This document shows positions 1 through 64,000 of a stretch of 64,000 bases of DNA, piece by piece. The DNA is from Vulcanimicrobiota bacterium (GTDB lineage Bacteria > Vulcanimicrobiota > Vulcanimicrobiia > Vulcanimicrobiales > Vulcanimicrobiaceae). Positions within the stretch are counted from its first letter, which is position 1. Every line of letters starts with the position of its first letter. The translations under genes were made by a program, and so were the position numbers. Location of the stretch: assembly GCA_027306785.1 (NCBI GenBank), contig DAHUZB010000013.1:124001-188000 (forward strand), read 5' to 3'. The notes beneath the pieces are model-generated. The model was not told the DNA's origin. It made no database searches and saw nothing but the letters and a program-made list of their open reading frames with translations.

Positions 1-1
1 G

Positions 2-334
2 TTCCCGATCACCCCGGGCGCGACGATCACCACCTCGCAGTGGACGACCGCTCCGACCGCGTACGGCGGTAGCTGTGCCGCGGGCGGCGCTGCCATCACC
101 AACGCCGGTACGATCGTAAACGCGGGCGGCGGTGCGGCGACCTACGCGACGGCACCGGCGACCGGTGAGTACGCGACCTCGACCGCGGGCACGGGCCAGC
201 AGTTCCTCAGCTACACGACGGCGGCCGGTACGGCCGTGCTCGGTGGCGAGGACCTGCAGCTCAACATCGCGAGCAGCGCGGCGTCGGGTAACAACATCAC
301 CAACATCATGACGCTCCAGTTCGTCGCCAACTAA
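2..334 (+). CDS. C-terminal part of a secreted surface-structure protein (5' truncated)
   Basis: An open frame enters from the left edge and ends at TAA 332-334, giving 110 residues. They are rich in Ala, Thr, Gly and Ser, contain a single Cys, and have no charged clusters, which is typical of an exported beta-rich protein. The last residues (NIMTLQFVAN) form an alternating hydrophobic strand that resembles the ends of the three other secreted proteins downstream. It is probably a subunit or adhesin of the same surface operon. The true start and total length lie outside the window, so function is inferred from context only. Confidence 0.75.
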   Translation, partial: FPITPGATITTSQWTTAPTAYGGSCAAGGAAITNAGTIVNAGGGAATYATAPATGEYATSTAGTGQQFLSYTTAAGTAVLGGEDLQLNIASSAASGNNITNIMTLQFVAN

Positions 335-380
335 GCGGCGGATTCAGGCAACCTAATAGGAGAGAGACGTCGAGCCGAAT

Positions 381-1175
381 ATGACGGGTGGAATGAAACG
401 GTCTATCCGGGCCCTCGCGGCCACCGCCCTCATCGTCCTCGGGACGACCTATCCGGCTCCGGCGGATCTCTCCCTCGATGTCGCCCCGGCGAAGATCGAG
501 ATGCAAGTGGCGCCGGGAACCACGCAGACGATTCCGATCACGGTGCGGAACAGCAGCAGCTCTCCGCTCCACATTCAGGCCTCGCTCGTGGATTTCTCGG
601 TCAGCCCCGGCGGTCAGTATATCTTCGCCAAGCCCGGAACCGACCGATACTCGCTCGCGGGATGGGCGACGGTCAATCCACGAGAGTTCGACGTTCCTCC
701 GAACTCGTTCCAACTCGTGCGATTGACCGTCAACATCCCGCACGGGATCGTCGGTGAATATTCGGGGATCGCGTTCTTCCAGACGCGTCCGCTACGCCAC
801 TCGGGCGGCGGCATCTCGTTCTCGGAACGCGTCGCTTCGAAGATTTATCTGTACGGCGCGAAGTCGATCCGTCTCGACGGTGCGATCGACGATATCGCGG
901 TCAAGCAAACCTCGATCGGCGAGCGTTTTCTGATCGGTTTCAAAAATACGGGAACGGCGCATCTCTACCTCAACGGCCGCGTCGAGATTCGCAAAGGATC
1001 GGACGTCGTCGCCAGGGTGCAGCTGCCGTCTCAGGTCCTCGTCGAACGCGGCGGTCGCCGCGTCATCGAGGCCTACAGCGAGAAACTGCCGCGCGGAACC
1101 TATTCGGCGCTTGCGCTGATCGATTTCGGCGGACCGAACCTCGCGGGCGGTCAGACCTCGTTCACCGTCAAGTAA
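381..1175 (+). CDS. PapD/DUF916-like periplasmic chaperone or surface-protein partner
   Basis: 264 residues with an N-terminal signal peptide (roughly residues 5-28, ending near AP-ADL). Two Ig-like beta domains follow: an N-terminal one with the pattern of a proline-rich lead strand, NSSSSPLHIQ and a VPPNS-F-LVRLTV segment, as in pilus chaperones and the DUF916 domain of WxL-interacting proteins, then a second sandwich from about residue 150. It sits directly after a truncated secreted protein and directly before three more, so it probably stabilises or anchors them. An AGGAGAG motif lies about 14 bases before this ATG; a second ATG at 393 is possible. No usher gene is visible, although one could lie upstream of the window. 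Confidence 0.7.
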   Translation: MTGGMKRSIRALAATALIVLGTTYPAPADLSLDVAPAKIEMQVAPGTTQTIPITVRNSSSSPLHIQASLVDFSVSPGGQYIFAKPGTDRYSLAGWATVNPREFDVPPNSFQLVRLTVNIPHGIVGEYSGIAFFQTRPLRHSGGGISFSERVASKIYLYGAKSIRLDGAIDDIAVKQTSIGERFLIGFKNTGTAHLYLNGRVEIRKGSDVVARVQLPSQVLVERGGRRVIEAYSEKLPRGTYSALALIDFGGPNLAGGQTSFTVK

Positions 1176-1238
1176 GACCCGCTCGTGCGTTCGCGGCGAC
1201 GCGCGCGCACAACGACTAAGGAGAGTCTGGAGAGCAGG

Positions 1239-4200
1239 ATGTCTCGGTACGCACGGTTTCTACTGACGCTTCTCGCGATCGTCGCGGCGATCGCCGGTGC
1301 GCTCGGCGGTGCCCGCGTCGCCGGAGCGATGCCGCCGCGGCCGATCGATGTGCCGCAGCCGATCAAGCATCCGATCGTCTCTCCGCTTCCCTTGCGCACG
1401 CCGCATCTGCCGCTCGGCGGATCGGTCTCACCCTCGCAATCGCCCGCGCCCGGAGCCGGTGCACCCGGAACGACCGTGCAAGGCGGCGTCCCGGTTAACG
1501 CCTCGGGATGGCAGCTCGCGCACGGCATGCCGCCGCGTCCGGGGCGCGTTCCGAAGCTTTCGCAGTTCCTCGTGCGTCAGGGGAAGACGCGCTTCGTCGT
1601 GCGGCCCTCGCTCGGAGCCCGGTCGGTTCAGGCGGTCCCGCTCTCGCGTCTGCCCGGGCACGCGCGCCCGATGAACTCGCAGGGCGGTACGATCGTACTC
1701 ACCGGCGACTCCACGAACTACTTCGAGAACGACATCACGCTGCAGTACGGCTCCGCCGTCTACCTGTGGTGCGAAAATCTGCAGGCAAACGATGTCTATC
1801 AGTATGTGATCTGGCCGCCGGACGGCTCGGGCCCCTACGTCGATAACGGCCAGATTCAAGGTGCATTCCGCGTCGACGGTGCGGGCGATTGCCGCAATTA
1901 CGAGTACTTCAATCTGTCGACGCCGTTCAACCTCGGCGGAAGTCCGAACACGGTCGCGGGCTCGGCCTATCCCGGCGTGTGGACGATCGCGATGTACGAT
2001 CGTACGCGCGGCAAGTACGACTCCGAGGTCAACATCGTCGCGAACAGCGCGATCAACTTCGGGACGTATTCCGACACGGGCGCGGCGAACGCGACGAGCG
2101 ATTACGCACCCGGTAGCCTCATCGTCGTCAATGCAACGGGGTTGAACTCATCGCATAACTATGCGATCGGGTGGGTCTACACGGGCGGCGGCAACGGCGC
2201 GAGCGGCTCGAATATGCCGTGCGAATACACGCAGCCGGTCGCCGCGAAAAACAGTAACAACGGTGTCTGCTTTGTTTCGGGCGCGACGGGGCTCACCGCG
2301 TTCGGCGGCGGGCTGCGCGAATGGTGGGGGCCGACCGATTCACCCTCGACCTCGAGCGCGGCGACCGGCACGTACGACGTCGAGTTGTACGACACGACGG
2401 CCAACGACATGGTCGGGCATCAGCAGATCTCCATCGAGCCGTCGACGGTCTCGTGGACGCTGACGCCCTACAGTTCGACCGGTGCGACACCGCCGCCGGG
2501 GCTCAACTACAACGACATCTTCGCGACCGACGGTCTGACCGATCAGTCGACGACGGGATTGACCTACGCCGCCGCCGGCCTCGCCGGAACTTCGAACGGC
2601 GACACGCTCCAACTCGCGATCAGCGATCCGAACGGCGTCGTGCTCACGACCGATGCCGGATATCCCTTCATCAATGCGGTACCGACCGGTACGCAAGCGG
2701 GCGGAGCCTTCTCGCGGCAGGTCGCATTCCCGTACAACACGACGTATCAGTCGGCGTTCGGGCCGACCCAGAATCCGTTCGCTCCGAACGTGCTGACCGC
2801 GCAGCTCTACGATCGCAATCGCAACGTCGTGCTCGGCAGCAAGTCGTTCACGATTCTCGGCTATGCGGCGAACTTCGCCTGGACGAGCGGGACCTATGTG
2901 AACGCAGCGCCCGGCGTCGGACAGACCGACACCGTCGTGATCACCAATACCGGCAACCAAAACTACGGCGCTTGGAACGGCGACGCAATTCGCGGGATCA
3001 AGATCGCGCCGAATGCGAACTATAACGAACAGTTGAACGTCTCGCAGACGAGCGCCGTCGATTCGGCCGGAAACGCATGGACGATCTCGCAGGTCGGCTC
3101 CGGTTCCAACGCGACGATCGTCGCGACGCCGAATCAGCTCGGCGTCGGTCTCCCGGTCGGCGGGACCTTGCAGTTCACGATCGGGATCCAAATCGCGAAC
3201 GGCCAGTGCAACACGTCGCCGTGTTACTACGATACGTCGATCCTGCCGCTGCACGGGGTTGCATACAGCAACGCGGATGCGGTCTCCAACGGCCTCGGCG
3301 TGCTCGCGCAGGGCGTCTCACCGAGCAGCGTCGTCGCGACCGGCGCCTGGCAGGTCGTGAGCGAGACGGCAACGGCCAACATGGCCGCGCGCGTCGCCGA
3401 TTACAGTCATCTGACCTACGTGCTCGGAACCGCGAATGCGCCGACGAGCGATATCTACACGATGAAACTGACGCTCGACAATGTGTCGTCACCGGGCAAC
3501 CATAAGCTCATGGACGTCAAGATCGTCTTTCCGGGTGCCGTCGATATTAACGGCTACCCGCCGACGATCGCGTCGAGCCCCGGCGGGCGTTGGTACGTGG
3601 TCACCAATAACTCCAACCTCTCGCTCGGCGGCGCGAACGTGCTCGAACTCACCTGTCGTCCGACCTCGGTCGATCAGTGCGGCATCTCCGCGGGCACGGC
3701 GGGTACGTTTACGCTGCAGTTTCCGATCTTCCAGGTTTCGTACCCCACTCAGGAGATCGCGATGACCGCGAACTTCGACGGCGGCGGTTGCGGCACGCAG
3801 TGCACGAGCAAAGTCTCGTCGTATCAGCTCGGCGCGACCACCACCACCGTCAACGGGATCGCCGGCCTCACGAACATCGATTCGCTCGAACTCGGTTCGT
3901 TCTCGCTCAACCCGAACTTCATGACGATGAGCTTCCAGCCGTCGACGGTCGGCACCGGGAGCGGTTCGGCGAGCGGCACGCTCGTCTTCACCAACACGAA
4001 TACCTCGCAAGACCCCAATCCCGACTACGTCGATCGCCTCGATCTCACGTTCCCGAGCGGTTACGATCCCTCGAGCATCACCGTGCCGAGCGGTTGGTAT
4101 TCGTTCGAAACGGCGGCGGGTAGCCGTCACTGGGTGATCGCGCTCTGCGGCAGCCCCGGTCCGACGAATGCCACGCCGTGTTCCACGAACGAGACCTCGG

Positions 4201-5357
4201 CGATCGCACCGGGCGGCCAGCTCTCGATGACGGTTAATTGGAACTACAACGTCGCGGTCGGCACGCAGAACGTCGGCTGGTATGTCACCGGCGCAAACGG
4301 CGGCGAAGACACGAGCGCGCTCGGCAATACGACGCCGATCACCTTCACCAATACGACCGCGTCGGTCGCCTTCACGACGATCAACGGCGCGGCCGTGCCG
4401 AACGGCGTCGAGCCGCAGGTCGGCGCCGATGCGGCGAACACCGGCAGCACCTTTGTCTACACGATCAAGAACACCGGTGCTTCGACGCTCAACGGCGCGA
4501 CGGTGACGATTCCGGCGACCACCCGTTCGGGATCGAGCGGGAGCGACGGCGCGACGGGCAATAACGGCTACTTCGATATCACCGCCACACCGACGCTCGC
4601 CTACAGCGGCGGCGGATCGGGCTGCTCGGTCGCGTACACCAACGTCAGCAGTTCCGGGCCGACCAACGGCAACATCACCCTGACCGGTTGTTCGATTCCG
4701 CCGGGCGGTTCGGTCGCGATCACCTTCGTCGCGCAAACCCCGTATCTGGTCGGCACCGAATTCGTCTTCCCCGCGACGATCAAGGCGGGCGCGACGAGCT
4801 ATCCCACGCAGACGACCTACAGCGGTTCGAACGTGCTCGCGGTCGTGCTCAACGCGACGCTCACGATCATCACGCCCTCGACCGGGTGGGTGGCGCCGAC
4901 GCAGCCGAACTCGCTCGTGCCGGCGACCGGCTCGGGTGCAAATCCGCAGACGAACTGCGTGAGCTGTCAGGTGCTCGCGACCACGCCGACGACACTCGAC
5001 TTCGGCGTCTTCAACGGCAGCTTCACGGCGACCGACGTGCTCGATGCGAGCGTGCGCTCCGACGCGAGCAGCCCGAACTCGTGGGTGCTCTACGTTACCA
5101 CCTCACCGTCGTCCAATCCGGGCAACATGCTCGCGACGAACGTCGATGCGGCGCACTCGAGCGCGCACGCCGGGTTCACCGTGAACGCCGGAACGTCGAC
5201 CACCGTCGCCGCCACCTCACCCGGCCTGCAGCTCTCGACCTACGGCGGTTCGGCGTACCATCTGCCGATCGATTCGATCATGAGCTTCGGCGTCGCGACC
5301 GGCGGCAACACCTCGCCGCAAGCCGTCACCCTCACCTACACGCTGGTGTTCAACTGA
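1239..5357 (+). CDS. Large secreted multidomain surface protein
   Basis: 1372 residues. I chose the ATG at 1239, preceded by GGAG at 1229-1232, over the upstream GTG at 1185 because it places a clean signal peptide (MSRYARFLLTLLAIVAAIAGALGG) at the N-terminus. After a Pro-rich linker (residues about 25-120) the protein is a chain of Thr/Ser/Gly/Asn-rich beta domains with occasional Cys pairs. Later domains resemble DUF11/CARDB-like adhesin modules. The C-terminus, VTLTYTLVFN, repeats the terminal-strand pattern of the neighbouring proteins. It is probably a surface adhesin or fibre protein handled by the chaperone just upstream. I recognise no catalytic motif. Confidence 0.75.
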   Translation: MSRYARFLLTLLAIVAAIAGALGGARVAGAMPPRPIDVPQPIKHPIVSPLPLRTPHLPLGGSVSPSQSPAPGAGAPGTTVQGGVPVNASGWQLAHGMPPRPGRVPKLSQFLVRQGKTRFVVRPSLGARSVQAVPLSRLPGHARPMNSQGGTIVLTGDSTNYFENDITLQYGSAVYLWCENLQANDVYQYVIWPPDGSGPYVDNGQIQGAFRVDGAGDCRNYEYFNLSTPFNLGGSPNTVAGSAYPGVWTIAMYDRTRGKYDSEVNIVANSAINFGTYSDTGAANATSDYAPGSLIVVNATGLNSSHNYAIGWVYTGGGNGASGSNMPCEYTQPVAAKNSNNGVCFVSGATGLTAFGGGLREWWGPTDSPSTSSAATGTYDVELYDTTANDMVGHQQISIEPSTVSWTLTPYSSTGATPPPGLNYNDIFATDGLTDQSTTGLTYAAAGLAGTSNGDTLQLAISDPNGVVLTTDAGYPFINAVPTGTQAGGAFSRQVAFPYNTTYQSAFGPTQNPFAPNVLTAQLYDRNRNVVLGSKSFTILGYAANFAWTSGTYVNAAPGVGQTDTVVITNTGNQNYGAWNGDAIRGIKIAPNANYNEQLNVSQTSAVDSAGNAWTISQVGSGSNATIVATPNQLGVGLPVGGTLQFTIGIQIANGQCNTSPCYYDTSILPLHGVAYSNADAVSNGLGVLAQGVSPSSVVATGAWQVVSETATANMAARVADYSHLTYVLGTANAPTSDIYTMKLTLDNVSSPGNHKLMDVKIVFPGAVDINGYPPTIASSPGGRWYVVTNNSNLSLGGANVLELTCRPTSVDQCGISAGTAGTFTLQFPIFQVSYPTQEIAMTANFDGGGCGTQCTSKVSSYQLGATTTTVNGIAGLTNIDSLELGSFSLNPNFMTMSFQPSTVGTGSGSASGTLVFTNTNTSQDPNPDYVDRLDLTFPSGYDPSSITVPSGWYSFETAAGSRHWVIALCGSPGPTNATPCSTNETSAIAPGGQLSMTVNWNYNVAVGTQNVGWYVTGANGGEDTSALGNTTPITFTNTTASVAFTTINGAAVPNGVEPQVGADAANTGSTFVYTIKNTGASTLNGATVTIPATTRSGSSGSDGATGNNGYFDITATPTLAYSGGGSGCSVAYTNVSSSGPTNGNITLTGCSIPPGGSVAITFVAQTPYLVGTEFVFPATIKAGATSYPTQTTYSGSNVLAVVLNATLTIITPSTGWVAPTQPNSLVPATGSGANPQTNCVSCQVLATTPTTLDFGVFNGSFTATDVLDASVRSDASSPNSWVLYVTTSPSSNPGNMLATNVDAAHSSAHAGFTVNAGTSTTVAATSPGLQLSTYGGSAYHLPIDSIMSFGVATGGNTSPQAVTLTYTLVFN

Positions 5358-6034
5358 TGGGCACACGCATTCGTCACGCCGCCTTCTTCGGACTCATCGC
5401 CGCCGCGGCGTTCGCACTGCTCGGGCGTCCCGCCGCGGCGGGCGGTTTCGGTTCGGTTCAGCTCAACTGGAAGATCGTTCCGGTCGTCAAGCTCGCACTG
5501 ACGCCGAACTATGCATCGGGCTTCGGTCCGCAGGGCGGTGTCGGTTCGGGGTCCACGCCTGCTCCGGGAAGCGGAGCGGTCCTCGACGGCGGCGTCGTCG
5601 ATTTCGGCAACCAGGTCGTGCAAGGCTACTCGTATCTCTACAAGTACGCCGTGCAGGCGGCCGTGCAGACCAACGATTCGAACGGCTTCACGCTCTTTGC
5701 CGAAGGCTCGTCGAACGTGATCGACACGACGAGCGGGGCGACCTATCCGCTCAACCAACTGCTCTTTTGGCTGCCGTCGTCGGCGGCGAACTCGCCGTTC
5801 TCATCGGCAACGCCGTTCCAAGTGACGAGCGGGACACCGGGCTGCGCTGGCGCGTGCATCACCTACTCGGGTAATCCGCCGCCGACGGCCTCGGTGTGGA
5901 GCTATCCTTCGTCCACACTCAGCCTTCCGGGAAGTGCGGCAACGCAGGGCTTCGACTATCAGTTGCGGCTCTTCAGCAGCCCGCCGACGGATAGCTTTTA
6001 TGTCTATATCGTCTACACGGCGGTGGGAAATTGA
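5357..6034 (+). CDS. Secreted surface-structure protein, small subunit 1
   Basis: 225 residues. The ATG overlaps the TGA of the preceding giant gene by one base, so translation is probably coupled. A signal peptide covers about residues 1-30 (a hydrophobic run ending at AAAGG). The mature part is Ser/Gly/Thr-rich, has one Cys pair (GCAGAC) and ends in a strand, FYVYIVYTAVGN. Size, composition and the terminal strand recall minor pilins, spore-coat-U-like or WxL-type proteins, but no family is certain. It is probably co-assembled with the large protein and the chaperone. Confidence 0.65.
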   Translation: MGTRIRHAAFFGLIAAAAFALLGRPAAAGGFGSVQLNWKIVPVVKLALTPNYASGFGPQGGVGSGSTPAPGSGAVLDGGVVDFGNQVVQGYSYLYKYAVQAAVQTNDSNGFTLFAEGSSNVIDTTSGATYPLNQLLFWLPSSAANSPFSSATPFQVTSGTPGCAGACITYSGNPPPTASVWSYPSSTLSLPGSAATQGFDYQLRLFSSPPTDSFYVYIVYTAVGN

Positions 6035-6771
6035 GAAAACTAGCGATCGTTCTTGCCTCGCTTGCCATTGTTGTCGGCGTCTGTTCCCAGGCGCGCGCGT
6101 TTACGGTGACGCTGTCAACCAAGCAGATCGCGTTAACGGTCGTCGTTACGCCCTCGCCGATCGTCTATGTCCCGGAACAGGCGGTGGGGCTCACTCATGT
6201 CGCTGCGCCCTCGCCGCGGGTGATTGCGGATCGTGAGGCTTTCGATGCGCGCGTTCGCTCGATTCAATTTTTAGACTCGACTCTTGCATACGACCCGTTT
6301 TCACTCGGTGACATGGTCGCGCAGACGCCGCCGCAGGGTTCGGTCAAGGTGCAGTTCACCGTCAAGCTCGATCCGACGTACCAATATTTCCACCTCATCC
6401 CCAAGACCTCGACCTTGAACGCCGGCTACGGCGGCAATACGTTCACCTGCGCGTTTGAAGTCTTTGCGTATTATCCGCGTACGTGGTACGTGACCGATGA
6501 CGTCTATGGCAGCAATACGTCGGGTGGAACCGCGGGGCTGAACGGATTTCCGACGTACAACTATCCCACTGCGAGTCTGCTACTCTGGTTAGCCGAGGGG
6601 AACACGACGAGCTTTGCCGCATACGCAAACGGCGGCGTAAATCAGACGTCGTTTACCGGGGCGGCCGGCGCGTCGAAAACGGTGTGCATCGATCTCTCGC
6701 TCACGGTGCCGAACTCGGTCGCGGCGGGTTCATATCCTGTCACCCTCAATTACACGCTCTCGCATAGCTAG
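6031..6771 (+). CDS. Secreted surface-structure protein, small subunit 2
   Basis: 246 residues from a TTG start inside TTGA, overlapping the previous stop by four bases. A signal peptide is clear (residues 1-23, ending SQARA-F). The mature protein is beta-rich, with two well-spaced Cys (in TFTCAFE and TVCIDL) and a final strand YPVTLNYTLSHS that matches the ends of the other three secreted proteins of this operon. It is the last gene of the operon and meets the convergent DUF4149 gene at a shared CTAG. It is a likely minor subunit, tip or anchor. Function is inferred from context. Confidence 0.65.
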   Translation: MRKLAIVLASLAIVVGVCSQARAFTVTLSTKQIALTVVVTPSPIVYVPEQAVGLTHVAAPSPRVIADREAFDARVRSIQFLDSTLAYDPFSLGDMVAQTPPQGSVKVQFTVKLDPTYQYFHLIPKTSTLNAGYGGNTFTCAFEVFAYYPRTWYVTDDVYGSNTSGGTAGLNGFPTYNYPTASLLLWLAEGNTTSFAAYANGGVNQTSFTGAAGASKTVCIDLSLTVPNSVAAGSYPVTLNYTLSHS

Positions 6772-7190
6772 CGCGCGCGTCGCGCGGCGATGATGAAGGC
6801 CGCGAGCGCGGCCAAGAACGCGGTGCCGTAGACGGCGCTGCTCTCCCGGTGAAGCGCAGCGTACGCCGGAGTGAGCAGCGCCGTTCGTTCCATCTGCGGC
6901 ACGATCGCGACGGTCTCGACGTAGCCCATCACGATCGCAAGCGCGATGCAGCCGATGATCGCGGCTGCCGCGCGGCGAGATTCCAGCTTGCCGACGAGGG
7001 TGATCGCCGCCGCCGCGATCGCAAACCAGTCGCCGACACGAACGAGCGCTCGCACGTTAGCGGCGATCGTGGCCGCGAACTGCGGTGTCGGACCGATGTG
7101 TGCGAAGGCGATCGGCGCGAAGATGAAGGCGAAGCCCGCCAGGCTGCCGACCCAGAGCCCGAAGAGCAGCGTGCGGAGCAGACGCAGCAC
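6768..7190 (-). CDS. DUF4149-family (TMEM205-like) integral membrane protein
   Basis: 140 residues with four hydrophobic segments (about 4-28, 52-70, 74-93 and 116-136). The N-terminal WVGSLAGFAFIFAPIAF and the central EexxVxPQM-like segment (ETVAIVPQM) match the DUF4149 pattern. The molecular role of this family is unknown. Its stop TAG shares the palindrome CTAG with the stop of the convergent secreted-protein gene. The next minus-strand gene upstream ends only four bases before this start, so the two may be cotranscribed. Confidence 0.7.
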   Translation of the reverse strand: MLRLLRTLLFGLWVGSLAGFAFIFAPIAFAHIGPTPQFAATIAANVRALVRVGDWFAIAAAAITLVGKLESRRAAAAIIGCIALAIVMGYVETVAIVPQMERTALLTPAYAALHRESSAVYGTAFLAALAAFIIAARRAR

Positions 7191-7194
7191 GATC

Positions 7195-8871
7195 CTACTT
7201 TCCGGCGAGCGACGGATCGATGCGAATCAGGGTCGCCGAATCGGTACCCGCGTAGATCGCGCCGTCACCGCCGATCACCATCGCGGTGACGCCCGTGGGG
7301 CCCGGATAGCGCACGATCGCACCCGACTGCGGGCTATAGCGTTCGATCCACGCGGCGCTTCCGTCGTCGGCGTGCGCGGCGAGATAGAGCTCGTCGCTCG
7401 GGCCCGCGATCATTGCGTCGATCGTCGTGCCTGCAAGCGAGATCGTCGCCGCGGCGCCGCTCGCGGGGTCGAGCCGCACGAGCTGATCGGTGCCGCCGAG
7501 GTAGATCGCACCGTCGGGACCGACCGCGAGCACGCCGCCGTTTGCGGTCGCACCCGAAGCGAAGGCGCTGAAGGTCTGCGTGCTTGCCGCATAGCGGACG
7601 AAGCCGCACGCGGCGTCCGCGAACCAGAGATTCCCGTTGCCGTCGGCGGCGAACGCGCCGTAGTCATCGATGCCGGTGCACGCCGCCGGGAAGGGAATCC
7701 GCGTACCCGCCGCGCCGTCGGCGACGCGCACGAGATCGTAGCTTGCTGAGCCGGTCGTATCGGGAGCGACGGCGTACGCCGCGCCGTCCGATCCCGTGCC
7801 GACCGAGAGCAGGCCGAGATAGCCGGGTATCGCCGTCGTGGTTCCGTTCGCGGCGACGGAGATGAGACCGCGGGAGCCTTTGGCCCCGAGCGTCGGGGAG
7901 TAGATTCCGTTGAGATAGATGGTGCCGCTTGCGTCCACCCCGATCTGCGCTTGGAGCAGACGCAGCGCGTTCTGCGAGAAACTGTTTGCGTCGATCGGCG
8001 CGAACGAGTCGCCCGCGATCGCGAATGCATCCAGCGAGCCGTTTCCGTTGCCGGCGCCGACCTCGTCGATCGTGCCGTTCGGCCCGCAGGCAAGTGCGGC
8101 GGCGCCCGGGACGCTCACGTTCGCGTCGGTAAAGATGGTGATGAAGCCGGAGAGCGCGTTGCCGTTCGTCGGCGCGGGCGTCGTCGCGGGAAGCGGCGCG
8201 GCGGCTGCGCTGCTCGCATAGGTGCGGCAGAACCCGATCGTCGCGGGCGTCGCGGTCGGCGTCGGCGTGGGAATCGGCGTCGGCGTCGCGAGCGGTTCGT
8301 TCGAACGGACGAGGTCGAAGCGGTATCGTACGCGGGCACCGAGCGCAAGCGGAGCGTTCGCGGCGGGGAAGGCGATCGCGTCGTGTGCGAGCGTGCCCGG
8401 TCCGGTCACGTAGGTCTCGACCGTATCGCGGTCGCCGCGATCGTCCCAATCGCCGCGGCGAACGATGCGTTCGCGCACGTAGTAGTACGCGTCGCCGTCG
8501 CGATCGCGGCGGCCGAAGCGGCAACGGTCATCACGATCGTCGCGGTCGCCGCGATGCGCACAGGTGAGCGTGAACGCGGGAATCGGCACGCTGCGGGTCG
8601 CGGGCGAGAAGAAGACGCGCCGACCGCGCGCGAGCGTAAAGGTGCCGTCTCCGCTCGCGTCGATCGCGAGCCGCAACGATGCGACCTCATCCACGTCGAT
8701 GCGCGCGCCGCCTCGGTTCATCGCGTGCATCGCGCTCGGAATGCGCGCCGCGTTCGCCTGCGGGAGCGCGGACGACGGCGGAATCGCCGAGGCTCCATGG
8801 CCGCCGCATGCGGTGAGACCGAGCGAGAGGACGACCGCGGCGCCGAGCGCCGGCTTCCGGAAAGCGAACAT
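7195..8871 (-). CDS. Lipoprotein with a C-terminal NHL/SMP-30-like beta-propeller
   Basis: 558 residues. The start at 8871 gives a lipoprotein signal (MFAFRKPALG followed by a hydrophobic run and LTACGG). Open frame continues further upstream, but that part lies antisense to the next gene and is arginine/serine-rich shadow sequence. Residues about 60-190 contain an Asp/Arg-rich insert and a Thr-Pro repeat linker. From about residue 200 there are repeated D-G-x-x-Y/W blades (NGNLWFADA, DGAIYLGG, DGAIYAGTD), as in virginiamycin-B-lyase-like propellers. It is presumably an envelope-anchored binding protein; no enzyme motif is certain. It diverges from the inositol-monophosphatase-family gene, with about 120 bases between. 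Confidence 0.7.
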   Translation of the reverse strand: MFAFRKPALGAAVVLSLGLTACGGHGASAIPPSSALPQANAARIPSAMHAMNRGGARIDVDEVASLRLAIDASGDGTFTLARGRRVFFSPATRSVPIPAFTLTCAHRGDRDDRDDRCRFGRRDRDGDAYYYVRERIVRRGDWDDRGDRDTVETYVTGPGTLAHDAIAFPAANAPLALGARVRYRFDLVRSNEPLATPTPIPTPTPTATPATIGFCRTYASSAAAAPLPATTPAPTNGNALSGFITIFTDANVSVPGAAALACGPNGTIDEVGAGNGNGSLDAFAIAGDSFAPIDANSFSQNALRLLQAQIGVDASGTIYLNGIYSPTLGAKGSRGLISVAANGTTTAIPGYLGLLSVGTGSDGAAYAVAPDTTGSASYDLVRVADGAAGTRIPFPAACTGIDDYGAFAADGNGNLWFADAACGFVRYAASTQTFSAFASGATANGGVLAVGPDGAIYLGGTDQLVRLDPASGAAATISLAGTTIDAMIAGPSDELYLAAHADDGSAAWIERYSPQSGAIVRYPGPTGVTAMVIGGDGAIYAGTDSATLIRIDPSLAGK

Positions 8872-8992
8872 CGATGGCTCCTCGACGGGTAGAGCAGCAC
8901 GTACTCGACGAAGGCAGAACGCGCTTCGCCGCCGCCCGCATGACGCGGGCAGTCGCTTGGAGAGAGTTAGGAACCGTGAAGAGGAGGTCCTG

Positions 8993-9757
8993 GTGCCCGT
9001 CGATCCGTTACGCGTCGCCCTCGAAGCCGCTCGTGAGGCCGGGAGCGTGCTGCGCGCCCACGCCGATCGGCCGCTCGAGATCGCGGAGAAGGGGCGCCGC
9101 GCCGATCTGGTAACCGCGGCCGATCGGGCGAGCGAGGCCGCGATCTTGGCGCGGCTGCGGGCCGCGTTCCCGCACGCGGCGGTGCTGGCCGAGGAGAGCG
9201 GGGCATCGTCGGGCACGAGCGACGAGCGCTGGATCGTCGATCCGCTCGACGGCACCACGAACTACGCGCACGGCTATCCGCTCTACTGCATTTCGATTGC
9301 GTTCGAGCGCGCGGGGGAACTCGTGGCCGGGGTCGTCTACGCCCCCGCGCTCGATGAGTGCTTTGCGGCCGAACGCGGCGCCGGTGCCTATCGCAACGAG
9401 GCGAAGATCGCGGTCTCGACGATCGCGCGGGTGGGCGACGCGATGCTCTGCACCGGATTCCATCCGGCCGATTACGAGCGCAACGCGCGCTTCTTCGCGC
9501 AGGCGTCGCACCGCGCGCAAGCTGTGCGTCGCGACGGCTCGGCGGCGCTCGATCTCGCCTATACGGCGTGCGGGCGCTTCGACGGCTTTTGGGAGTTCGA
9601 TCTTCACGCCTGGGACGTCGCGGCGGGCACGCTGCTCGTGCGCGAAGCGGGCGGCTGCGTTACGCGTGTGGACGGCGGCGCTGCGACGGTCGAGGGTCGC
9701 TCGATTCTCGCGAGCAACGGCCGCATCCACGACGAAGTGCGCGACGTATTGCGTTAG
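8993..9757 (+). CDS. Inositol-1-monophosphatase family phosphatase
   Basis: 254 residues, starting at GTG with a strong GAGGAGG five bases upstream. It carries the family metal-binding motifs: EES near residue 65, WIVDPLDGTTNYAHG at about 80-94, and the C-terminal WDVAAGTLLVREAGG. The family dephosphorylates inositol monophosphate and related sugar or nucleotide phosphates (SuhB, HisN, CysQ branches) with Mg2+; the exact substrate cannot be read from the sequence. Length is normal. Its stop shares TTAG with the stop of the convergent PelG-like gene. Confidence 0.88.
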   Translation: MPVDPLRVALEAAREAGSVLRAHADRPLEIAEKGRRADLVTAADRASEAAILARLRAAFPHAAVLAEESGASSGTSDERWIVDPLDGTTNYAHGYPLYCISIAFERAGELVAGVVYAPALDECFAAERGAGAYRNEAKIAVSTIARVGDAMLCTGFHPADYERNARFFAQASHRAQAVRRDGSAALDLAYTACGRFDGFWEFDLHAWDVAAGTLLVREAGGCVTRVDGGAATVEGRSILASNGRIHDEVRDVLR

Positions 9758-11400
9758 TACGCGGCGTAGTACGCGTAGGTGAAGCCGCGCATCGCGCGCG
9801 CGGTCGAGATCGTGCTCAGCGCGGCGAAGACGCATGCGGCGGCGATCAATCCCCACGCCATCTGCGCGGGAGCGGCGCCGCGCAGCACGGCGACGGCGCA
9901 CCACGCGAGGCTCGCGGCGAGTGCGCCGCACGCCGCGAGCAGCGCCGGGCCGGGGCGGCTGAGGAAGAAGAGGATCTGTACGTTGAGCAGCCCCACCATC
10001 ACCACCGCGTAGCCGATCGTCGTAAGGTGAAGCACGGCGAGCGAACTCGCGTCGCCGCCGCCGAGATGCGCCGAGAGGACGAGCCACGTTCCCCCGAACT
10101 CGCCGAGCGCGATCGCGGCGAGCGTCGCGAGCGCGATGGCACCGAGCCCGAGGAGATAGAAACGTAGCATCCCGCGTTGGAAGGGTTCGATCTCGGTCAC
10201 GCGCGCGTCGGCGCCCGCGAGGATGCGGCGCGGCAGCGCTTCGAGCACGACGTTGACCACGCCGGTGACCGGCAGGATCGCGAGCAATGCGATATCGGCG
10301 CCGAGTTCGTAGGCGGCGGCGTAGGCGTAGCCGCCGCCCGCCGCGGCGATGCCCGCGAAGACGCGGTCGCACAAAATCGCCGCGAAGTAGACCGCGCCGA
10401 AGGCGGCGTACGGGAGCGTCGCTTGTACGATCGAGCGCGTGCTCGGCGCGACGAGTTCACCGTGCGTGCGCCGCGCCGCGCTCGCGAGGCGGGCGTGCGT
10501 GACGGCGAGCACGAGCACGCCGATGCAGCCGATCTCGAGCGCCAGCGTCGCGGGCTCCCACGGCAGATCGACCTGCCGGTGGAAACCGAGCACGAAGGTG
10601 AGCCCGGTCGCGAGCGTGGCGGCGAACGCGACGCCGATGATCCAGGCGAAGCGCCGCAGCGTGTAGAGCGGCGCGAGCGCGAGTTGAAAGAGCGCGCTTC
10701 CCGCGCAGAACGATGCGGCGAGCCAGGCGTCGGGATCGCCGACCCACGCGCGTAGCGCGAGCCATAACAGTGCGGATGCGAGCGCCGTCGTCGCGATCGC
10801 AAGTGCGATAAAGCGTTCGAACGTCCACCGCATCAACGGTGCGTTCTCCTGGAGAACGTAAAACGTCAGACGGCGCGCGATCGCTTGCGCGTAGAACCCG
10901 CTCACCAATTGCGCGACGTAGACGCCGAGCGCGATCGCGGTCGCGAGATGGAGCGGCGTCGAGAGACTCGACCAGAGCGATGCCCCGAAGACCGCAAGGC
11001 CGATCACCGCGATGATCCAGGGCCCCGAGTAGAGCGATCCGATCGCGTAATCGCGACACGCGAGGCGAAACCAGGAGAGATCGCGTTCCCGAGCGCGTTC
11101 TTCGTCGCTCACGTACTTTTCGATCAGTACGTTCACGTCGCGCGCGAGCGCGAACAGATCGGGATACCAGAGCTCGCTCACGATCTCTTGCGAGAAGCCG
11201 AGCGACTCCAACAGAATCGCGATCTCGTCCACGCCTTTGGGGCGCCAGCCGCGCCCGAAGCGGTCGCTGCGGCACTGCGCGATGATGCTGCGCGCGGCGC
11301 GTTCGAGCTCGCGATCGCGGCGCTCGAACGGTTCGAAATCAGTGGGCGGTTCGAACGGCGAGGCCACGATAGAGCTCCCGGTAGTCGGCGAGAAAGGCAT
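9754..11400 (-). CDS. pelG: PelG-like exopolysaccharide membrane transporter
   Basis: 548 residues. About 110 soluble N-terminal residues are followed by roughly 12 hydrophobic segments, as in the MOP-superfamily transporter PelG, which works with the glycosyltransferase PelF at the inner membrane. Identification rests on topology and on lying directly behind pelF. The N-terminal extension is longer than I expect for PelG. The start is uncertain: this frame begins 62 bases inside pelF, and a GTG at 11367 would leave a 29-base overlap. It is the last gene of the five-gene minus-strand operon and shares a TTAG stop overlap with the convergent gene. Confidence 0.72.
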   Translation of the reverse strand: MPFSPTTGSSIVASPFEPPTDFEPFERRDRELERAARSIIAQCRSDRFGRGWRPKGVDEIAILLESLGFSQEIVSELWYPDLFALARDVNVLIEKYVSDEERARERDLSWFRLACRDYAIGSLYSGPWIIAVIGLAVFGASLWSSLSTPLHLATAIALGVYVAQLVSGFYAQAIARRLTFYVLQENAPLMRWTFERFIALAIATTALASALLWLALRAWVGDPDAWLAASFCAGSALFQLALAPLYTLRRFAWIIGVAFAATLATGLTFVLGFHRQVDLPWEPATLALEIGCIGVLVLAVTHARLASAARRTHGELVAPSTRSIVQATLPYAAFGAVYFAAILCDRVFAGIAAAGGGYAYAAAYELGADIALLAILPVTGVVNVVLEALPRRILAGADARVTEIEPFQRGMLRFYLLGLGAIALATLAAIALGEFGGTWLVLSAHLGGGDASSLAVLHLTTIGYAVVMVGLLNVQILFFLSRPGPALLAACGALAASLAWCAVAVLRGAAPAQMAWGLIAAACVFAALSTISTARAMRGFTYAYYAAY

Positions 11401-12784
11401 CCTGCGTGAAGAGATCGAGCGACCGCGCGCGCGCGCGCTTGCCCGTTTCGCGCGCGAGCGTCGCGTCGCGCAGGAAGGGTACGAGCGCCTCGGCGAGGCG
11501 TTCGGGACGCTTCGGCGGTACGACGCTGCCGCAGTCGCCGATCGCTTCGCGGATACCGCCCACGTCGGTGGCGACGACCGGCTTCGCGCACATCATCGCC
11601 TCGATGATCGTGTACGGAAAGCCCTCGGAGATGCTCGAGAGCGCCACCACGGTCGCGCGCGCGTACGCATCCGCCGGTTCCGTGGTCGGGCCCATCAGCA
11701 GCACGGTCTGCTCGAGGTCGAGATCGCGGATCAGCGCGAGGCACTCGGCTTCGTACTCTTTATCGAGTGCCGGACCCCACAGTTCGTAGCGCACGTTCGG
11801 GATCGCTTTACGCACCTCTCGGGCGCTCGCGATCATCGTGAGCACGTCTTTGAGCGGATCGATGCGCAGCACGGCCCCGACCGTCGGCACGCTCGGCGCG
11901 GTCTCGCGGTCGGAGAAACGCGACGCGTCGACGCCGTTGTAGATCACGCGCACGCGTTCTTCCGGCACGCCGTAGAAACGCTCCCACGTGGTGTTGTAGC
12001 GGCAGACGGGCGCGATCACGTCGGAGGCCGCGTACGTTGCGCGCGCGATCGCGGAGAAGAGATTTTTTTTGATCGAGCGATCGCTGAAGGGAAATCCGGC
12101 GCGCGCGAGCGAGAGCACGCGCTCGCGCAGATAGACGCCGTGCTCGGTGAGCACGAGCGGCGTGCCGCGAATCGCTTTGGCGGCGATGCCGGGCAGCGCG
12201 CAGAGGCCCGCCACGCTCGCGTGCATCACGTCGGCATCGGGCAGTTCGAGCGCGAGCGGCGAAAGGTAGCGATAGATCGTGCGCACGAGTTCGATCGCTT
12301 CGAGCGAGGTCATGAAACGCGCGTGCCAGGCCTGCGTGCGGAACAGCTCGAGCGCGACGTTCCAGCTCTCCTCGCGCCGCATCGTCCAGTCGTAGTCGTG
12401 CACGCGAAAGTAGCGATAGAGCTCGCCGATGCTCGCGATCAGCGTAGGCGGCGAGGCGTACTCCATGCCGCGCAGCACCTCGCCGAGAAACGTGGTGAAG
12501 AGCGGCACGAACGTCTCGCGCAGGGCGCGTACGTCGCGTCGTCCTTCGGAGCGCACGTCGGCTGCGTTGTACTCGGCCAGGCGCTCGTGTCCCCAGAGCG
12601 GCAGATCGAGCACGTACGCGCAGTTCGGCGGTAGCGTGTACTCGAGTCGTCCGGCCGGATTACCGACCAGCGCGAAGATGCCGAATTCGATGTCGGGAAG
12701 CCCCGCGATCAACTCGTGACACCACGTCGAGACGCCGCCGCGGACGTACGGATAGGTTCCCTCCGTGAGGAGGCAGACGCGCAT
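11339..12784 (-). CDS. pelF: PelF-like GT4 glycosyltransferase
   Basis: 481 residues. The N-terminus LLTEGTYPYVRGGVSTW is the hallmark of PelF, the cytoplasmic UDP-sugar-using transferase of the Pel polysaccharide system. A GT4 C-terminal half follows, with VIYNGVD, the donor-site E-x7-E region SEGFPYTIIEAM and ATDVGG. Length is near the usual 480-510. The ATG abuts the stop of the response-regulator gene, with no gap. In known Pel systems PelF pairs with PelG, and the next gene here fits that role. Confidence 0.88.
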   Translation of the reverse strand: MRVCLLTEGTYPYVRGGVSTWCHELIAGLPDIEFGIFALVGNPAGRLEYTLPPNCAYVLDLPLWGHERLAEYNAADVRSEGRRDVRALRETFVPLFTTFLGEVLRGMEYASPPTLIASIGELYRYFRVHDYDWTMRREESWNVALELFRTQAWHARFMTSLEAIELVRTIYRYLSPLALELPDADVMHASVAGLCALPGIAAKAIRGTPLVLTEHGVYLRERVLSLARAGFPFSDRSIKKNLFSAIARATYAASDVIAPVCRYNTTWERFYGVPEERVRVIYNGVDASRFSDRETAPSVPTVGAVLRIDPLKDVLTMIASAREVRKAIPNVRYELWGPALDKEYEAECLALIRDLDLEQTVLLMGPTTEPADAYARATVVALSSISEGFPYTIIEAMMCAKPVVATDVGGIREAIGDCGSVVPPKRPERLAEALVPFLRDATLARETGKRARARSLDLFTQDAFLADYRELYRGLAVRTAH

Positions 12785-14074
12785 CTAGGCGAGCGGCGAC
12801 GGCCGATCGTCGGCCATCACCGAATGCATCGACTCCGCGATCTCGACCGATTTGCGCGCGAGTTTGAGATTGCCCGCCGAGAGAAAGGCACGCGCGGCGT
12901 TGACGTACGCATCCTGCATCGCCTTGGCGTCGTTCGAGTTCTCGGCCCAGCAGAGATACATCTTGCCGGCCAGACGCAAGAGCTTATTCGAGAGATCGAG
13001 ATTGCCGAGCTGTCCCGCCACCACCGACGCGCTGCGGAATGCGATCGCCGCGCGCGGATACTGTTTGGCGCGATCGTTCATCTCGGCTTCCTGCACGTAG
13101 TAGTCAAGCGCATGACGCAGTTTGCCGACGTTCTGCGCGGCGACCGCCGCGCTCCAGTAATCGCCGTCGGCGGGCGTCGGCGGTTCGCCGCCGTCGTCGG
13201 CGAGCGACGCGCGCTCCGGCGGCGCGGCGGCGGGCGGTGCCGCGTGCGTGACGTCGTCGGGTTCGTCGTCGGCGAGCAGGCGACGCCAGCGCAGCTGTTG
13301 CTCGATGCGTGCGACGAGTTCGCGCGAATCGAAGGGCTTGGTGAGATAGTCCTGCGCGCCCGCTTCGAGAGCCGAGACCTTGTCCTCCGTGCGCGCCTGG
13401 CTCGTGAGCATGACGATCGGAATGTGACGCGTGCTCGGATCGCTCTTCAAGCGCTGTGCCGCGCTGCGCCCGTCGAGAATCGGCATCATCCAGTCGAGCA
13501 GCACGAGATCGGGGCGCACCTCGCGCGCGCGCTCGTAGGCTTCGAGTCCGTTGCCGACCGCCGTGACGTGAAAGCCGTTGCGCGAGAGCAGCGTTTCGAG
13601 CAGACGCCGAATCGAGGCATCGTCGTCGGCGAGCAGCACGTGTCCGCGCGCGGGTTCTTCGAGCGCGGTCGTGACCTCGACCGACGCGAGCGCAGCCGCA
13701 AGCTGCTTCGTCCAGTTCTCCACCGCGGCGGCGTCCCCGAACGAGATCGGGCCGTCGGCGTAGCACTCCACGTAACCGTAGGCGGCGCGTTCATCCGCGA
13801 GCGGCGCGCCGAGAAATCCGCCCGGCGGCAACTCCCCGTCGCAATCCTCACGTTGCGCGTGCGGCAGCAGCACGGCGTTGGCGCGCAGCATGCGCGCGAC
13901 GAACGGTGCGCGCAGTCCGCCGTAGACGACGTTGCTTTGCGCGGTCGCGCTTCCGGCGAGCGTCGGCTCGCCGTCGCTCGCGAGCCATACGCGTACGTGC
14001 GCGAATCCGAAGCGCGCGAGCGCCTCGCGCGCCGCGTCGCTCGCGAGATCCATGGCGGCTTTGATCTGCTGCAT
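12785..14074 (-). CDS. GAF-like / response-regulator receiver / TPR-like protein in the Pel-type operon
   Basis: 429 residues. Residues 1-140 look like a GAF domain. Residues about 145-262 are a complete receiver domain with acidic pocket D150-D152, phospho-acceptor D194 in LLDWMMP, T224 and K246 in the KPFD motif. A Pro/Ala-rich linker (about 270-305) leads to a helical TPR-like tail with YPRAAIAF and AARAFLSAGN elements. There is no signal peptide, membrane segment, GGDEF or EAL. Canonical Pel systems have PelD (membrane, GAF, degenerate GGDEF) and PelE (TPR) here, so this could be a soluble substitute that couples phosphorelay signalling to polymer synthesis. That role is inference. Confidence 0.75.
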   Translation of the reverse strand: MQQIKAAMDLASDAAREALARFGFAHVRVWLASDGEPTLAGSATAQSNVVYGGLRAPFVARMLRANAVLLPHAQREDCDGELPPGGFLGAPLADERAAYGYVECYADGPISFGDAAAVENWTKQLAAALASVEVTTALEEPARGHVLLADDDASIRRLLETLLSRNGFHVTAVGNGLEAYERAREVRPDLVLLDWMMPILDGRSAAQRLKSDPSTRHIPIVMLTSQARTEDKVSALEAGAQDYLTKPFDSRELVARIEQQLRWRRLLADDEPDDVTHAAPPAAAPPERASLADDGGEPPTPADGDYWSAAVAAQNVGKLRHALDYYVQEAEMNDRAKQYPRAAIAFRSASVVAGQLGNLDLSNKLLRLAGKMYLCWAENSNDAKAMQDAYVNAARAFLSAGNLKLARKSVEIAESMHSVMADDRPSPLA

Positions 14075-14827
14075 TCAGAGACTCACTCCGTACGCGACGG
14101 TCGGACGAAAATCCAGGTAGGTATGGGCCACGCCCGCGGGCAGCAGATTGCCGCGCAGGTAGGTCCCGGCCGCCTCTTCGAGCGCGAAGGTGGGTCCGCG
14201 CGTTCCGAACGGGTGAAAGCGCACGCCCGCCGTGAGCTCGGCGACGTTGTCGTAGTAGTACGGACGCGTGTCGAACGTCACGACCGGTCGTAGGTAGAAC
14301 TCGATCGGCCGCGCGCCGCCGTTCGAGGTGCCGATCTCGAGCTGGTTGTAGAAGACGGTGTCTTGGTAGCGGCTGTAGTACGTGCCGCTGCCGTAAAAAT
14401 TGCCGTACGCTCCGCGCGGACCGCCCCACTCGCGATAGAGCTGCGCGCCGCCGCGCACGTCGCCGCCCGAGGGCTCCGAGGCCACGCTGCCGATCGTTGT
14501 GGTCGCGCCCGCCTGCGCGAAGAGACGCAGTCCTTTCCCGTTCGTGTATTGCAGGCCGAGGGCACCGCCCGCGTAGTTGTCGCTGTAGATGCGCGGAATA
14601 TCGCCGCCCGTCGTTTTCGAGTCGTCGTTTGCGAAGACGTCGACGTAGGGGCGCAGCGCGGCGTTCGGCGAGCCGAGCGGTTTGTAGGCATCGACTGCGA
14701 AGACGATGTCGCCGTAGCGGCTCTCGTCCACGCCGTAGGAGTACAGATAGCCCGCCTGATCTGCCCGAGCTCCGAGCGGAAGTACCGTTGCGGCGATCGC
14801 GAGCGCGGCGGCGAATCGGCGGTTCAT
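14075..14827 (-). CDS. Small outer-membrane beta-barrel-like protein of the Pel-type operon
   Basis: 250 residues from the ATG at 14827, which overlaps the upstream stop as ATGA and gives a signal peptide (MNRRFAAALAIAATVLPLGARA). The mature part alternates aromatic and polar residues and contains patterns such as VAELTAGVRFHPFG and HTYLDFRPTVAYG, reminiscent of the C-terminal barrel of NfrA/BcsC-type polysaccharide porins. At this size it would be a small barrel of about 10-12 strands. It may be the outer-membrane exit in place of PelB, but it has no TPR scaffold. Family assignment is tentative. Confidence 0.6.
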   Translation of the reverse strand: MNRRFAAALAIAATVLPLGARADQAGYLYSYGVDESRYGDIVFAVDAYKPLGSPNAALRPYVDVFANDDSKTTGGDIPRIYSDNYAGGALGLQYTNGKGLRLFAQAGATTTIGSVASEPSGGDVRGGAQLYREWGGPRGAYGNFYGSGTYYSRYQDTVFYNQLEIGTSNGGARPIEFYLRPVVTFDTRPYYYDNVAELTAGVRFHPFGTRGPTFALEEAAGTYLRGNLLPAGVAHTYLDFRPTVAYGVSL

Positions 14828-16491
14828 GCGTGCGGTGCCTCCACGACGGTGTAGATGCGCAGCGAGCGGCGATTCACGGTCCACGAGCTGAGCAGCAGAC
14901 GCGACCCGTCGAACGCGAGATCGCGGGCGTCCGGATCGATCGCCGCGCGTGCGACGACGCGTCCGTCGGGCGTTGCGGCCACGAGTTTGGTATCGGCACG
15001 ATCGACGGTGTAGAGCAGCCCGTCGCGCGCGGCGAGCCCCGCGTAGCGATCCTGGCGCTTGGCGGGCGGCACGTCGGGATCGAGGATCGCAACCCGGCGA
15101 CCGGCAGCAACGTCGAAGAGCTCCCCGCTGTCGTCGATGCCGTAGAGCGTGCCGTTTAGGCGCGCGATGCCGACGAGCCAGTTCATCGCCGCGGGCAGTT
15201 GCTCGCGCGACGCGAGCGTCAGCGAGCCGTCCGCCGCGCGCGTGAAGCGATCGAGAAAGGGATGCGGATTCGGGTCGAAGCCCGCCTGCTGGACCGCCGT
15301 CACCTCGCCCGCGCCGCAGGTGAGTGCCGAGATCGCCGCGCGCTTGCTCGGGCGGTCGCGCTCGAGCGCGTCGAAGGTCTGCGAGCCCCGACGCTGCCCC
15401 TCGGTATCAAGCCGGAAGATGGTCGGACGATTGGTCGCCGCCACGTAGAGCGTGCCGTCGAGCGCGCAGAGCGGGCCGGGATCGGCGATCTGCCCGTCGG
15501 CGACTTCGGGATACTCGCTGCCGTGCTCGGCGCTCAGGTTCTCCAAAAAGCGATCGTGAAAGTCGGCGCCGACGCCGATGCGCGGGATCGCCCAACGCGA
15601 GTCGCCGCGCGCCGCCAGATGATCCTCGTCGGGCAGCGAGACGGCGAACGCCGCCGTGTACCCGGCGTTGCGCAGCGCTTCGCGGATGAGCGGGGTGAGG
15701 CCGAGCGCGTTCGAATGGCCCGCTTCGATCAGCGTCGACGGATTTGCGCCCGCGGGTAGCGGAATGTTCTGTCCGTACTCGCCCGACGGGAAGGCGAAGG
15801 CGGTGATCGTGATGCCGAGCAGCGGTTGGAAGGTCGTGCGCATACGGCGCAGATCGCGCTCGACCCGCGTCTCGAACTCGGCGGGCGTCTCGAAGCGGTG
15901 CTCTTTGGGGAGCCAGGCGAGATTGGCGTACCAGTACGGAGAGGTCGCACCGTCGGGAGCGATCCGAAGATCGCTGTGTCCGGCCCAACCGTGCGATTCG
16001 AGCGTCCAGATGCCCGAGCGCTGCATCGCGCGCAGGTCGGCGAGATCGAGACGCCCCGGGATCGCGGGATTGCCCGTCGCGTGCCCTTCGAAGAACATCG
16101 TGGCCGGATCGTGGTGCGCGCGCAGGATGGGCGTCGCGATCGTGAGCGCCGTGCGATAGCCGTCGTCGAAGGTGATCAGCACCGGCTTGGGCGGGAGTTC
16201 GTCGGTGCGGCCGTCCAGGTACGCGAGCGCCTGCGCGAGCGGAATGACGTGGTAGCCGTCACGCGCGAGCTCGCCGAGAAAGCCGTCGAACGCGGCGGGT
16301 GTGGTCCACGGCTTCTGGATGTGATCGACGCCGGCGGCGCTCTCGATCGGCGTGTTGCTCACCTGATGGAAGAGCAGGACCGCGATTTGTCGATGATGCT
16401 GCAACGCGAGCACGATGCGTCCGCCCGGGGATGCCGTCGCTCCGACGGTCGCGCAGAGCACGAGCGCGCAGGCCCACAATGATTTGAACAT
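14824..16491 (-). CDS. CE4 polysaccharide deacetylase fused to a beta-propeller
   Basis: 555 residues with a signal peptide at 1-20 (start 16491 chosen for it). Residues about 35-330 form a CE4/NodB deacetylase: VLLFHQVS, LITFDDGY (D109/D110) and ESHGWAGHSD (H167, H172) supply the metal and base residues, and this order resembles PgaB/IcaB and the PelA deacetylase domain. From about residue 340 the chain switches to repeated propeller-like blades (GTLYVAAT, GTLYGIDD, GLLYTVDR) in place of the glycosidase domain of PelA or PgaB. It is the first gene of the five-gene operon. It probably deacetylates the exported polymer in the periplasm. Confidence 0.8.
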   Translation of the reverse strand: MFKSLWACALVLCATVGATASPGGRIVLALQHHRQIAVLLFHQVSNTPIESAAGVDHIQKPWTTPAAFDGFLGELARDGYHVIPLAQALAYLDGRTDELPPKPVLITFDDGYRTALTIATPILRAHHDPATMFFEGHATGNPAIPGRLDLADLRAMQRSGIWTLESHGWAGHSDLRIAPDGATSPYWYANLAWLPKEHRFETPAEFETRVERDLRRMRTTFQPLLGITITAFAFPSGEYGQNIPLPAGANPSTLIEAGHSNALGLTPLIREALRNAGYTAAFAVSLPDEDHLAARGDSRWAIPRIGVGADFHDRFLENLSAEHGSEYPEVADGQIADPGPLCALDGTLYVAATNRPTIFRLDTEGQRRGSQTFDALERDRPSKRAAISALTCGAGEVTAVQQAGFDPNPHPFLDRFTRAADGSLTLASREQLPAAMNWLVGIARLNGTLYGIDDSGELFDVAAGRRVAILDPDVPPAKRQDRYAGLAARDGLLYTVDRADTKLVAATPDGRVVARAAIDPDARDLAFDGSRLLLSSWTVNRRSLRIYTVVEAPHA

Positions 16492-16596
16492 GCGCTTTCG
16501 AAAACGTATGATGCTCGGCGTTGGATGCTGCGTTCGCCCGCGCCCTACTCGTCCCATAAGCAGAAGTTAGCCGTCGCCGTACAGAAGCACTTTCGT

Positions 16597-17028
16597 ATGA
16601 ACGCTCGGTCGATCGCCCGTATACTCGGGCTCCTCTTCCTCGTGGCCGGGATCGCGGGCTTTCTCCCCTGGATCGCTCCCGCGGCCCCGTTTACCGCGCC
16701 GGTCATCACGCTGGATACGGCCTATCGCCTGATCGGCGGCGTCTTCGCCGTCAACATCGCGCACGATCTCGTGCACCTGTTCTTCGGCGCATGGGGGCTG
16801 CTCGCGGCGTTGCGCTTCAAGGGCGCCGTCACGTACTGTCGCACCGTGACGTGGGTCTATCTGGTGCTCGTCGTGCTCGGCGCGATCCCGATCACGAATA
16901 CGCTCTTCGGAATCGCGCCGATCTACGGCTGGGACGTCGCGCTGCACGCGTTGCTGCTGCTCGTCGCCGCCTACGGCGGATACGGACGCGGGGCGCAGGA
17001 GCCCGAGGAGCCCGCGCTTCCGGCGTAG
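16597..17028 (+). CDS. DUF4383-family membrane protein
   Basis: 143 residues starting at MNARSIARILGLLF; the frame is open further upstream but without a plausible start. Four hydrophobic segments carry the DUF4383 pattern (GLLFLVAGIAGFLPW, NIAHDLVHLFFGAWGL). Function is unknown. It diverges from the Pel-type operon, with about 105 bases between the two starts that must hold both promoters. It ends three bases before the convergent MATE stop. Confidence 0.75.
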   Translation: MNARSIARILGLLFLVAGIAGFLPWIAPAAPFTAPVITLDTAYRLIGGVFAVNIAHDLVHLFFGAWGLLAALRFKGAVTYCRTVTWVYLVLVVLGAIPITNTLFGIAPIYGWDVALHALLLLVAAYGGYGRGAQEPEEPALPA

Positions 17029-17030
17029 CC

Positions 17031-18383
17031 TTACGCGGCGATCGGTTCGCTCGTGCTCCAGCGTCCGTCACGCAATTTGAGCGCGGTCACGGCGGCGCGC
17101 GCGCTCCACGCGGCGATCCAGGCGATCGGTACCGCAAAGAGTCCGGCGTCGAGTCGCTCGATGCAGAACCACGCGATCGGCAATACGAGCGCGCCGCAGA
17201 CCAGGCCGAGCAGCATGGAAAAACGCGTGTCGCCCGCGGCGCGGATCGGCGAGAGCGCGATCATCGCCCAGCCTTTGATCGGCATCGTCACCATGTGCAG
17301 CGCGAGCGGCAGGGCCGCGACGCTCGCCACCGCCGCGTTCATCGTGAAGAGGTAGGCGAGCGGCCAGGCTGCGAGCGCGACGATCGCGCCGGTCGCGAAG
17401 GTGACCGCGAGACCCAGGCGCAGCGCACGGCGCAGAAAATAGCGCGCACCCTCGGGATCGCGTGCACCCAAGCGCTGCCCGATGACGGTCTGCGTCGCGC
17501 TCTGCAGCGGCCCCGGCACGACGAAGGTGAGATCGGAGACGATGTTGAGCGCCCGAAAGCCGCCGATCGCCGCGGCGCCGAGCGGTGCGAGCATGCCGAC
17601 GATCGCCATGTCGGGTGCCACGAGCGCGAAGCCGAAGACGCTCTCGGGCATTCCGAGCCACGCGCAACGCCGCGCGAGCGGCCAGTCGAAGCGCAAGTCG
17701 TGGAAGACGCGGTAGATCGGTTTGCGCGCGACGTAAACGATCGCGACCGCCGCCGCGATCGTCTCGGATGCGAGCGTGCTGATCCCGGCGCCGACGATGC
17801 CGAACGGGTGATGCGTGAGCCAGCCGAGCGCGAGGACGGCGAGCAACGGAATGTGGATCAGATTGATGATCGCGAGCAGATAGATGCCGAGCTTGCGGTT
17901 TCCGGCGGCGCCGAGTCCGACGATCAGCGTGGCCGAGACGTTGATCGGCACGAGCGAGGCGCAGCGCAGCATCAGGTAGATCGCGCTCGCGTGCGACGAC
18001 GCCAGGTGCCCGATCATCGTGCCGATCAGCGGGCGCGCGCCGAAGAGGCTCGCGACGAAGAGCCCGATCGCGGCGATACACGGGATGACGAATCCGGCGC
18101 GCACCGTGCGCGCGAAGCCGTCGATATCGTGAGCACCGATCCGCTGCGCGGCAATGATGCCGAGACCGCTCCAGAGCCCGCCGAGCGTCATCATCAGCGT
18201 GAAGAAGACCGTGGTCGCGGCGGTCACTCCGGCGAGCGCGACCGTGCCGAGATAGCCGATCGCGATCGTGTCGACGACGCCGAGCAGTTGGTCGCCGAGC
18301 ATCTGTACCGCGAGCGGAACAGAAAGGCGCCGGAATGCGGCGCCTACCTTCGTGTGATCGACGACGAGCGAGGCGGTGCTCAT
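17031..18383 (-). CDS. MATE-family multidrug/metabolite exporter
   Basis: 450 residues with about 12 membrane segments in two homologous halves. The N-terminus (LSVPLAVQMLGDQLLGVVDTIAIGYLG) and the second-half equivalent (DLTFVVPGPLQSATQTVIGQRLGA) are typical of MATE antiporters. The start at 18383 overlaps the stop of the kynureninase gene as ATGA, so it is the last gene of the kyn operon. It may export a tryptophan catabolite such as anthranilate or kynurenine; that is inferred from coupling only. Confidence 0.85.
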   Translation of the reverse strand: MSTASLVVDHTKVGAAFRRLSVPLAVQMLGDQLLGVVDTIAIGYLGTVALAGVTAATTVFFTLMMTLGGLWSGLGIIAAQRIGAHDIDGFARTVRAGFVIPCIAAIGLFVASLFGARPLIGTMIGHLASSHASAIYLMLRCASLVPINVSATLIVGLGAAGNRKLGIYLLAIINLIHIPLLAVLALGWLTHHPFGIVGAGISTLASETIAAAVAIVYVARKPIYRVFHDLRFDWPLARRCAWLGMPESVFGFALVAPDMAIVGMLAPLGAAAIGGFRALNIVSDLTFVVPGPLQSATQTVIGQRLGARDPEGARYFLRRALRLGLAVTFATGAIVALAAWPLAYLFTMNAAVASVAALPLALHMVTMPIKGWAMIALSPIRAAGDTRFSMLLGLVCGALVLPIAWFCIERLDAGLFAVPIAWIAAWSARAAVTALKLRDGRWSTSEPIAA

Positions 18384-19525
18384 CTGCGCAAGCGATCGAC
18401 CGCCGCGAAGAAACGCTCGATCTCGTCGTCGGTCGTGTAGAAGTGCGGGCTCACGCGAATGCCGCAGCCCGGACGGTAATCGACGAAGACGCGCTCTTCG
18501 ATCAAACGTTCTTTCACCGCGTGGGCACCCTCGAAATCGATGCCGATCCATCCGGTGCGGCGCGCGGGTTCGAGCGGCGTCGGCACGCGCATGCCGCGTT
18601 CGAGCGCCATCTCCGCGAGGCGCGTGGTGAGACGCACGTTATGCTCGCGAATCCGCGCGACGCCGATCTCGCGGATCAGGTCGTGTCCCGGGCGCGCGAC
18701 GAGATAGCCCGGAATCGTCGGCGTGCCGTGGCCGAAACGATACATCGTAGGCGCGTAACGCATCGGCGCCGCTTCGAACTCGAACGGCGAGGCATGCGCC
18801 ATCCAGCCGGTCACGGCCGGGCGAAAACGCTCGAGCAGGGCGGGCTTGACGTAGATCCAGCCGCAGCCCGGTCCGCCGAGCAGCCACTTGTGCGAGCCGC
18901 CGGTGACGATGTCGAGATCGAGATCGACCACGTCGTACGGATAGACGCCGGTCGTTTGATACGCGTCCACGCAGAGCAGCGCGCCGACCTCGCGGCAGCG
19001 CCGCTGAATCGCGCGCACGTCGACCACCGCACCCGAGACGTAGTAGGCGTGCGAGATCACGACCAGCGCCGTACGTTCGGTGATCGCGGCGAGAATGCGC
19101 TCGGTCGGGATCGTGAATCCGTCGTCGGAGGGCACGACGCACGTTTTCGCGCCGTACCGTTCCCATTCGCGCCAGACGTAGGTGAGCGAGGGGAACTGCA
19201 GCGCTTCGTACACGATCTCGTTGCGCTCACCGCCGAAATCGAAACAGGTCGCGAGCGCCGCCTGCAGCACGGAGACGTTCGGGCCGAGGAAGACGCTTGC
19301 GGCCGGTGCGCCGACGATCGCGCCGATGCCGTCGGCGATCGTCGCAATCTCCGGCAGCCAGCGTTCCCACGCTTCCGGACCGTCGGTCGCCCAATCGGTG
19401 AAGTACGCGTCGAGCGCGTGCTTTGCGCCGAGCGGCGCCGCACCCATCGAGTGACTCACCAAATAGGTCGAGCTTTCCAGCACCGGAAATTGCTCGCGCG
19501 CGAGTGCCTGCGTCGTTGCGATCAT
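18380..19525 (-). CDS. kynU: Kynureninase-like PLP enzyme (class V aminotransferase fold)
   Basis: 381 residues. The PLP lysine is K213 in GGSHKWLLGG, with the upstream CVDAYQTTG (Asp ring-nitrogen contact) and the GHGTPT loop. The class V fold alone could also be a cysteine-desulfurase-like enzyme. Lying three bases behind tryptophan 2,3-dioxygenase makes kynureninase (kynurenine to anthranilate plus alanine) the best call. No kynurenine formamidase gene is in the window. The downstream MATE gene overlaps this stop. Confidence 0.8.
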   Translation of the reverse strand: MIATTQALAREQFPVLESSTYLVSHSMGAAPLGAKHALDAYFTDWATDGPEAWERWLPEIATIADGIGAIVGAPAASVFLGPNVSVLQAALATCFDFGGERNEIVYEALQFPSLTYVWREWERYGAKTCVVPSDDGFTIPTERILAAITERTALVVISHAYYVSGAVVDVRAIQRRCREVGALLCVDAYQTTGVYPYDVVDLDLDIVTGGSHKWLLGGPGCGWIYVKPALLERFRPAVTGWMAHASPFEFEAAPMRYAPTMYRFGHGTPTIPGYLVARPGHDLIREIGVARIREHNVRLTTRLAEMALERGMRVPTPLEPARRTGWIGIDFEGAHAVKERLIEERVFVDYRPGCGIRVSPHFYTTDDEIERFFAAVDRLRR

Positions 19526-19528
19526 GGT

Positions 19529-20305
19529 TTACGCGTAGCTCCCTTCACCCAGATACGTGCGCACCTCCCAGAGTTCGGGGAAGCAGCGGTGGACGAGCGT
19601 CTTTTGCAGATACTCCGCCCCGGAGGATCCGCCGGTGCCCGTGCGATGGCCGATCATGCGCTCGACCATGCGCACGTGGCGCCCGCGCCAGAGCAGCAGC
19701 CGTTCGTCGAACTCGATCAAGTCCTCGCAGAGCAGGTAGAGATCGTACTGCTCGTCGGCGTGCGTGTAGATGCGGCGGAAGCTCTCGATCAGCTCCTCGC
19801 TCGTGGCGACCGCGAAGCCGCGGCGCTCGAGCAGCGCCTTGACATGGTCGTAGAGCGACGGCTCGCGCAGACGCGTTTCCAAGCGCGCGCGCTGCGGATC
19901 GCTCATCTCGATGTGGCGCATCGTCTCCACGCGGCGAATGCCGCACAGAAACTCCATCTCGCGAAATTGAATCGATTGGAAGCCGCTCGCGGGATTGAGA
20001 TGTTCGCGGAACTGGTTGAATTCTTGCGGCGTCATCGTTTCGAGTACGTCGACCTGTTGCTCGAGCAGGCGCTGGATCGTGTGGATGCGCCGAAAATTCT
20101 TCGCGACCCGCAGCAGATCGCCGCGATCGAGCGCGGCGATGGCGGCGTTGAGTTCGTGCAGCAACTGCTTGAACCACAACTCGTACACCTGATGGATGAC
20201 GATGAAGAGCAGTTCGTCGTGATGCTCCGGGCGCGAGAGCGGCTGCTGCAGCGCGAGCAGATCGTCGACGTGCAGATAGGAACCGTACGAGAGGCGTTCG
20301 CTCAA
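19529..20305 (-). CDS. kynA: Tryptophan 2,3-dioxygenase
   Basis: 258 residues, a normal length for bacterial TDO. Diagnostic segments are visible in order: SYGSYLHVDDLL, HHDELLFIVIHQVYELWFKQ, FNQFREHLNPASGFQS, RGRHVRMVERMIGHRTGTGGSSGA and the C-terminal LWEVRTYL. They contain the distal and proximal heme histidines and the GTGGS substrate loop. It opens the tryptophan ring with O2 to give N-formylkynurenine. It begins at TTG, three bases after the protease-inhibitor stop, within a five-gene minus-strand operon. Confidence 0.95.
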   Translation of the reverse strand: MSERLSYGSYLHVDDLLALQQPLSRPEHHDELLFIVIHQVYELWFKQLLHELNAAIAALDRGDLLRVAKNFRRIHTIQRLLEQQVDVLETMTPQEFNQFREHLNPASGFQSIQFREMEFLCGIRRVETMRHIEMSDPQRARLETRLREPSLYDHVKALLERRGFAVATSEELIESFRRIYTHADEQYDLYLLCEDLIEFDERLLLWRGRHVRMVERMIGHRTGTGGSSGAEYLQKTLVHRCFPELWEVRTYLGEGSYA

Positions 20306-20308
20306 GTC

Positions 20309-20683
20309 TTATTCTACCGTGAGGGTGAAGGTGAGGGATTTCGCGGCGGGCGCGTTCGGCTCGAAGGAGCGCGCGTAATCGAGCTCGATCGTCGTGGTGC
20401 CCGTGCGATTCGCGTGATAGATGAAGAGCTGCGAGCCGGGTGCGCCGATCGCGGTGCTCTGCGCGGGCTCGTAGACGTTGCCTTCGTAGGCGGCGATCGC
20501 GGCGTTGCCGAGATGCTGCGACCAGGCGTAGCCCGTGCTCGCGTTGCTCGGCAGCGCGATGAAGAACTCTTCGCCCGCGCGCACGACGATCGGCTGCGCC
20601 GCGTCGCGCGCGACGAAGACGGGCGAATGCGGGGTGAGACCGAGCAGCGCGCACGCGGCGAGCGCGAGCAGGGGGCGTTTCAT
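20309..20683 (-). CDS. Chagasin/I42-family cysteine-protease inhibitor-like protein
   Basis: 124 residues with a signal peptide (MKRPLLALAACALLGLTPHS). The mature part has the chagasin loops in order: LPSNASTGYAWS (the NPTTGY-type loop 2), GAPGSQLFIYHANRTGT (the GxxG-type loop) and ELDYARSFEP (the RPW-type loop, here SFEP). It is probably a periplasmic inhibitor of papain-like proteases. It sits between an Mpo1-like gene and kynA, overlapping the former as ATGA; there is no obvious functional tie. Confidence 0.8.
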   Translation of the reverse strand: MKRPLLALAACALLGLTPHSPVFVARDAAQPIVVRAGEEFFIALPSNASTGYAWSQHLGNAAIAAYEGNVYEPAQSTAIGAPGSQLFIYHANRTGTTTIELDYARSFEPNAPAAKSLTFTLTVE

Positions 20684-21000
20684 CCTCGCGCGGCTCCGGT
20701 ACGGGCGATCTCGTCGTCGATCGTGCCGCGCAGCACGTGCCAGGCCATCAGGTAATCGCCGCGCAGCGAACTGAACGGGGCGCGGAACGTCTCGGGCTTG
20801 TTGTGCTCGATGACGGCGTGTGAGAACCAGGCCGGCCCGTAGCCCGCGACGAGGGCCGCGCCGAGCATCCACGGTTTGCGCGTCGCGAGCGCGCCGAAGG
20901 CGATCGCGGTGGCCGCGATCGTTCCCGCCGTATGGAGCGCGCGGGTGCGCGGGTCGCTGTGAGCGCGCAGGTAGCGCGGCCAAAACTCTTCGAACGACAT
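20680..21000 (-). CDS. DUF962 / Mpo1-like membrane protein
   Basis: 106 residues. Conserved family elements are LRAHSDPRTRALH, then two hydrophobic segments, then WFSHAVIEHNKPETF, with histidines that in yeast Mpo1 bind iron for 2-hydroxy-fatty-acid alpha-oxidation. The bacterial role is unproven. It is the first gene of the minus-strand run Mpo1-like / I42 / kynA / kynU / MATE and diverges from a lipoprotein gene, with 48 bases between the starts. Confidence 0.8.
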   Translation of the reverse strand: MSFEEFWPRYLRAHSDPRTRALHTAGTIAATAIAFGALATRKPWMLGAALVAGYGPAWFSHAVIEHNKPETFRAPFSSLRGDYLMAWHVLRGTIDDEIARTGAARG

Positions 21001-21048
21001 GCGGTTCGCTTACGGGGCGGGCCGGGGTTCTCCTCGAAAGAGCGCGCC

Positions 21049-21705
21049 ATGAAACGACTTCTCGCCGTGACGGCGCTCGCGCTCGGGCTGAGCGCCTGTT
21101 CGCACTCCGCGCAGTCCACGCAAGGCTCCGCCGCGTCGGCATCGCCCGCACCCGCGGCCACGAACGCGACCGGATTCCCGCTCTACGACGGCAGCACCGT
21201 GCTCGTCTCCGAGCCCTGGCACGAAACGGGCGGCTCGCACGAATTCGGCGGCACCGAGGTGATCGCGCAGACCCCCGCCACGCTCGCGCAACTGGGCGGC
21301 TGGATTCACCGGCTCGCGGCCGCGCCGCCGAGCGGGTACGACGTGGCGGTCTCGGGCAGCGGGATGGAGATCGCGCAGCGGCGCGCCGCCGCGATGGGCG
21401 TCGACTTTCAGGTCTTCACGCACGACGTCAACGGCACGAAACGCGCGCTCGTGGTGCTCGCGGTCGATCCGCAGACCTTCGAGGCGAAGGCCGGACCGAT
21501 GCTCTCGCTGATCGGCAAGTACAAGATGCTCCCCAAGGGGCTGCGCGATCCGATCGACGCGCAGGCGAAGGCGCGCACCGGCTACACGGTGAGTGAGGCG
21601 CTCGATCCGCACACGCCGATCGGCGCGGCGATCGACGCGGTCCAACGACTGAAAGATTCGGATCAGCGCGGCGTGCTGCTGATCGACGGCGCGAAGACGA
21701 ATTGA
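21049..21705 (+). CDS. Putative lipoprotein of unknown function
   Basis: 218 residues with a lipobox (LGLSACSHS) and an Ala/Ser/Pro linker to about residue 40. The folded part contains no family motif I recognise. It has alternating strands and helices (EFGGTEVIAQTPATLAQLG, MEIAQRRAAAMGVDFQVFTH) and could be a small periplasmic binding or stress-related domain. Its stop overlaps the start of the next gene, so the two are probably coupled. Confidence 0.6.
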   Translation: MKRLLAVTALALGLSACSHSAQSTQGSAASASPAPAATNATGFPLYDGSTVLVSEPWHETGGSHEFGGTEVIAQTPATLAQLGGWIHRLAAAPPSGYDVAVSGSGMEIAQRRAAAMGVDFQVFTHDVNGTKRALVVLAVDPQTFEAKAGPMLSLIGKYKMLPKGLRDPIDAQAKARTGYTVSEALDPHTPIGAAIDAVQRLKDSDQRGVLLIDGAKTN

Positions 21706-22409
21706 TGCGCCGCCTGCTCGTCGCGGTCGCGCTCGTACTCCTTGCGAGCGCGCAGACGCCGCGCAGCTACGTCGGCCTTCAGGTGCTGACCGTCGTCGGC
21801 GTGCACCGTGACGCCGACGTGAATCAGTACGGCATCGGAGCGGGGCCGCTGATTCAAGCGCGTCTGGGCGGCCGTCGCGTCGCCGCTTCGATCGAAGGCA
21901 TTCCGGTCGTCGGTATCCCCTCGCGCGCCTCGGCCGCATACGGACAGGCGACGCCGTCGCTCGGGATTTTTAACGGTCAGCTCCTGGCAGCGGTCGATCG
22001 CGACGCGCATCTGTGGCTCGGTCTCGGAACGACCATCTACAACCAGCGCACCCCCTCGCCCGCGCAGCACTACGTCGTCTCGTCGCGTCTCGCGGGCGTG
22101 CGCTACGCGCTCGCCTACCGCCGTCCGACGCGCAACAGGCACTTCGTCGAAGCCTTCGTCGGCGCGGCGCCGGTGCTCTCGGGCACCGATCACTATCTCT
22201 ACTCCGACGGAACGCCGAGCCTCGATCGTGCGGAGCGGGCTTCGGAGATCGATGCCTCGGTCTCGCTCGGCTGGCGGCAACGCTCGACGGAATGGCTGAT
22301 CGGCGTGCGGATGGTGAATTTCTCCGCGCATTTCGTTCCCACGGGCGACGCCGCGGATCGCAACGTGGGCATCGGGCCGCTCGTCGAGTGGCGGCACGTC
22401 CTGCCGTGA
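21705..22409 (+). CDS. Predicted outer-membrane beta-barrel protein
   Basis: 234 residues from the ATG that overlaps the previous stop (TTGATG context; a TTG three bases earlier is also possible). A signal peptide is clear (RRLLVAVALVLLASAQ). The rest alternates glycine-rich strands with polar turns (LLAAVDRDAHLWLGLGTTIYN, SLGWRQRSTEWLIGVRMVNF), in keeping with an outer-membrane barrel of about 10-12 strands. No family is recognised. It is probably transcribed with the lipoprotein before it and converges on the alkyltransferase-like gene. Confidence 0.55.
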   Translation: MRRLLVAVALVLLASAQTPRSYVGLQVLTVVGVHRDADVNQYGIGAGPLIQARLGGRRVAASIEGIPVVGIPSRASAAYGQATPSLGIFNGQLLAAVDRDAHLWLGLGTTIYNQRTPSPAQHYVVSSRLAGVRYALAYRRPTRNRHFVEAFVGAAPVLSGTDHYLYSDGTPSLDRAERASEIDASVSLGWRQRSTEWLIGVRMVNFSAHFVPTGDAADRNVGIGPLVEWRHVLP

Positions 22410-22418
22410 CCGCGGGCG

Positions 22419-22886
22419 CTACGGGAGCGCGATCCCCTCGAAGGCGAGCAGTCGGCGACGCACGGAGTTGGGCCCCGCGCCCTTGACCCGTCCGTCGGCG
22501 CCGACGACGCGATGCGCCGGAACGAGCAGATCGTACGGGGTGCGGCCCATCGCCGCCGCTACGCCGCGGTGCGCGCGGGGTGCCCCGACGATGCGCGCGA
22601 CCTCGCCGTAGGCGATCACGTCGCCGACGCCGAGACTCGCCACGAACGACCAGACCGCGATTTGAAATGCGGTTCCCTCGAAGGCGAGCGGCAGATCGAA
22701 GCGGCGCAGTCGTTTGGCCGCGTAGGCACGCACCTGTGCCGCCGCTTCGCGCAGTAGCGGATCGCTCGGAATCGCGCGCGAAGGCGGATCGTTCACGAAG
22801 ACCCCGCGCACGATGCGCTCGCCGTCGCTTGCGAGCAGCAGGCGGCAGCCGATCGGGAGATTCACGCGAACCGAGACGTCGGGCAC
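22419..22886 (-). CDS. Alkyltransferase-like protein (MGMT fold, catalytic Cys replaced by Ala)
   Basis: 155 residues from a GTG at 22886 (another GTG at 22865 is possible). The C-terminal half is a clear Ada/Ogt/MGMT DNA-binding domain: GTAFQIAVWSFVASLGVGDVIAYGEVA (residues about 71-97), a helix with the arginine finger (RAHRGVAAAMG), then VPAHRVVGADG. In a true O6-alkylguanine-DNA alkyltransferase the motif is PCHRV; here residue 124 is Ala (codon GCG). It therefore cannot accept alkyl groups. It may act like the ATL proteins, which bind alkylated bases and flag them for nucleotide excision repair. It diverges from a lipoprotein gene. Confidence 0.85.
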   Translation of the reverse strand: MPDVSVRVNLPIGCRLLLASDGERIVRGVFVNDPPSRAIPSDPLLREAAAQVRAYAAKRLRRFDLPLAFEGTAFQIAVWSFVASLGVGDVIAYGEVARIVGAPRAHRGVAAAMGRTPYDLLVPAHRVVGADGRVKGAGPNSVRRRLLAFEGIALP

Positions 22887-22944
22887 CGGCGCAGTCTTTC
22901 GTGCGGGTGCAGGGAAGGCCTCGATACCGCTGCAAGAAGCGGCG

Positions 22945-23445
22945 ATGAAGCATGCGCGCACGGGAGCGCTCCTCGCAGCGCTCGTCACGCTCGCGGCGTG
23001 TTCGTCGCACAAGCAGACCGTGATGACGAGCAACGGCCCGGCGACGATCACCGAATCGAAGGACGATCGGACGGTTACCATCACCGGGAAGAACGGCACG
23101 GCGAGCTTTAGTAAGAGCGTCGATCCGAGCACGCTCGGCGCACCGGTCTACCCCGGTGCGGTCGCGCAGGGCGCATTCTCCGGCAGCGGCAAGGGTGAGA
23201 GCGGCACCGTCGCCACCTTCACCACCACCGACGACTTTGCGCACGTCTACGCGTTCTACCATGCGAAGATGCCCGCGGGATCGCAGAAGATGAAGATGGA
23301 GAGCGGCGGGACGTCGATGGCGATCTTCCGGATCGGGGAGGACGAAAGCCGCGAACACACGACCGTCACCATCAGCGGCGAGAAGGGCACGACGCACATT
23401 CAAATCGCACACGGCACCAACGCTTCCGACACGCAAGGGAATTAG
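22945..23445 (+). CDS. Putative lipoprotein of unknown function
   Basis: 166 residues with a lipobox (LVTLAACSSHK). The N-terminal third is beta-hairpin-like (GPATITESKDDRTVTITGKNG). The remainder (LGAPVYPGA, TTDDFAHVYAFYHAKMP) resembles the small periplasmic domains that follow 'VYPGA' in many uncharacterised lipoproteins. It ends seven bases before the SDR gene and may share its transcript. No enzyme motif is seen. Confidence 0.6.
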   Translation: MKHARTGALLAALVTLAACSSHKQTVMTSNGPATITESKDDRTVTITGKNGTASFSKSVDPSTLGAPVYPGAVAQGAFSGSGKGESGTVATFTTTDDFAHVYAFYHAKMPAGSQKMKMESGGTSMAIFRIGEDESREHTTVTISGEKGTTHIQIAHGTNASDTQGN

Positions 23446-23452
23446 GCAGAAC

Positions 23453-24322
23453 GTGAATCTCCACGGAAAGACCCTTTTCATCACCGGAGCGAGTCGCGGG
23501 ATCGGTCTCGCGATCGCGCTGCGCGCCGCCGCGGAGGGCGCGAACGTTACGATCGTCGCGAAGACGACCGAACCGCACCCGAAGCTGCCCGGCACCATCT
23601 ACACCGCCGCCGAGGCGATCGAGGCCGCCGGCGGCAAAGCGTTGCCGATCGCGTGCGACATTCGCTTCGAGGAGCAGGTGGTCGACGCGGTACGGCAGAC
23701 CGTGGAGCGGTTCGGCGGGATCGACGCCTGCATCAATAATGCAAGCGCGATCTCGATCAGCGGAACGCTCGATACCGATATGAAGCGCTACGATCTGATG
23801 AATCAGATCAACACGCGCGGCACCTTCGTCTGCTCGAAAGCGACGATTCCGTATCTGGCGAAGGCGAGCAATCCGCACATCCTCAACATGGCGCCGCCGC
23901 TCGACATGAACGCGCGCTGGTTCAAGAACTCGGTCGCCTACACGATCGCGAAGTTCGGCATGTCGATGTGCACGCTCGGGATGAGCGAGGAGCTTCGCTC
24001 GCAGGGGATCGCGGTCAATTCGCTCTGGCCGCTTACCGCGATCGACACGGCCGCGGTGCGCAACGTGCTCGGCGGCGACGCGATGGCGCACGCGTCGCGC
24101 AAGCCCGAGATCGTGGCGGACGCCGCGATCGCGATTCTCAAGCGCCCGGCGGCCACGACGACCGGCAACTTCTTCATCGACGAAGAGGTGCTGCGCGCCG
24201 CGGGCGTCACGGATTTCGCCGCGTATGCGAACGATCCGGATCGGCCGCTCGTGCCGGACTTCTTCGTTCCCGACGAGGTGATCGCGCGCTCGTCCACGCC
24301 GCTTGCGCCGATGCCGTGGTGA
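23453..24322 (+). CDS. HSDL2-like short-chain dehydrogenase/reductase
   Basis: 289 residues. A Rossmann fold with TGASRGIG (11-18) for NAD(P) binding, NNAS (95-98) and the Tyr-Lys pair in AYTIAKFGM (Y163, K167). Overall it matches the HSDL2/SDR branch (YTIAKxGMSM, LWPxTAIxTAA). The serine that precedes the Tyr in that branch (ILNISPPL) is Ala147 here (ILNMAPPL), which may affect catalysis. It starts at GTG and ends five bases before the enoyl-CoA hydratase gene. It probably acts on an acyl or hydroxyacyl substrate. Confidence 0.8.
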   Translation: MNLHGKTLFITGASRGIGLAIALRAAAEGANVTIVAKTTEPHPKLPGTIYTAAEAIEAAGGKALPIACDIRFEEQVVDAVRQTVERFGGIDACINNASAISISGTLDTDMKRYDLMNQINTRGTFVCSKATIPYLAKASNPHILNMAPPLDMNARWFKNSVAYTIAKFGMSMCTLGMSEELRSQGIAVNSLWPLTAIDTAAVRNVLGGDAMAHASRKPEIVADAAIAILKRPAATTTGNFFIDEEVLRAAGVTDFAAYANDPDRPLVPDFFVPDEVIARSSTPLAPMPW

Positions 24323-24326
24323 TCGC

Positions 24327-25079
24327 ATGAGCGAGCATATCGTCTATCGCAAGGACGGCGCGGTCGCGTCGTTGCGCTTCAATCGTCCCGAAAAGAAGAA
24401 CGCGATCACGCAGGCGATGTACGCGACGCTCGCCGAGGCGCTCGCCGATGCCGCCGCCGATGCGGACGTGCGCGCGGTGGGGCTTTTCGGCGGCGACGTG
24501 TTCACGGCGGGCAACGACATCGGCGATTTTCTCGCCGCGGGTTCGCTCGGCGTCGATCGTCTCGACGATCTCGCGGTCGCGAAGTTCCTGCGGACACTCG
24601 CCGCGTTTCCGAAACCGATCGTGGCGGGCGTCAAAGGCGCGGCGATCGGCATCGGTACGACGATGCTGATGCACTGCGATGCGGTGGTGGCGGGTGCGTC
24701 GGCACGCTTCGCGATGCCCTTCACCAAACTCGCGCTCGTGCCCGAGGGTGCCTCGAGCGTGCTGTTTCCGCTGATCGCGGGCCGCATGCGCGCATCCTGG
24801 TATCTGCTCTCGGGCGAGCAGTTCGACGCGGCGACCGCGAGCGAACTCGGGCTCGTGACCAAGCGCTGCGACGACGCCGACGTGGACGGCGCGGTTGCGA
24901 TGATGTGCGGCGTGCTCGCGGAGCTGCCGCCGAACGCGCTTGCGACCGCCAAGCGGTTGCTCAAAGCGCCGTTCGCACCGCTCGTCGATGCCGCGTTCGC
25001 CGCGGAGTTCGAGAGCTTCGCCGCGGCGCTGCGATCGAGTGAGGCGCGCGAGGCCTTTATGGCCTTCATGCAACGCTAG
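24327..25079 (+). CDS. Enoyl-CoA hydratase/isomerase (crotonase) family protein
   Basis: 250 residues. Crotonase landmarks are the oxyanion-hole segment VFTAGNDIGDF (about 55-66) and KGAAIGIGTTMLMHCDAVVA, then MPFTKLALVPEGASS, where the glutamate is a candidate catalytic acid. Length is normal. It lies between an SDR and a phosphotransacylase, with gaps of 4 and 2 bases, suggesting a short acyl-CoA pathway. It could instead be an isomerase of the same fold. Confidence 0.85.
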   Translation: MSEHIVYRKDGAVASLRFNRPEKKNAITQAMYATLAEALADAAADADVRAVGLFGGDVFTAGNDIGDFLAAGSLGVDRLDDLAVAKFLRTLAAFPKPIVAGVKGAAIGIGTTMLMHCDAVVAGASARFAMPFTKLALVPEGASSVLFPLIAGRMRASWYLLSGEQFDAATASELGLVTKRCDDADVDGAVAMMCGVLAELPPNALATAKRLLKAPFAPLVDAAFAAEFESFAAALRSSEAREAFMAFMQR

Positions 25080-25081
25080 CG

Positions 25082-25912
25082 ATGTTCGACGAGTTGATCG
25101 CGCGCGCGGTCGCGGCCGGTCGGCTGCGGGTGGCCGTGGTGCGCGCCGACGATGCGCTCTCGCGCGAAGGTGCGCTTGAGGCACAGCGTCGGGGGCTGAT
25201 CGAGCCGCTCTTCGTCGAGACGCCCGCCGAGGCGGCGGCGCTGGCCGCCGCGGGCGAAGCGCGCGCGATCATGAAGGGCCACGTGCACAGCGACGCGCTA
25301 CTGCACGCGATCCTCGCCGAAGCGGGGCTGCAGACGGGGCGCCGTTTGAGTCACGTCGTCGCGGCGGAACTGCCGCATCGGGCGGCGCCGCTGCTCGTGA
25401 GCGACGCGGCGGTGACTATCGCGCCGGATCTCGATTCGAAACGCGAGATCGTGCAGAACGCGATCGACGTCGCGCGCGCGCTCGGCATCGCGCAGCCGCG
25501 CGTGGCGATCCTCGCCGCGGTCGAGACGGTCGCCGCACGCATGCCCTCGACGATCGACGCCGCAGCGCTTGCGGAGATGGCGCGGCGCGGGCAGATCCGC
25601 GGCGGCGTCGTCGACGGGCCGCTCGCGCTCGATGACGCGCTCTCCGCGGAGGCGGCGCATGCGAAAGGGATCGACTCACCCGTCGCGGGCTGCGCCGACG
25701 TCCTGATCGCCCCCGATCTCGATGCGGGCAACATCATCTACAAGATGCTCGAACGCGTGGTGCACGCGCGCTGCGGCGGCGTCGTGGTCGGCGCGCGGGT
25801 TCCGGTGATTCTTACCAGCCGAGCCGATGCGGTCGACGCGCGGGTGATCTCGTGCGCGCTCGCGACGCTCGCATACGCCGCGGGCGGCGTCTACGCTTCG
25901 GCGAGCCAGTAG
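25082..25912 (+). CDS. Phosphate acetyl/butyryltransferase-family protein
   Basis: 276 residues. Family features are MKGHVHSD near residue 63, the LSHVV region, VAILAAVETVAARMPSTIDA, GGVVDGPLALDDA, and the C-terminal DVLIAPDLDAGNIIYKMLE, all typical of Pta/Ptb. It converts acyl-CoA plus phosphate to acyl phosphate plus CoA. No acyl kinase gene follows; the next gene is convergent and overlaps this one by 22 bases. With the SDR and crotonase genes it may form a C4 or branched-chain acyl-CoA module. Confidence 0.85.
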   Translation: MFDELIARAVAAGRLRVAVVRADDALSREGALEAQRRGLIEPLFVETPAEAAALAAAGEARAIMKGHVHSDALLHAILAEAGLQTGRRLSHVVAAELPHRAAPLLVSDAAVTIAPDLDSKREIVQNAIDVARALGIAQPRVAILAAVETVAARMPSTIDAAALAEMARRGQIRGGVVDGPLALDDALSAEAAHAKGIDSPVAGCADVLIAPDLDAGNIIYKMLERVVHARCGGVVVGARVPVILTSRADAVDARVISCALATLAYAAGGVYASASQ

Positions 25913-27957
25913 CCGCGCAGCGTATCGATGATCGCGAGGCGCGTCTGTTTGTAGACGGGATCGCGCGAGGCGTTGCGCGCATGCGCGTGCGCGCGGTGGA
26001 GTAGATCGTCGAGCGGCGTGCCGTGGAGCGCACGTGCGGCGACGAATCGTTCGACCAAGCTCGTGTGCCGCGCGAATTCGTCGGCGAGTTTCGGCCAGCG
26101 GGCGAGCTCACCCAGCTGTAGATCCCAAAGCAGGTAGCCCGCCATCGCGCCGAGTGCGGTGCGCGGCGCTTGATGATCCACGGGAAAGCGGTAGCCGCGG
26201 TGCCACGCGGCGAGTTCCGAGACGGGCATCGGTTGGGCGATCCCGTACCCTTGCCCGCAATCGGCACCGAGCATCGCCGCGGCCTCGATCAAGCCGTGAT
26301 GCTCGAGCCCTTCGACCGTTACCGGAATCGCGAGCGCGCGCGCCAAGCGACTGAGATAGAGTATGAATTCGAGCGCGCGTTGCGGATTGCGCATCGCACC
26401 GCGCACGAGCGACTGGTCGATCTTGACGCCGTCGAACGGGTATTGATCGAGGCGTACGAGCGAGCTGTGCGCGGAGCCGAGATCGTCCTGTTCGACCTCG
26501 ATGCCGAGTGCACGCAACTGCACGATGCACTCATGGTGCTTCGAGACGTCGTTCCCGTCTTCGGGCGTCTCCAGGACTTCGAGCGAGATCCGCTGCGGGG
26601 CGATCCCGTGGTCGGCGAGCGCTCGCAGCAGCGTGTCGCGATATCGCGTATCTCCGAGCGCGGCGGCGGGAAGATTGATCGCCGCGCGCACGCTGAGGCC
26701 CTCGCCGTCGAGCCCGCGCAGATCCGCGCTGACACGGCGGACGACCAGGTCGAACAACTCGAAGAGATCGGCCTCGCCGAGCGCCGGGAGAAAGCGCCCC
26801 GCCGAAATCAACGCGTCATCGTCGTCGAGCAGGCGCGCCAGGGCTTCGATCTTGACGAGAGCACCCGTTTTGAGGTCGATGATCGGTTGATAGAGGACGG
26901 TCAGTCGCTGCGCTTCGAGAAGTCGGCGATAGACGCGTCGCTCGGAGATGGGAATGACCGGTGCGTGCATCCGCAACGCCACCGCACGGCTGAGCGCGTG
27001 ATAGAGGTGACGGAGAAATTTGGCGATACGGTTGGTGGCGAAAAAGCCGGGGTAGGCGCTGTAGAGCGTGATCAACGCGATGCTGCGACCCGATTCGTCG
27101 CAGAGCGGCAGCGCCGCGCTCGCGCGAAAACCGAGCTCGCCGCCCACGCTGCGCCACGGTATGCGATCGGGCTCGTGCATCCACGCATTCGAGATGACGA
27201 TCTGCCCGCTGCGCCAGGCGCGGCCGCCCGGTCCGGCGCCCGCCGGAATCGACGGATCGATGCTGATCTTGGGAATGCGGCCGTGCTCCATCGCATCGTA
27301 GTAGCGGTCGGCACTGCCGAACGTCGCTTCGAACTGCAGTGCTCCCTCGGCGTCGGCGCGGCCGAAGAAGCCCGCGACGAGCCCGTCCAGTACCTCGAGT
27401 GCGGAGAAGACGCCGCGTACGAGATCGGAGAGATTCGCGGCCGTCTGAATCTGTTCATCGACGGCGGCGAGAACGCTCGAGACGCCGCGCCCGATCTCGT
27501 CGTAACTTACGAGTTGCTCGCGCAGATCGCGCAGGATGCGCAAGTCGACGATGTGCTGCACGAGCTCGCGACGTTCGGAGAGCGGAGCAACGTCGCGCAA
27601 CAGGGCATGGACTTCGTGCTGGTAGCGCGCGAAGGATTCGATCAGCCAGGTCGGCGCCACGCCGACGAGCGCATGGATGCGCCCCGCGGCGCGTGCCGCG
27701 GACGCGTGCTCTTCGGCGGAGAGATCGGGCGCGAGCAGGTTGGCGAGGTAGGCGGCTTGGGTGCTTTTCAGGCGCGCGAATTCGTCGGGACCGAGTCGCG
27801 CGATGACGTCGGCGAGCGGGCTCCGCCGCTGGATCGAAGCGTAAAAGTCTTCGGAAAAATCGGCGGAGAGCGCCGCGACGGGCTCGGTGATGCCGCGCAG
27901 CGCATCGGCCGCGGCGGAGCCGTAGATGGTGGTGAAATCCGCGTCTTGTATCTCCAC
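25891..27957 (-). CDS. Globin-coupled sensor with GAF and EAL domains (c-di-GMP phosphodiesterase)
   Basis: 688 residues from a GTG start. Residues about 20-165 are a globin-coupled-sensor domain, with H95 (GRIHALVGV) in the position of the proximal heme ligand of DosC-type sensors. Residues about 175-330 are GAF. Residues about 345-590 are EAL with the catalytic set present: E371 (KIEALARL), N429, a glutamate in LEVLE, D491/D492, K512 (VKID), E549 (VEGLE) and Q569. It probably hydrolyses c-di-GMP under control of O2 or another heme ligand. It lies 6 bases downstream of a paralogue of the same architecture. Heme binding itself is inferred. Confidence 0.85.
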   Translation of the reverse strand: MEIQDADFTTIYGSAAADALRGITEPVAALSADFSEDFYASIQRRSPLADVIARLGPDEFARLKSTQAAYLANLLAPDLSAEEHASAARAAGRIHALVGVAPTWLIESFARYQHEVHALLRDVAPLSERRELVQHIVDLRILRDLREQLVSYDEIGRGVSSVLAAVDEQIQTAANLSDLVRGVFSALEVLDGLVAGFFGRADAEGALQFEATFGSADRYYDAMEHGRIPKISIDPSIPAGAGPGGRAWRSGQIVISNAWMHEPDRIPWRSVGGELGFRASAALPLCDESGRSIALITLYSAYPGFFATNRIAKFLRHLYHALSRAVALRMHAPVIPISERRVYRRLLEAQRLTVLYQPIIDLKTGALVKIEALARLLDDDDALISAGRFLPALGEADLFELFDLVVRRVSADLRGLDGEGLSVRAAINLPAAALGDTRYRDTLLRALADHGIAPQRISLEVLETPEDGNDVSKHHECIVQLRALGIEVEQDDLGSAHSSLVRLDQYPFDGVKIDQSLVRGAMRNPQRALEFILYLSRLARALAIPVTVEGLEHHGLIEAAAMLGADCGQGYGIAQPMPVSELAAWHRGYRFPVDHQAPRTALGAMAGYLLWDLQLGELARWPKLADEFARHTSLVERFVAARALHGTPLDDLLHRAHAHARNASRDPVYKQTRLAIIDTLRGYWLAEA

Positions 27958-27963
27958 CGATCG

Positions 27964-30003
27964 CTACCGTCCGTCGTGCACGTGCGCGCGGAGCGCGCGG
28001 ACGATGTCGGAGCGCGTCGAACGGTAGCGCGCATCGTGGGCTCCGTGCAGGGCGGCGATGCGATTGCGCTCGATGAGTCGTCCGAGCGTCGCGTCGTCGC
28101 GCGCGTGGCGACCGGCGTAGCGCTCGAGCAGCGAGTCCGCTCCGACGAACTGCTCGGCGAGGTTCGGCCAGCGCGCGAGTTCGCCCAGCTGAAGATCCCA
28201 GAGCAAGAACCCCGCGAGCGCGCCGAGTGCGCTGCGCGGCGACTGCACGTCCACCTCGTAGCGGTACGACCCGAACCACGCGGGCAGCGCGGAGAACGGC
28301 ATCGGTTGAGCGATGCCGTACCCTTGTCCGCGATCGGCACCGAGGATCGCCGCCGCTTCGACGAGGGCGGCGTCTTCCAAGCCTTCGACCGTGACCAATG
28401 CGCCGAGCGCGTGGACCAGGCGGGTGAGGTAGAGCACGAACTCGAGCGAACGCAACGGCTTCTCGCGCGCACCGCGCACCAGCGTCTGATCGATCTTCAC
28501 CCCGTCGAAGGGATAGCTGTCGAGGCGCACGAGCGAGCTGTGCGCGGAGCCCAGATCGTCTTGTACGACGGCGATACCGGCGGCCCGCAGTTCGGCGGCG
28601 ATCGACGTGCGCGCCGCGGTGTCGATCGTGTCGAGCGGCGTTTCGAGCACCTCGAGCACCAGGCGTCGCGGCTCGAGTTCGTGCTCTCGCAGCGCGCGGA
28701 AGATGGTATCGCGGTAGCGGGACTCACCCAGTGCATGCGCGGGAATATTCACGGAGACGCTCGTGACGACGCCGTCGCGTTCGAGCGCGCGGCAATCGCG
28801 GCAGGCGCGTGCGAGCACGCTGCGGGTGAGCTCGAAGAGATCCTCCTCGCCGAGCGCCGGAATGAACGCGTCCGCCGGGATCAGTTCGTCGTTCTCATCG
28901 AGCAGACGTGCGAGCGCCTCGATTTTCGGCACCGATCCGTCGCGCAGATCGACGAGGGGCTGGTAGAGCACCGCCACCCGCTGCTCGCGCAGCAGCGAAC
29001 GATAGGCCGCGCGTATGCGAAGCGGAATCACGGGCGCGTGAATGCGCAGCGCGGATTCACGCCCGAGTACTTGCTGCAGATAGCCGAGAAACTTTCCGAT
29101 GCGATTGGTCGCGAAGAATCCCGGATAGCCGCTGTAAAGCATGATCAGCGCCGCCGTTCGCCCGGAGGAGTCGACGAGCGGAATGGCCGCCGCGGCGCGG
29201 TAGCCGAGCTCTTCGGCCGCGCTGCGCCACGGCAAACCTTCGCCGACGTTCATCCAGGCGTTCGCCGTTACGATCTCGCCGCTGCGCCACGCGCGTCCGC
29301 CGGGCCCTTGGCCCGCGGAGAGTTCGGGATCGAGATTGATCTTCGGAATGCGTCCCTCTTCCATCGCGTGATGGTAGCGATCGCCGCTCCCCAGGCTCGC
29401 TTCGACCTGCAGTTCTCCGCGATCGTCCGCCCGCAGGAAGAGTCCGGCCGCGATGCCGTCGAGTCCGTCGAGTACGGCGAAGGTGCCGCGAATCAGATCG
29501 TCGAGACCGGCCGTATTCGCGAGGACGGCGTCGATCTGCGTGATCGCGATCGTGATGCTGCGGCTGATCTCGCCGAGGGTCGCCGTCTGCGCGCTCAGAT
29601 CGAGGAGGATGCGCAGATCGAGAATGCGCGAGAGCGGCGCCGCGACCTCGGGCGGATAGGTTCGTTCGATCGCGTGGAAGCGCTGCTGCAACTGCACGTA
29701 GGTTTCGGTGAGCGTCTGCGGCCCGACCCCGACCAGAGCGTGCGTGCGCCCGGCGTCGTGGGCGGCGCTGCGATGTTCCGCTTCGCTGATCTCCGGGGAG
29801 AAGACGCGGGCGAGGTAGGCCGCTTCGCGCGCGATGAGTTCGGTACGCTGGTCGGGCGTGAGCCGCGCGACGATCTCGCCCAGCGGCGTATCGGCGGGCA
29901 CCGTGCGATACGTGCCGTCCACGAACTCGTGCAGCATTGCGGGAAGATCGGCGCTCCACACGCGCAGTAGTTCCGCGGCTTCTCCGCCGTAGACGCTCGT
30001 CAT
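27964..30003 (-). CDS. Globin-coupled sensor with GAF and EAL domains, tandem paralogue
   Basis: 679 residues from the ATG at 30003; the open frame upstream of it is arginine-rich and implausible. It has the same order as its neighbour: globin sensor (about 10-160, proximal H88 in GRTHALVGV), GAF (about 165-320), EAL (about 335-580, with PKIEALARL, QDDLGSAHSS, VKIDQ and VEGLE present) and a helical tail containing the shared LLWDLQLGELARWP. The long stretches in common show a tandem duplication followed by divergence. It is probably transcribed first, with the paralogue behind it. It diverges from the WcbI-type gene across a 107-base gap. Confidence 0.85.
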   Translation of the reverse strand: MTSVYGGEAAELLRVWSADLPAMLHEFVDGTYRTVPADTPLGEIVARLTPDQRTELIAREAAYLARVFSPEISEAEHRSAAHDAGRTHALVGVGPQTLTETYVQLQQRFHAIERTYPPEVAAPLSRILDLRILLDLSAQTATLGEISRSITIAITQIDAVLANTAGLDDLIRGTFAVLDGLDGIAAGLFLRADDRGELQVEASLGSGDRYHHAMEEGRIPKINLDPELSAGQGPGGRAWRSGEIVTANAWMNVGEGLPWRSAAEELGYRAAAAIPLVDSSGRTAALIMLYSGYPGFFATNRIGKFLGYLQQVLGRESALRIHAPVIPLRIRAAYRSLLREQRVAVLYQPLVDLRDGSVPKIEALARLLDENDELIPADAFIPALGEEDLFELTRSVLARACRDCRALERDGVVTSVSVNIPAHALGESRYRDTIFRALREHELEPRRLVLEVLETPLDTIDTAARTSIAAELRAAGIAVVQDDLGSAHSSLVRLDSYPFDGVKIDQTLVRGAREKPLRSLEFVLYLTRLVHALGALVTVEGLEDAALVEAAAILGADRGQGYGIAQPMPFSALPAWFGSYRYEVDVQSPRSALGALAGFLLWDLQLGELARWPNLAEQFVGADSLLERYAGRHARDDATLGRLIERNRIAALHGAHDARYRSTRSDIVRALRAHVHDGR

Positions 30004-30110
30004 CCGGCGAACACCGCGTCCGGGAGCTCCATGCCTTGGATGCTTGGCGAGAGCCGCTCCCGGTTCCCGGGTGCGAGGGTCCGGCGGCGAGCGCCGACAA
30101 TGGAGAGGGC

Positions 30111-31550
30111 ATGATCGAAGAGCCGCATCGTTCGGCGATCGCCGATGCGCTGATCGAACGCGGCTTCGACGCCTTGCGAAGCGGCGATCCCGCCGCCGCG
30201 TGCGCCGCATTCCTCGACGCACGTTCGCATGCGCCCGAGCATCCCGCCGCGTGGGCCGGCCTCGGCGAATCCCTCATCGCGCTCGAACGGTACGACCAAG
30301 CGCGAGCGTTGCTCGCCGACGCGCGAACGCGCTTTCCCGAGAATCCGTGGCCGTCGCTGCTGCTTGCGCGGATCGCGCTGCGTAGGGGCGAACGCGCCGA
30401 AGCGGGGGATCTGCTGCAGGCGGCGCTCGCACGCGGAGCGGGCGAGGCCGGGCTCCGGTACGCCGTCTATCGCGCATTCGAAGAAGCGCGCGATGCGCGA
30501 GCCGGCGGGGTTCTCGACGAGGCGGTGCGCTGCTTTCCCGACGACGAAGCGTTGCGGCGTGCGGCGGGGCAGCGCGCGCAGGAGCGCGCGGCGTGGCCGG
30601 AGGCGGAGCGCCACTGGCTCGCGGTGCTGCGGCGGCGGCCGAACGCGATCGATGCGCTGCATGCGCTTGCGACCGCGCGGAGGCTGCATCCGCCCGCGGA
30701 GCGCACCACCGTTGCCCTCTACGGCAACTGTCAGGCCGAATATCTCGTGCTCATGCTCGAGCACGTTCCCGCGCTGAGCGAACGATTCGCGTTCGCGCCG
30801 GTTACCAATCACGGCGCGCGCATTCCGGCCGATCGGCGCACGCTGCCCGCGTCGCTGTCACACGCCGCGATCTACTGGGAGCAATTCGATCAGCATCCGC
30901 GCGTCGATCTGCGCGAGCGCGTGCGCGCCCGGTTGCCCTCGGACTGTCGCGTCGTACGCTATCCGTCGCTCGGGATGACCGCGCTGTGGCCGTTTGCCGC
31001 ACCCGATGCGCGCGAAGGCGCGAACGGGAGCGAGAGCTTTCCCTTTGCCGACCGCGTCGCGCTCGAACTCGCGGGCGAAGGCGTGCCGCGGGACGTCGCC
31101 TTCGATTCCTACCTGGAGCGTTCGCGTGCGAGTATGCCCGCGCTCGACCGCCTGCTCGAACGGGATCGACGCACGATCGAGCGACGCGATGCCGCCTGCG
31201 ACGTACGGATCGGCGACGCCGTCTTCGCGCATCTGCGCACGCGGTACGATTTTTGGGCCTGGACGTATGCATCGGGCGCGCTCGTGGCCGAGCTCGTGTT
31301 GCGTCTGGTGCAGGCGACGCCGGAGATGCACGACATACTCGAGCCCGATCTCGACCTTCAGCTTGCCGCCATCGCGGAGATGGCGCCGGGACAATCGTCG
31401 CTGCAGGTTCCCATCCATCCCGACGTCATCGAGCACTTCGGGCTCGCGTACGTGACGGCGGACTCGCGCTATCGCTGGGGGGCGGAGTCGATGGGCTTTC
31501 GCGCGTACATCGAGGCGATCGTCGCGCGGGAGTTGGAGTTACCCGCTTAA
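30111..31550 (+). CDS. TPR protein with a C-terminal WcbI-like polysaccharide-biosynthesis domain
   Basis: 479 residues from an ATG preceded by GGAGAGG. Residues about 1-200 are TPR-like helical repeats (DPAAACAAFLDARSHAPEHPAAWAGLGESL). From residue about 203 the motif VALYGNCQAEYL opens a WcbI domain, a family tied to capsule polysaccharide modification and proposed to be an acetyltransferase. It converges on, and shares a TTAA stop overlap with, the ACP gene of the FkbH module. The two may supply and use the same acyl group; that link is inference. Confidence 0.8.
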   Translation: MIEEPHRSAIADALIERGFDALRSGDPAAACAAFLDARSHAPEHPAAWAGLGESLIALERYDQARALLADARTRFPENPWPSLLLARIALRRGERAEAGDLLQAALARGAGEAGLRYAVYRAFEEARDARAGGVLDEAVRCFPDDEALRRAAGQRAQERAAWPEAERHWLAVLRRRPNAIDALHALATARRLHPPAERTTVALYGNCQAEYLVLMLEHVPALSERFAFAPVTNHGARIPADRRTLPASLSHAAIYWEQFDQHPRVDLRERVRARLPSDCRVVRYPSLGMTALWPFAAPDAREGANGSESFPFADRVALELAGEGVPRDVAFDSYLERSRASMPALDRLLERDRRTIERRDAACDVRIGDAVFAHLRTRYDFWAWTYASGALVAELVLRLVQATPEMHDILEPDLDLQLAAIAEMAPGQSSLQVPIHPDVIEHFGLAYVTADSRYRWGAESMGFRAYIEAIVARELELPA

Positions 31551-31783
31551 GGCGCCTCGACGCCGTGCGAGCGGAGCACCTCGAGGATGCTTGCGACCGA
31601 GCGCAAGCGCTCCATCTCGTCGATCTCGAGCGCGATCCCGTACTCGCCTTCGAGCGTCGCCGCAAGCATGAGTTCGCGCATTGAATCCCAACTCGGCGTG
31701 TTCTCCGCGCTCGTCTCCGCGGAGATGCTCCGCGGATCGAGCTCGAGCAACGCAGCGAGCAGACGTCGCAATCGCTCGCTCAC
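31547..31783 (-). CDS. Acyl carrier protein-like protein
   Basis: 78 residues, the normal ACP size, beginning at GTG inside GTGA that overlaps the FkbH stop. The phosphopantetheine site is the Ser in SWDSMRELML (the canonical DSL/DSM pattern), followed by LEGEYGIALEIDEMERLRSVASI. It probably carries the acyl or glyceryl group loaded by the upstream FkbH-like protein, as in stand-alone ACPs of glyceryl-ACP pathways. Confidence 0.85.
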   Translation of the reverse strand: MSERLRRLLAALLELDPRSISAETSAENTPSWDSMRELMLAATLEGEYGIALEIDEMERLRSVASILEVLRSHGVEAP

Positions 31784-33501
31784 GGCGCGCTCCGTACGAA
31801 CGTCGGCAGCGGTGGCGTCGGCGCGTCGAGCGCGCGCTCGAAGCGAGTCGGATCGTCGGCGCTACGCTCGAAGCCGAGCCGCGTGAAGAGATCGGCGACG
31901 ACGCCGTTGCGCGCGGCGGCGCGATACTCGCCGACGATCCGCCGCACGCCGCGCGCGCGCGCGGCGTCGATCACCGCGTTCATCATGAAGGCCTCCAGGG
32001 TGCGCGAAAAGACGCGGCAGCTCATCACCCAGCTGTCGATGCGCAACGCGTCGCCTTCGACGAAGGCGACGAGCGACGAGACGACGCCGTGATCGGTATG
32101 GCGATCGCGCAGCGCGCACGCGGCCATCACGGCCCGCTCGCGCAGAGCGCGCAGGTCGCGCTCGCTGTAGCGCCGCTGCGTGAGGTTGAACTGATTGGTC
32201 TTGCTCTCCAACTGCGCGAGGCGCGCGAAATCGGGATCGGACGGAGCGAAGACGCGACCGACCATGTCGAGCTCCGCGAGATAGGCGGCGAGGTCGCCGC
32301 TCGCCGCGGCGCGTTCGAGCGCGGCGCGCGCGGTGTAACTTCGGGCGCGCAACGCATCGGCGTCGGTCGCGCGCTGCGTGTCGAACCAGAATCCCATTTC
32401 GAGCCGCTCGGGAAAACGGCTGGGGTCGCGGCCGAGCTCCACGACCTCGACCTCGGGGAGCAGGCGGCACACGAGGCCGCATTCGACCGGATCGTCGTCG
32501 GCAAAGACGATCGTCTCGAGCGCGAGGCCGAGCTCCGCGGCGATCGCGCGCAGTGCCGCGGCTTTATCGTTCCACGTGCAGACGAAGGCGGCGAAGTCCT
32601 CGCGCTTCAGGAGCGATTGTCGATGCGCGAAGCCTTCGACGGCGAGCGCGGGATCGTTCTTGCTGCAGACGGCGAGCAGCACGCCCCGCGCGCGCAGTGC
32701 GAGCACATAGCGCTGCCAGTCGGCGAAGGCCTCGCCGCGCGGCGTTCCCGCGCCGAGTTCGATGCCCTCGACGCCGTCGTCGCCGATCGCGCCGCCCCAG
32801 AGCGTATTGTCGAGATCGAGCGCGAGCACGCGCTTCGCCGTGCCGCGCGCGTCGCGACGAGCCGCGGCGAAGAGTCGCATGTACGCCGGAAGGTGCTTGG
32901 GATCGAATGGGAGTTGCGCGGTGTGGCGATAGCGCGGCGGCGCCCACGCGGCGGAGCCGATCCGCGCCGCGAGCCAGGCGGTATCGATGAACCGCACTCG
33001 CCCGGCGCCGAGCGCGAGCAGCCGTTCGCGCGCGGTCGCGACCCGATGTCGCGGTGACGCGGCGTCGTAGCACTCCGCGATGCCGCGTAGCCGTTCCGGC
33101 GGGTCTTCGGGGAGATGCTGGTAGATGGCGATGCCGCGCGCTTCGAGACGTTCCCAGAGGCGCGCGACGAACGTGACGGCGTCGTCGCGCTCGGCGAAGG
33201 GGCGCCAGTCGAGCGCGAGCAGCACTGCATCCGGTTCGAATGCGTAGAGCGCGGATGCGTCGTCGGAGAGCTCCTGCACGTAGGCGCCGTGCGCGCCGAG
33301 GTACATGCAGGGCCGCTCGCCGTCGCGGACGAGCGAGCATGCCACCGCGCGCGCGAGGGCATCGATCGTGAGATTTCCGACGATCGCGAAGCGCACCGTC
33401 GCGTCGTCGTGCGCGTGCAGGTGGCGCGAGCCGATCGCGAAGAGGTCGGCCGACGAGAGATCGGGGTCGCGGAGTCGTGCGCGATCGGCCTCGAGGGACA
33501 T
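31780..33501 (-). CDS. FkbH-like HAD-family phosphatase/acyl-loading enzyme with a GNAT-type C-terminus
   Basis: 573 residues; start 33501 chosen over an upstream TTG. The N-terminal third matches FkbH leaders. The HAD domain starts at LALDLDNTLWGG (DxDxT), with CSKND and FADDDPVE. The C-terminal 150 residues, including QLESKTNQFNLTQRRYS and VVSSLVAF, are the GNAT-like part of FkbH. Known FkbH proteins dephosphorylate 1,3-bisphosphoglycerate and load glyceryl onto an ACP; the next gene is an ACP. Since there is no polyketide synthase here, the group more likely decorates a surface glycan. Confidence 0.88.
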   Translation of the reverse strand: MSLEADRARLRDPDLSSADLFAIGSRHLHAHDDATVRFAIVGNLTIDALARAVACSLVRDGERPCMYLGAHGAYVQELSDDASALYAFEPDAVLLALDWRPFAERDDAVTFVARLWERLEARGIAIYQHLPEDPPERLRGIAECYDAASPRHRVATARERLLALGAGRVRFIDTAWLAARIGSAAWAPPRYRHTAQLPFDPKHLPAYMRLFAAARRDARGTAKRVLALDLDNTLWGGAIGDDGVEGIELGAGTPRGEAFADWQRYVLALRARGVLLAVCSKNDPALAVEGFAHRQSLLKREDFAAFVCTWNDKAAALRAIAAELGLALETIVFADDDPVECGLVCRLLPEVEVVELGRDPSRFPERLEMGFWFDTQRATDADALRARSYTARAALERAAASGDLAAYLAELDMVGRVFAPSDPDFARLAQLESKTNQFNLTQRRYSERDLRALRERAVMAACALRDRHTDHGVVSSLVAFVEGDALRIDSWVMSCRVFSRTLEAFMMNAVIDAARARGVRRIVGEYRAAARNGVVADLFTRLGFERSADDPTRFERALDAPTPPLPTFVRSAP

Positions 33502-33751
33502 GCGGCATCGTTGGGCGCGCGTGTCATCGGCTCCCGCGTTCGCATCGTACTGCCGCAACGCTGACACATCTTGAGCCAAAAGTCCCAGGTTACGCGATGC
33601 GGCGACGTCCGTGAAAGCGCATTTACTTAAAACTAACCAAACGTGACTATGCCGTGGTTCGTTCGCTAGCCGATGGTACTAAGCGATTGCGACGAGTCGG
33701 ATCGACGTTTTGTTGCGGTCCCTTTCGTCGTTGGAGTGCCGGTATCGTCGT
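33502..33751. promoter_or_regulatory. Divergent intergenic region between the FkbH and barrel genes
   Basis: About 250 bases, more AT-rich than its surroundings, that must carry the promoters of the FkbH/ACP pair and the barrel/DUF11 operon. A weak sigma70-like pair for the plus strand is TTTACT (33622-33627) and GACTAT (33645-33650) with 17 bases between. It matches consensus at only part of the positions. I see no riboswitch-like fold and no strong repeat. Confidence 0.3.
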
Positions 33752-36682
33752 ATGTATCGACATGTAGTGGGTATTGCTCGCGCGGTTTGTGTCGCGATCT
33801 GTTTCGCATTGCCGCTCGTCGCGCGCGCGGGGAGCGTCGGTGTGCCCGGTGCGAGGCTGCAGGTCAGTCTTTCGCCTGACGCGATCGTGCGTGACGGAAA
33901 CGCGCCCGTCACCGTCACGGCGCATCTGTTGATCGACGGCGGCGCGCCGCCCGTCGGCACGACGGTAGAGGTGGCGCTACTAGGCGACGCACGTTTTGTC
34001 GCGGGGACGACGCAAGCGACGCTGCGCGTCGCCGCCGACGGCACGCTGCCCATCGAACTGCTGCCCGGAGCGCACGCGGAACGCCTTCCGCTGCGCTTTC
34101 GAACGCAGGTGGGCGAGGCCACCGTGGTACTCGTGCAGCGAGAGCGCGTGAAGAAGCCGCTCGTCGTCGGCTATGCGACCGCCGGGCTCGGCGCGGTCCC
34201 GGGCAACATCGAGGCGCCCGACGCGGCGCCCAACGGCACGAACACGCGGCGCGGGGCCGTCTCCGTCTACGGCACCGGGCGCATCGCTAAACATACCCGC
34301 GGCGTCTTCGCGTACGACTCGACCGATTCGCTCGAGCAGACGATCGGATCGGGCCCGTTTCTCTCGAATCCGAACGATCGCCCGTTTCCGGCCTACGGGG
34401 ATACGTCGCTGCGTTACGACGACGCGCTCTCGGTCAATCGCTGGTACGCGCGCATCGAGAACGGAACGACGAGCGCGCAATGGGGGCAGTTCTACGGGAC
34501 CGCGGGTCGTTCGCTGCCGATCGGCGGCTACGCCATGCTGCTCAACGGCGCCGCGGCGCGCTTCGGAAGTGCCGCGCTTCACGGCACGGCCTTCACCGCG
34601 AAGAATAACATCGCGTACGCGCGCCAATTGCTCTCGCCGACCGGCCTCGGCATCGCGGACCGCGCGCTGCACCCGGATATCGTGGTCGGCAGCGACATCC
34701 TGACGCTGGTCGTACTCGACGCGCACACGGGTGCCGTGCTTTCGCAGCGGACCCTGGTGAACGGCTCCGACTACAGCATCGACTACGCGAACGGCCTCAT
34801 TCGCTTCATTACGCCGATCCTTCCGTACGATGCGCAACTCAATCCGCAACTCGTCGTCGCGCAATACGAGTACGGCGGAGCGGGAGCGAAGACGACGCTC
34901 AGCGGCGGAAGCGGTGCGTGGCGTCTCTCGCGCGCTGCAACCGCGCGCGCATGGTATCTCAACGACGCCTCGGGCGCGGCGAACCTCGACCTGCTCGGCG
35001 AAGCGTTCGTGTTGAACGATCCGAATTTGAACCTCACCTTCAGTCACGAGCGCTCGAACGGATTTCTTCCGCAGTTGGTCGTCGGTGCGACGCCGGTCGC
35101 GGGCGGCGACGCCTACGGGATGGAACTCCACGCGCATACCGCTCGCGCGCGCTACGATCTCGCCTACGCCGATACCGCCGCGGGCTACGAGAACCCGTTC
35201 GGCGCCTACGCAAGCGCCGGTTTGCGCTCCGTGCGAGCGCGGGCGCGCTGGTCGATCGGTCGTATCGCGGCGCTCGCCGCGGGGCTTACGAGCGCGACCA
35301 ATGCGTACCCCGGCTATACGCCCGGAACATCGCTCAACAACGCCTCGAGTACGGCGGACGCGTCGCTTGCCGTGCGGCCGAACGCACGACTCTCCTACCA
35401 CGTCGGCGTGGCCGCGGTCGCGGGCAATGCGAACGGAACGCTGCCCGTGACGATCGTTCCGACGCTCCCGTCGCTCGGCGCCCAAGGATCCACGATCGTG
35501 CCGCCGATGGTCGGCCTCAATGCCTATGAGCCGGGATCGGGCCATGCGCTGCAAGCGAGTGCGGGCGCACGCTGGCGCGTGACCAAGCGCGCGTCGCTCT
35601 CGCTCGAACGTACGAGCAATCTCTCCGGTTCGACCGATCCGTATGCGCCCGCGCAGACGCAGGCGGGTGCCGATCTCGACGTCGGCAGCGACGGCCGCAT
35701 CTTCGTACGGCAGTCGTGGCTCGCGCAGAGCGCCGATCCGCTCGCGGCCTCGCAGGCGGGCGCCGCGTATGCGGCGAGCGCGCGAACGGCTACCACGATC
35801 GGATTTTCGAAGAAAGTCGGAAGCGCGACGCTCGAGAGCGGATATGCGGTCGAGCACACCGCGAGCGGATCCGATCTGTACGATGCGATCGGCGTCAGTA
35901 CGACCCTCGCGTCGAGTAAAAATTTCAGCCAGGACGCATTCTTACAAGTCGGCCAGGCGCTCACGCCGTTCGCCGGTGCGGGAACGTCGGCGCCATTTTT
36001 CGTGGTCGGCGGGACGAGCCTGAATTACCAGCATGCATCGTTCAAATCGTCGGCGGCGCTTGCATTCCGCAGCGGCTACGCGGGCGGAAGCACCATGCAA
36101 CTCGGCGCCGCCGGGCCGATCTCCCCCGCCGTCTCGCTCTTCGGATCGATGACCGGCGATTACACCGCGCTCGTGCGTAACGAAGAAGTACGCGGCGGTC
36201 TCGCCTATCGCCCGAGCCGCAACGATCGCTACGTGACGCTCGCCTCGATCGACAGCTATCAATCGAACCTGACGAATTACGACGCGTATATCACGAACGT
36301 CGCGCAGGTGCAGGAGCTCTATCGTCCGAGCACGCGCACCGAGCTTGCGGGAAGTCTCGCCTATAAGCTCACCGGTGACGCCTACTTCGCGCCGCACACG
36401 AGCATCTACGGCCTCCGCGGCGACCAGCGCGTCGGTCCGCGGCTCGATCTCGGCGCAGAGTACCATTGGAGCGACGTCGCTCCGATCGCGGGCTCGGTCG
36501 CGAGCGGTTTCGACGCCGAGGTCGGGTATCGCGTCGGCGCGACGTTACGCGTCGCGGCGGGCTACAACTTTACCGGGTTCGCCGATCCGGCGACCGCGAT
36601 CAATCCCACCCATCGAGGATTCTACGCAACCGTGAGTACCTACATCGATCGTATCTTCGGCTGGGGCGAGGAGCACCGGTAA
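33752..36682 (+). CDS. Outer-membrane beta-barrel protein with an N-terminal Ig-like domain
   Basis: 976 residues; ATG 33752 chosen because it starts a signal peptide (MYRHVVGIARAVCVAICFALPLVARA). Residues about 25-130 are Ig-like. The central part has LVNGSDYSIDYANGLIRFITP, a segment common in large barrel proteins that accompany DUF11 adhesins. The remaining about 600 residues alternate short strands with Gly/Ser turns and end in an aromatic-rich strand, as expected for a barrel of 20 or more strands. The last base of its stop is the first base of the next gene's ATG. It may export or anchor the 2672-residue protein. Confidence 0.7.
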   Translation: MYRHVVGIARAVCVAICFALPLVARAGSVGVPGARLQVSLSPDAIVRDGNAPVTVTAHLLIDGGAPPVGTTVEVALLGDARFVAGTTQATLRVAADGTLPIELLPGAHAERLPLRFRTQVGEATVVLVQRERVKKPLVVGYATAGLGAVPGNIEAPDAAPNGTNTRRGAVSVYGTGRIAKHTRGVFAYDSTDSLEQTIGSGPFLSNPNDRPFPAYGDTSLRYDDALSVNRWYARIENGTTSAQWGQFYGTAGRSLPIGGYAMLLNGAAARFGSAALHGTAFTAKNNIAYARQLLSPTGLGIADRALHPDIVVGSDILTLVVLDAHTGAVLSQRTLVNGSDYSIDYANGLIRFITPILPYDAQLNPQLVVAQYEYGGAGAKTTLSGGSGAWRLSRAATARAWYLNDASGAANLDLLGEAFVLNDPNLNLTFSHERSNGFLPQLVVGATPVAGGDAYGMELHAHTARARYDLAYADTAAGYENPFGAYASAGLRSVRARARWSIGRIAALAAGLTSATNAYPGYTPGTSLNNASSTADASLAVRPNARLSYHVGVAAVAGNANGTLPVTIVPTLPSLGAQGSTIVPPMVGLNAYEPGSGHALQASAGARWRVTKRASLSLERTSNLSGSTDPYAPAQTQAGADLDVGSDGRIFVRQSWLAQSADPLAASQAGAAYAASARTATTIGFSKKVGSATLESGYAVEHTASGSDLYDAIGVSTTLASSKNFSQDAFLQVGQALTPFAGAGTSAPFFVVGGTSLNYQHASFKSSAALAFRSGYAGGSTMQLGAAGPISPAVSLFGSMTGDYTALVRNEEVRGGLAYRPSRNDRYVTLASIDSYQSNLTNYDAYITNVAQVQELYRPSTRTELAGSLAYKLTGDAYFAPHTSIYGLRGDQRVGPRLDLGAEYHWSDVAPIAGSVASGFDAEVGYRVGATLRVAAGYNFTGFADPATAINPTHRGFYATVSTYIDRIFGWGEEHR

Positions 36683-39600
36683 TGCAGTTCATCCGTTCGT
36701 TCGTCCGCGGCGCCACGGCGCTCGCGTTTCTTGCGGTTGCGAGCTTCGGCATCGCGAGCGCCAGCACGATTACGGTCAACAAGACCTTCAGTCCGACGAC
36801 CGTCAATCTCGGAGCAGCGTCGACGGTGACGGTGACCCTCGAGAACAACTCGACCGCCTCCACCGCGACGGTGACGAACTTCGCCGACGATATCGCGACG
36901 ATGTCGGGGTACGCCACGCTCAACACCGGTTACACGCCGACCACCACCTGCGTCGGCGGTAATCCGTCGATCTCCGGCACGAGCATCGTGATGACGGCGG
37001 GCACGATCCCCAAGGGAACGACCTCCGTTCCCGGCTCGTGCACGATCACGTTCCAAGTGTATGGAGCGATCGTCGGCAACGGCTTCAATACGATCTCCGC
37101 GGCGAACGTGAGCACCAGCCTCGGATCGCCGTCGGCCGACGTGACGCAGACGCTGACCATCAACTCGGTCAACGTGACGATCACGAACGGTCCCGCGCGC
37201 ACCGGACTCACCGGGCTCGCGAATTCGGTGACGCCGACGATTACGATCAATAATCCGGCCGCGACCGTTCCGCTCACGAACGTGGCGTTCTCGGTCGAGA
37301 CCAACGGCGCGAACCTTCCTTACACGATCAACAACATCTCGAATAGCTGCGGCGCGACGACCGCGACCACGTTCCCGCTCGTCGTCAACTCATCGAGCGT
37401 GCAAACGTTTCACTTTACCGGGGGAACGATCCCGGCGGCCGGTACGTGCGTCGTCACCTTCGACGTGTCGGAAGGCTCGGTCGGAACCGTCAACATGACG
37501 CTTCCGGCGACGACCGTGACCGACGCGCAGAACGTCTCGAACACCTCCGCCGGATCGACGCAGGCGCGATTCGTCGCCGGGCCGACCGTGACGAAGAGCT
37601 TCAATCCGACGACGCTCGTTCCGGGCTCGAATGCGACCCTCACGATTCGCGTGCAGAACACGCTCTCGACGACCGAACTCACCAACGCCGCGATCACCGA
37701 TAACTTTCCGATCTCGCAGATGACGCTCGTCTCCACCCCGTCGTCCAGCGGGTGTAACTCGAGCAGTACCCCGACGTTCGGCGGTGTGGGAACCTCGACG
37801 CTGACGATGAGCGGCGCGTCGATCGCGGCGGGTGCGACCTGTACGATCACCGCGACGATCAATATCGCCGCCGGCGCCTCGAACGGCAGCATTACCAACA
37901 GCATTCCGGCCGGCAACTTCACGAGCACGCAGACCTCGACTTCGAGCGGCACCGCGAACGGTTCGGGAACGGTGAGCAGCACCGGCACGGTCAGCACGGC
38001 GAAATCCTTCAGCACCGGCTCCGCGGCCGCCAATACGCCCGTACTCGTGACGCTGAAGTTCGTTGCGAACGGCACGGGCGTCACCTTCACCGGCGGAACG
38101 TTCACCGATGCGTTACCGCAATCGCCCGAGGCGATGCAGGTCTATAACGACGGTGGAGCACACGCGCCGAGCGTCTCGGGCTGCGGCTCGGCGACGGCGG
38201 GAAATATCACGGCGACCAACGGGGCGACGTCGGTCAGCGGCAGCGGCCTTGCGATTCCCACGGCCAACGGCACCTGTACCGTCACCTTTTATGTCGTCTT
38301 TCCGAATCCGACGCAAAACACGACCGGCACGAAGGACACGAATTCTCTCGTCGGCACGAATGTCTCGTTCACCAGTTCGGCGACGAGCGGCACGGTGCAC
38401 GCGAGCAACACGTCGTCGGCGAGTCTGACGGAACTTCCGTCGCTCACGCTGACGAACTACGTCACCTCGGAAAAAAATCTCGTCAATCAGCCGACCACCG
38501 TGCAGGCGGCGATCAGCGATCCGGGCGGTGCGAGCGATAGCAACGTGACCGTCGTGCTGAAAACGACGACGGGCAAGGTCTCGATCGTTCCGAACTCGCT
38601 CTCGTTCGGAGCGGGATGCCCCGCCGGCACCCCGAGCTACGCGCTGGAATCGGTGACGATCACGTTCGCGTCGATCAGCGCGAGCTGCACCATGACCTAT
38701 CAGGTGGTCGACGAAGGCGGTGCGACGGGAACGTTCGTTCCGGGCAACCCGACCTACGCCGGAACGTTGACGGGCGGCGTGCCGGTCACGTTCACCGCGC
38801 AGAACAACGTGACGTTCTCGCAGACGAGCATCGTCGTGACGAAATCGTTTACGCCCAATCAGATTCAGGCGGGCGCGAACTCGACGGCGGACATCTCGCT
38901 CAACGTCAATCCGGTTACCGGATTCCCGGTTACGCTCGCCTCGGGCGTTTCGTTCTCCGACTCGCTGCCCGCCAATGTCACGTTCTCGGCCTCGCCGAAC
39001 GTGCAGTTCGGCAGCGGCTGTAACGCCGACGGATCGAACGCGCAAAGCTATTCGATCGCGGGCACGACGATCACGTTTTCGGGCCTCGCGTTCGAGAATA
39101 ACGGGTCTCCGGTGCCGTGCGTCGTTTCATTCTCGGTCACGTCATCGGTCGTCGGCGCGCCGCTCAACGTGATTCCGGTCGGCGCGGTCACCTCGACGTC
39201 GGGCGCGACCAATTCGGCCAAGGCGCAGGCCTCGCTGACCGTCGCATCGGGCGTCGGCATCGCGAAATCGTTCCAGAACGCATCGATGGCGATCGGCGCG
39301 ACGAACGAGATGCGCCTGCTCTTCACCAACAGCGCCAGCACCACGCCGCTGAGCGGCGGCACCGCAACCGATGCGATGCCGAGCTCGCTGCAATTGCAGA
39401 GCACGACGCCCGGCCCGACGCAGCCCGGAGATCCGGCGGCGTGTACCGCGACGATCGCCGGGACCGTTGGGAGCTCGAACGTAAGCATTACCGGGCTCGC
39501 GCTCCCGGCGCTCGTCGGCTCGACGCCCGGACAGTGCGTGCTCTACGTGCCGGTCACCAGCTCCGCGAGCGCCGCTCCCGGTCTCGTGACCAACACGATT

Positions 39601-42600
39601 CCGGTGGGCGCGCTTTCGATCGGCGGCTTTGCGAACCAAAATCCGGCAAGCGGCAGCGTGACGCTGACCGCTCCGCCCGCGCCGACCATTTCCAAGAGCT
39701 TCAGTCCGATCGCGATCGCGCCGGGCGGAAACTCGACGTTGACGATCACGATCGCGAATACCGCATCCGGTGCGGCGGCGCTCGACGGCATGTCGTTGAC
39801 CGACGCGCTTCCGAGCGGGGTCACGATCGCAACGACGCCCGCCGCGACGACGACCTGCGGCGCGGGCACCGTGAACGCGGTTGCGGGCGGCACGAGCGTG
39901 GCGCTTGCGAGCGGTAGCGTAGCCGCGGGTGCTTCGTGCACGATCGCGGTGAGCGTGACCTCGGTGACCGCCGGCTCCTACGTCAACACGATCCCGGCCT
40001 CGTCGCTCACGACCACGCAAGGCGCGACGAACGCCGCGCCCGCGAGTGCGACGCTCTCGGTCGCGCCTCCGGTCACGGTCACCAAATCTTTTTCGCCGAG
40101 TACGATTGCAAGCGGCGGTACCTCGACGCTCACGATCTCGATTGCGAATACGGCCGCGGGGGCGATCGCGCTCGGCGGTTTGGGGCTGGCCGATAGTTTG
40201 CCCGCGGGTGTAACCGTCGCGAGTACACCGGCCGCGAGCACGACCTGCACGGGCGGATCGCTCGTGGCTACGTCGGGCGCGACGAACGTCGCCCTTGCGG
40301 GTGCATCGCTCGCATCCGGCGCTTCGTGCTCGATCACGGTGAACGTCACGAGCTCGACTCCCGGCACGCAAACGAACACGATTCCGGCGAACGCCGTCTC
40401 GACCACGCAAGGCGTGACCAACGCTGCTCCCGCGACGGCGACGCTGACCGTTGCCCCGCCGGTAACGATCGCGAAGGCCTTTGCGCCGTCGTCGATTACG
40501 GCGGGTGGCACCTCGACGCTGACGGTGACGCTTGCGAACACGGCATCCGGTGCGATTCCGCTCTCCGGCATGGCGTTGACCGACACGCTGCCGAGCGGCG
40601 TGACGGTTGCGAGCACGCCGGGCGCGGCGACGACCTGCGGCGGTACCGCGAGCGCGACGGCGGGCGGTTCCACGCTCGCGCTTGCGGGCGGTTCGCTCGG
40701 CGCGGGCGCGACCTGCACGATGAGCGTGACGGTGACGGCAACCGTGCCGAACCTCTACACCAATACGATTCCGGTCGATGCCCTCGCCACGACGCAAGGC
40801 ATCTCGAACGCAGCGCCCGCCTCGGCGAATCTCACGGTGACGAGCGCGCCGCCGGTGGTCGTGACGAAATCGTTCTCCCCCGCGACGATTCCGGTAGGCG
40901 GCACCTCCACGCTGACCATCGGGATCGCGAACAGCGCGGTCGGCGCGGTCGCGCTCACGAGCGTGGCACTCACCGACGCGTTGCCCGCGGGCGTAACGAT
41001 CGCGAGCACACCCGCGGCGAGCACGACCTGTCCGAGCGGATCGCTGAGCGCGATCGCGGGCGGAACGAGCGTGGCGCTCTCGGGTGCGTCGCTCGCGGCG
41101 AACGCGAGCTGCACGATCACCGTGAACGTGACGAGCGCGAGCGCGGGCAGCTATACGAACACCATTCCGGCAAACGCGGTGACGTCGACGCAAGGCGGTA
41201 CGAATACGGCGCCCGCGACGGCGACGCTGACCGTTGCTCCGCCGGTAACGATCACGAAGGCCTTTGCGCCCTCGTCGATCACGGCGGGCGGCACCTCGAC
41301 GCTGACGGTGACGCTTGCGAACACGGCATCGGGCGCCGCGGCCTTGACCGGCGTGACGCTGACCGACACGCTGCCGAGCGGCGTAACGGTTGCAAGCACG
41401 CCCGGCGCGGCGACGACCTGCGGCGGTACCGCGAGTGCGACGGCGGGCGGCTCCACGCTCGCGCTTACGGGCGGTTCGCTCGGCGCGGGCGCGACCTGTA
41501 CGATGAGCGTGACGGTGACGGCTAGCGTGCCGAACGCCTACACCAATACGATTCCGGCCAATGCACTCGGCACGACGCAAGGCATTACCAATGCCGCGCC
41601 TGCCTCGGCGAATTTGACGGTGAGCACGGCGCCGCCGGTGGTCGTGACGAAATCGTTCTCCCCCGCGACGATTCCGGTGGGCGGCACTTCGACGCTGACC
41701 ATTGACGTCGCGAACACCTCGGCGGGCGCGGTCGCGCTCACGAGCGTGGCAATCACCGACGCGTTGCCCGCGGGCGTGACGATCGCGAGCACGCCCGCGG
41801 CGAGCACGACCTGTCCGAGCGGATCGCTGAGTGCGATCGCGGGCGGAACGAGCGTGGCGCTTTCGGGAGCATCGCTCGCGGCGAACGCGAGCTGCACGAT
41901 CGTGGTGAACGTGACGAGCGCGAGCGCGGGCAGCTATACGAACACCATTCCCGCAAACGCGGTGACATCGACGCAGGGCGGTACGAATACGGCGCCCGCG
42001 ACGGCAACGCTGACCGTTGCGCCGCCGGTAACGATCACCAAGGCCTTTGCGCCCTCGTCGATCACGGCGGGCGGCACCTCGACGCTGACGGTGACGCTTG
42101 CGAACACGGCATCGGGCGCGGCGGCATTGACCGGCGTGACGCTGACCGACACGCTGCCGAGCGGCGTAACGGTTGCGAGCACGCCCGGCGCGGCGACGAC
42201 CTGCGGCGGTACCGCGAGTGCGACGGCGGGCGGCTCCACGCTCGTGCTTACGGGCGGTTCGCTCGGCGCGGGCGCGACCTGCACGATGAGCGTGACGGTG
42301 ACGGCAACGGTGCCGAACACCTACACCAATACGATTCCGGCAAACGCGCTCGGCACGACGCAAGGCATTACCAATGCCGCGCCCGCATCGGCGAATTTGA
42401 CGATCACGAGCGCGCCGCCGGTCGTGCTGACCAAGTCGTTCTCGCCCGCGACGATCTCGCCCGCGGGAATCTCGACGTTGACGATCGGCATCGCGAACAC
42501 CGCGGCGGGCGCCGTCGCGTTGACGAACCTCGCGCTTACCGATGCGCTGCCGAGCGGCGTCACGATCGCTGCGACGCCGTCGGCGACGACGAGTTGCGGC

Positions 42601-44700
42601 GGCACGGTGACGGCGGCCGCCGCCGGAGCGAGCGTGAACCTCTCCGGCGCGGCGCTCGCGGCGAACGCGACCTGCACGATCTCCGTGCACGTCACCGCAT
42701 CGACACCCGGAAGCTATCTGAATACGATCCCGGCGGGCACCATTACGACGCTGCAAGGCGCAACGAATGCAGCGCCCGCGTCGGCCACGCTCACGGTCGT
42801 GAACGCGCCGCCGGTGACGCTGACGAAGAGCTTTGCGCCCGCGACGATTGCGCCCGGCGCGACGTCGGTCCTCACGATTGCGATCGCTAATACGGCATCG
42901 GGTGCGGTGGCGCTGAGTTCGGTCGGAGTCACCGACACGTTGCCCGCGGGCGTTACGGTCGCGGCGACGCCGAATTCCGCGACGACGTGCGGTGGCGCGG
43001 TGAGCGCGAATGCCGGTGCGACGAGCATCTCGCTGAGCGGCGGATCGCTCGCTGCCGGTGCCACCTGCACGATCGCGGTAACGGTCACCGGTTCGACGCC
43101 GGGGAGTTACGTGAACACGATTCCCGCGGGCGGTGTCTCGTCGGCGCAGGGCGCGACGAATACGGCGCCGGCGAGCGCGACGCTCATCATCGGTGCGCCC
43201 TCGCTCAAGGTGAGCAAGACATCGAGCGCCGCGGGCGCGCCGGTCGCGCCCGGACAGACGATCGGTTACACGATCGCGATCACGAACACGGGCAGTCTCG
43301 CCGAGACGAATGCCACGATCACGGATACGATGACGAATGCGACGCTCGTGCCGGGTTCGGTGCGCGTGAACGGCGCGGCGGCGAGTGACGCGGTGATTTC
43401 CGCGCACGCGCCGTTCGGTTCGATCGCGCCGGGTGCGACGACCACGATCACCTACAGTGCGACCGTAAATACGGCCGCGTCCCTCGGCGTAGCGGTGACC
43501 AACTCCGCCACCGCCGGCGGCGATCAAGGCTGCAGCGGGAGCTCGTGTACCGCCGCGTCCGCGTCGGATACGATCGCCGCGCCGTCGTTGACCGTGCACA
43601 AGCTGCTCGACGGCGGCCTCCGCGAGACGGTCGTGCCCGGTCAACGCGTCGTCTACACGATGACGGTCACGAACACGGGCGCGGTTCCGGCGCTCGGCGC
43701 GGTCGTCACCGATAACGTGCCCGCCGGGATCACGCCGATCGCGGGTACCGTTGAACTGGGCGGCGCGATCGATGCGTCGGCTACCGTGCAGGGGCAGGTC
43801 GTCACGGTTCCGCTATCGACCATCCCGCCGTCGGGTACGGTGACGGTCTCGTTTGCGGGCACCGTCAACGGGAGCGCGACCGGGGCGATCGTCAACGTGG
43901 TCGGCGTTTCCGCGCGCGGTCTCGCCGAGCGCATCCAATCGAACAGCGTGGTGGCAAACGAAGTGAGCGCGGCGATCGCCGTGGTCAAGACGGCGAGCGC
44001 CACGGTCGTGAGTTCGGGCGATCGCGTGAACTATGCGATCGTGATGACCCCGCCGGCGGGCGTCGCCTTCGGAGTCACCACGGTGGTCGATACGCTGCCC
44101 GACTACGAAGTCTACGCGCCGGGCACCGCGCGCGTGAACGGTACGTCGCAAGAGCCGATCGTACGGGGACACGTGCTCACCTGGACGTTACCCGCGCTCG
44201 CGGCGCGCGCGACGATCACCTACGCGGTCGCGATCGCGCCCGGTGCGCCCGCGGAAGATCAGCTCACGAACGTCGTCAACGTCTCCGCTCAAGCACCCGG
44301 CGGCGGCCATCCCGGTGCGGGATCGGCATCGGCGTCGGTGCGCGTGGAGGGCGCCGCATTCGGAAACTGCTACCCGATCACGGGTCGCGTGTATGAAGAC
44401 TTCAACGGCACCGGACGCTTCGACGATCCCGATGTCGGAGTCGGCGGGGTGACGATCTATCTCGACGACGGAGAATCGGTCGTCACCGATCACGACGGAC
44501 GCTACGACTTCCCGTGCGTTCGACCGGGTATGCATGCGTTGCGTTTGGATCAATCGACGCTGCCGCCGGGTGTGACGCTCTTCGACGACGGCAACCAGAT
44601 CGACAGCGAGAAGAGCCGCCGTCGGCTCGTCCATCGCACCTACGATCTCACGATCCTCGAAGACGTGAACTTCGCGGTGAAACCGCCGAAGAAACCCTAA
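36682..44700 (+). CDS. Giant DUF11-repeat surface protein with a C-terminal SdrD-B-like domain
   Basis: 2672 residues. The ATG overlaps the preceding stop (TAATG), and a signal peptide follows (RGATALAFLAVASFGIASA). About 19 DUF11/Ig-like modules of about 110-130 residues run in tandem, each opening with a motif such as VTKSFSPATI and closing with NTIPAN-like and APASATLTV strands. Residues about 1260-1915 are almost identical superrepeats. The last 110 residues (GRVYEDFNGTG, DHDGRYDFPCVRPG) form an SdrD-B-like domain. There is no LPXTG or membrane anchor, so surface attachment probably depends on the upstream barrel. It is probably an adhesin or surface-layer fibre. Confidence 0.85.
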   Translation: MQFIRSFVRGATALAFLAVASFGIASASTITVNKTFSPTTVNLGAASTVTVTLENNSTASTATVTNFADDIATMSGYATLNTGYTPTTTCVGGNPSISGTSIVMTAGTIPKGTTSVPGSCTITFQVYGAIVGNGFNTISAANVSTSLGSPSADVTQTLTINSVNVTITNGPARTGLTGLANSVTPTITINNPAATVPLTNVAFSVETNGANLPYTINNISNSCGATTATTFPLVVNSSSVQTFHFTGGTIPAAGTCVVTFDVSEGSVGTVNMTLPATTVTDAQNVSNTSAGSTQARFVAGPTVTKSFNPTTLVPGSNATLTIRVQNTLSTTELTNAAITDNFPISQMTLVSTPSSSGCNSSSTPTFGGVGTSTLTMSGASIAAGATCTITATINIAAGASNGSITNSIPAGNFTSTQTSTSSGTANGSGTVSSTGTVSTAKSFSTGSAAANTPVLVTLKFVANGTGVTFTGGTFTDALPQSPEAMQVYNDGGAHAPSVSGCGSATAGNITATNGATSVSGSGLAIPTANGTCTVTFYVVFPNPTQNTTGTKDTNSLVGTNVSFTSSATSGTVHASNTSSASLTELPSLTLTNYVTSEKNLVNQPTTVQAAISDPGGASDSNVTVVLKTTTGKVSIVPNSLSFGAGCPAGTPSYALESVTITFASISASCTMTYQVVDEGGATGTFVPGNPTYAGTLTGGVPVTFTAQNNVTFSQTSIVVTKSFTPNQIQAGANSTADISLNVNPVTGFPVTLASGVSFSDSLPANVTFSASPNVQFGSGCNADGSNAQSYSIAGTTITFSGLAFENNGSPVPCVVSFSVTSSVVGAPLNVIPVGAVTSTSGATNSAKAQASLTVASGVGIAKSFQNASMAIGATNEMRLLFTNSASTTPLSGGTATDAMPSSLQLQSTTPGPTQPGDPAACTATIAGTVGSSNVSITGLALPALVGSTPGQCVLYVPVTSSASAAPGLVTNTIPVGALSIGGFANQNPASGSVTLTAPPAPTISKSFSPIAIAPGGNSTLTITIANTASGAAALDGMSLTDALPSGVTIATTPAATTTCGAGTVNAVAGGTSVALASGSVAAGASCTIAVSVTSVTAGSYVNTIPASSLTTTQGATNAAPASATLSVAPPVTVTKSFSPSTIASGGTSTLTISIANTAAGAIALGGLGLADSLPAGVTVASTPAASTTCTGGSLVATSGATNVALAGASLASGASCSITVNVTSSTPGTQTNTIPANAVSTTQGVTNAAPATATLTVAPPVTIAKAFAPSSITAGGTSTLTVTLANTASGAIPLSGMALTDTLPSGVTVASTPGAATTCGGTASATAGGSTLALAGGSLGAGATCTMSVTVTATVPNLYTNTIPVDALATTQGISNAAPASANLTVTSAPPVVVTKSFSPATIPVGGTSTLTIGIANSAVGAVALTSVALTDALPAGVTIASTPAASTTCPSGSLSAIAGGTSVALSGASLAANASCTITVNVTSASAGSYTNTIPANAVTSTQGGTNTAPATATLTVAPPVTITKAFAPSSITAGGTSTLTVTLANTASGAAALTGVTLTDTLPSGVTVASTPGAATTCGGTASATAGGSTLALTGGSLGAGATCTMSVTVTASVPNAYTNTIPANALGTTQGITNAAPASANLTVSTAPPVVVTKSFSPATIPVGGTSTLTIDVANTSAGAVALTSVAITDALPAGVTIASTPAASTTCPSGSLSAIAGGTSVALSGASLAANASCTIVVNVTSASAGSYTNTIPANAVTSTQGGTNTAPATATLTVAPPVTITKAFAPSSITAGGTSTLTVTLANTASGAAALTGVTLTDTLPSGVTVASTPGAATTCGGTASATAGGSTLVLTGGSLGAGATCTMSVTVTATVPNTYTNTIPANALGTTQGITNAAPASANLTITSAPPVVLTKSFSPATISPAGISTLTIGIANTAAGAVALTNLALTDALPSGVTIAATPSATTSCGGTVTAAAAGASVNLSGAALAANATCTISVHVTASTPGSYLNTIPAGTITTLQGATNAAPASATLTVVNAPPVTLTKSFAPATIAPGATSVLTIAIANTASGAVALSSVGVTDTLPAGVTVAATPNSATTCGGAVSANAGATSISLSGGSLAAGATCTIAVTVTGSTPGSYVNTIPAGGVSSAQGATNTAPASATLIIGAPSLKVSKTSSAAGAPVAPGQTIGYTIAITNTGSLAETNATITDTMTNATLVPGSVRVNGAAASDAVISAHAPFGSIAPGATTTITYSATVNTAASLGVAVTNSATAGGDQGCSGSSCTAASASDTIAAPSLTVHKLLDGGLRETVVPGQRVVYTMTVTNTGAVPALGAVVTDNVPAGITPIAGTVELGGAIDASATVQGQVVTVPLSTIPPSGTVTVSFAGTVNGSATGAIVNVVGVSARGLAERIQSNSVVANEVSAAIAVVKTASATVVSSGDRVNYAIVMTPPAGVAFGVTTVVDTLPDYEVYAPGTARVNGTSQEPIVRGHVLTWTLPALAARATITYAVAIAPGAPAEDQLTNVVNVSAQAPGGGHPGAGSASASVRVEGAAFGNCYPITGRVYEDFNGTGRFDDPDVGVGGVTIYLDDGESVVTDHDGRYDFPCVRPGMHALRLDQSTLPPGVTLFDDGNQIDSEKSRRRLVHRTYDLTILEDVNFAVKPPKKP
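40461..42426 (+). repeat. 783-bp in-frame superrepeat, 2.5 copies, inside the giant adhesin gene
   Basis: The same segment restarts at 40461, 41244 and 42027, exactly 783 bases (261 codons) apart. The second module type restarts at 40861, 41644 and 42427, also 783 apart. Each superrepeat is two DUF11 modules, one opening with TKAFAPSSITAGG and one with TKSFSPATIPVGG. Differences between copies are few at DNA level, many of them synonymous. This suggests recent duplication or gene conversion, and such arrays often vary in copy number. Confidence 0.9.
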
Positions 44701-44709
44701 ACCACGCTC

Positions 44710-44737
44710 AAGCCCGGGGCTCTCACGCCCCGGGCTT
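44710..44737 (+). terminator. Hairpin after the giant adhesin gene
   Basis: A perfect 11-bp stem (44710-44720 with 44727-44737) and a 6-base loop lie ten bases after the TAA of the adhesin gene. The stem is GC-rich (AGCCCGGGGC). No T-run follows on the plus strand, so it may be a weak intrinsic terminator or an mRNA-stabilising 3' hairpin. Confidence 0.7.
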
Positions 44738-44772
44738 GTGACGACGGGAAAACAATTTAACCAAGGCTTCCT

Positions 44773-45288
44773 CTAGGATTTGTGTTGCTCGACACAGGCC
44801 AAGACCTCGGCAACAACGGTTGACGTAGCACGGATAAATTCGTCGTCGACTTCTATGAGCGTCGCGACTTCGGTGACATTGCCTTCGTTAAAAAGATGCT
44901 CTTCAGGGAGCTTGACCCTAAACGGTAATGCCTTCGCACGTTTCACGAGCCGATCGTAGCTCTGACCACGCCCATGCTTTAGGACGTTAATTGCGTCCTT
45001 GAAATCAATGAAGCGTTGTTTTAGCTCCGCATTGCCCGCACGATCCAGGCACTCGATGGCGACCTTGAAGCCATACTGACCCGTGTCACCATCCTGTATC
45101 AGGCTTTCGGTGAGGGCGAACATCCCGAGAGCGGTAATAGCTCGGAGAAGATTGAGGCGTTGAAGAATCTTGACGTCAATGGTGCGCGCGCTTGTCTTGA
45201 GACGCTCGCGTGTCTCACGCTCAGCTTCGTTGAGGTGTGCCAGAGCGGTTTCGGTGATGCCGGGTAAGAGATCGACGTAGTGGTGCAT
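44773..45288 (-). CDS. Orphan protein of unknown function, low-GC gene
   Basis: 171 residues from the ATG at 45288, with GAAGGG six bases upstream; the open frame continues to 45366 but without a good start. It is mostly helical, with no signal or membrane segment. One conserved-looking segment is FKDAINVLKHGRGQSYDRL. Base composition is visibly lower in GC than its neighbours and codon use is broader (TTG, TTA, AAA), which suggests acquisition from elsewhere. It lies between the adhesin terminator and tRNA-Ser. I do not recognise the family; a HEPN-like toxin or defence role is conceivable but the canonical RxxxxH motif is missing. Confidence 0.65.
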   Translation of the reverse strand: MHHYVDLLPGITETALAHLNEAERETRERLKTSARTIDVKILQRLNLLRAITALGMFALTESLIQDGDTGQYGFKVAIECLDRAGNAELKQRFIDFKDAINVLKHGRGQSYDRLVKRAKALPFRVKLPEEHLFNEGNVTEVATLIEVDDEFIRATSTVVAEVLACVEQHKS

Positions 45289-45457
45289 GGTAGACCCTTC
45301 GCCGTGCCAACCCCTTTCCGTACTTTTTGCTGCACTCTCAATCTCTGAGGTTCCTTGGGGCTTCACCCGGTCAGGCTTGCTCGCGGCTCACGCAGGGGGA
45401 AGTGCGTTGCGTTCCCAACTGGTACGGGCCCCGGCGCGCCGCTCGGATCGGTGGCGC

Positions 45458-45547
45458 GGAGAGATGGCAGAGCGGTTTAATGCAGCGGTCTTGAAAACCG
45501 CAGAACCTTTGCGGGTTCCGTGGGTTCGAATCCCACTCTCTCCTCCA
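45458..45547 (+). tRNA. tRNA-Ser (anticodon TGA), with encoded CCA
   Basis: The acceptor stem GGAGAGA (45458-45464) pairs with TCTCTCC (45537-45543). The anticodon arm is GCGGT-CTTGAAA-ACCGC with anticodon TGA. A long variable arm follows, as in class II tRNAs, then a T arm with GTTCGAATC. CCA is encoded at 45545-45547. The gene ends directly at the stop codon of the convergent DUF6671 gene. It reads UCA serine codons. The adjacent low-GC gene makes it a possible integration target, though I found no direct repeat. Confidence 0.97.
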
Positions 45548-46368
45548 CTACGGGTTGCAGGCGTCGCAGTGCGCGGCGCTCGCCGTGGCCGCATCGCGTG
45601 CGCGCTCTTCGCGGTGATCGCACGCCCGGCACGCCCACACGTCGGCGCGCGGACGCTCGGTCGCGGCGCCGCACTCCTCGCACGGTAGGCCCGGCAGCAC
45701 CTGCATGCGCCAATAACCCGGGCGCGCACAGCCGGGGCAGTGCGAGCGCGCGCGCCGCACCGCATCGATGCCGGCCTCGGCGATCACGCGCATGCGGGCC
45801 GGATTGTGGTGCGCGCGCACGTCGCTTTCGATGCGAACTGGCTCGCCGCGCAGCCATGCCGCGGTCACGACGGCGCGCACCGCGTCGGCGTCGCGCAGAC
45901 CTTTGTGCAGCGATGTCCCGGTATGCACGATCGCGCCGAACTCCGGCAGACCGATGCGCGCGAGCGCGCGTTCGAGCGCGTCGGCGTCGCGCACATCCTC
46001 CGAAATAACGCGGGCCGGCGCGACCGCGCTGCCCACGATCTCGATCTCCGTCGTCGGATCGTAGATCCCGACCAACTCACGATCGAGCGTGATCTGCGGA
46101 AAGTGGGGATCGGGAAAGAAGCTGCCCTCGCTCGCCACGAGCACCGCGTCATGCGAGGTCTCTTCGCGCGCGGCGCGCAGTTTGGCGCGCAGCGCGTCGA
46201 GCTGCGAGCCGATGCGCGGCGTCTCGCCGGTGAACGTGCCGAAGCGATCGGTATCGAGCGGCAGCAGTTCGGGAAGCATGCCGAGTTCGTCGCGGAGCGG
46301 ATGCGCGAGCACCCGCTCCTTGCCGTGCTTGGTCGCAATGACCGCGCGACGGCCGACGAACGACGAGG

Positions 46369-46372
<4 letters not shown>
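45548..46372 (-). CDS. DUF6671-family protein with Cys-rich zinc-ribbon-like C-terminus
   Basis: 274 residues. The N-terminus FVGRRAVIATKHGKERVL and the DTDRFGTFTGE and ASEGSFFPDP segments are typical of DUF6671, whose function is unknown. The last 70 residues carry Cys pairs (CPGC, CEEC, CRAC, CDAC) consistent with two zinc ribbons. Its ATG overlaps the stop of the isocitrate dehydrogenase gene by four bases, and its stop abuts the tRNA CCA end. Confidence 0.75.
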
Positions 46373-47835
<1,463 letters not shown>

Positions 47836-47867
47836 AAAGGACAAACCTCCTAGCCTGAACGGCAAAG

Positions 47868-47885
47868 CATGAAAAATCTTTCATG
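47868..47885. promoter_or_regulatory. Palindromic operator-like site in the icd / regulator divergent promoter
   Basis: CATGAAA, four bases, TTTCATG: a perfect 7-bp inverted repeat in an 18-bp site, 33 bases upstream of the icd start. A plus-strand minus-10-like TATAAC lies at 47891-47896, so the site overlaps the spacer or minus-35 region of the regulator promoter. It may be the binding site of the winged-helix protein encoded 54 bases downstream. That pairing is inference. Confidence 0.55.
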
Positions 47886-47938
47886 TATGGTATAACAAGA
47901 CTGGATCGTCGCGGTCAACGGTCCATTGAGGTGTTTCG

Positions 47939-48232
47939 GTGGAGCCAAGATCCGGATGGACGTTTCTCAGCAATCACGCGCACGTGCTCGTCGAGCTCGC
48001 GCAGGATCCGTCGTTGCGTCTGCGTGACCTCGCCGATCGGGTCGGCATCACCGAGCGCGCGGTCGCGCAGATCATCAGCGATCTCGAGGGCGCGCACGTG
48101 CTCGAACGCATTCGCGACGGCCGTCGCAACGTCTATCGCATCGATGCGAACGCGCCGCTCCGCCATCCCGTCGAAGCGCATCGTCGCGTCGGCGATCTGT
48201 TGCGCGCCGTCACCCGCGATCTGCGCATCTAG
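47939..48232 (+). CDS. Small MarR/ArsR-like winged-helix regulator
   Basis: 97 residues from a GTG start. It has one winged helix (LRDLADRVGITERAVAQIISDLEGAHVLERIRDGRRNVY) followed by a short tail beginning HPVEAHRRVGDLL. No ligand-binding domain is present. It diverges from icd across a palindromic site, and its stop overlaps the next gene's GTG. It may regulate itself and icd. Confidence 0.8.
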   Translation: MEPRSGWTFLSNHAHVLVELAQDPSLRLRDLADRVGITERAVAQIISDLEGAHVLERIRDGRRNVYRIDANAPLRHPVEAHRRVGDLLRAVTRDLRI

Positions 48233-49377
48233 TGCGCCTACCCGAATTTCGCCTCGAAGCATATTTCTCGCGCTGGGAATTCAGCGCGCGCTACAACCTG
48301 GCGGCGAGCGACGCCGAGAGCATGCCGCTACGCGAACTGCTGTCGTACGCGAACGACGACGAACGCGCCGCGTGGGAAGAGCTGCATCTCGGCTACGTGC
48401 CGACGTGGGGCGAGCCCGCGCTGCGCGCGGCGATCGCGGCGACCTACGATGCGATCGCTCCCGACGACGTGCTCTGCTTTGCGGGCGCGCAAGAGGGGCT
48501 GTGGTGCGCGATGCACGCGGCACTCGAACCCGGCGATCACGCGATCGTCACGGTGCCGAACTATCAATCGCTCGAAACGCTGCCGCGCGCGATCTGCGGC
48601 GACGCGGTCACCGGCATCGTGCTGCGCGCCGAATCGAACGGGCGGCTCGATCTCGACGAACTCGCGCGCGCGTTCCGTCCCGACACGCGCCTGGTCGCGA
48701 TCAACGTTCCGAATAACCCCACCGGCGCCGTGCTCTCGCACGCGGAGTTCGATCGTCTGATCGCGCTCTGCGCCGAACGCGACGTCGTGCTGCTTTCGGA
48801 TGAAGTCTATCGCGGCGTCGAGCGCGATCCGGCGCGCACGCTGCCGCAAGCCGCCGATCGTTACGAACGCGCGCTCTCGCTCAACGTGCTCTCCAAAGCA
48901 TACGGCTTTCCCGGCTTGCGCGTGGGCTGGATCGCCTCGCGCGACCGCGCATTGCTCGAACGGATGGAGAAGATGAAGCACTATCTCTCCATCTGCAACG
49001 CGGCGCCGAGCGAACTGCTCGCGCGCATCGTGCTGCGCAATCGCGAGACGCTCCTCGCACGAACGCGCGAGCGCGCCCGCGCGAATCTCGCCGTGCTCGC
49101 GGACTTCTTCGCCGAATTCGGCGATCGCTACGATTGGTACGAGCCCGACGGTGCGTGCATCGCGTTTCCGCGCTATCTCGGCGGCGACGGCGTCGAAGAG
49201 CATTGCCGCCGCCTCATCGAGGAGGCGGGCGTGTTACTGCTGCCCGCGAGCCTCTATCGCTCCGATCTCGCTCCGACGCCGAGCGATCGCTTTCGCGTGG
49301 GATTCGGACGCGCGCATCTGCGCGAGGGGCTCGCAGCCTGGCGCGCGTTTCTGGAAGGCGGCGCGACCACGGGTTAA
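48232..49377 (+). CDS. PLP-dependent aminotransferase, class I/II
   Basis: 381 residues from a GTG that shares a base with the regulator stop. Fold-type I motifs are present: VPNNPTGAVLS, DEVYRG, the PLP lysine in LSKAYGFPGLRVGW, and a C-terminal RFRVGFGR arginine region. Size fits an aspartate-type or methionine-type aminotransferase. The substrate is unknown. It meets the selenoprotein gene tail to tail at TTAA. Confidence 0.85.
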   Translation: MRLPEFRLEAYFSRWEFSARYNLAASDAESMPLRELLSYANDDERAAWEELHLGYVPTWGEPALRAAIAATYDAIAPDDVLCFAGAQEGLWCAMHAALEPGDHAIVTVPNYQSLETLPRAICGDAVTGIVLRAESNGRLDLDELARAFRPDTRLVAINVPNNPTGAVLSHAEFDRLIALCAERDVVLLSDEVYRGVERDPARTLPQAADRYERALSLNVLSKAYGFPGLRVGWIASRDRALLERMEKMKHYLSICNAAPSELLARIVLRNRETLLARTRERARANLAVLADFFAEFGDRYDWYEPDGACIAFPRYLGGDGVEEHCRRLIEEAGVLLLPASLYRSDLAPTPSDRFRVGFGRAHLREGLAAWRAFLEGGATTG

Positions 49378-50093
49378 CTCGCGAAGAGCGAGAGTACCTC
49401 GTCGACGATCCGTCGGTGCTCGGCGCGATCGTGCGGCGCTCCGAAGTTGCTGCCGCGGCCGTGCGGCGTAACGACCACGCGCGGAAGTCCCTTCAGCGGC
49501 GCGTGCATCGTGCCCACGCACGCGGTCGGAATTCCGGCCTCTTCCAATGCGTCGACGACCAGACCGGCCGTCCGATGGCACATGGGTCAAACCGGAACGA
49601 GCAATGCGGCGTTGGCGCCGTCCGCGCGAACGCGCGCGACCATTTGCGGAATCGTCTGCTCGATGAACGTCGGCCAGTCGAGACAGTAGCCGCTCCAGGT
49701 GACCAGGTGATCGGTGAGCGTTACGCCCGCCTCGCGTAGAGCCGCGCGCGGCAGAATCGTCTCCAAGTCGGCGAGCGCGGCGGTGTGATCGTAATGCTCC
49801 TGCGCAAGCGCGATCTCGTCGGCCGGGATATCCGTCGGCAGCACGCGGTGCGTGGCGTCGCCGATCAGCGACGACGCGGCGAAGGGTGCATGCCGCGCGC
49901 GGTCGTAGGCGCCGCTCGATGAGAGCAGGGCCAGGCGCAGCGGGCCGCTCGGCGTCGCCGCGCGTGCCGCGCCGCGCGGCGGCTGCGGCATGGCGCGCAG
50001 CGCGTCGGCATAGGCGGGCGGCGTCTGCGCGAGGAGCGGCAGCGCCGTCGGCAGCCAGTCGGCCCACGCGGCGCGATACGGATTGGGTTCCAC
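49374..50093 (-). CDS. Selenoprotein of the glycine/sarcosine/betaine reductase B (PrdB-like) family, UGA read as selenocysteine
   Basis: A TGA at 49587-49589 splits two open segments (168 and 69 residues) that are in the same frame and join as VPV-U-PMCHRTAGL, exactly at the redox-active position of this family. The joined product is 239 residues. The N-terminal part has the family marks SSSGAYD, GDATHRVLP and HYDHTAA. The C-terminal part has ALEEAGIPTACVG. Cys homologues usually read PVCPVCH. A small hairpin just after the UGA could serve as bSECIS. It starts at GTG 50093, five bases after a glutathionyl-hydroquinone reductase gene. The role in an aerobe is unknown. Many genes here stop at TGA, so the code is not altered. 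Confidence 0.88.
49558..49576 (-). promoter_or_regulatory. Candidate bacterial SECIS hairpin
   Basis: On the coding strand, ten bases after the UGA, ATCGGAC pairs with GTCTGGT (one A-T, four Watson-Crick and two G-U pairs) around a five-base loop GGCCG. Distance from the UGA and a G-rich apical loop fit known bacterial SECIS elements. Folding energy was not computed, and such GC-rich hairpins can occur by chance. Confidence 0.5.
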
Positions 50094-50098
50094 GATCG

Positions 50099-51025
50099 TT
50101 ATGCTCCCGTGTTCAGGCGCTCGCGCCCGTGTGGTTCATCGAGGTTCAGTTGCGGTCCGATCGGCACGATGCGCGTCGGATTGATGTCGTCGTGCGTCAT
50201 GTAATAGTGGCGCTTGATGTGATCGAAGTTCACGGTCTCGGCGATCCCGGGAATCTGATAGAGATCGCGTAGATAGCCCGAGAGATTCGGATAGTCGGCG
50301 ATGCGACGCAGATTGCATTTGAAATGCCCCACATACACGGCATCGAAACGGACGAGCGTGACGAACAGACGCCAATCCGTCTCCACCGGCGCATCACCGA
50401 AGAGATAGCGTCGCGTTGCGAGTCGTTCGTCCAATCGGTCGAGCGCGGCGAAGAGCCGATAGGCCGCCGCTTCGTACGCATCCTGCGCGGTCGCGAATCC
50501 GGCTTTGTAGACACCGTCGTTGATCTCGTCGTAGATGCGCGCGTTGAGCGCGTCGATCTCGGCACGCAAGGGCGACGGATACAGATCGAGCGAGGCGTCG
50601 CCGAGCGCGTCGAACTCGGTCTCGAACATCCGCATGATGTCGTCGTCGGAGTTGCTCGCGATGCGTTCGGTCACGGTGTCCCAAAGCACCGGCACCGTCA
50701 CGCGGCCGCGGTAGCTCGGATCGGTCGCCAGATAGAGTTCGCTCAGGAAACGCTCAGCAAAGCGCCATCCCCGCTCGTCGCGGATCGGGTCGACGATCGT
50801 CATCGGAATTGCCGCCTCGAGGCGTTTGAGTTTTCGCACGATGATCGTGCGGTGCGCCCACGGGCACGCGAGGGAGACGTAGAGGTGATAACGCCCGGCG
50901 GTTACGGGGTAGTCGCCGCTCCCGTCGGCGCGTATCCGAGCGCGGAATGCATCGTCTTGACGGACGAAGCGTCCGTCGTCGCTCTGTTCGTCGGGAAACT
51001 GGGCCCGTACGTTCGGCTCGCTCAT
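50099..51025 (-). CDS. Glutathionyl-hydroquinone reductase (xi-class GST)
   Basis: 308 residues. The catalytic Cys is C54 in SLACPWAHRT, diagnostic of the YqjG/PcpF/Ecm4 family, with later marks IDALNARIYDEINDGVYKAGFA and the C-terminal TVNFDHIKRHYY. It reduces glutathionyl-hydroquinones to hydroquinones. It lies just upstream of the selenoprotein on the same strand, so the two may form a thiol/selenol redox pair. It diverges from the cytochrome c gene. Confidence 0.92.
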   Translation of the reverse strand: MSEPNVRAQFPDEQSDDGRFVRQDDAFRARIRADGSGDYPVTAGRYHLYVSLACPWAHRTIIVRKLKRLEAAIPMTIVDPIRDERGWRFAERFLSELYLATDPSYRGRVTVPVLWDTVTERIASNSDDDIMRMFETEFDALGDASLDLYPSPLRAEIDALNARIYDEINDGVYKAGFATAQDAYEAAAYRLFAALDRLDERLATRRYLFGDAPVETDWRLFVTLVRFDAVYVGHFKCNLRRIADYPNLSGYLRDLYQIPGIAETVNFDHIKRHYYMTHDDINPTRIVPIGPQLNLDEPHGRERLNTGA

Positions 51026-51111
51026 GCGCTTTTGAATCGGCTCCTCCTGCGGGAAGGTTGCTCTTGCTTGGGAATACCTGCTTTACCTGTAGCAACACAC
51101 GGGAGGACTGA

Positions 51112-51678
51112 GTGCTCAAAGGGTTTATCACCGGCGTGATCGCGACGCTCGCGATCTTCGCCATCGTCGCCTATATCGGCGTCACGCAGGGGTTGCTGAT
51201 CCCCGCCAACGCCGACGCATCGCCGCCCGCGCTCGAGCGGTGGGCCGCGTCGCGGTCGCTCCATGCTACGCTCGCACGCGAGGCACCGAAAGAAGCCAAT
51301 CCGGTCGCACTGACCGACGCGAACCTGATCGACGGCATCAAGCTCTACGGCGCGAATTGCGCCGCCTGTCACGGCGCCGCGAACGGCGAGCCGTCGACCG
51401 TCGCGATCGGGCTCTACCAACACGCACCGCAGCTCGCCAAAGACGGCGTCGAAGACGACCCCGAGGGCGTCACGTTCTGGAAGGTCAAGCACGGCATCCG
51501 CCTCACCGGCATGCCCGCCTACACGACCACCCTCTCCGACACGCAGATCTGGACGATCGCGCTCTTTCTGAAACACATGGATAGCCTGCCGCCCGGCCCC
51601 GAACGCGTCTGGACTTCGCTGAAGAATCCGATCGCGATCGCTCCGCCCTCGGCCGTCCCTCGAGAGAATCGGGAGTAA
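51112..51678 (+). CDS. Membrane-anchored monoheme cytochrome c
   Basis: 188 residues from a GTG with GGGAGG five bases before it. One N-terminal membrane anchor (about 5-30) is followed by the heme site CAACH (C83, C86, H87) and likely axial M134 in GMPAY. The C-terminal tail is Pro/Ala-rich. It is probably a periplasmic electron carrier. It is followed five bases later by a DUF2249-Crp regulator that may control its use. Confidence 0.9.
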   Translation: MLKGFITGVIATLAIFAIVAYIGVTQGLLIPANADASPPALERWAASRSLHATLAREAPKEANPVALTDANLIDGIKLYGANCAACHGAANGEPSTVAIGLYQHAPQLAKDGVEDDPEGVTFWKVKHGIRLTGMPAYTTTLSDTQIWTIALFLKHMDSLPPGPERVWTSLKNPIAIAPPSAVPRENRE

Positions 51679-51682
51679 GCAG

Positions 51683-52639
51683 TTGAGTACGACAGAAACG
51701 TTTGTTGCAACCGGGCCGCGCCTCGATCTGCGCGGCATTCCCGTCGCGGAGCGGCCGAGTCGAGTTTTCGAAGAACTCGACCGGCTCCCGTCCGGTGACG
51801 GCCTCACCTTCGTCACCGATCTCGAACCGCGCGGTTTGATGAGCCGCATCGAGCAGCATCATCGGCACGAGATCGCGCTCGACGCTCACCGTGCCGCGGA
51901 ACGCGAATGGCACATCACGATCCGCCGGATCGAGCCGGAAGCCGACGCGCCCTCCCCGCTCGGCATCCTACGGCGCGCAAGCGCCTTCACGCGCCTGGAT
52001 CAGGCGACGCGCGCCCGGATCGCCGCCGCGGCCACCATGCACACGGTGCGGCGCGGGCAGGCCGTCGCCGCCGAGAACGCCGACTGGCCCTACGTCGGCA
52101 TCGTTTTCGACGGCGTGCTCGCGCTCTCGAGCGGTAACGGCTCATCGCGCCACCGCATCTTCTATGAAATCTTTCCCTACGAGATCTTCGGCGAGACGGA
52201 GTTCTTCGACGGCGGCACCGGCATCGGACGCGTCATCGTCATCTCGAAGGTCGCGCGCTTTCTGCGTATCCCGCGCGAGGCGCTCTACGCGGCGGCCTCG
52301 GATGCGCCGCAGACGATCGCGGCGCTCGGGCGCGTGGCCGCACAGCGCATTCGCGGGCTGATGCACGCGCTCACGTCGCAGGCAACGCTTCCGATCATCG
52401 CGCGCATCGCGAGCGTTCTGCTTCCCTACGCCATGCCGGAAGAAGGGCTTACGGTCGCGATGACGCCGCTGCCGCACATGACGCAGGCGCAGATAGCCGC
52501 CGCGGCCGGAACGGTCAAAGAAGTGGCCGCGCGTGCGATCGCCGAATTGGAAGAGCATGCGATGCTCAAACGCGAGCGCGGACACATTCGCTATCTCGAC
52601 CGGCAGAAGCTCGCCGATCTGATCCGCGAGTACTCGTGA
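51683..52639 (+). CDS. DUF2249-CRP/FNR-family regulator
   Basis: 318 residues from a TTG with GGGAG seven bases upstream. Residues about 10-80 are a DUF2249 domain (LDLRGIPVAERPSRVFEELDRL, HHRHEIALD). Residues about 95-220 are a cyclic-nucleotide-binding-type beta roll. Residues about 230-318 are a Crp helix-turn-helix (MTQAQIAAAAGTVKEVAARAIAELEEH). DUF2249 often accompanies nitric-oxide or oxygen-related genes, so redox sensing is likely. The fusion and the adjacent cytochrome c gene suggest it controls respiration; the ligand is unknown. Confidence 0.82.
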   Translation: MSTTETFVATGPRLDLRGIPVAERPSRVFEELDRLPSGDGLTFVTDLEPRGLMSRIEQHHRHEIALDAHRAAEREWHITIRRIEPEADAPSPLGILRRASAFTRLDQATRARIAAAATMHTVRRGQAVAAENADWPYVGIVFDGVLALSSGNGSSRHRIFYEIFPYEIFGETEFFDGGTGIGRVIVISKVARFLRIPREALYAAASDAPQTIAALGRVAAQRIRGLMHALTSQATLPIIARIASVLLPYAMPEEGLTVAMTPLPHMTQAQIAAAAGTVKEVAARAIAELEEHAMLKRERGHIRYLDRQKLADLIREYS

Positions 52640-53241
52640 TCCTCACCTTCCTGCGGCACGGCAGCAACGCCGTGCTCGCGGCGGCGATCCTGGCGGCGAC
52701 CGCGCTCTTCGCGCTCGGTCGCCTGCCGTTCGTATGGTCGGGCGCCCTCATCGGCGCCCTCGTCTTTTTCAGCTCGGAATACACGACCCACCGGTTTCTC
52801 TTTCACGCGCCGCCCACGAAGATCGGCTGGGTGCTCGCGCTGCAGCATCGCCTGCACTACGACCACCACATCGATCCGCCCAAGCTCGAGCTGCTCTTTC
52901 TGCCGCTGTGGTTCGTGATTCCGGTCACGGCCGCGTACTTCGGGCTCTACTATGCGATCACGCGCAACGCCGTGCTCTCGCTCTCGCTCGTGTTCGGCAG
53001 CATGTGCGCGCTCACGTACTACGAGTGGGTGCACTACGTCGCCCACGTACCGTTCGTGCCGCGCACGCCGTTCGGCCGTTACATCAAGAAATACCATCTC
53101 TGGCACCATTTCAAGAACGAGCGCTTCTGGTTCGGCGTCACCAATCCGTCGATGGATTATCTCGGCGGAACCTATCGCGACGTCGAGCGCGTGGAGCGCA
53201 GCACCACGGTGCGCGAGATCTGGAAAGGCTCCGAACCCTAG
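52636..53241 (+). CDS. Fatty-acid-hydroxylase superfamily membrane protein
   Basis: 201 residues from a GTG overlapping the regulator stop. His clusters typical of the sterol desaturase / fatty-acid hydroxylase superfamily are HRFLFH, HRLHYDHH, HYVAH and HLWHHFKNERFWFGVTNPSMD, flanked by four hydrophobic segments. It probably uses a di-iron centre to hydroxylate a lipid. Overlap with the Crp-type regulator suggests cotranscription. It shares CTAG at the stop with the convergent gene. Confidence 0.87.
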   Translation: MILTFLRHGSNAVLAAAILAATALFALGRLPFVWSGALIGALVFFSSEYTTHRFLFHAPPTKIGWVLALQHRLHYDHHIDPPKLELLFLPLWFVIPVTAAYFGLYYAITRNAVLSLSLVFGSMCALTYYEWVHYVAHVPFVPRTPFGRYIKKYHLWHHFKNERFWFGVTNPSMDYLGGTYRDVERVERSTTVREIWKGSEP

Positions 53242-53984
53242 CGCGTTCGCGCGAGACCTTCCCAAAAGCCGGCGACCGCGTCGAGCATCGCGGTGCCGGC
53301 GCGCAGAAATCGCTCCTGCGAGAAGCCCGGCTTCGCGAATGCCTGCGCGAGTTCGTCGTCGGTATGCGCCGCGTGTTGATCTTCGAGCGCGTCGTGCCAC
53401 GTCCAGAATCCGAGCGGGAGTTCTTCAATGCGTGCGGCTTTGATCGCGCGCAACCCGGCGATCAGTTCTTTCCAAAAACCGGCCGCGGCCCAATGCTCGA
53501 TCGCAAACGAGGCGCCGGCCGCGGTCGATTCGTCGGCCGAACCGTACCATTGGGTCAGCGCGTCGCAGAACGCGAGCGTGGCGGGCGTGCCGAGCGCGCG
53601 TTTTCCGATCTCGTGCCAGTGCAGGCCGAGCACCGATGCGAACTCCGCGAGCCATTCGAAGTGTCCGGCGCGAAAACGAAACGTGCCGCCTTCGACCGAG
53701 CCTTCGCGCGTGAACGAGACGCCCAGCTCGTTGAGCAGAATCTCCTTGCCCGCGCGGTAGCTCGCGAGATCGGGCGCGTTGATGCATTTGCGCAGCTGCG
53801 ATTCGATGAAGAGATGGCTGAAGACGGAGAACTGCACGGTAAAAGCGCGCAGTTGCTCGTCGGTCGCCGCGCCTGCGGCGAACCAGGTCGTGTACGGGTT
53901 CGCGCGCACGATCGGATGCGCGCCGATCGTCGCGGCGACGTCGCGGCGGAAGGTCTCGAGGGCGGATTCGGGCGAGCAGATCAT
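53238..53984 (-). CDS. Heme-oxygenase-like (TenA/CADD-type) iron enzyme
   Basis: 248 residues, all helical. Candidate metal ligands fit the heme-oxygenase-like di-iron oxidase pattern: E in ILLNELG, H in LHWHEIG, E in AIEHWAAAGFW, and E/H in WTWHDALEDQHAAH. The substrate is unknown; relatives act in PLP-like, fatty-acid or amino-acid oxidation. The ATG is preceded by GGGAG. A strong intrinsic terminator stands in its 5' leader, so expression is probably attenuated. Confidence 0.75.
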   Translation of the reverse strand: MICSPESALETFRRDVAATIGAHPIVRANPYTTWFAAGAATDEQLRAFTVQFSVFSHLFIESQLRKCINAPDLASYRAGKEILLNELGVSFTREGSVEGGTFRFRAGHFEWLAEFASVLGLHWHEIGKRALGTPATLAFCDALTQWYGSADESTAAGASFAIEHWAAAGFWKELIAGLRAIKAARIEELPLGFWTWHDALEDQHAAHTDDELAQAFAKPGFSQERFLRAGTAMLDAVAGFWEGLARTR

Positions 53985-54009
53985 CGGGTTCTCCCTGAGC
54001 GGATGGAAT

Positions 54010-54043
54010 AAAAAAAAGCCGCCTCGCTGGTCGGCGAGGCGGC
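54010..54043 (-). terminator. Intrinsic terminator in the leader of the heme-oxygenase-like gene
   Basis: On the minus strand a perfect 10-bp stem (54043-54034 with 54027-54018, GCCGCCTCGC/GCGAGGCGGC) with a 6-base loop is followed by eight T (54017-54010). It stands 26 bases before the start of the minus-strand gene and about 100 bases after a possible promoter (TATTAT at 54113-54118). No upstream minus-strand gene needs it, so it is either an attenuator or the end of a small RNA of about 80-100 bases. Confidence 0.9.
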
Positions 54044-54146
54044 GTTCGTATCTGCGATCTTCGCGTTAGGACACGTGCACTACCGGAGCCGACTTCGATC
54101 GAAGCGGCCGTAATAATAGGACGTGGCGGCGGCGAGGCGCGCGAAC

Positions 54147-55418
54147 ATGATAGCGCACACTCTAGCACGAAGAGCCGCGGGGATGCAATATGCGGTCCTC
54201 GTGGGGCTCGCGCTCTTCTTCGGATTCGCGTTCGAAGAGTTTTACGGATCGGAGCTGCCCAAACGACCGGGCGGCATCCGCACCTTCCCGCTGCTGAGCT
54301 TTGCGGGAACGGCGCTCTATCTGATCGAGCCGCACTTCGCGCTTGCCTTCACGGCGGGGCTGCTGGTCGTCGGGTCGTGGCTCTTCACCTACGTGCGCGC
54401 CACGTTGACGGTGCAGGACGGCCGCGTGGAGACGCATTTCGTGGTGCCGACCAGCGTGCTGCTCGCCTACGTCCTCGGTCCGATCGTACTCACGCAGCCG
54501 CTCTGGGCCTCGGTCGCGCTCGTGGTCGGCGCGGTGCTGCTGATCGGCAGCCGCAAAGCGCTCCACGCCTTCACTCAACGCGTGCCGGTGGAAGAGGTGC
54601 TCACGCTCGGGCAGTTCTTGCTGCTCGTCGGCGTCGTGCTGCCGCTGCTCTACGGGGCGCCGAACATTCCGTTCACGACGATCACGCCGTTCAAGGTGTG
54701 GCTCGCGGTGGTGGCCGTCTCGACGCTCTCGTATGCGAGCTATCTCGTGTCGCGCTACGCGCTGCCGCGCGGCGGCATCTTCGTCACCGCGCTGCTCGGC
54801 GGATTATACTCGTCGACCGCGACGACGGTCGTGCTCGCGCGCCGTGCGCGCGAAAGCGGTCTCACGCGGGAAATCTCGGCCGCGATCATCGGCGCGACCG
54901 CGATGATGTATCTGCGTATCGTGATCGTCTGTTCGATCTTCAACGCCACGCTCGGGCGCGCGATCGCGCCGTCGTTGATCGCGCTCGGGCTCATCTCGCT
55001 CGGCGCGGCCTACCTGCTCGCTCGCTCGCAAGGCAGCACGCCGCGCACCGATTTCATGCCGAGCAATCCGCTGCAGCTCGGCACCGCGTTCGTCTTCGCC
55101 GTGCTGTTAGTCGGCATCTCGCTCGTCTCGACCTGGGTGGAGGCGCATCTGGGAAGCGGCGGCGTGCTCGCGCTGGCGGCGGTCGTCGGCGTGACCGACA
55201 TCGATCCGTTCGTGCTCTCGATCGCGCAGAGCGGCACCGCGACGATCGCGCTCTCCACCGCCGCGGTCGCGATCGTGGTGGCGAGTTCGTCGAACAACCT
55301 GCTCAAGGCGATCTACACGATCGTCTTCTCGCGCTCGCGCGCGAGCTGGCTGCCGGTCGCGGGCCTGTTGGCGATGTCGTTGCTCGGCCTGCTCGCGGCG
55401 GGTATGGTCGCCCGGTGA
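54147..55418 (+). CDS. DUF4010 / MgtC-like integral membrane protein
   Basis: 423 residues from ATG 54147 (GAGG nine bases upstream); ATG 54183 is an alternative. It has about 11 hydrophobic segments. The N-terminal half resembles MgtC/SapB (KRPGGIRTFPLLSFAGTALYL) and the C-terminal half resembles DUF4010 (GGLYSSTATTVVLARRARE, VVGVTDIDPFVLS). The family is a poorly known transporter or magnesium-related protein. The stop overlaps the next GTG. Confidence 0.82.
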   Translation: MIAHTLARRAAGMQYAVLVGLALFFGFAFEEFYGSELPKRPGGIRTFPLLSFAGTALYLIEPHFALAFTAGLLVVGSWLFTYVRATLTVQDGRVETHFVVPTSVLLAYVLGPIVLTQPLWASVALVVGAVLLIGSRKALHAFTQRVPVEEVLTLGQFLLLVGVVLPLLYGAPNIPFTTITPFKVWLAVVAVSTLSYASYLVSRYALPRGGIFVTALLGGLYSSTATTVVLARRARESGLTREISAAIIGATAMMYLRIVIVCSIFNATLGRAIAPSLIALGLISLGAAYLLARSQGSTPRTDFMPSNPLQLGTAFVFAVLLVGISLVSTWVEAHLGSGGVLALAAVVGVTDIDPFVLSIAQSGTATIALSTAAVAIVVASSSNNLLKAIYTIVFSRSRASWLPVAGLLAMSLLGLLAAGMVAR

Positions 55419-55765
55419 GCTTTCTGCGCAAATGGCTGAAGCCCGAGACCTCATCGCGGGTCGGACTCCGTCCGCATCGAACGATCGATCTCGCGCTCGG
55501 GTACGACGACGCCTACCCCCGCGTGCTCGAAGCGATCGAGCTCGTGCTCGGCGCGAACGTCACGATCGACGATCGCGCGGGGCGCATGATCGAGGCGGGG
55601 TTCGGCACGGTGCAGAGCGAGCGCGTGCGCGTGCGCTTCGATGCGCTCGATGCGCAGCGCACGAGCGTGCGCATCGAAGCCTTCTATCCGGCCGGTCGCG
55701 AGATTCCCGAGCGCTCTGCGGCGGTGGATGCGCTGGCCGCGGCGATCGAGTCGAATCCGGTATAG
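55415..55765 (+). CDS. Small conserved-looking cytosolic protein
   Basis: 116 residues from a GTG that overlaps the previous stop. Elements such as [43 protein letters not shown] suggest a helix-strand fold of about 100 residues, without signal or membrane segments. No family is recognised. Its last 82 bases overlap the 3' end of serS on the other strand. Function is unknown. Confidence 0.6.
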
Positions 55766-57021
55766 CGGCGCAGCACCTCGGGCACGATCACGCTGCCGTC
55801 GGCTTGCTGATAGTTCTCGATGATCGCGAGCAGGGTGCGCCCGAGCGCCAGGCCCGATCCGTTGAGCGTGTGCACGAGTTCGGGCTTCGCCTTCGCATCG
55901 CGGCGGAAGCGAATGCCCGCGCGACGCGCCTGAAAATCGGTGCAGTTCGAGCAACTGCTGATCTCGCGATAGGTGTTCGCACTCGGCAGCCAGACCTCCA
56001 GATCGTAGGTCTTGGCGGAGTTGAACGAGGTGTCGCCCGCGCAGAGCGACATCACGCGGTAGGGGAGCCCGAGCTCTTGCAGCAGTGATTCCGCATCATG
56101 CGTCAGCGTCTCGAGCGCTTCGAACGAGGCCTCGGGTAACGCGAGCCAGACCAGCTCCACCTTTTCGAACTGATGTTGACGGATGAGTCCGCGCGTATCC
56201 TTACCCGCGGCGCCCGCCTCTTTGCGGAAGCACGGCGTATGTGCGGTGAGTTTGCGCGGCAGCGCATCGAGGTTCAGGATTTCGTCGCCGTGGAGCGCGG
56301 TAAGCGGGACCTCCGCGGTCGGAATCATGAACAGATCCGCGTCGGTATCCTGAAACATCGCGTCGGCGAATTTGGTCAGTTGGCCCGTGCTCCACATCGT
56401 GCGGCGCGTCACGAGCAGCGGCGGGCTCACTTCGAGATATCCGCGATCGTTCGCGCGATCGAGAAAGAACTGCACGAGCGCGCGCGAGAGGCGGGCGCCC
56501 CGGCCCGCGAGGACCGCAAAACGGCTGCCCGAGAGTTTGGCGGCGCGTTCGAAATCGAGGATGCCCAGCGCTTCGCCGATCTCCCAATGCGGTTTCGGCG
56601 TGAAGGTGAACGTGCGCGGCGTGCCCCACGAGCGCACCTCGACGTTCGCGTCGGCGTGCGCGCCGTCGGGGACGCTCTCGTCGAGGAGGTTCGGGGTGTT
56701 CGTCAGGATCTCGCGCAGCGGCGATCCGTCGGCATCGGGCGCGAGCGCGCGCGCCGTCTCCTCGGCGGCGGCGATCTGCGCCGCCAGCTCATCGAGCTTC
56801 GGCTTGAGCTCGCGTGCGGCGGCGGCCTTGTCGGCGGCTTTGCCGATCTCGGCGGAGAGGCGATTCTTCTCGGCCTTCGCCGTTTCGACCGACGCGAGCG
56901 CGGAGCGGTACTCCGCGTCCAAACGCAGAACCTCATCGACGAACGAGGAATCGATTCCGCGGCGTTGCGCCGAACGGCGAACGCGGTCGGGATCGCGACG
57001 AACGAGCACGATATCGAGCAT
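55684..57021 (-). CDS. serS: Seryl-tRNA synthetase
   Basis: 445 residues. The N-terminus [22 protein letters not shown] is the standard SerRS start, followed by a coiled-coil arm rich in Lys/Glu (about 30-100). Class II motifs follow: motif 2 [27 protein letters not shown] and motif 3 [20 protein letters not shown]. Its start codon overlaps that of the divergent moeA as CATG, so its promoter must lie inside moeA. The C-terminus is slightly longer than usual. Confidence 0.96.
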
Positions 57022-58246
57022 GGAACAGCGCGGCTTCGTCTTTCACGAAGAAAATCTTTCGTCGCCCGCCGATGCGGTTGCGACCTTTCTTGCACGCGTC
57101 CCGCTCGCGCCGAGCGGGATCGAAGAGGTCGCGCTCGACGAAGCGCTCGGGCGCGTGCTCGCGACGCGGATCGACGCCGACGACGACTATCCCAACGCGC
57201 CGCGCTCGGCGATGGACGGCTTCGCACTGCGAGCGCGCGACGCATCGTCGCAGCCGCGCATCATCGGCGAGATCGCGATGGGCGCGGCGTGGCCGCACGC
57301 GCTCGGCGCGGGAGAGGCGCTTCGCATCCCGACCGGAGGCGTGCTCCCCGCGGGCGCCGACGCGGTGGTGCCGATCGAAGAAGCGCGAATCGAAGGCGAG
57401 CGCCTCGTCGTGCTCGCGCCGGTCGAACCCGCGCAGAACATCAATCCGCGGGCGGGCGATATGCGCAAGGGCGAGGCGGTGCTCGAGGCCGCCGCGCGCA
57501 TCGGCGCGCCGCAGGTCGGCGTCCTCGCTACCCTCGGGGTTGTGCGCGTGCCGGTCTTCCGGCGGCCGCGCATCGCGGTGATCTCGAGCGGCGACGAACT
57601 GATCGCGCCCGATCGCGTTCCGGCGCCGGGTGAGATTCGCGATTCGAATCGCTATGCGATCGCGAGCGCGCTGCGCGCCGCCGGGGCCGAGGCCCGCCAC
57701 TATCCGACGGTCCGTGACCTGCCCGGCGCGCTCGAAGCGGCGCTGCGCGAGGCGCTCGCCGCCTGCGACGGCGCGGTGCTCACCGGCGGCTCCTCGGTCG
57801 GCGAACGCGATCTCACGCCCGCCGCGGTCGACGCGCTCGGCGCGCCCGGCGTCGTCATTCACGGGCTGCGGGTGAAACCGGGCAAGCCCACGGTCATCGG
57901 CGCGGTCGGCACGAAGCCCGTGCTCGGCCTGCCCGGCAACCCGTCTTCGGCGCTGCTGATTTTCGAGGCGGTGATGCTGCCGATTCTCTCGGCGCTCGTC
58001 GGTGCCCCGATCCCGGTTCACGCGGTTCAGGCGAGGCTGACGGGCGATGTCCGTAGCCGGGCGGGCTGGACCTGGTTCGTTCCGGTCGCGCTGCGGCATG
58101 AGGGCGAGGCCTTGACGGCGCATCCCCTACCCCTGCGCTCGTCGGCGGTCAGCCTCACGGCGCGAGCCGACGGCTATGTGACGGTCCCTCCGGCCGCCGA
58201 GCGGCTCGCGGCGGGAACGATTGCCGAAGTCCGCCGGTTCATCTGA
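57020..58246 (+). CDS. moeA: Molybdopterin molybdenumtransferase
   Basis: 408 residues. MoeA landmarks in order: [48 protein letters not shown], then the MogA-like domain with [29 protein letters not shown] and [14 protein letters not shown], then the C-terminal domain. It inserts molybdate into molybdopterin. Its ATG overlaps the serS ATG head to head and no clear Shine-Dalgarno is seen for either. Confidence 0.95.
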
Positions 58247-58266
58247 CCAGGAGTAGCACCACCTTC

Positions 58267-59364
58267 GTGATTCGACCCGCCCCCGCCATCGCGGCGATTC
58301 CGCCGACCACGCCGTTTATCGGTCCCGAGCAGCTCATGCGCGAGCACGGACTCGACGCCCTCGTACGCCTGGGCGCGAACGAGAGCGCCTTCGGGCCTTC
58401 GCCGCGCGCGCTCGAGGCGATGCGCGCGGAGCTCGAGCGTCTCTCGTGGTACGGCGATCCCGAATCCTACGAACTGCGTACGGCGCTCGCGCGCAAGCAC
58501 GGCTGCGGCATCGAGCAACTGGTCGTGGGTTCGGGCATCGACGAGCTGATGGGGCTCGTCGTGCGTGCCTTCATGGCACCCGGCGCCGCCGCGCTCACCA
58601 CGCGCGGTTCCTACCCGACGTTCAACTATCACGTGGTCGGCTACGGCGGACGGCTCGTCTACGCGTCGTATCGCGACGACGGGCGGCTCGATCTCGACGG
58701 CCTCGTCGCGGTCGCGCGCGCCGAGCGTCCCGCCGTCGTCTACCTGGCGAACCCCGACAATCCGAGCGGCACCTTCGTCGCGCGCGGCGAGCTCGAACGA
58801 TTCCTCGATGCGCTGCCCGACGACGCGCTCGTGCTGCTCGACGAAGCCTATGCGGATTTCGTGGACGCTGCCGCGCTGATCGACCCGCGGATCGACGATC
58901 GGATCATCCGTACGCGCACCTTCTCGAAAGCCTACGGCTTGGCGGGCGCGCGGATCGGCTATGCGATCGCGAGCGCCGAGAACGTGGCGACGCTGCAGAA
59001 GATTCGCTTGCATTACGGTGTGAACCGCAACGCGCAGGTGGGTGCGCTCGCGTCGCTCGCCGACGAAGCGTTCCATACGCACGTGGTGCGCGAGGTGGAA
59101 GCGGCGCGCCGCGCCTACTACGCGCTCGCGAGCGAGCTTGGGCTGCAGGCGCTCGAATCGTTCACGAACTTCGTCTGTATCGATCTCGGCAGCGCCGATC
59201 GGGCCACGCGCGTGATGAACGAGCTGCTCGCGCGCGGCGTGTGGATTCGTAAACCGGGCGCGCCGCCGCTCGATCGGTACATCCGCGTGAGCGCGGGTAC
59301 CGCGCCGATGCGCGAGGCGTTCGCCGCGGCATTGCGCGCGGTGCTCGACGAGGTCTCGGCGTGA
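58267..59364 (+). CDS. hisC: Histidinol-phosphate-aminotransferase-like PLP enzyme
   Basis: 365 residues from a GTG. Motifs: LGANESAFGPSPRALEAM, NPDNPSGTF, LLDEAYADF, the PLP lysine in RTFSKAYGLAGARIGYA and the C-terminal YIRVSAGTAPMREAF. This is the HisC branch of class I/II aminotransferases, though related enzymes act on aromatic amino acids. No other his gene is nearby. It is followed by a phosphoesterase gene with a GTGA overlap. Confidence 0.82.
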   Translation: MIRPAPAIAAIPPTTPFIGPEQLMREHGLDALVRLGANESAFGPSPRALEAMRAELERLSWYGDPESYELRTALARKHGCGIEQLVVGSGIDELMGLVVRAFMAPGAAALTTRGSYPTFNYHVVGYGGRLVYASYRDDGRLDLDGLVAVARAERPAVVYLANPDNPSGTFVARGELERFLDALPDDALVLLDEAYADFVDAAALIDPRIDDRIIRTRTFSKAYGLAGARIGYAIASAENVATLQKIRLHYGVNRNAQVGALASLADEAFHTHVVREVEAARRAYYALASELGLQALESFTNFVCIDLGSADRATRVMNELLARGVWIRKPGAPPLDRYIRVSAGTAPMREAFAAALRAVLDEVSA

Positions 59365-60086
59365 GGTACGCGATCCTCTCCGACATCCACGGAAACATCG
59401 AGTCGCTCGATCGCGCGCTCGAACGCGTCGCGCCCGAGGATCGGCTGCTGTGCCTGGGCGATATCGTCGGCTACGGTCCGAATCCCAACGAATGCGTGGA
59501 GCTCATTCGCACGCGTGCGGAAGGAGCCGTGCTCGGCAATCACGATCTGGCCGCGCTCGAAAATTTCGGCGTGGAGTATTTCAACGATGCGGCGCGCGCC
59601 GCGATCGCCTGGACGCAGTCGGTGCTGAGTGATGAGAATCGCGCGTGGCTCAACGGCCTCTCCTACGAACTGCGCTTCCCCGATTTTCTGATGGTGCACG
59701 GCGCGCCGGTGGAATACTTCGAATACATCCTCGACAAACGCACCGCCGCGAGCGCCTTCGCGCGCACCGACGCGCCGCTGGTCTTCATCGGTCACACCCA
59801 CATCGCCGAGTATTGGGTGCAAGAACCCGACGGGACGATCGGACACAAGCACATGCAGCAGGGCGGCGAGCTCGTACTGGAAGAGGGAAAACGCTACATC
59901 GTCGACGTCGGCAGCGTGGGGCAGCCGCGCGACCTCAATCCCGCGGCTTCATTCGCGCTCTACGAGCCGCAGAAGCGGCGCGTGGAATGGGTGCGGTACG
60001 AGTATCCCATCGACGCGGTGCAGCAGAAGATTCACGACGCGCATCTGCCCGAATATCTCGCGATGCGCTTGGAGACGGGGCGGTGA
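59361..60086 (+). CDS. Calcineurin-like metallophosphoesterase
   Basis: 241 residues. All metal motifs are present: SDIHGN (8-13), LGDIVGYGP, LGNHDL and GHTHIAEY, plus VHGAP. It is close to the YfcE/YvnB-type small phosphodiesterases. The substrate cannot be read from the sequence. The start GTG and the stop both overlap the neighbouring genes, so it is coupled in the moeA-to-ftsH gene series. Confidence 0.88.
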   Translation: MRYAILSDIHGNIESLDRALERVAPEDRLLCLGDIVGYGPNPNECVELIRTRAEGAVLGNHDLAALENFGVEYFNDAARAAIAWTQSVLSDENRAWLNGLSYELRFPDFLMVHGAPVEYFEYILDKRTAASAFARTDAPLVFIGHTHIAEYWVQEPDGTIGHKHMQQGGELVLEEGKRYIVDVGSVGQPRDLNPAASFALYEPQKRRVEWVRYEYPIDAVQQKIHDAHLPEYLAMRLETGR

Positions 60087-60514
60087 ACGTGCCGATCGAC
60101 GACGGCAAATGCTTCGCGTGCGGTCCCGAGAATCCGATCGGTCTGCGTCTGCGCTTCGAGCCCGCGAGCGAGGGTGTGCGCGCCCGTGTCGTGCTCGCGC
60201 CCGAATTTCAAGGCTGGCAGAACATCGCGCACGGCGGCATCGCGATGTCGCTGCTCGACGAAGCGATGGCGCACGCGGCCGGAGCGGCCGGGCATCGCGG
60301 CGTCACCGCGAGCATGAACGTCCGTTTTCGCAAACCCGTGCCGCTCGGTGAACCGCTCGATCTCGAAGGCAAGGTCGCGTGGCGGCGCCGCAACGTGCTC
60401 GGGCTCGAAGCCGTGCTGCGCAACGCCGACGGGACCACGCTCGCGCAGGCCGAGGGGCAATTCGTCTCGATGGGTTCGATCGACGCCGCGACCGATCGCA
60501 GAAATCCGAGCTGA
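60083..60514 (+). CDS. PaaI-type hotdog thioesterase
   Basis: 143 residues from a GTG overlapping the phosphoesterase stop. Hotdog-fold elements are visible: CFACGPENPIGL (an N-terminal Cys pair), the central HGGIAMSLLDEAMAHAA active-site helix, and VRFRKPVPLGEPLDLEG. It probably hydrolyses small or aromatic acyl-CoA thioesters. It is five bases from smpB. Confidence 0.85.
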   Translation: MNVPIDDGKCFACGPENPIGLRLRFEPASEGVRARVVLAPEFQGWQNIAHGGIAMSLLDEAMAHAAGAAGHRGVTASMNVRFRKPVPLGEPLDLEGKVAWRRRNVLGLEAVLRNADGTTLAQAEGQFVSMGSIDAATDRRNPS

Positions 60515-60520
60515 TCTCGG

Positions 60521-61015
60521 ATGGCGAAGATGAAGCAGCAGCGCGCGAAGGTCGCCGAAGAGGCCAAGCGGCGCAGCGAGCCGACGGTCGATAACCGCCG
60601 CGCGCGGCACGAATTCCAGATCCTCGATTCGCTCGAGGCGGGCATCGCGCTTACCGGCACCGAGGTAAAGTCGATTCGTCAGGGCGGCGTGAGCCTGAAC
60701 GAAGCCTACGCGCGCTTTCGCGACGGCGAGGCCTGGCTGCTCGGCATGCACGTGCCGCCGTACAAACAGGGCAGTTTCTCCAACGTCGATCCGAATCGTC
60801 CGCGTAAACTGCTGCTACACAAAGAGCAGATCGCGGATCTGCAATCACGCATCAAGGAGAAGGGCCTTACCGTCGTTCCGCTGCGGATGTACTTTACGCG
60901 CGGAAAAGTGAAGCTGCAACTCGGCGTGGCGCGCGGCAAGAAGTTGTGGGACAAGCGCGAGGACGTCGCCAAGCGCGACGTCGAGCGGGAGATCGCGCGT
61001 CATGCGCGGCGCTAG
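60521..61015 (+). CDS. smpB: SsrA-binding protein
   Basis: 164 residues. Diagnostic segments: NRRARHEFQILDSLEAGIALTGTEVKSIRQG, YKQGSFSNVDPNRPRKLLLHK, RGKVKLQLGVARGKKLWDKRE and the basic tail. It binds tmRNA in trans-translation; tmRNA itself is not in the window. A short basic N-terminal extension precedes the usual start. It overlaps tilS by 14 bases. Confidence 0.97.
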   Translation: MAKMKQQRAKVAEEAKRRSEPTVDNRRARHEFQILDSLEAGIALTGTEVKSIRQGGVSLNEAYARFRDGEAWLLGMHVPPYKQGSFSNVDPNRPRKLLLHKEQIADLQSRIKEKGLTVVPLRMYFTRGKVKLQLGVARGKKLWDKREDVAKRDVEREIARHARR

Positions 61016-61889
61016 ACCGCACGCGGATTTGGAACAGACGATCGTGCGCGACGGCATCGTGCGCGCGGGCGAGCGCTGCGTGGTCGCTTGCAGCGGCGGC
61101 GCCGACTCGGTCGCGCTCGCGGCGTTGCTCGCGGGGGCGCGTGCGTCGCTCGATCTCGAACTGCACCTCGCGTGCGTGCACCACGGCACGCGCGCCTCGG
61201 CATGGCAGGATGAGTGCGTCGTGCTGCGCATCGGAGCCGCGTTCGGCGTGCCGGTACGCGTCGCGTCGCTCGAGGGATCGGCGCGCGACGAGGCGTCGCT
61301 ACGCGACGCGCGGTATGCCGCGCTCGCGGCGATCGCGCGCGAGACCGGCGCGAACGCGATCGTCACCGCGCATCACCGCGAGGATCAGTGCGAGACCGTG
61401 CTGCTAGCGCTCTTTCGCGGTGCCGGGCCCGACGGGCTCGCCGGAATGTCGCCCCGCCGCCCGCTCGCGGAGGGCGTCGAGCTCGTGCGACCGCTGCTCC
61501 ACCGCGGCTCGGAGGAACTGCGCGCGTACTGCCACGCGCACGGGCTTCCGTACGCGGTCGATCCCACCAACGCCGAGCCCGAACCGCGTCGCAACGCCGT
61601 GCGCGCCGCGCTCGACGCGCTGCGTCCGCTCTTTCCCGGACTCGATGCGGCGGTAGCGCGCAGCGCGGAGATCGTCGGGGCGGAGCTGGGCGCGAGCGAC
61701 CGCGCGCGGCTGCGGCGGCAGGTGCGCGCCGCTCTGGCCGATCAAGAGGGACTGCGCGACGTGGACTTCGCGCACGTCGAGGCGGTCGTGCATGCGCTCG
61801 AACGCGGCGCGTCGGGGCGCTTTCACGTCAGGAGCGGACTCAATGTCGTCGTCGAACGCGGTGAGATCGCCCGTATCGATAGGGAGTAA
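61002..61889 (+). CDS. tilS: tRNA(Ile)-lysidine synthase
   Basis: 295 residues, short for the family because the C-terminal domains of longer TilS proteins are missing. The N-type ATP pyrophosphatase P-loop is CSGGADS, followed by CVHHGTRA and VTAHHREDQCETVLL. It modifies C34 of tRNA-Ile(CAU) to lysidine. It overlaps smpB by 14 bases and its stop abuts the hpt ATG. Confidence 0.94.
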   Translation: MRGARPHADLEQTIVRDGIVRAGERCVVACSGGADSVALAALLAGARASLDLELHLACVHHGTRASAWQDECVVLRIGAAFGVPVRVASLEGSARDEASLRDARYAALAAIARETGANAIVTAHHREDQCETVLLALFRGAGPDGLAGMSPRRPLAEGVELVRPLLHRGSEELRAYCHAHGLPYAVDPTNAEPEPRRNAVRAALDALRPLFPGLDAAVARSAEIVGAELGASDRARLRRQVRAALADQEGLRDVDFAHVEAVVHALERGASGRFHVRSGLNVVVERGEIARIDRE

Positions 61890-62474
61890 ATGCAGATCAC
61901 CGAGAGCTACGAGGGAACAATCGAGCGCACGCTCTACTCGCGCGAGCAGATCGCCGCGGCGATCGAGCGCCTGGCGCGGGAGATCGCGGCGGATCATCGC
62001 GGGCAACCGCTGATGCTGCTCGGCGTGTTGAAAGGAGCGCTCTTCGTCGTTACCGACCTCGCGCGCGCCGTCGCCGCGGTACCGGACGGCCCGAGCGAGA
62101 TCATCGTGGATTATATGTGCGTGAGCAGCTACGGAAACGCGACGCGCTCCTCCGGGGAGGTGCGCCTTCTCAAAGACACGAGCGAGCCCGTGACGGGGCG
62201 TAACGTCGTGATCGTGGAGGACATCGTCGATAACGGCCTCACGCTGCAGTACCTCCAGGCGTTACTGGGGGAACGGCAGCCCGCGCGGCTGCGCTCCTGC
62301 GTGCTCTTCGATAAGCCGTACCACCGGCGGGTGGACGTGCCGGTGGAGTACGTGGGCTTACAAGCTCCGGACGAATTCGTCGTAGGTTACGGTTTGGACT
62401 ACCAGGAATTGTTTCGGAATCTGCCCTACCTGGCGCAACTCAAAGACGCCGTCTTCACCCGTCCCGAAGCGTAG
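61890..62474 (+). CDS. hpt: Hypoxanthine phosphoribosyltransferase
   Basis: 194 residues. The PRPP-binding motif is [14 protein letters not shown], and the N-terminal [17 protein letters not shown] and C-terminal [21 protein letters not shown] segments are typical. It salvages hypoxanthine and guanine. The tilS-hpt-ftsH order is common in bacteria and supports the call. The ATG directly follows the tilS TAA. Confidence 0.96.
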
Positions 62475-62494
62475 ACGGTAAAGAAAGTCATCTC

Positions 62495-64000
<1,506 letters not shown>

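Follow-up and report, generated by a model that had tools for sequence, protein, structure and literature searches.

Introduction

The usual account of synthase-dependent polysaccharides in biofilms is that c-di-GMP switches their production. In canonical Pel, PelD switches the system by binding c-di-GMP, and PelE is proposed to dock in the synthase. Canonical PelB consists of TPRs plus a 16-strand barrel (PMC12141448). Streptococci, which have a class IV PelD, make Pel without c-di-GMP binding to PelD (PMC7112168, PMC12345266), and how Pel is controlled without c-di-GMP was left open in that system (PMC12345266). Pel control free of c-di-GMP is therefore not unprecedented (class IV PelD, PMC12345266); in the literature that we searched we found neither a receiver in such a role nor any paper that describes a receiver protein within a pel operon or Pel in the Eremiobacterota.

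Here we analyse a 64-kb stretch of DNA (64,000 nucleotides, hereafter the window) from the genome of an uncultured bacterium (3.14 Mb, 96% complete), which we place in the Eremiobacterota by its named relatives. It carries a five-gene operon that we read, as the best account, as a Pel-like system without PelD; its PelF is of a second lineage, and its regulator would be a receiver/TPR protein dedicated to the synthase. The operon shares with pelABCDEFG of Pseudomonas aeruginosa PelF, a probable PelG-type translocase in the same order, and a periplasmic deacetylase. In contrast to that system, it lacks PelD, a detectable PelE and PelB, has no GH114 gene, encodes a PelG with an extra N-terminal domain, and contains a 12-strand barrel and a protein with GAF-like, receiver (REC) and TPR-like parts, which we call GRT. 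Streptococcal class IV PelD differs from GRT in keeping its membrane and GAF parts and in having no receiver, whereas GRT is soluble and combines a receiver with TPRs.

Results and Discussion

Operon layout and identity of the export genes

The operon occupies positions 16491 to 9754 of the minus strand, with its genes tightly packed in the order deacetylase, barrel, GRT, PelF and PelG (Table 1). In the sequence, the start of the barrel gene overlaps the deacetylase stop by 4 nt, the GRT gene and pelF each follow the preceding gene with no gap, and pelG overlaps pelF by 29 nt. All five genes are confirmed as real, with their order conserved among relatives. The one exception is genome G052, with the order GRT-PelF-PelG-deacetylase; this is read from a contig that begins within GRT and whose link to L042/L105 is inferred. 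We rejected a tandem arrangement of GRT in that genome, since the two copies are contig ends and probably the same locus. Elsewhere in the window, a minus-strand ORF of 1500 aa (39142-43644) has no Pfam match.

Table 1. Genes of the operon in window coordinates. The starts given for the deacetylase, barrel and PelG genes (16491, 14827 and 11367) are probable and were chosen from signal peptides and alignments.
Feature	Position	Strand	Evidence and remarks
CE4 deacetylase	14824..16491	(-)	PF01522; secreted, N-terminal signal peptide; ORF opens at 16557
Small outer-membrane beta-barrel	14075..14827	(-)	AF2 model, Foldseek; signal peptide
GRT	12785..14074	(-)	PF00072, AF2 model, alignment of 16 homologues
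PelF-type GT4 glycosyltransferase (polymerase)	11339..12784	(-)	NF038011, DUF3492
Divergent PelG-type membrane translocase	9754..11367	(-)	hhalign; GTG start, ORF opens at 11400

The deacetylase matches PF01522 (CE4) at E=5e-14 and the PgaB model TIGR03938 at E=8.6e-24, the latter under that model's cut-off. The TFDDG and SHxxxH motifs of CE4 deacetylases are invariant across 10 relatives, and we read the C-terminal domain as a beta-propeller. The deacetylase function of PelA in canonical Pel is represented by a CE4 domain, with the esterase only and no hydrolase domain, as in the deacetylase-only PelA of Gram-positive pelDEADAFG. The sole barrel protein in the operon is some 250 aa long and is predicted to have 12 strands (AlphaFold2 model, pLDDT 66); for it, Foldseek returned bacterial barrels, the best fit being porins of the KdgM/NanC type (8xua, 2wjq). 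This protein has no periplasmic TPR, and a PelB, with its TPR plus 16-strand barrel, was not found in the operon.

The preliminary description had called PelF and PelG recognisable. For PelF this is borne out by a score of 204 bits against NF038011 (NCBIfam PelF), for which the cut-off is 100, by a match to DUF3492 (E=8.5e-51) and by the E-x7-E pair E387 and E395, which is invariant among relatives. The PelG candidate is divergent. It does not match the Pfam PelG family PF16933, and a PDB sequence search with it gave no match; in a profile-profile comparison of the membrane part (hhalign), it aligned with annotated PelG at 91% probability over 402 columns. As 40 reversed or column-shuffled controls reached at most 1.3% and a MATE profile at most 1.1%, the link to PelG stands, and an unrelated MATE/Wzx transporter was rejected. 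At its N terminus the candidate has an additional cytoplasmic domain, some 100 aa long, that is absent from canonical PelG. Residues of this extension are partly common to the membrane proteins encoded after pelF in Deinococcus, Thermus and Streptomyces; hhalign against the PelF-linked membrane proteins of Deinococcota and Actinomycetota gave 96.5%, the N-terminal motif included.

A receiver protein before pelF

GRT comprises a GAF-like part (residues 1-140), a receiver (146-262) and TPR-like helical repeats (304-424). At the level of sequence the receiver is certain (PF00072, E=4.8e-29), with D150, D151, D194, T224 and K246 all present. In an AlphaFold2 model (pLDDT 81), an N-terminal alpha-beta domain with GAF-like order precedes the receiver, from which a disordered linker leads to three helical hairpins; the six helices of these hairpins are modelled with high confidence, as expected of a TPR. 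Pfam gave weak TPR matches in a few homologues and weak GAF matches in 2 of 16, with none for GAF in the window protein itself, where the order of strands and helices in the model is GAF-like; 'GAF' is therefore a fold-level guess. Among the 50 best Foldseek matches shown for the GRT model there were receiver-containing structures only, which did not help to assign the GAF part. The earlier proposal of a phosphorylatable-looking receiver with GAF-like and TPR parts, encoded before pelF, is thus upheld by the intact DD/D/T/K site and by the model. GRT has no apparent transmembrane segment and, by Pfam and in the model, no DNA-binding domain; it is therefore no regulator of transcription in the classical sense.

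Conservation in GRT is highest in REC and TPR, with mean pairwise identities of 0.67 and 0.65 in an alignment of 16 homologues, against 0.43 for the variable GAF part. The equal conservation of TPR and REC would fit a constitutive scaffold or assembly factor, in which the REC is an interaction fold, a pseudo-receiver in part of the family, and phosphorylation is dispensable. The phospho-Asp itself is replaced in three members, by Val in the operon homologue L036, by Ala in a relative from a GT2 operon and by Asn in the paralogue at locus L103. Phosphorylation therefore cannot be indispensable throughout the GRT family. No kinase was found nearby in the 64-kb window. Nevertheless, the acidic pair, D194, T224 and K246 are kept in most pel-linked members (the L042/L044 locus has Ala in place of T224), which suggests selection for phosphorylation, and we consider a purely constitutive scaffold unlikely. 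The most likely role for GRT would be that of a synthase-dedicated cytoplasmic regulator or scaffold that does the job of PelD and PelE together and is phospho-gated in most members. L036 itself (JANYGA010000158.1) comes from a MAG labelled Rhodospirillales that matches Eremiobacterota genome G009, and is probably mislabelled.

Search for PelD and PelE

A search of the genome with the Pfam PelD model (PF16963) found nothing; control genomes also gave no match, so this result is uninformative alone. A PelD profile built from five annotated PelD-type genes recovers all three of the source records searched and gave no match at E<=1 in the whole genome. Given the canonical pel loci of other Eremiobacterota families, an HMM from the same five sequences detects PelD in 9 of 11. 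The absence of PelD is thus probably real, within a genome that is 96% complete, and the view that PelD is missing, with no pelD elsewhere, held up. Weak PelD matches in some sister genomes were dismissed, as they lay mostly in the C-terminal part of the profile and near background (best 24 bits). The companion claim, that PelE is missing, stands as far as the operon, where none was seen, and the fetched loci, in which a PelE HMM found 0 of 3 GRT-type loci of relatives compared with 10 of 11 canonical in-phylum loci. A PelD or PelE hidden inside GRT was likewise rejected: profile comparison gave at most 0.6%, and thus no detectable homology of GRT to either protein.

Distribution of GRT

PelF of the GRT-linked type occurs in 16 of 149 sampled Eremiobacterota genomes (15 from the same family, one from another family of the class), and the GRT TPR is present in all 16. 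Wherever a locus fetched in the named-genome scan extends over both genes, GRT is encoded immediately before pelF. The operon comparison with related genomes thus came out in favour of the preliminary description, and this strict synteny rules against GRT as a response regulator picked up by chance. A scan of a genome collection placed relatives of the GRT TPR in 16 loci, all in records titled Eremiobacterota or in MAGs without a taxon name, except for the one labelled Rhodospirillales; it used two peptide patterns, which distant relatives elsewhere could escape.

GRT is part of a larger family in the Eremiobacterota, with weaker relatives in genomes without this PelF. In G080 and G082, such a relative directly follows the gene of an MshEN-domain GT2 synthase; the operon there also encodes a GH130 protein, a barrel-like protein and an NTP-transferase. 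This arrangement resembles ours in having a GAF-like/REC/TPR protein next to the synthase gene and an outer-membrane barrel-like gene upstream; it differs in the GT2/MshEN synthase, in the GH130 and NTP-transferase genes and in the receiver Asp, which is Ala. The coordinates of this GRT relative with its Asp-to-Ala change are L101:5374-6516 and L102:803-1948. Further relatives adjoin a groEL-like gene or a BLH-phosphatase-like gene, and such non-exopolysaccharide neighbourhoods would be expected if GRT were a general signalling adaptor that merely shares the transcript and acts elsewhere. We regard this as improbable, given the strict pelF linkage over two families of the class and the relative that is linked to a second exopolysaccharide synthase. 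A broader proposal, that GRT proteins are an undescribed Eremiobacterota-specific family of synthase-dedicated receiver/TPR subunits which gate unrelated exopolysaccharide synthases, both PelF-type GT4 and MshEN-GT2, post-translationally, with the PelD and PelE roles merged in a single soluble protein and a phosphorelay as input, seems to us rather doubtful.

A separate PelF lineage

In our PelF tree, GRT-linked PelF and the PelF of Deinococcus, Thermus, Streptomyces and Kocuria share one side of a branch with 100/100 support, and PelD-bearing PelF, including that of other families of the same phylum, fills the opposite side. Uniting GRT-linked PelF with the canonical PelD-bearing PelF of Eremiobacterota was rejected (p-AU 7.7e-74). 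The tree is unrooted, includes in-phylum canonical PelF and omits three long-branched outgroup GT4s; in a first tree with those outgroups, which was less resolved, the PelF branch in question fell between the groups. GRT-linked PelF is a separate lineage in common with the Deinococcota/Actinomycetota clusters. In these plasmid clusters, the membrane partner is homologous to ours and has the N-terminal motif in common with it. No GRT-type gene was seen beside their pelF, unlike in our operon, and they have an Agd3-like deacetylase instead of the CE4-propeller protein. PelD is not annotated in their fetched regions; our profile found none in the two records searched (L024, L025), and absence in the other three rests on the annotation of those regions.

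These results bear on the idea that GRT stands 'in place of' PelD and PelE in a historical sense. The absence of PelD, the position of GRT before pelF and the presence of canonical PelD-E-F-G in other families of the phylum would all suit an ancestral PelD/PelE pair that was replaced by GRT, with control passing from c-di-GMP to phosphorelay. We find this quite improbable, because the PelF lineage lies apart from the canonical one within the phylum, groups with Deinococcota/Actinomycetota, and is PelD-less in the two sampled clusters; PelD and PelE were not simply swapped out. As the tree is unrooted, it fits a gain of PelD on one side as well as a loss on the other, and so allows an ancestral loss. 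The historical swap is therefore not sustained. Nor is a move of control from c-di-GMP to phosphorelay, since the window contains no detected HATPase domain, the phospho-Asp is lost in three members and 24 GGDEF matches persist in the genome.

Nature of the polymer

Within the same PelF branch, the Deinococcota/Actinomycetota clusters carry Agd3-like (CBM87/CE) deacetylases together with genes for GH114 endo-alpha-1,4-polygalactosaminidase (L024, L026 and L027; weakly L025 and L030). The assignment of PelF and PelG to the Pel pathway thus fares in two ways: PelF falls in a different branch from canonical PelF, yet this branch is linked to alpha-1,4-galactosamine enzymes. Of the 16 genomes that have this PelF, 12 carry GH114, as against 31 of the other 131 (Fisher p 8e-5, kinship ignored); GH114 is frequent, too, among relatives that do not have this PelF, and its support for a Pel-like product is therefore weak. 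The source genome has a GH114 gene, unlinked to the operon, which we rejected as part of the exopolysaccharide locus, its neighbour being a photolyase-related gene.

The great divergence of PelG, which misses PF16933, and the lack of resemblance of the outer-membrane protein to PelB could mean that PelF and PelG together produce a glycan with no relation to Pel. We think this fairly improbable in light of the GH114 and Agd3-like deacetylases in the nearest outside clusters, and of GH114 in the source genome and in 12 of 16 PelF genomes, though there it is unlinked and is found in genomes without this PelF as well. The product would be a Pel-like, partly deacetylated and probably amino-sugar polysaccharide.

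A possible mechanism and its signalling context

What follows, from the nature of the polymer and its route out of the cell to the docking, phosphorylation and switching by GRT, is inferred. PelF would polymerise the chain in the cytoplasm and PelG would carry it across the inner membrane, after which the CE4 enzyme may deacetylate it in the periplasm; the 12-strand barrel is a candidate outer-membrane exit or companion porin. The TPR domain of GRT might dock on PelF, on the extra N-terminal domain of PelG, or on both, in the manner of PelE, and a kinase encoded elsewhere would phosphorylate the GRT receiver and so switch docking, in parallel to c-di-GMP acting on PelD. The whole explanation, a five-gene Pel-like export operon with GRT docked on the synthase and switched through its receiver, is our preferred one, at a little under an even chance. 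If it is true, a phosphorelay acts directly on polymerisation through a receiver protein dedicated to a Pel-type synthase, and a second lineage of PelF/PelG, one that does without PelD in several phyla, would be defined. GRT also offers a concrete candidate mechanism for Pel control free of c-di-GMP.

The look-out for a cognate kinase found no HATPase domain in the 64-kb window; 28 were counted across the genome. Adjacent EAL genes (protoglobin-GAF-EAL and GAF-EAL) lie on the minus strand at 25891-30222, about 10 kb from the upstream end of the operon; together with the GGDEF matches, these two genes indicate that c-di-GMP signalling is present in this genome. Lastly, in another genome of the phylum (G064, L128:14711-15211), the gene immediately before pelD of a canonical pelDEFG set encodes a lone receiver, which independently hints that receivers can come together with the control of Pel.
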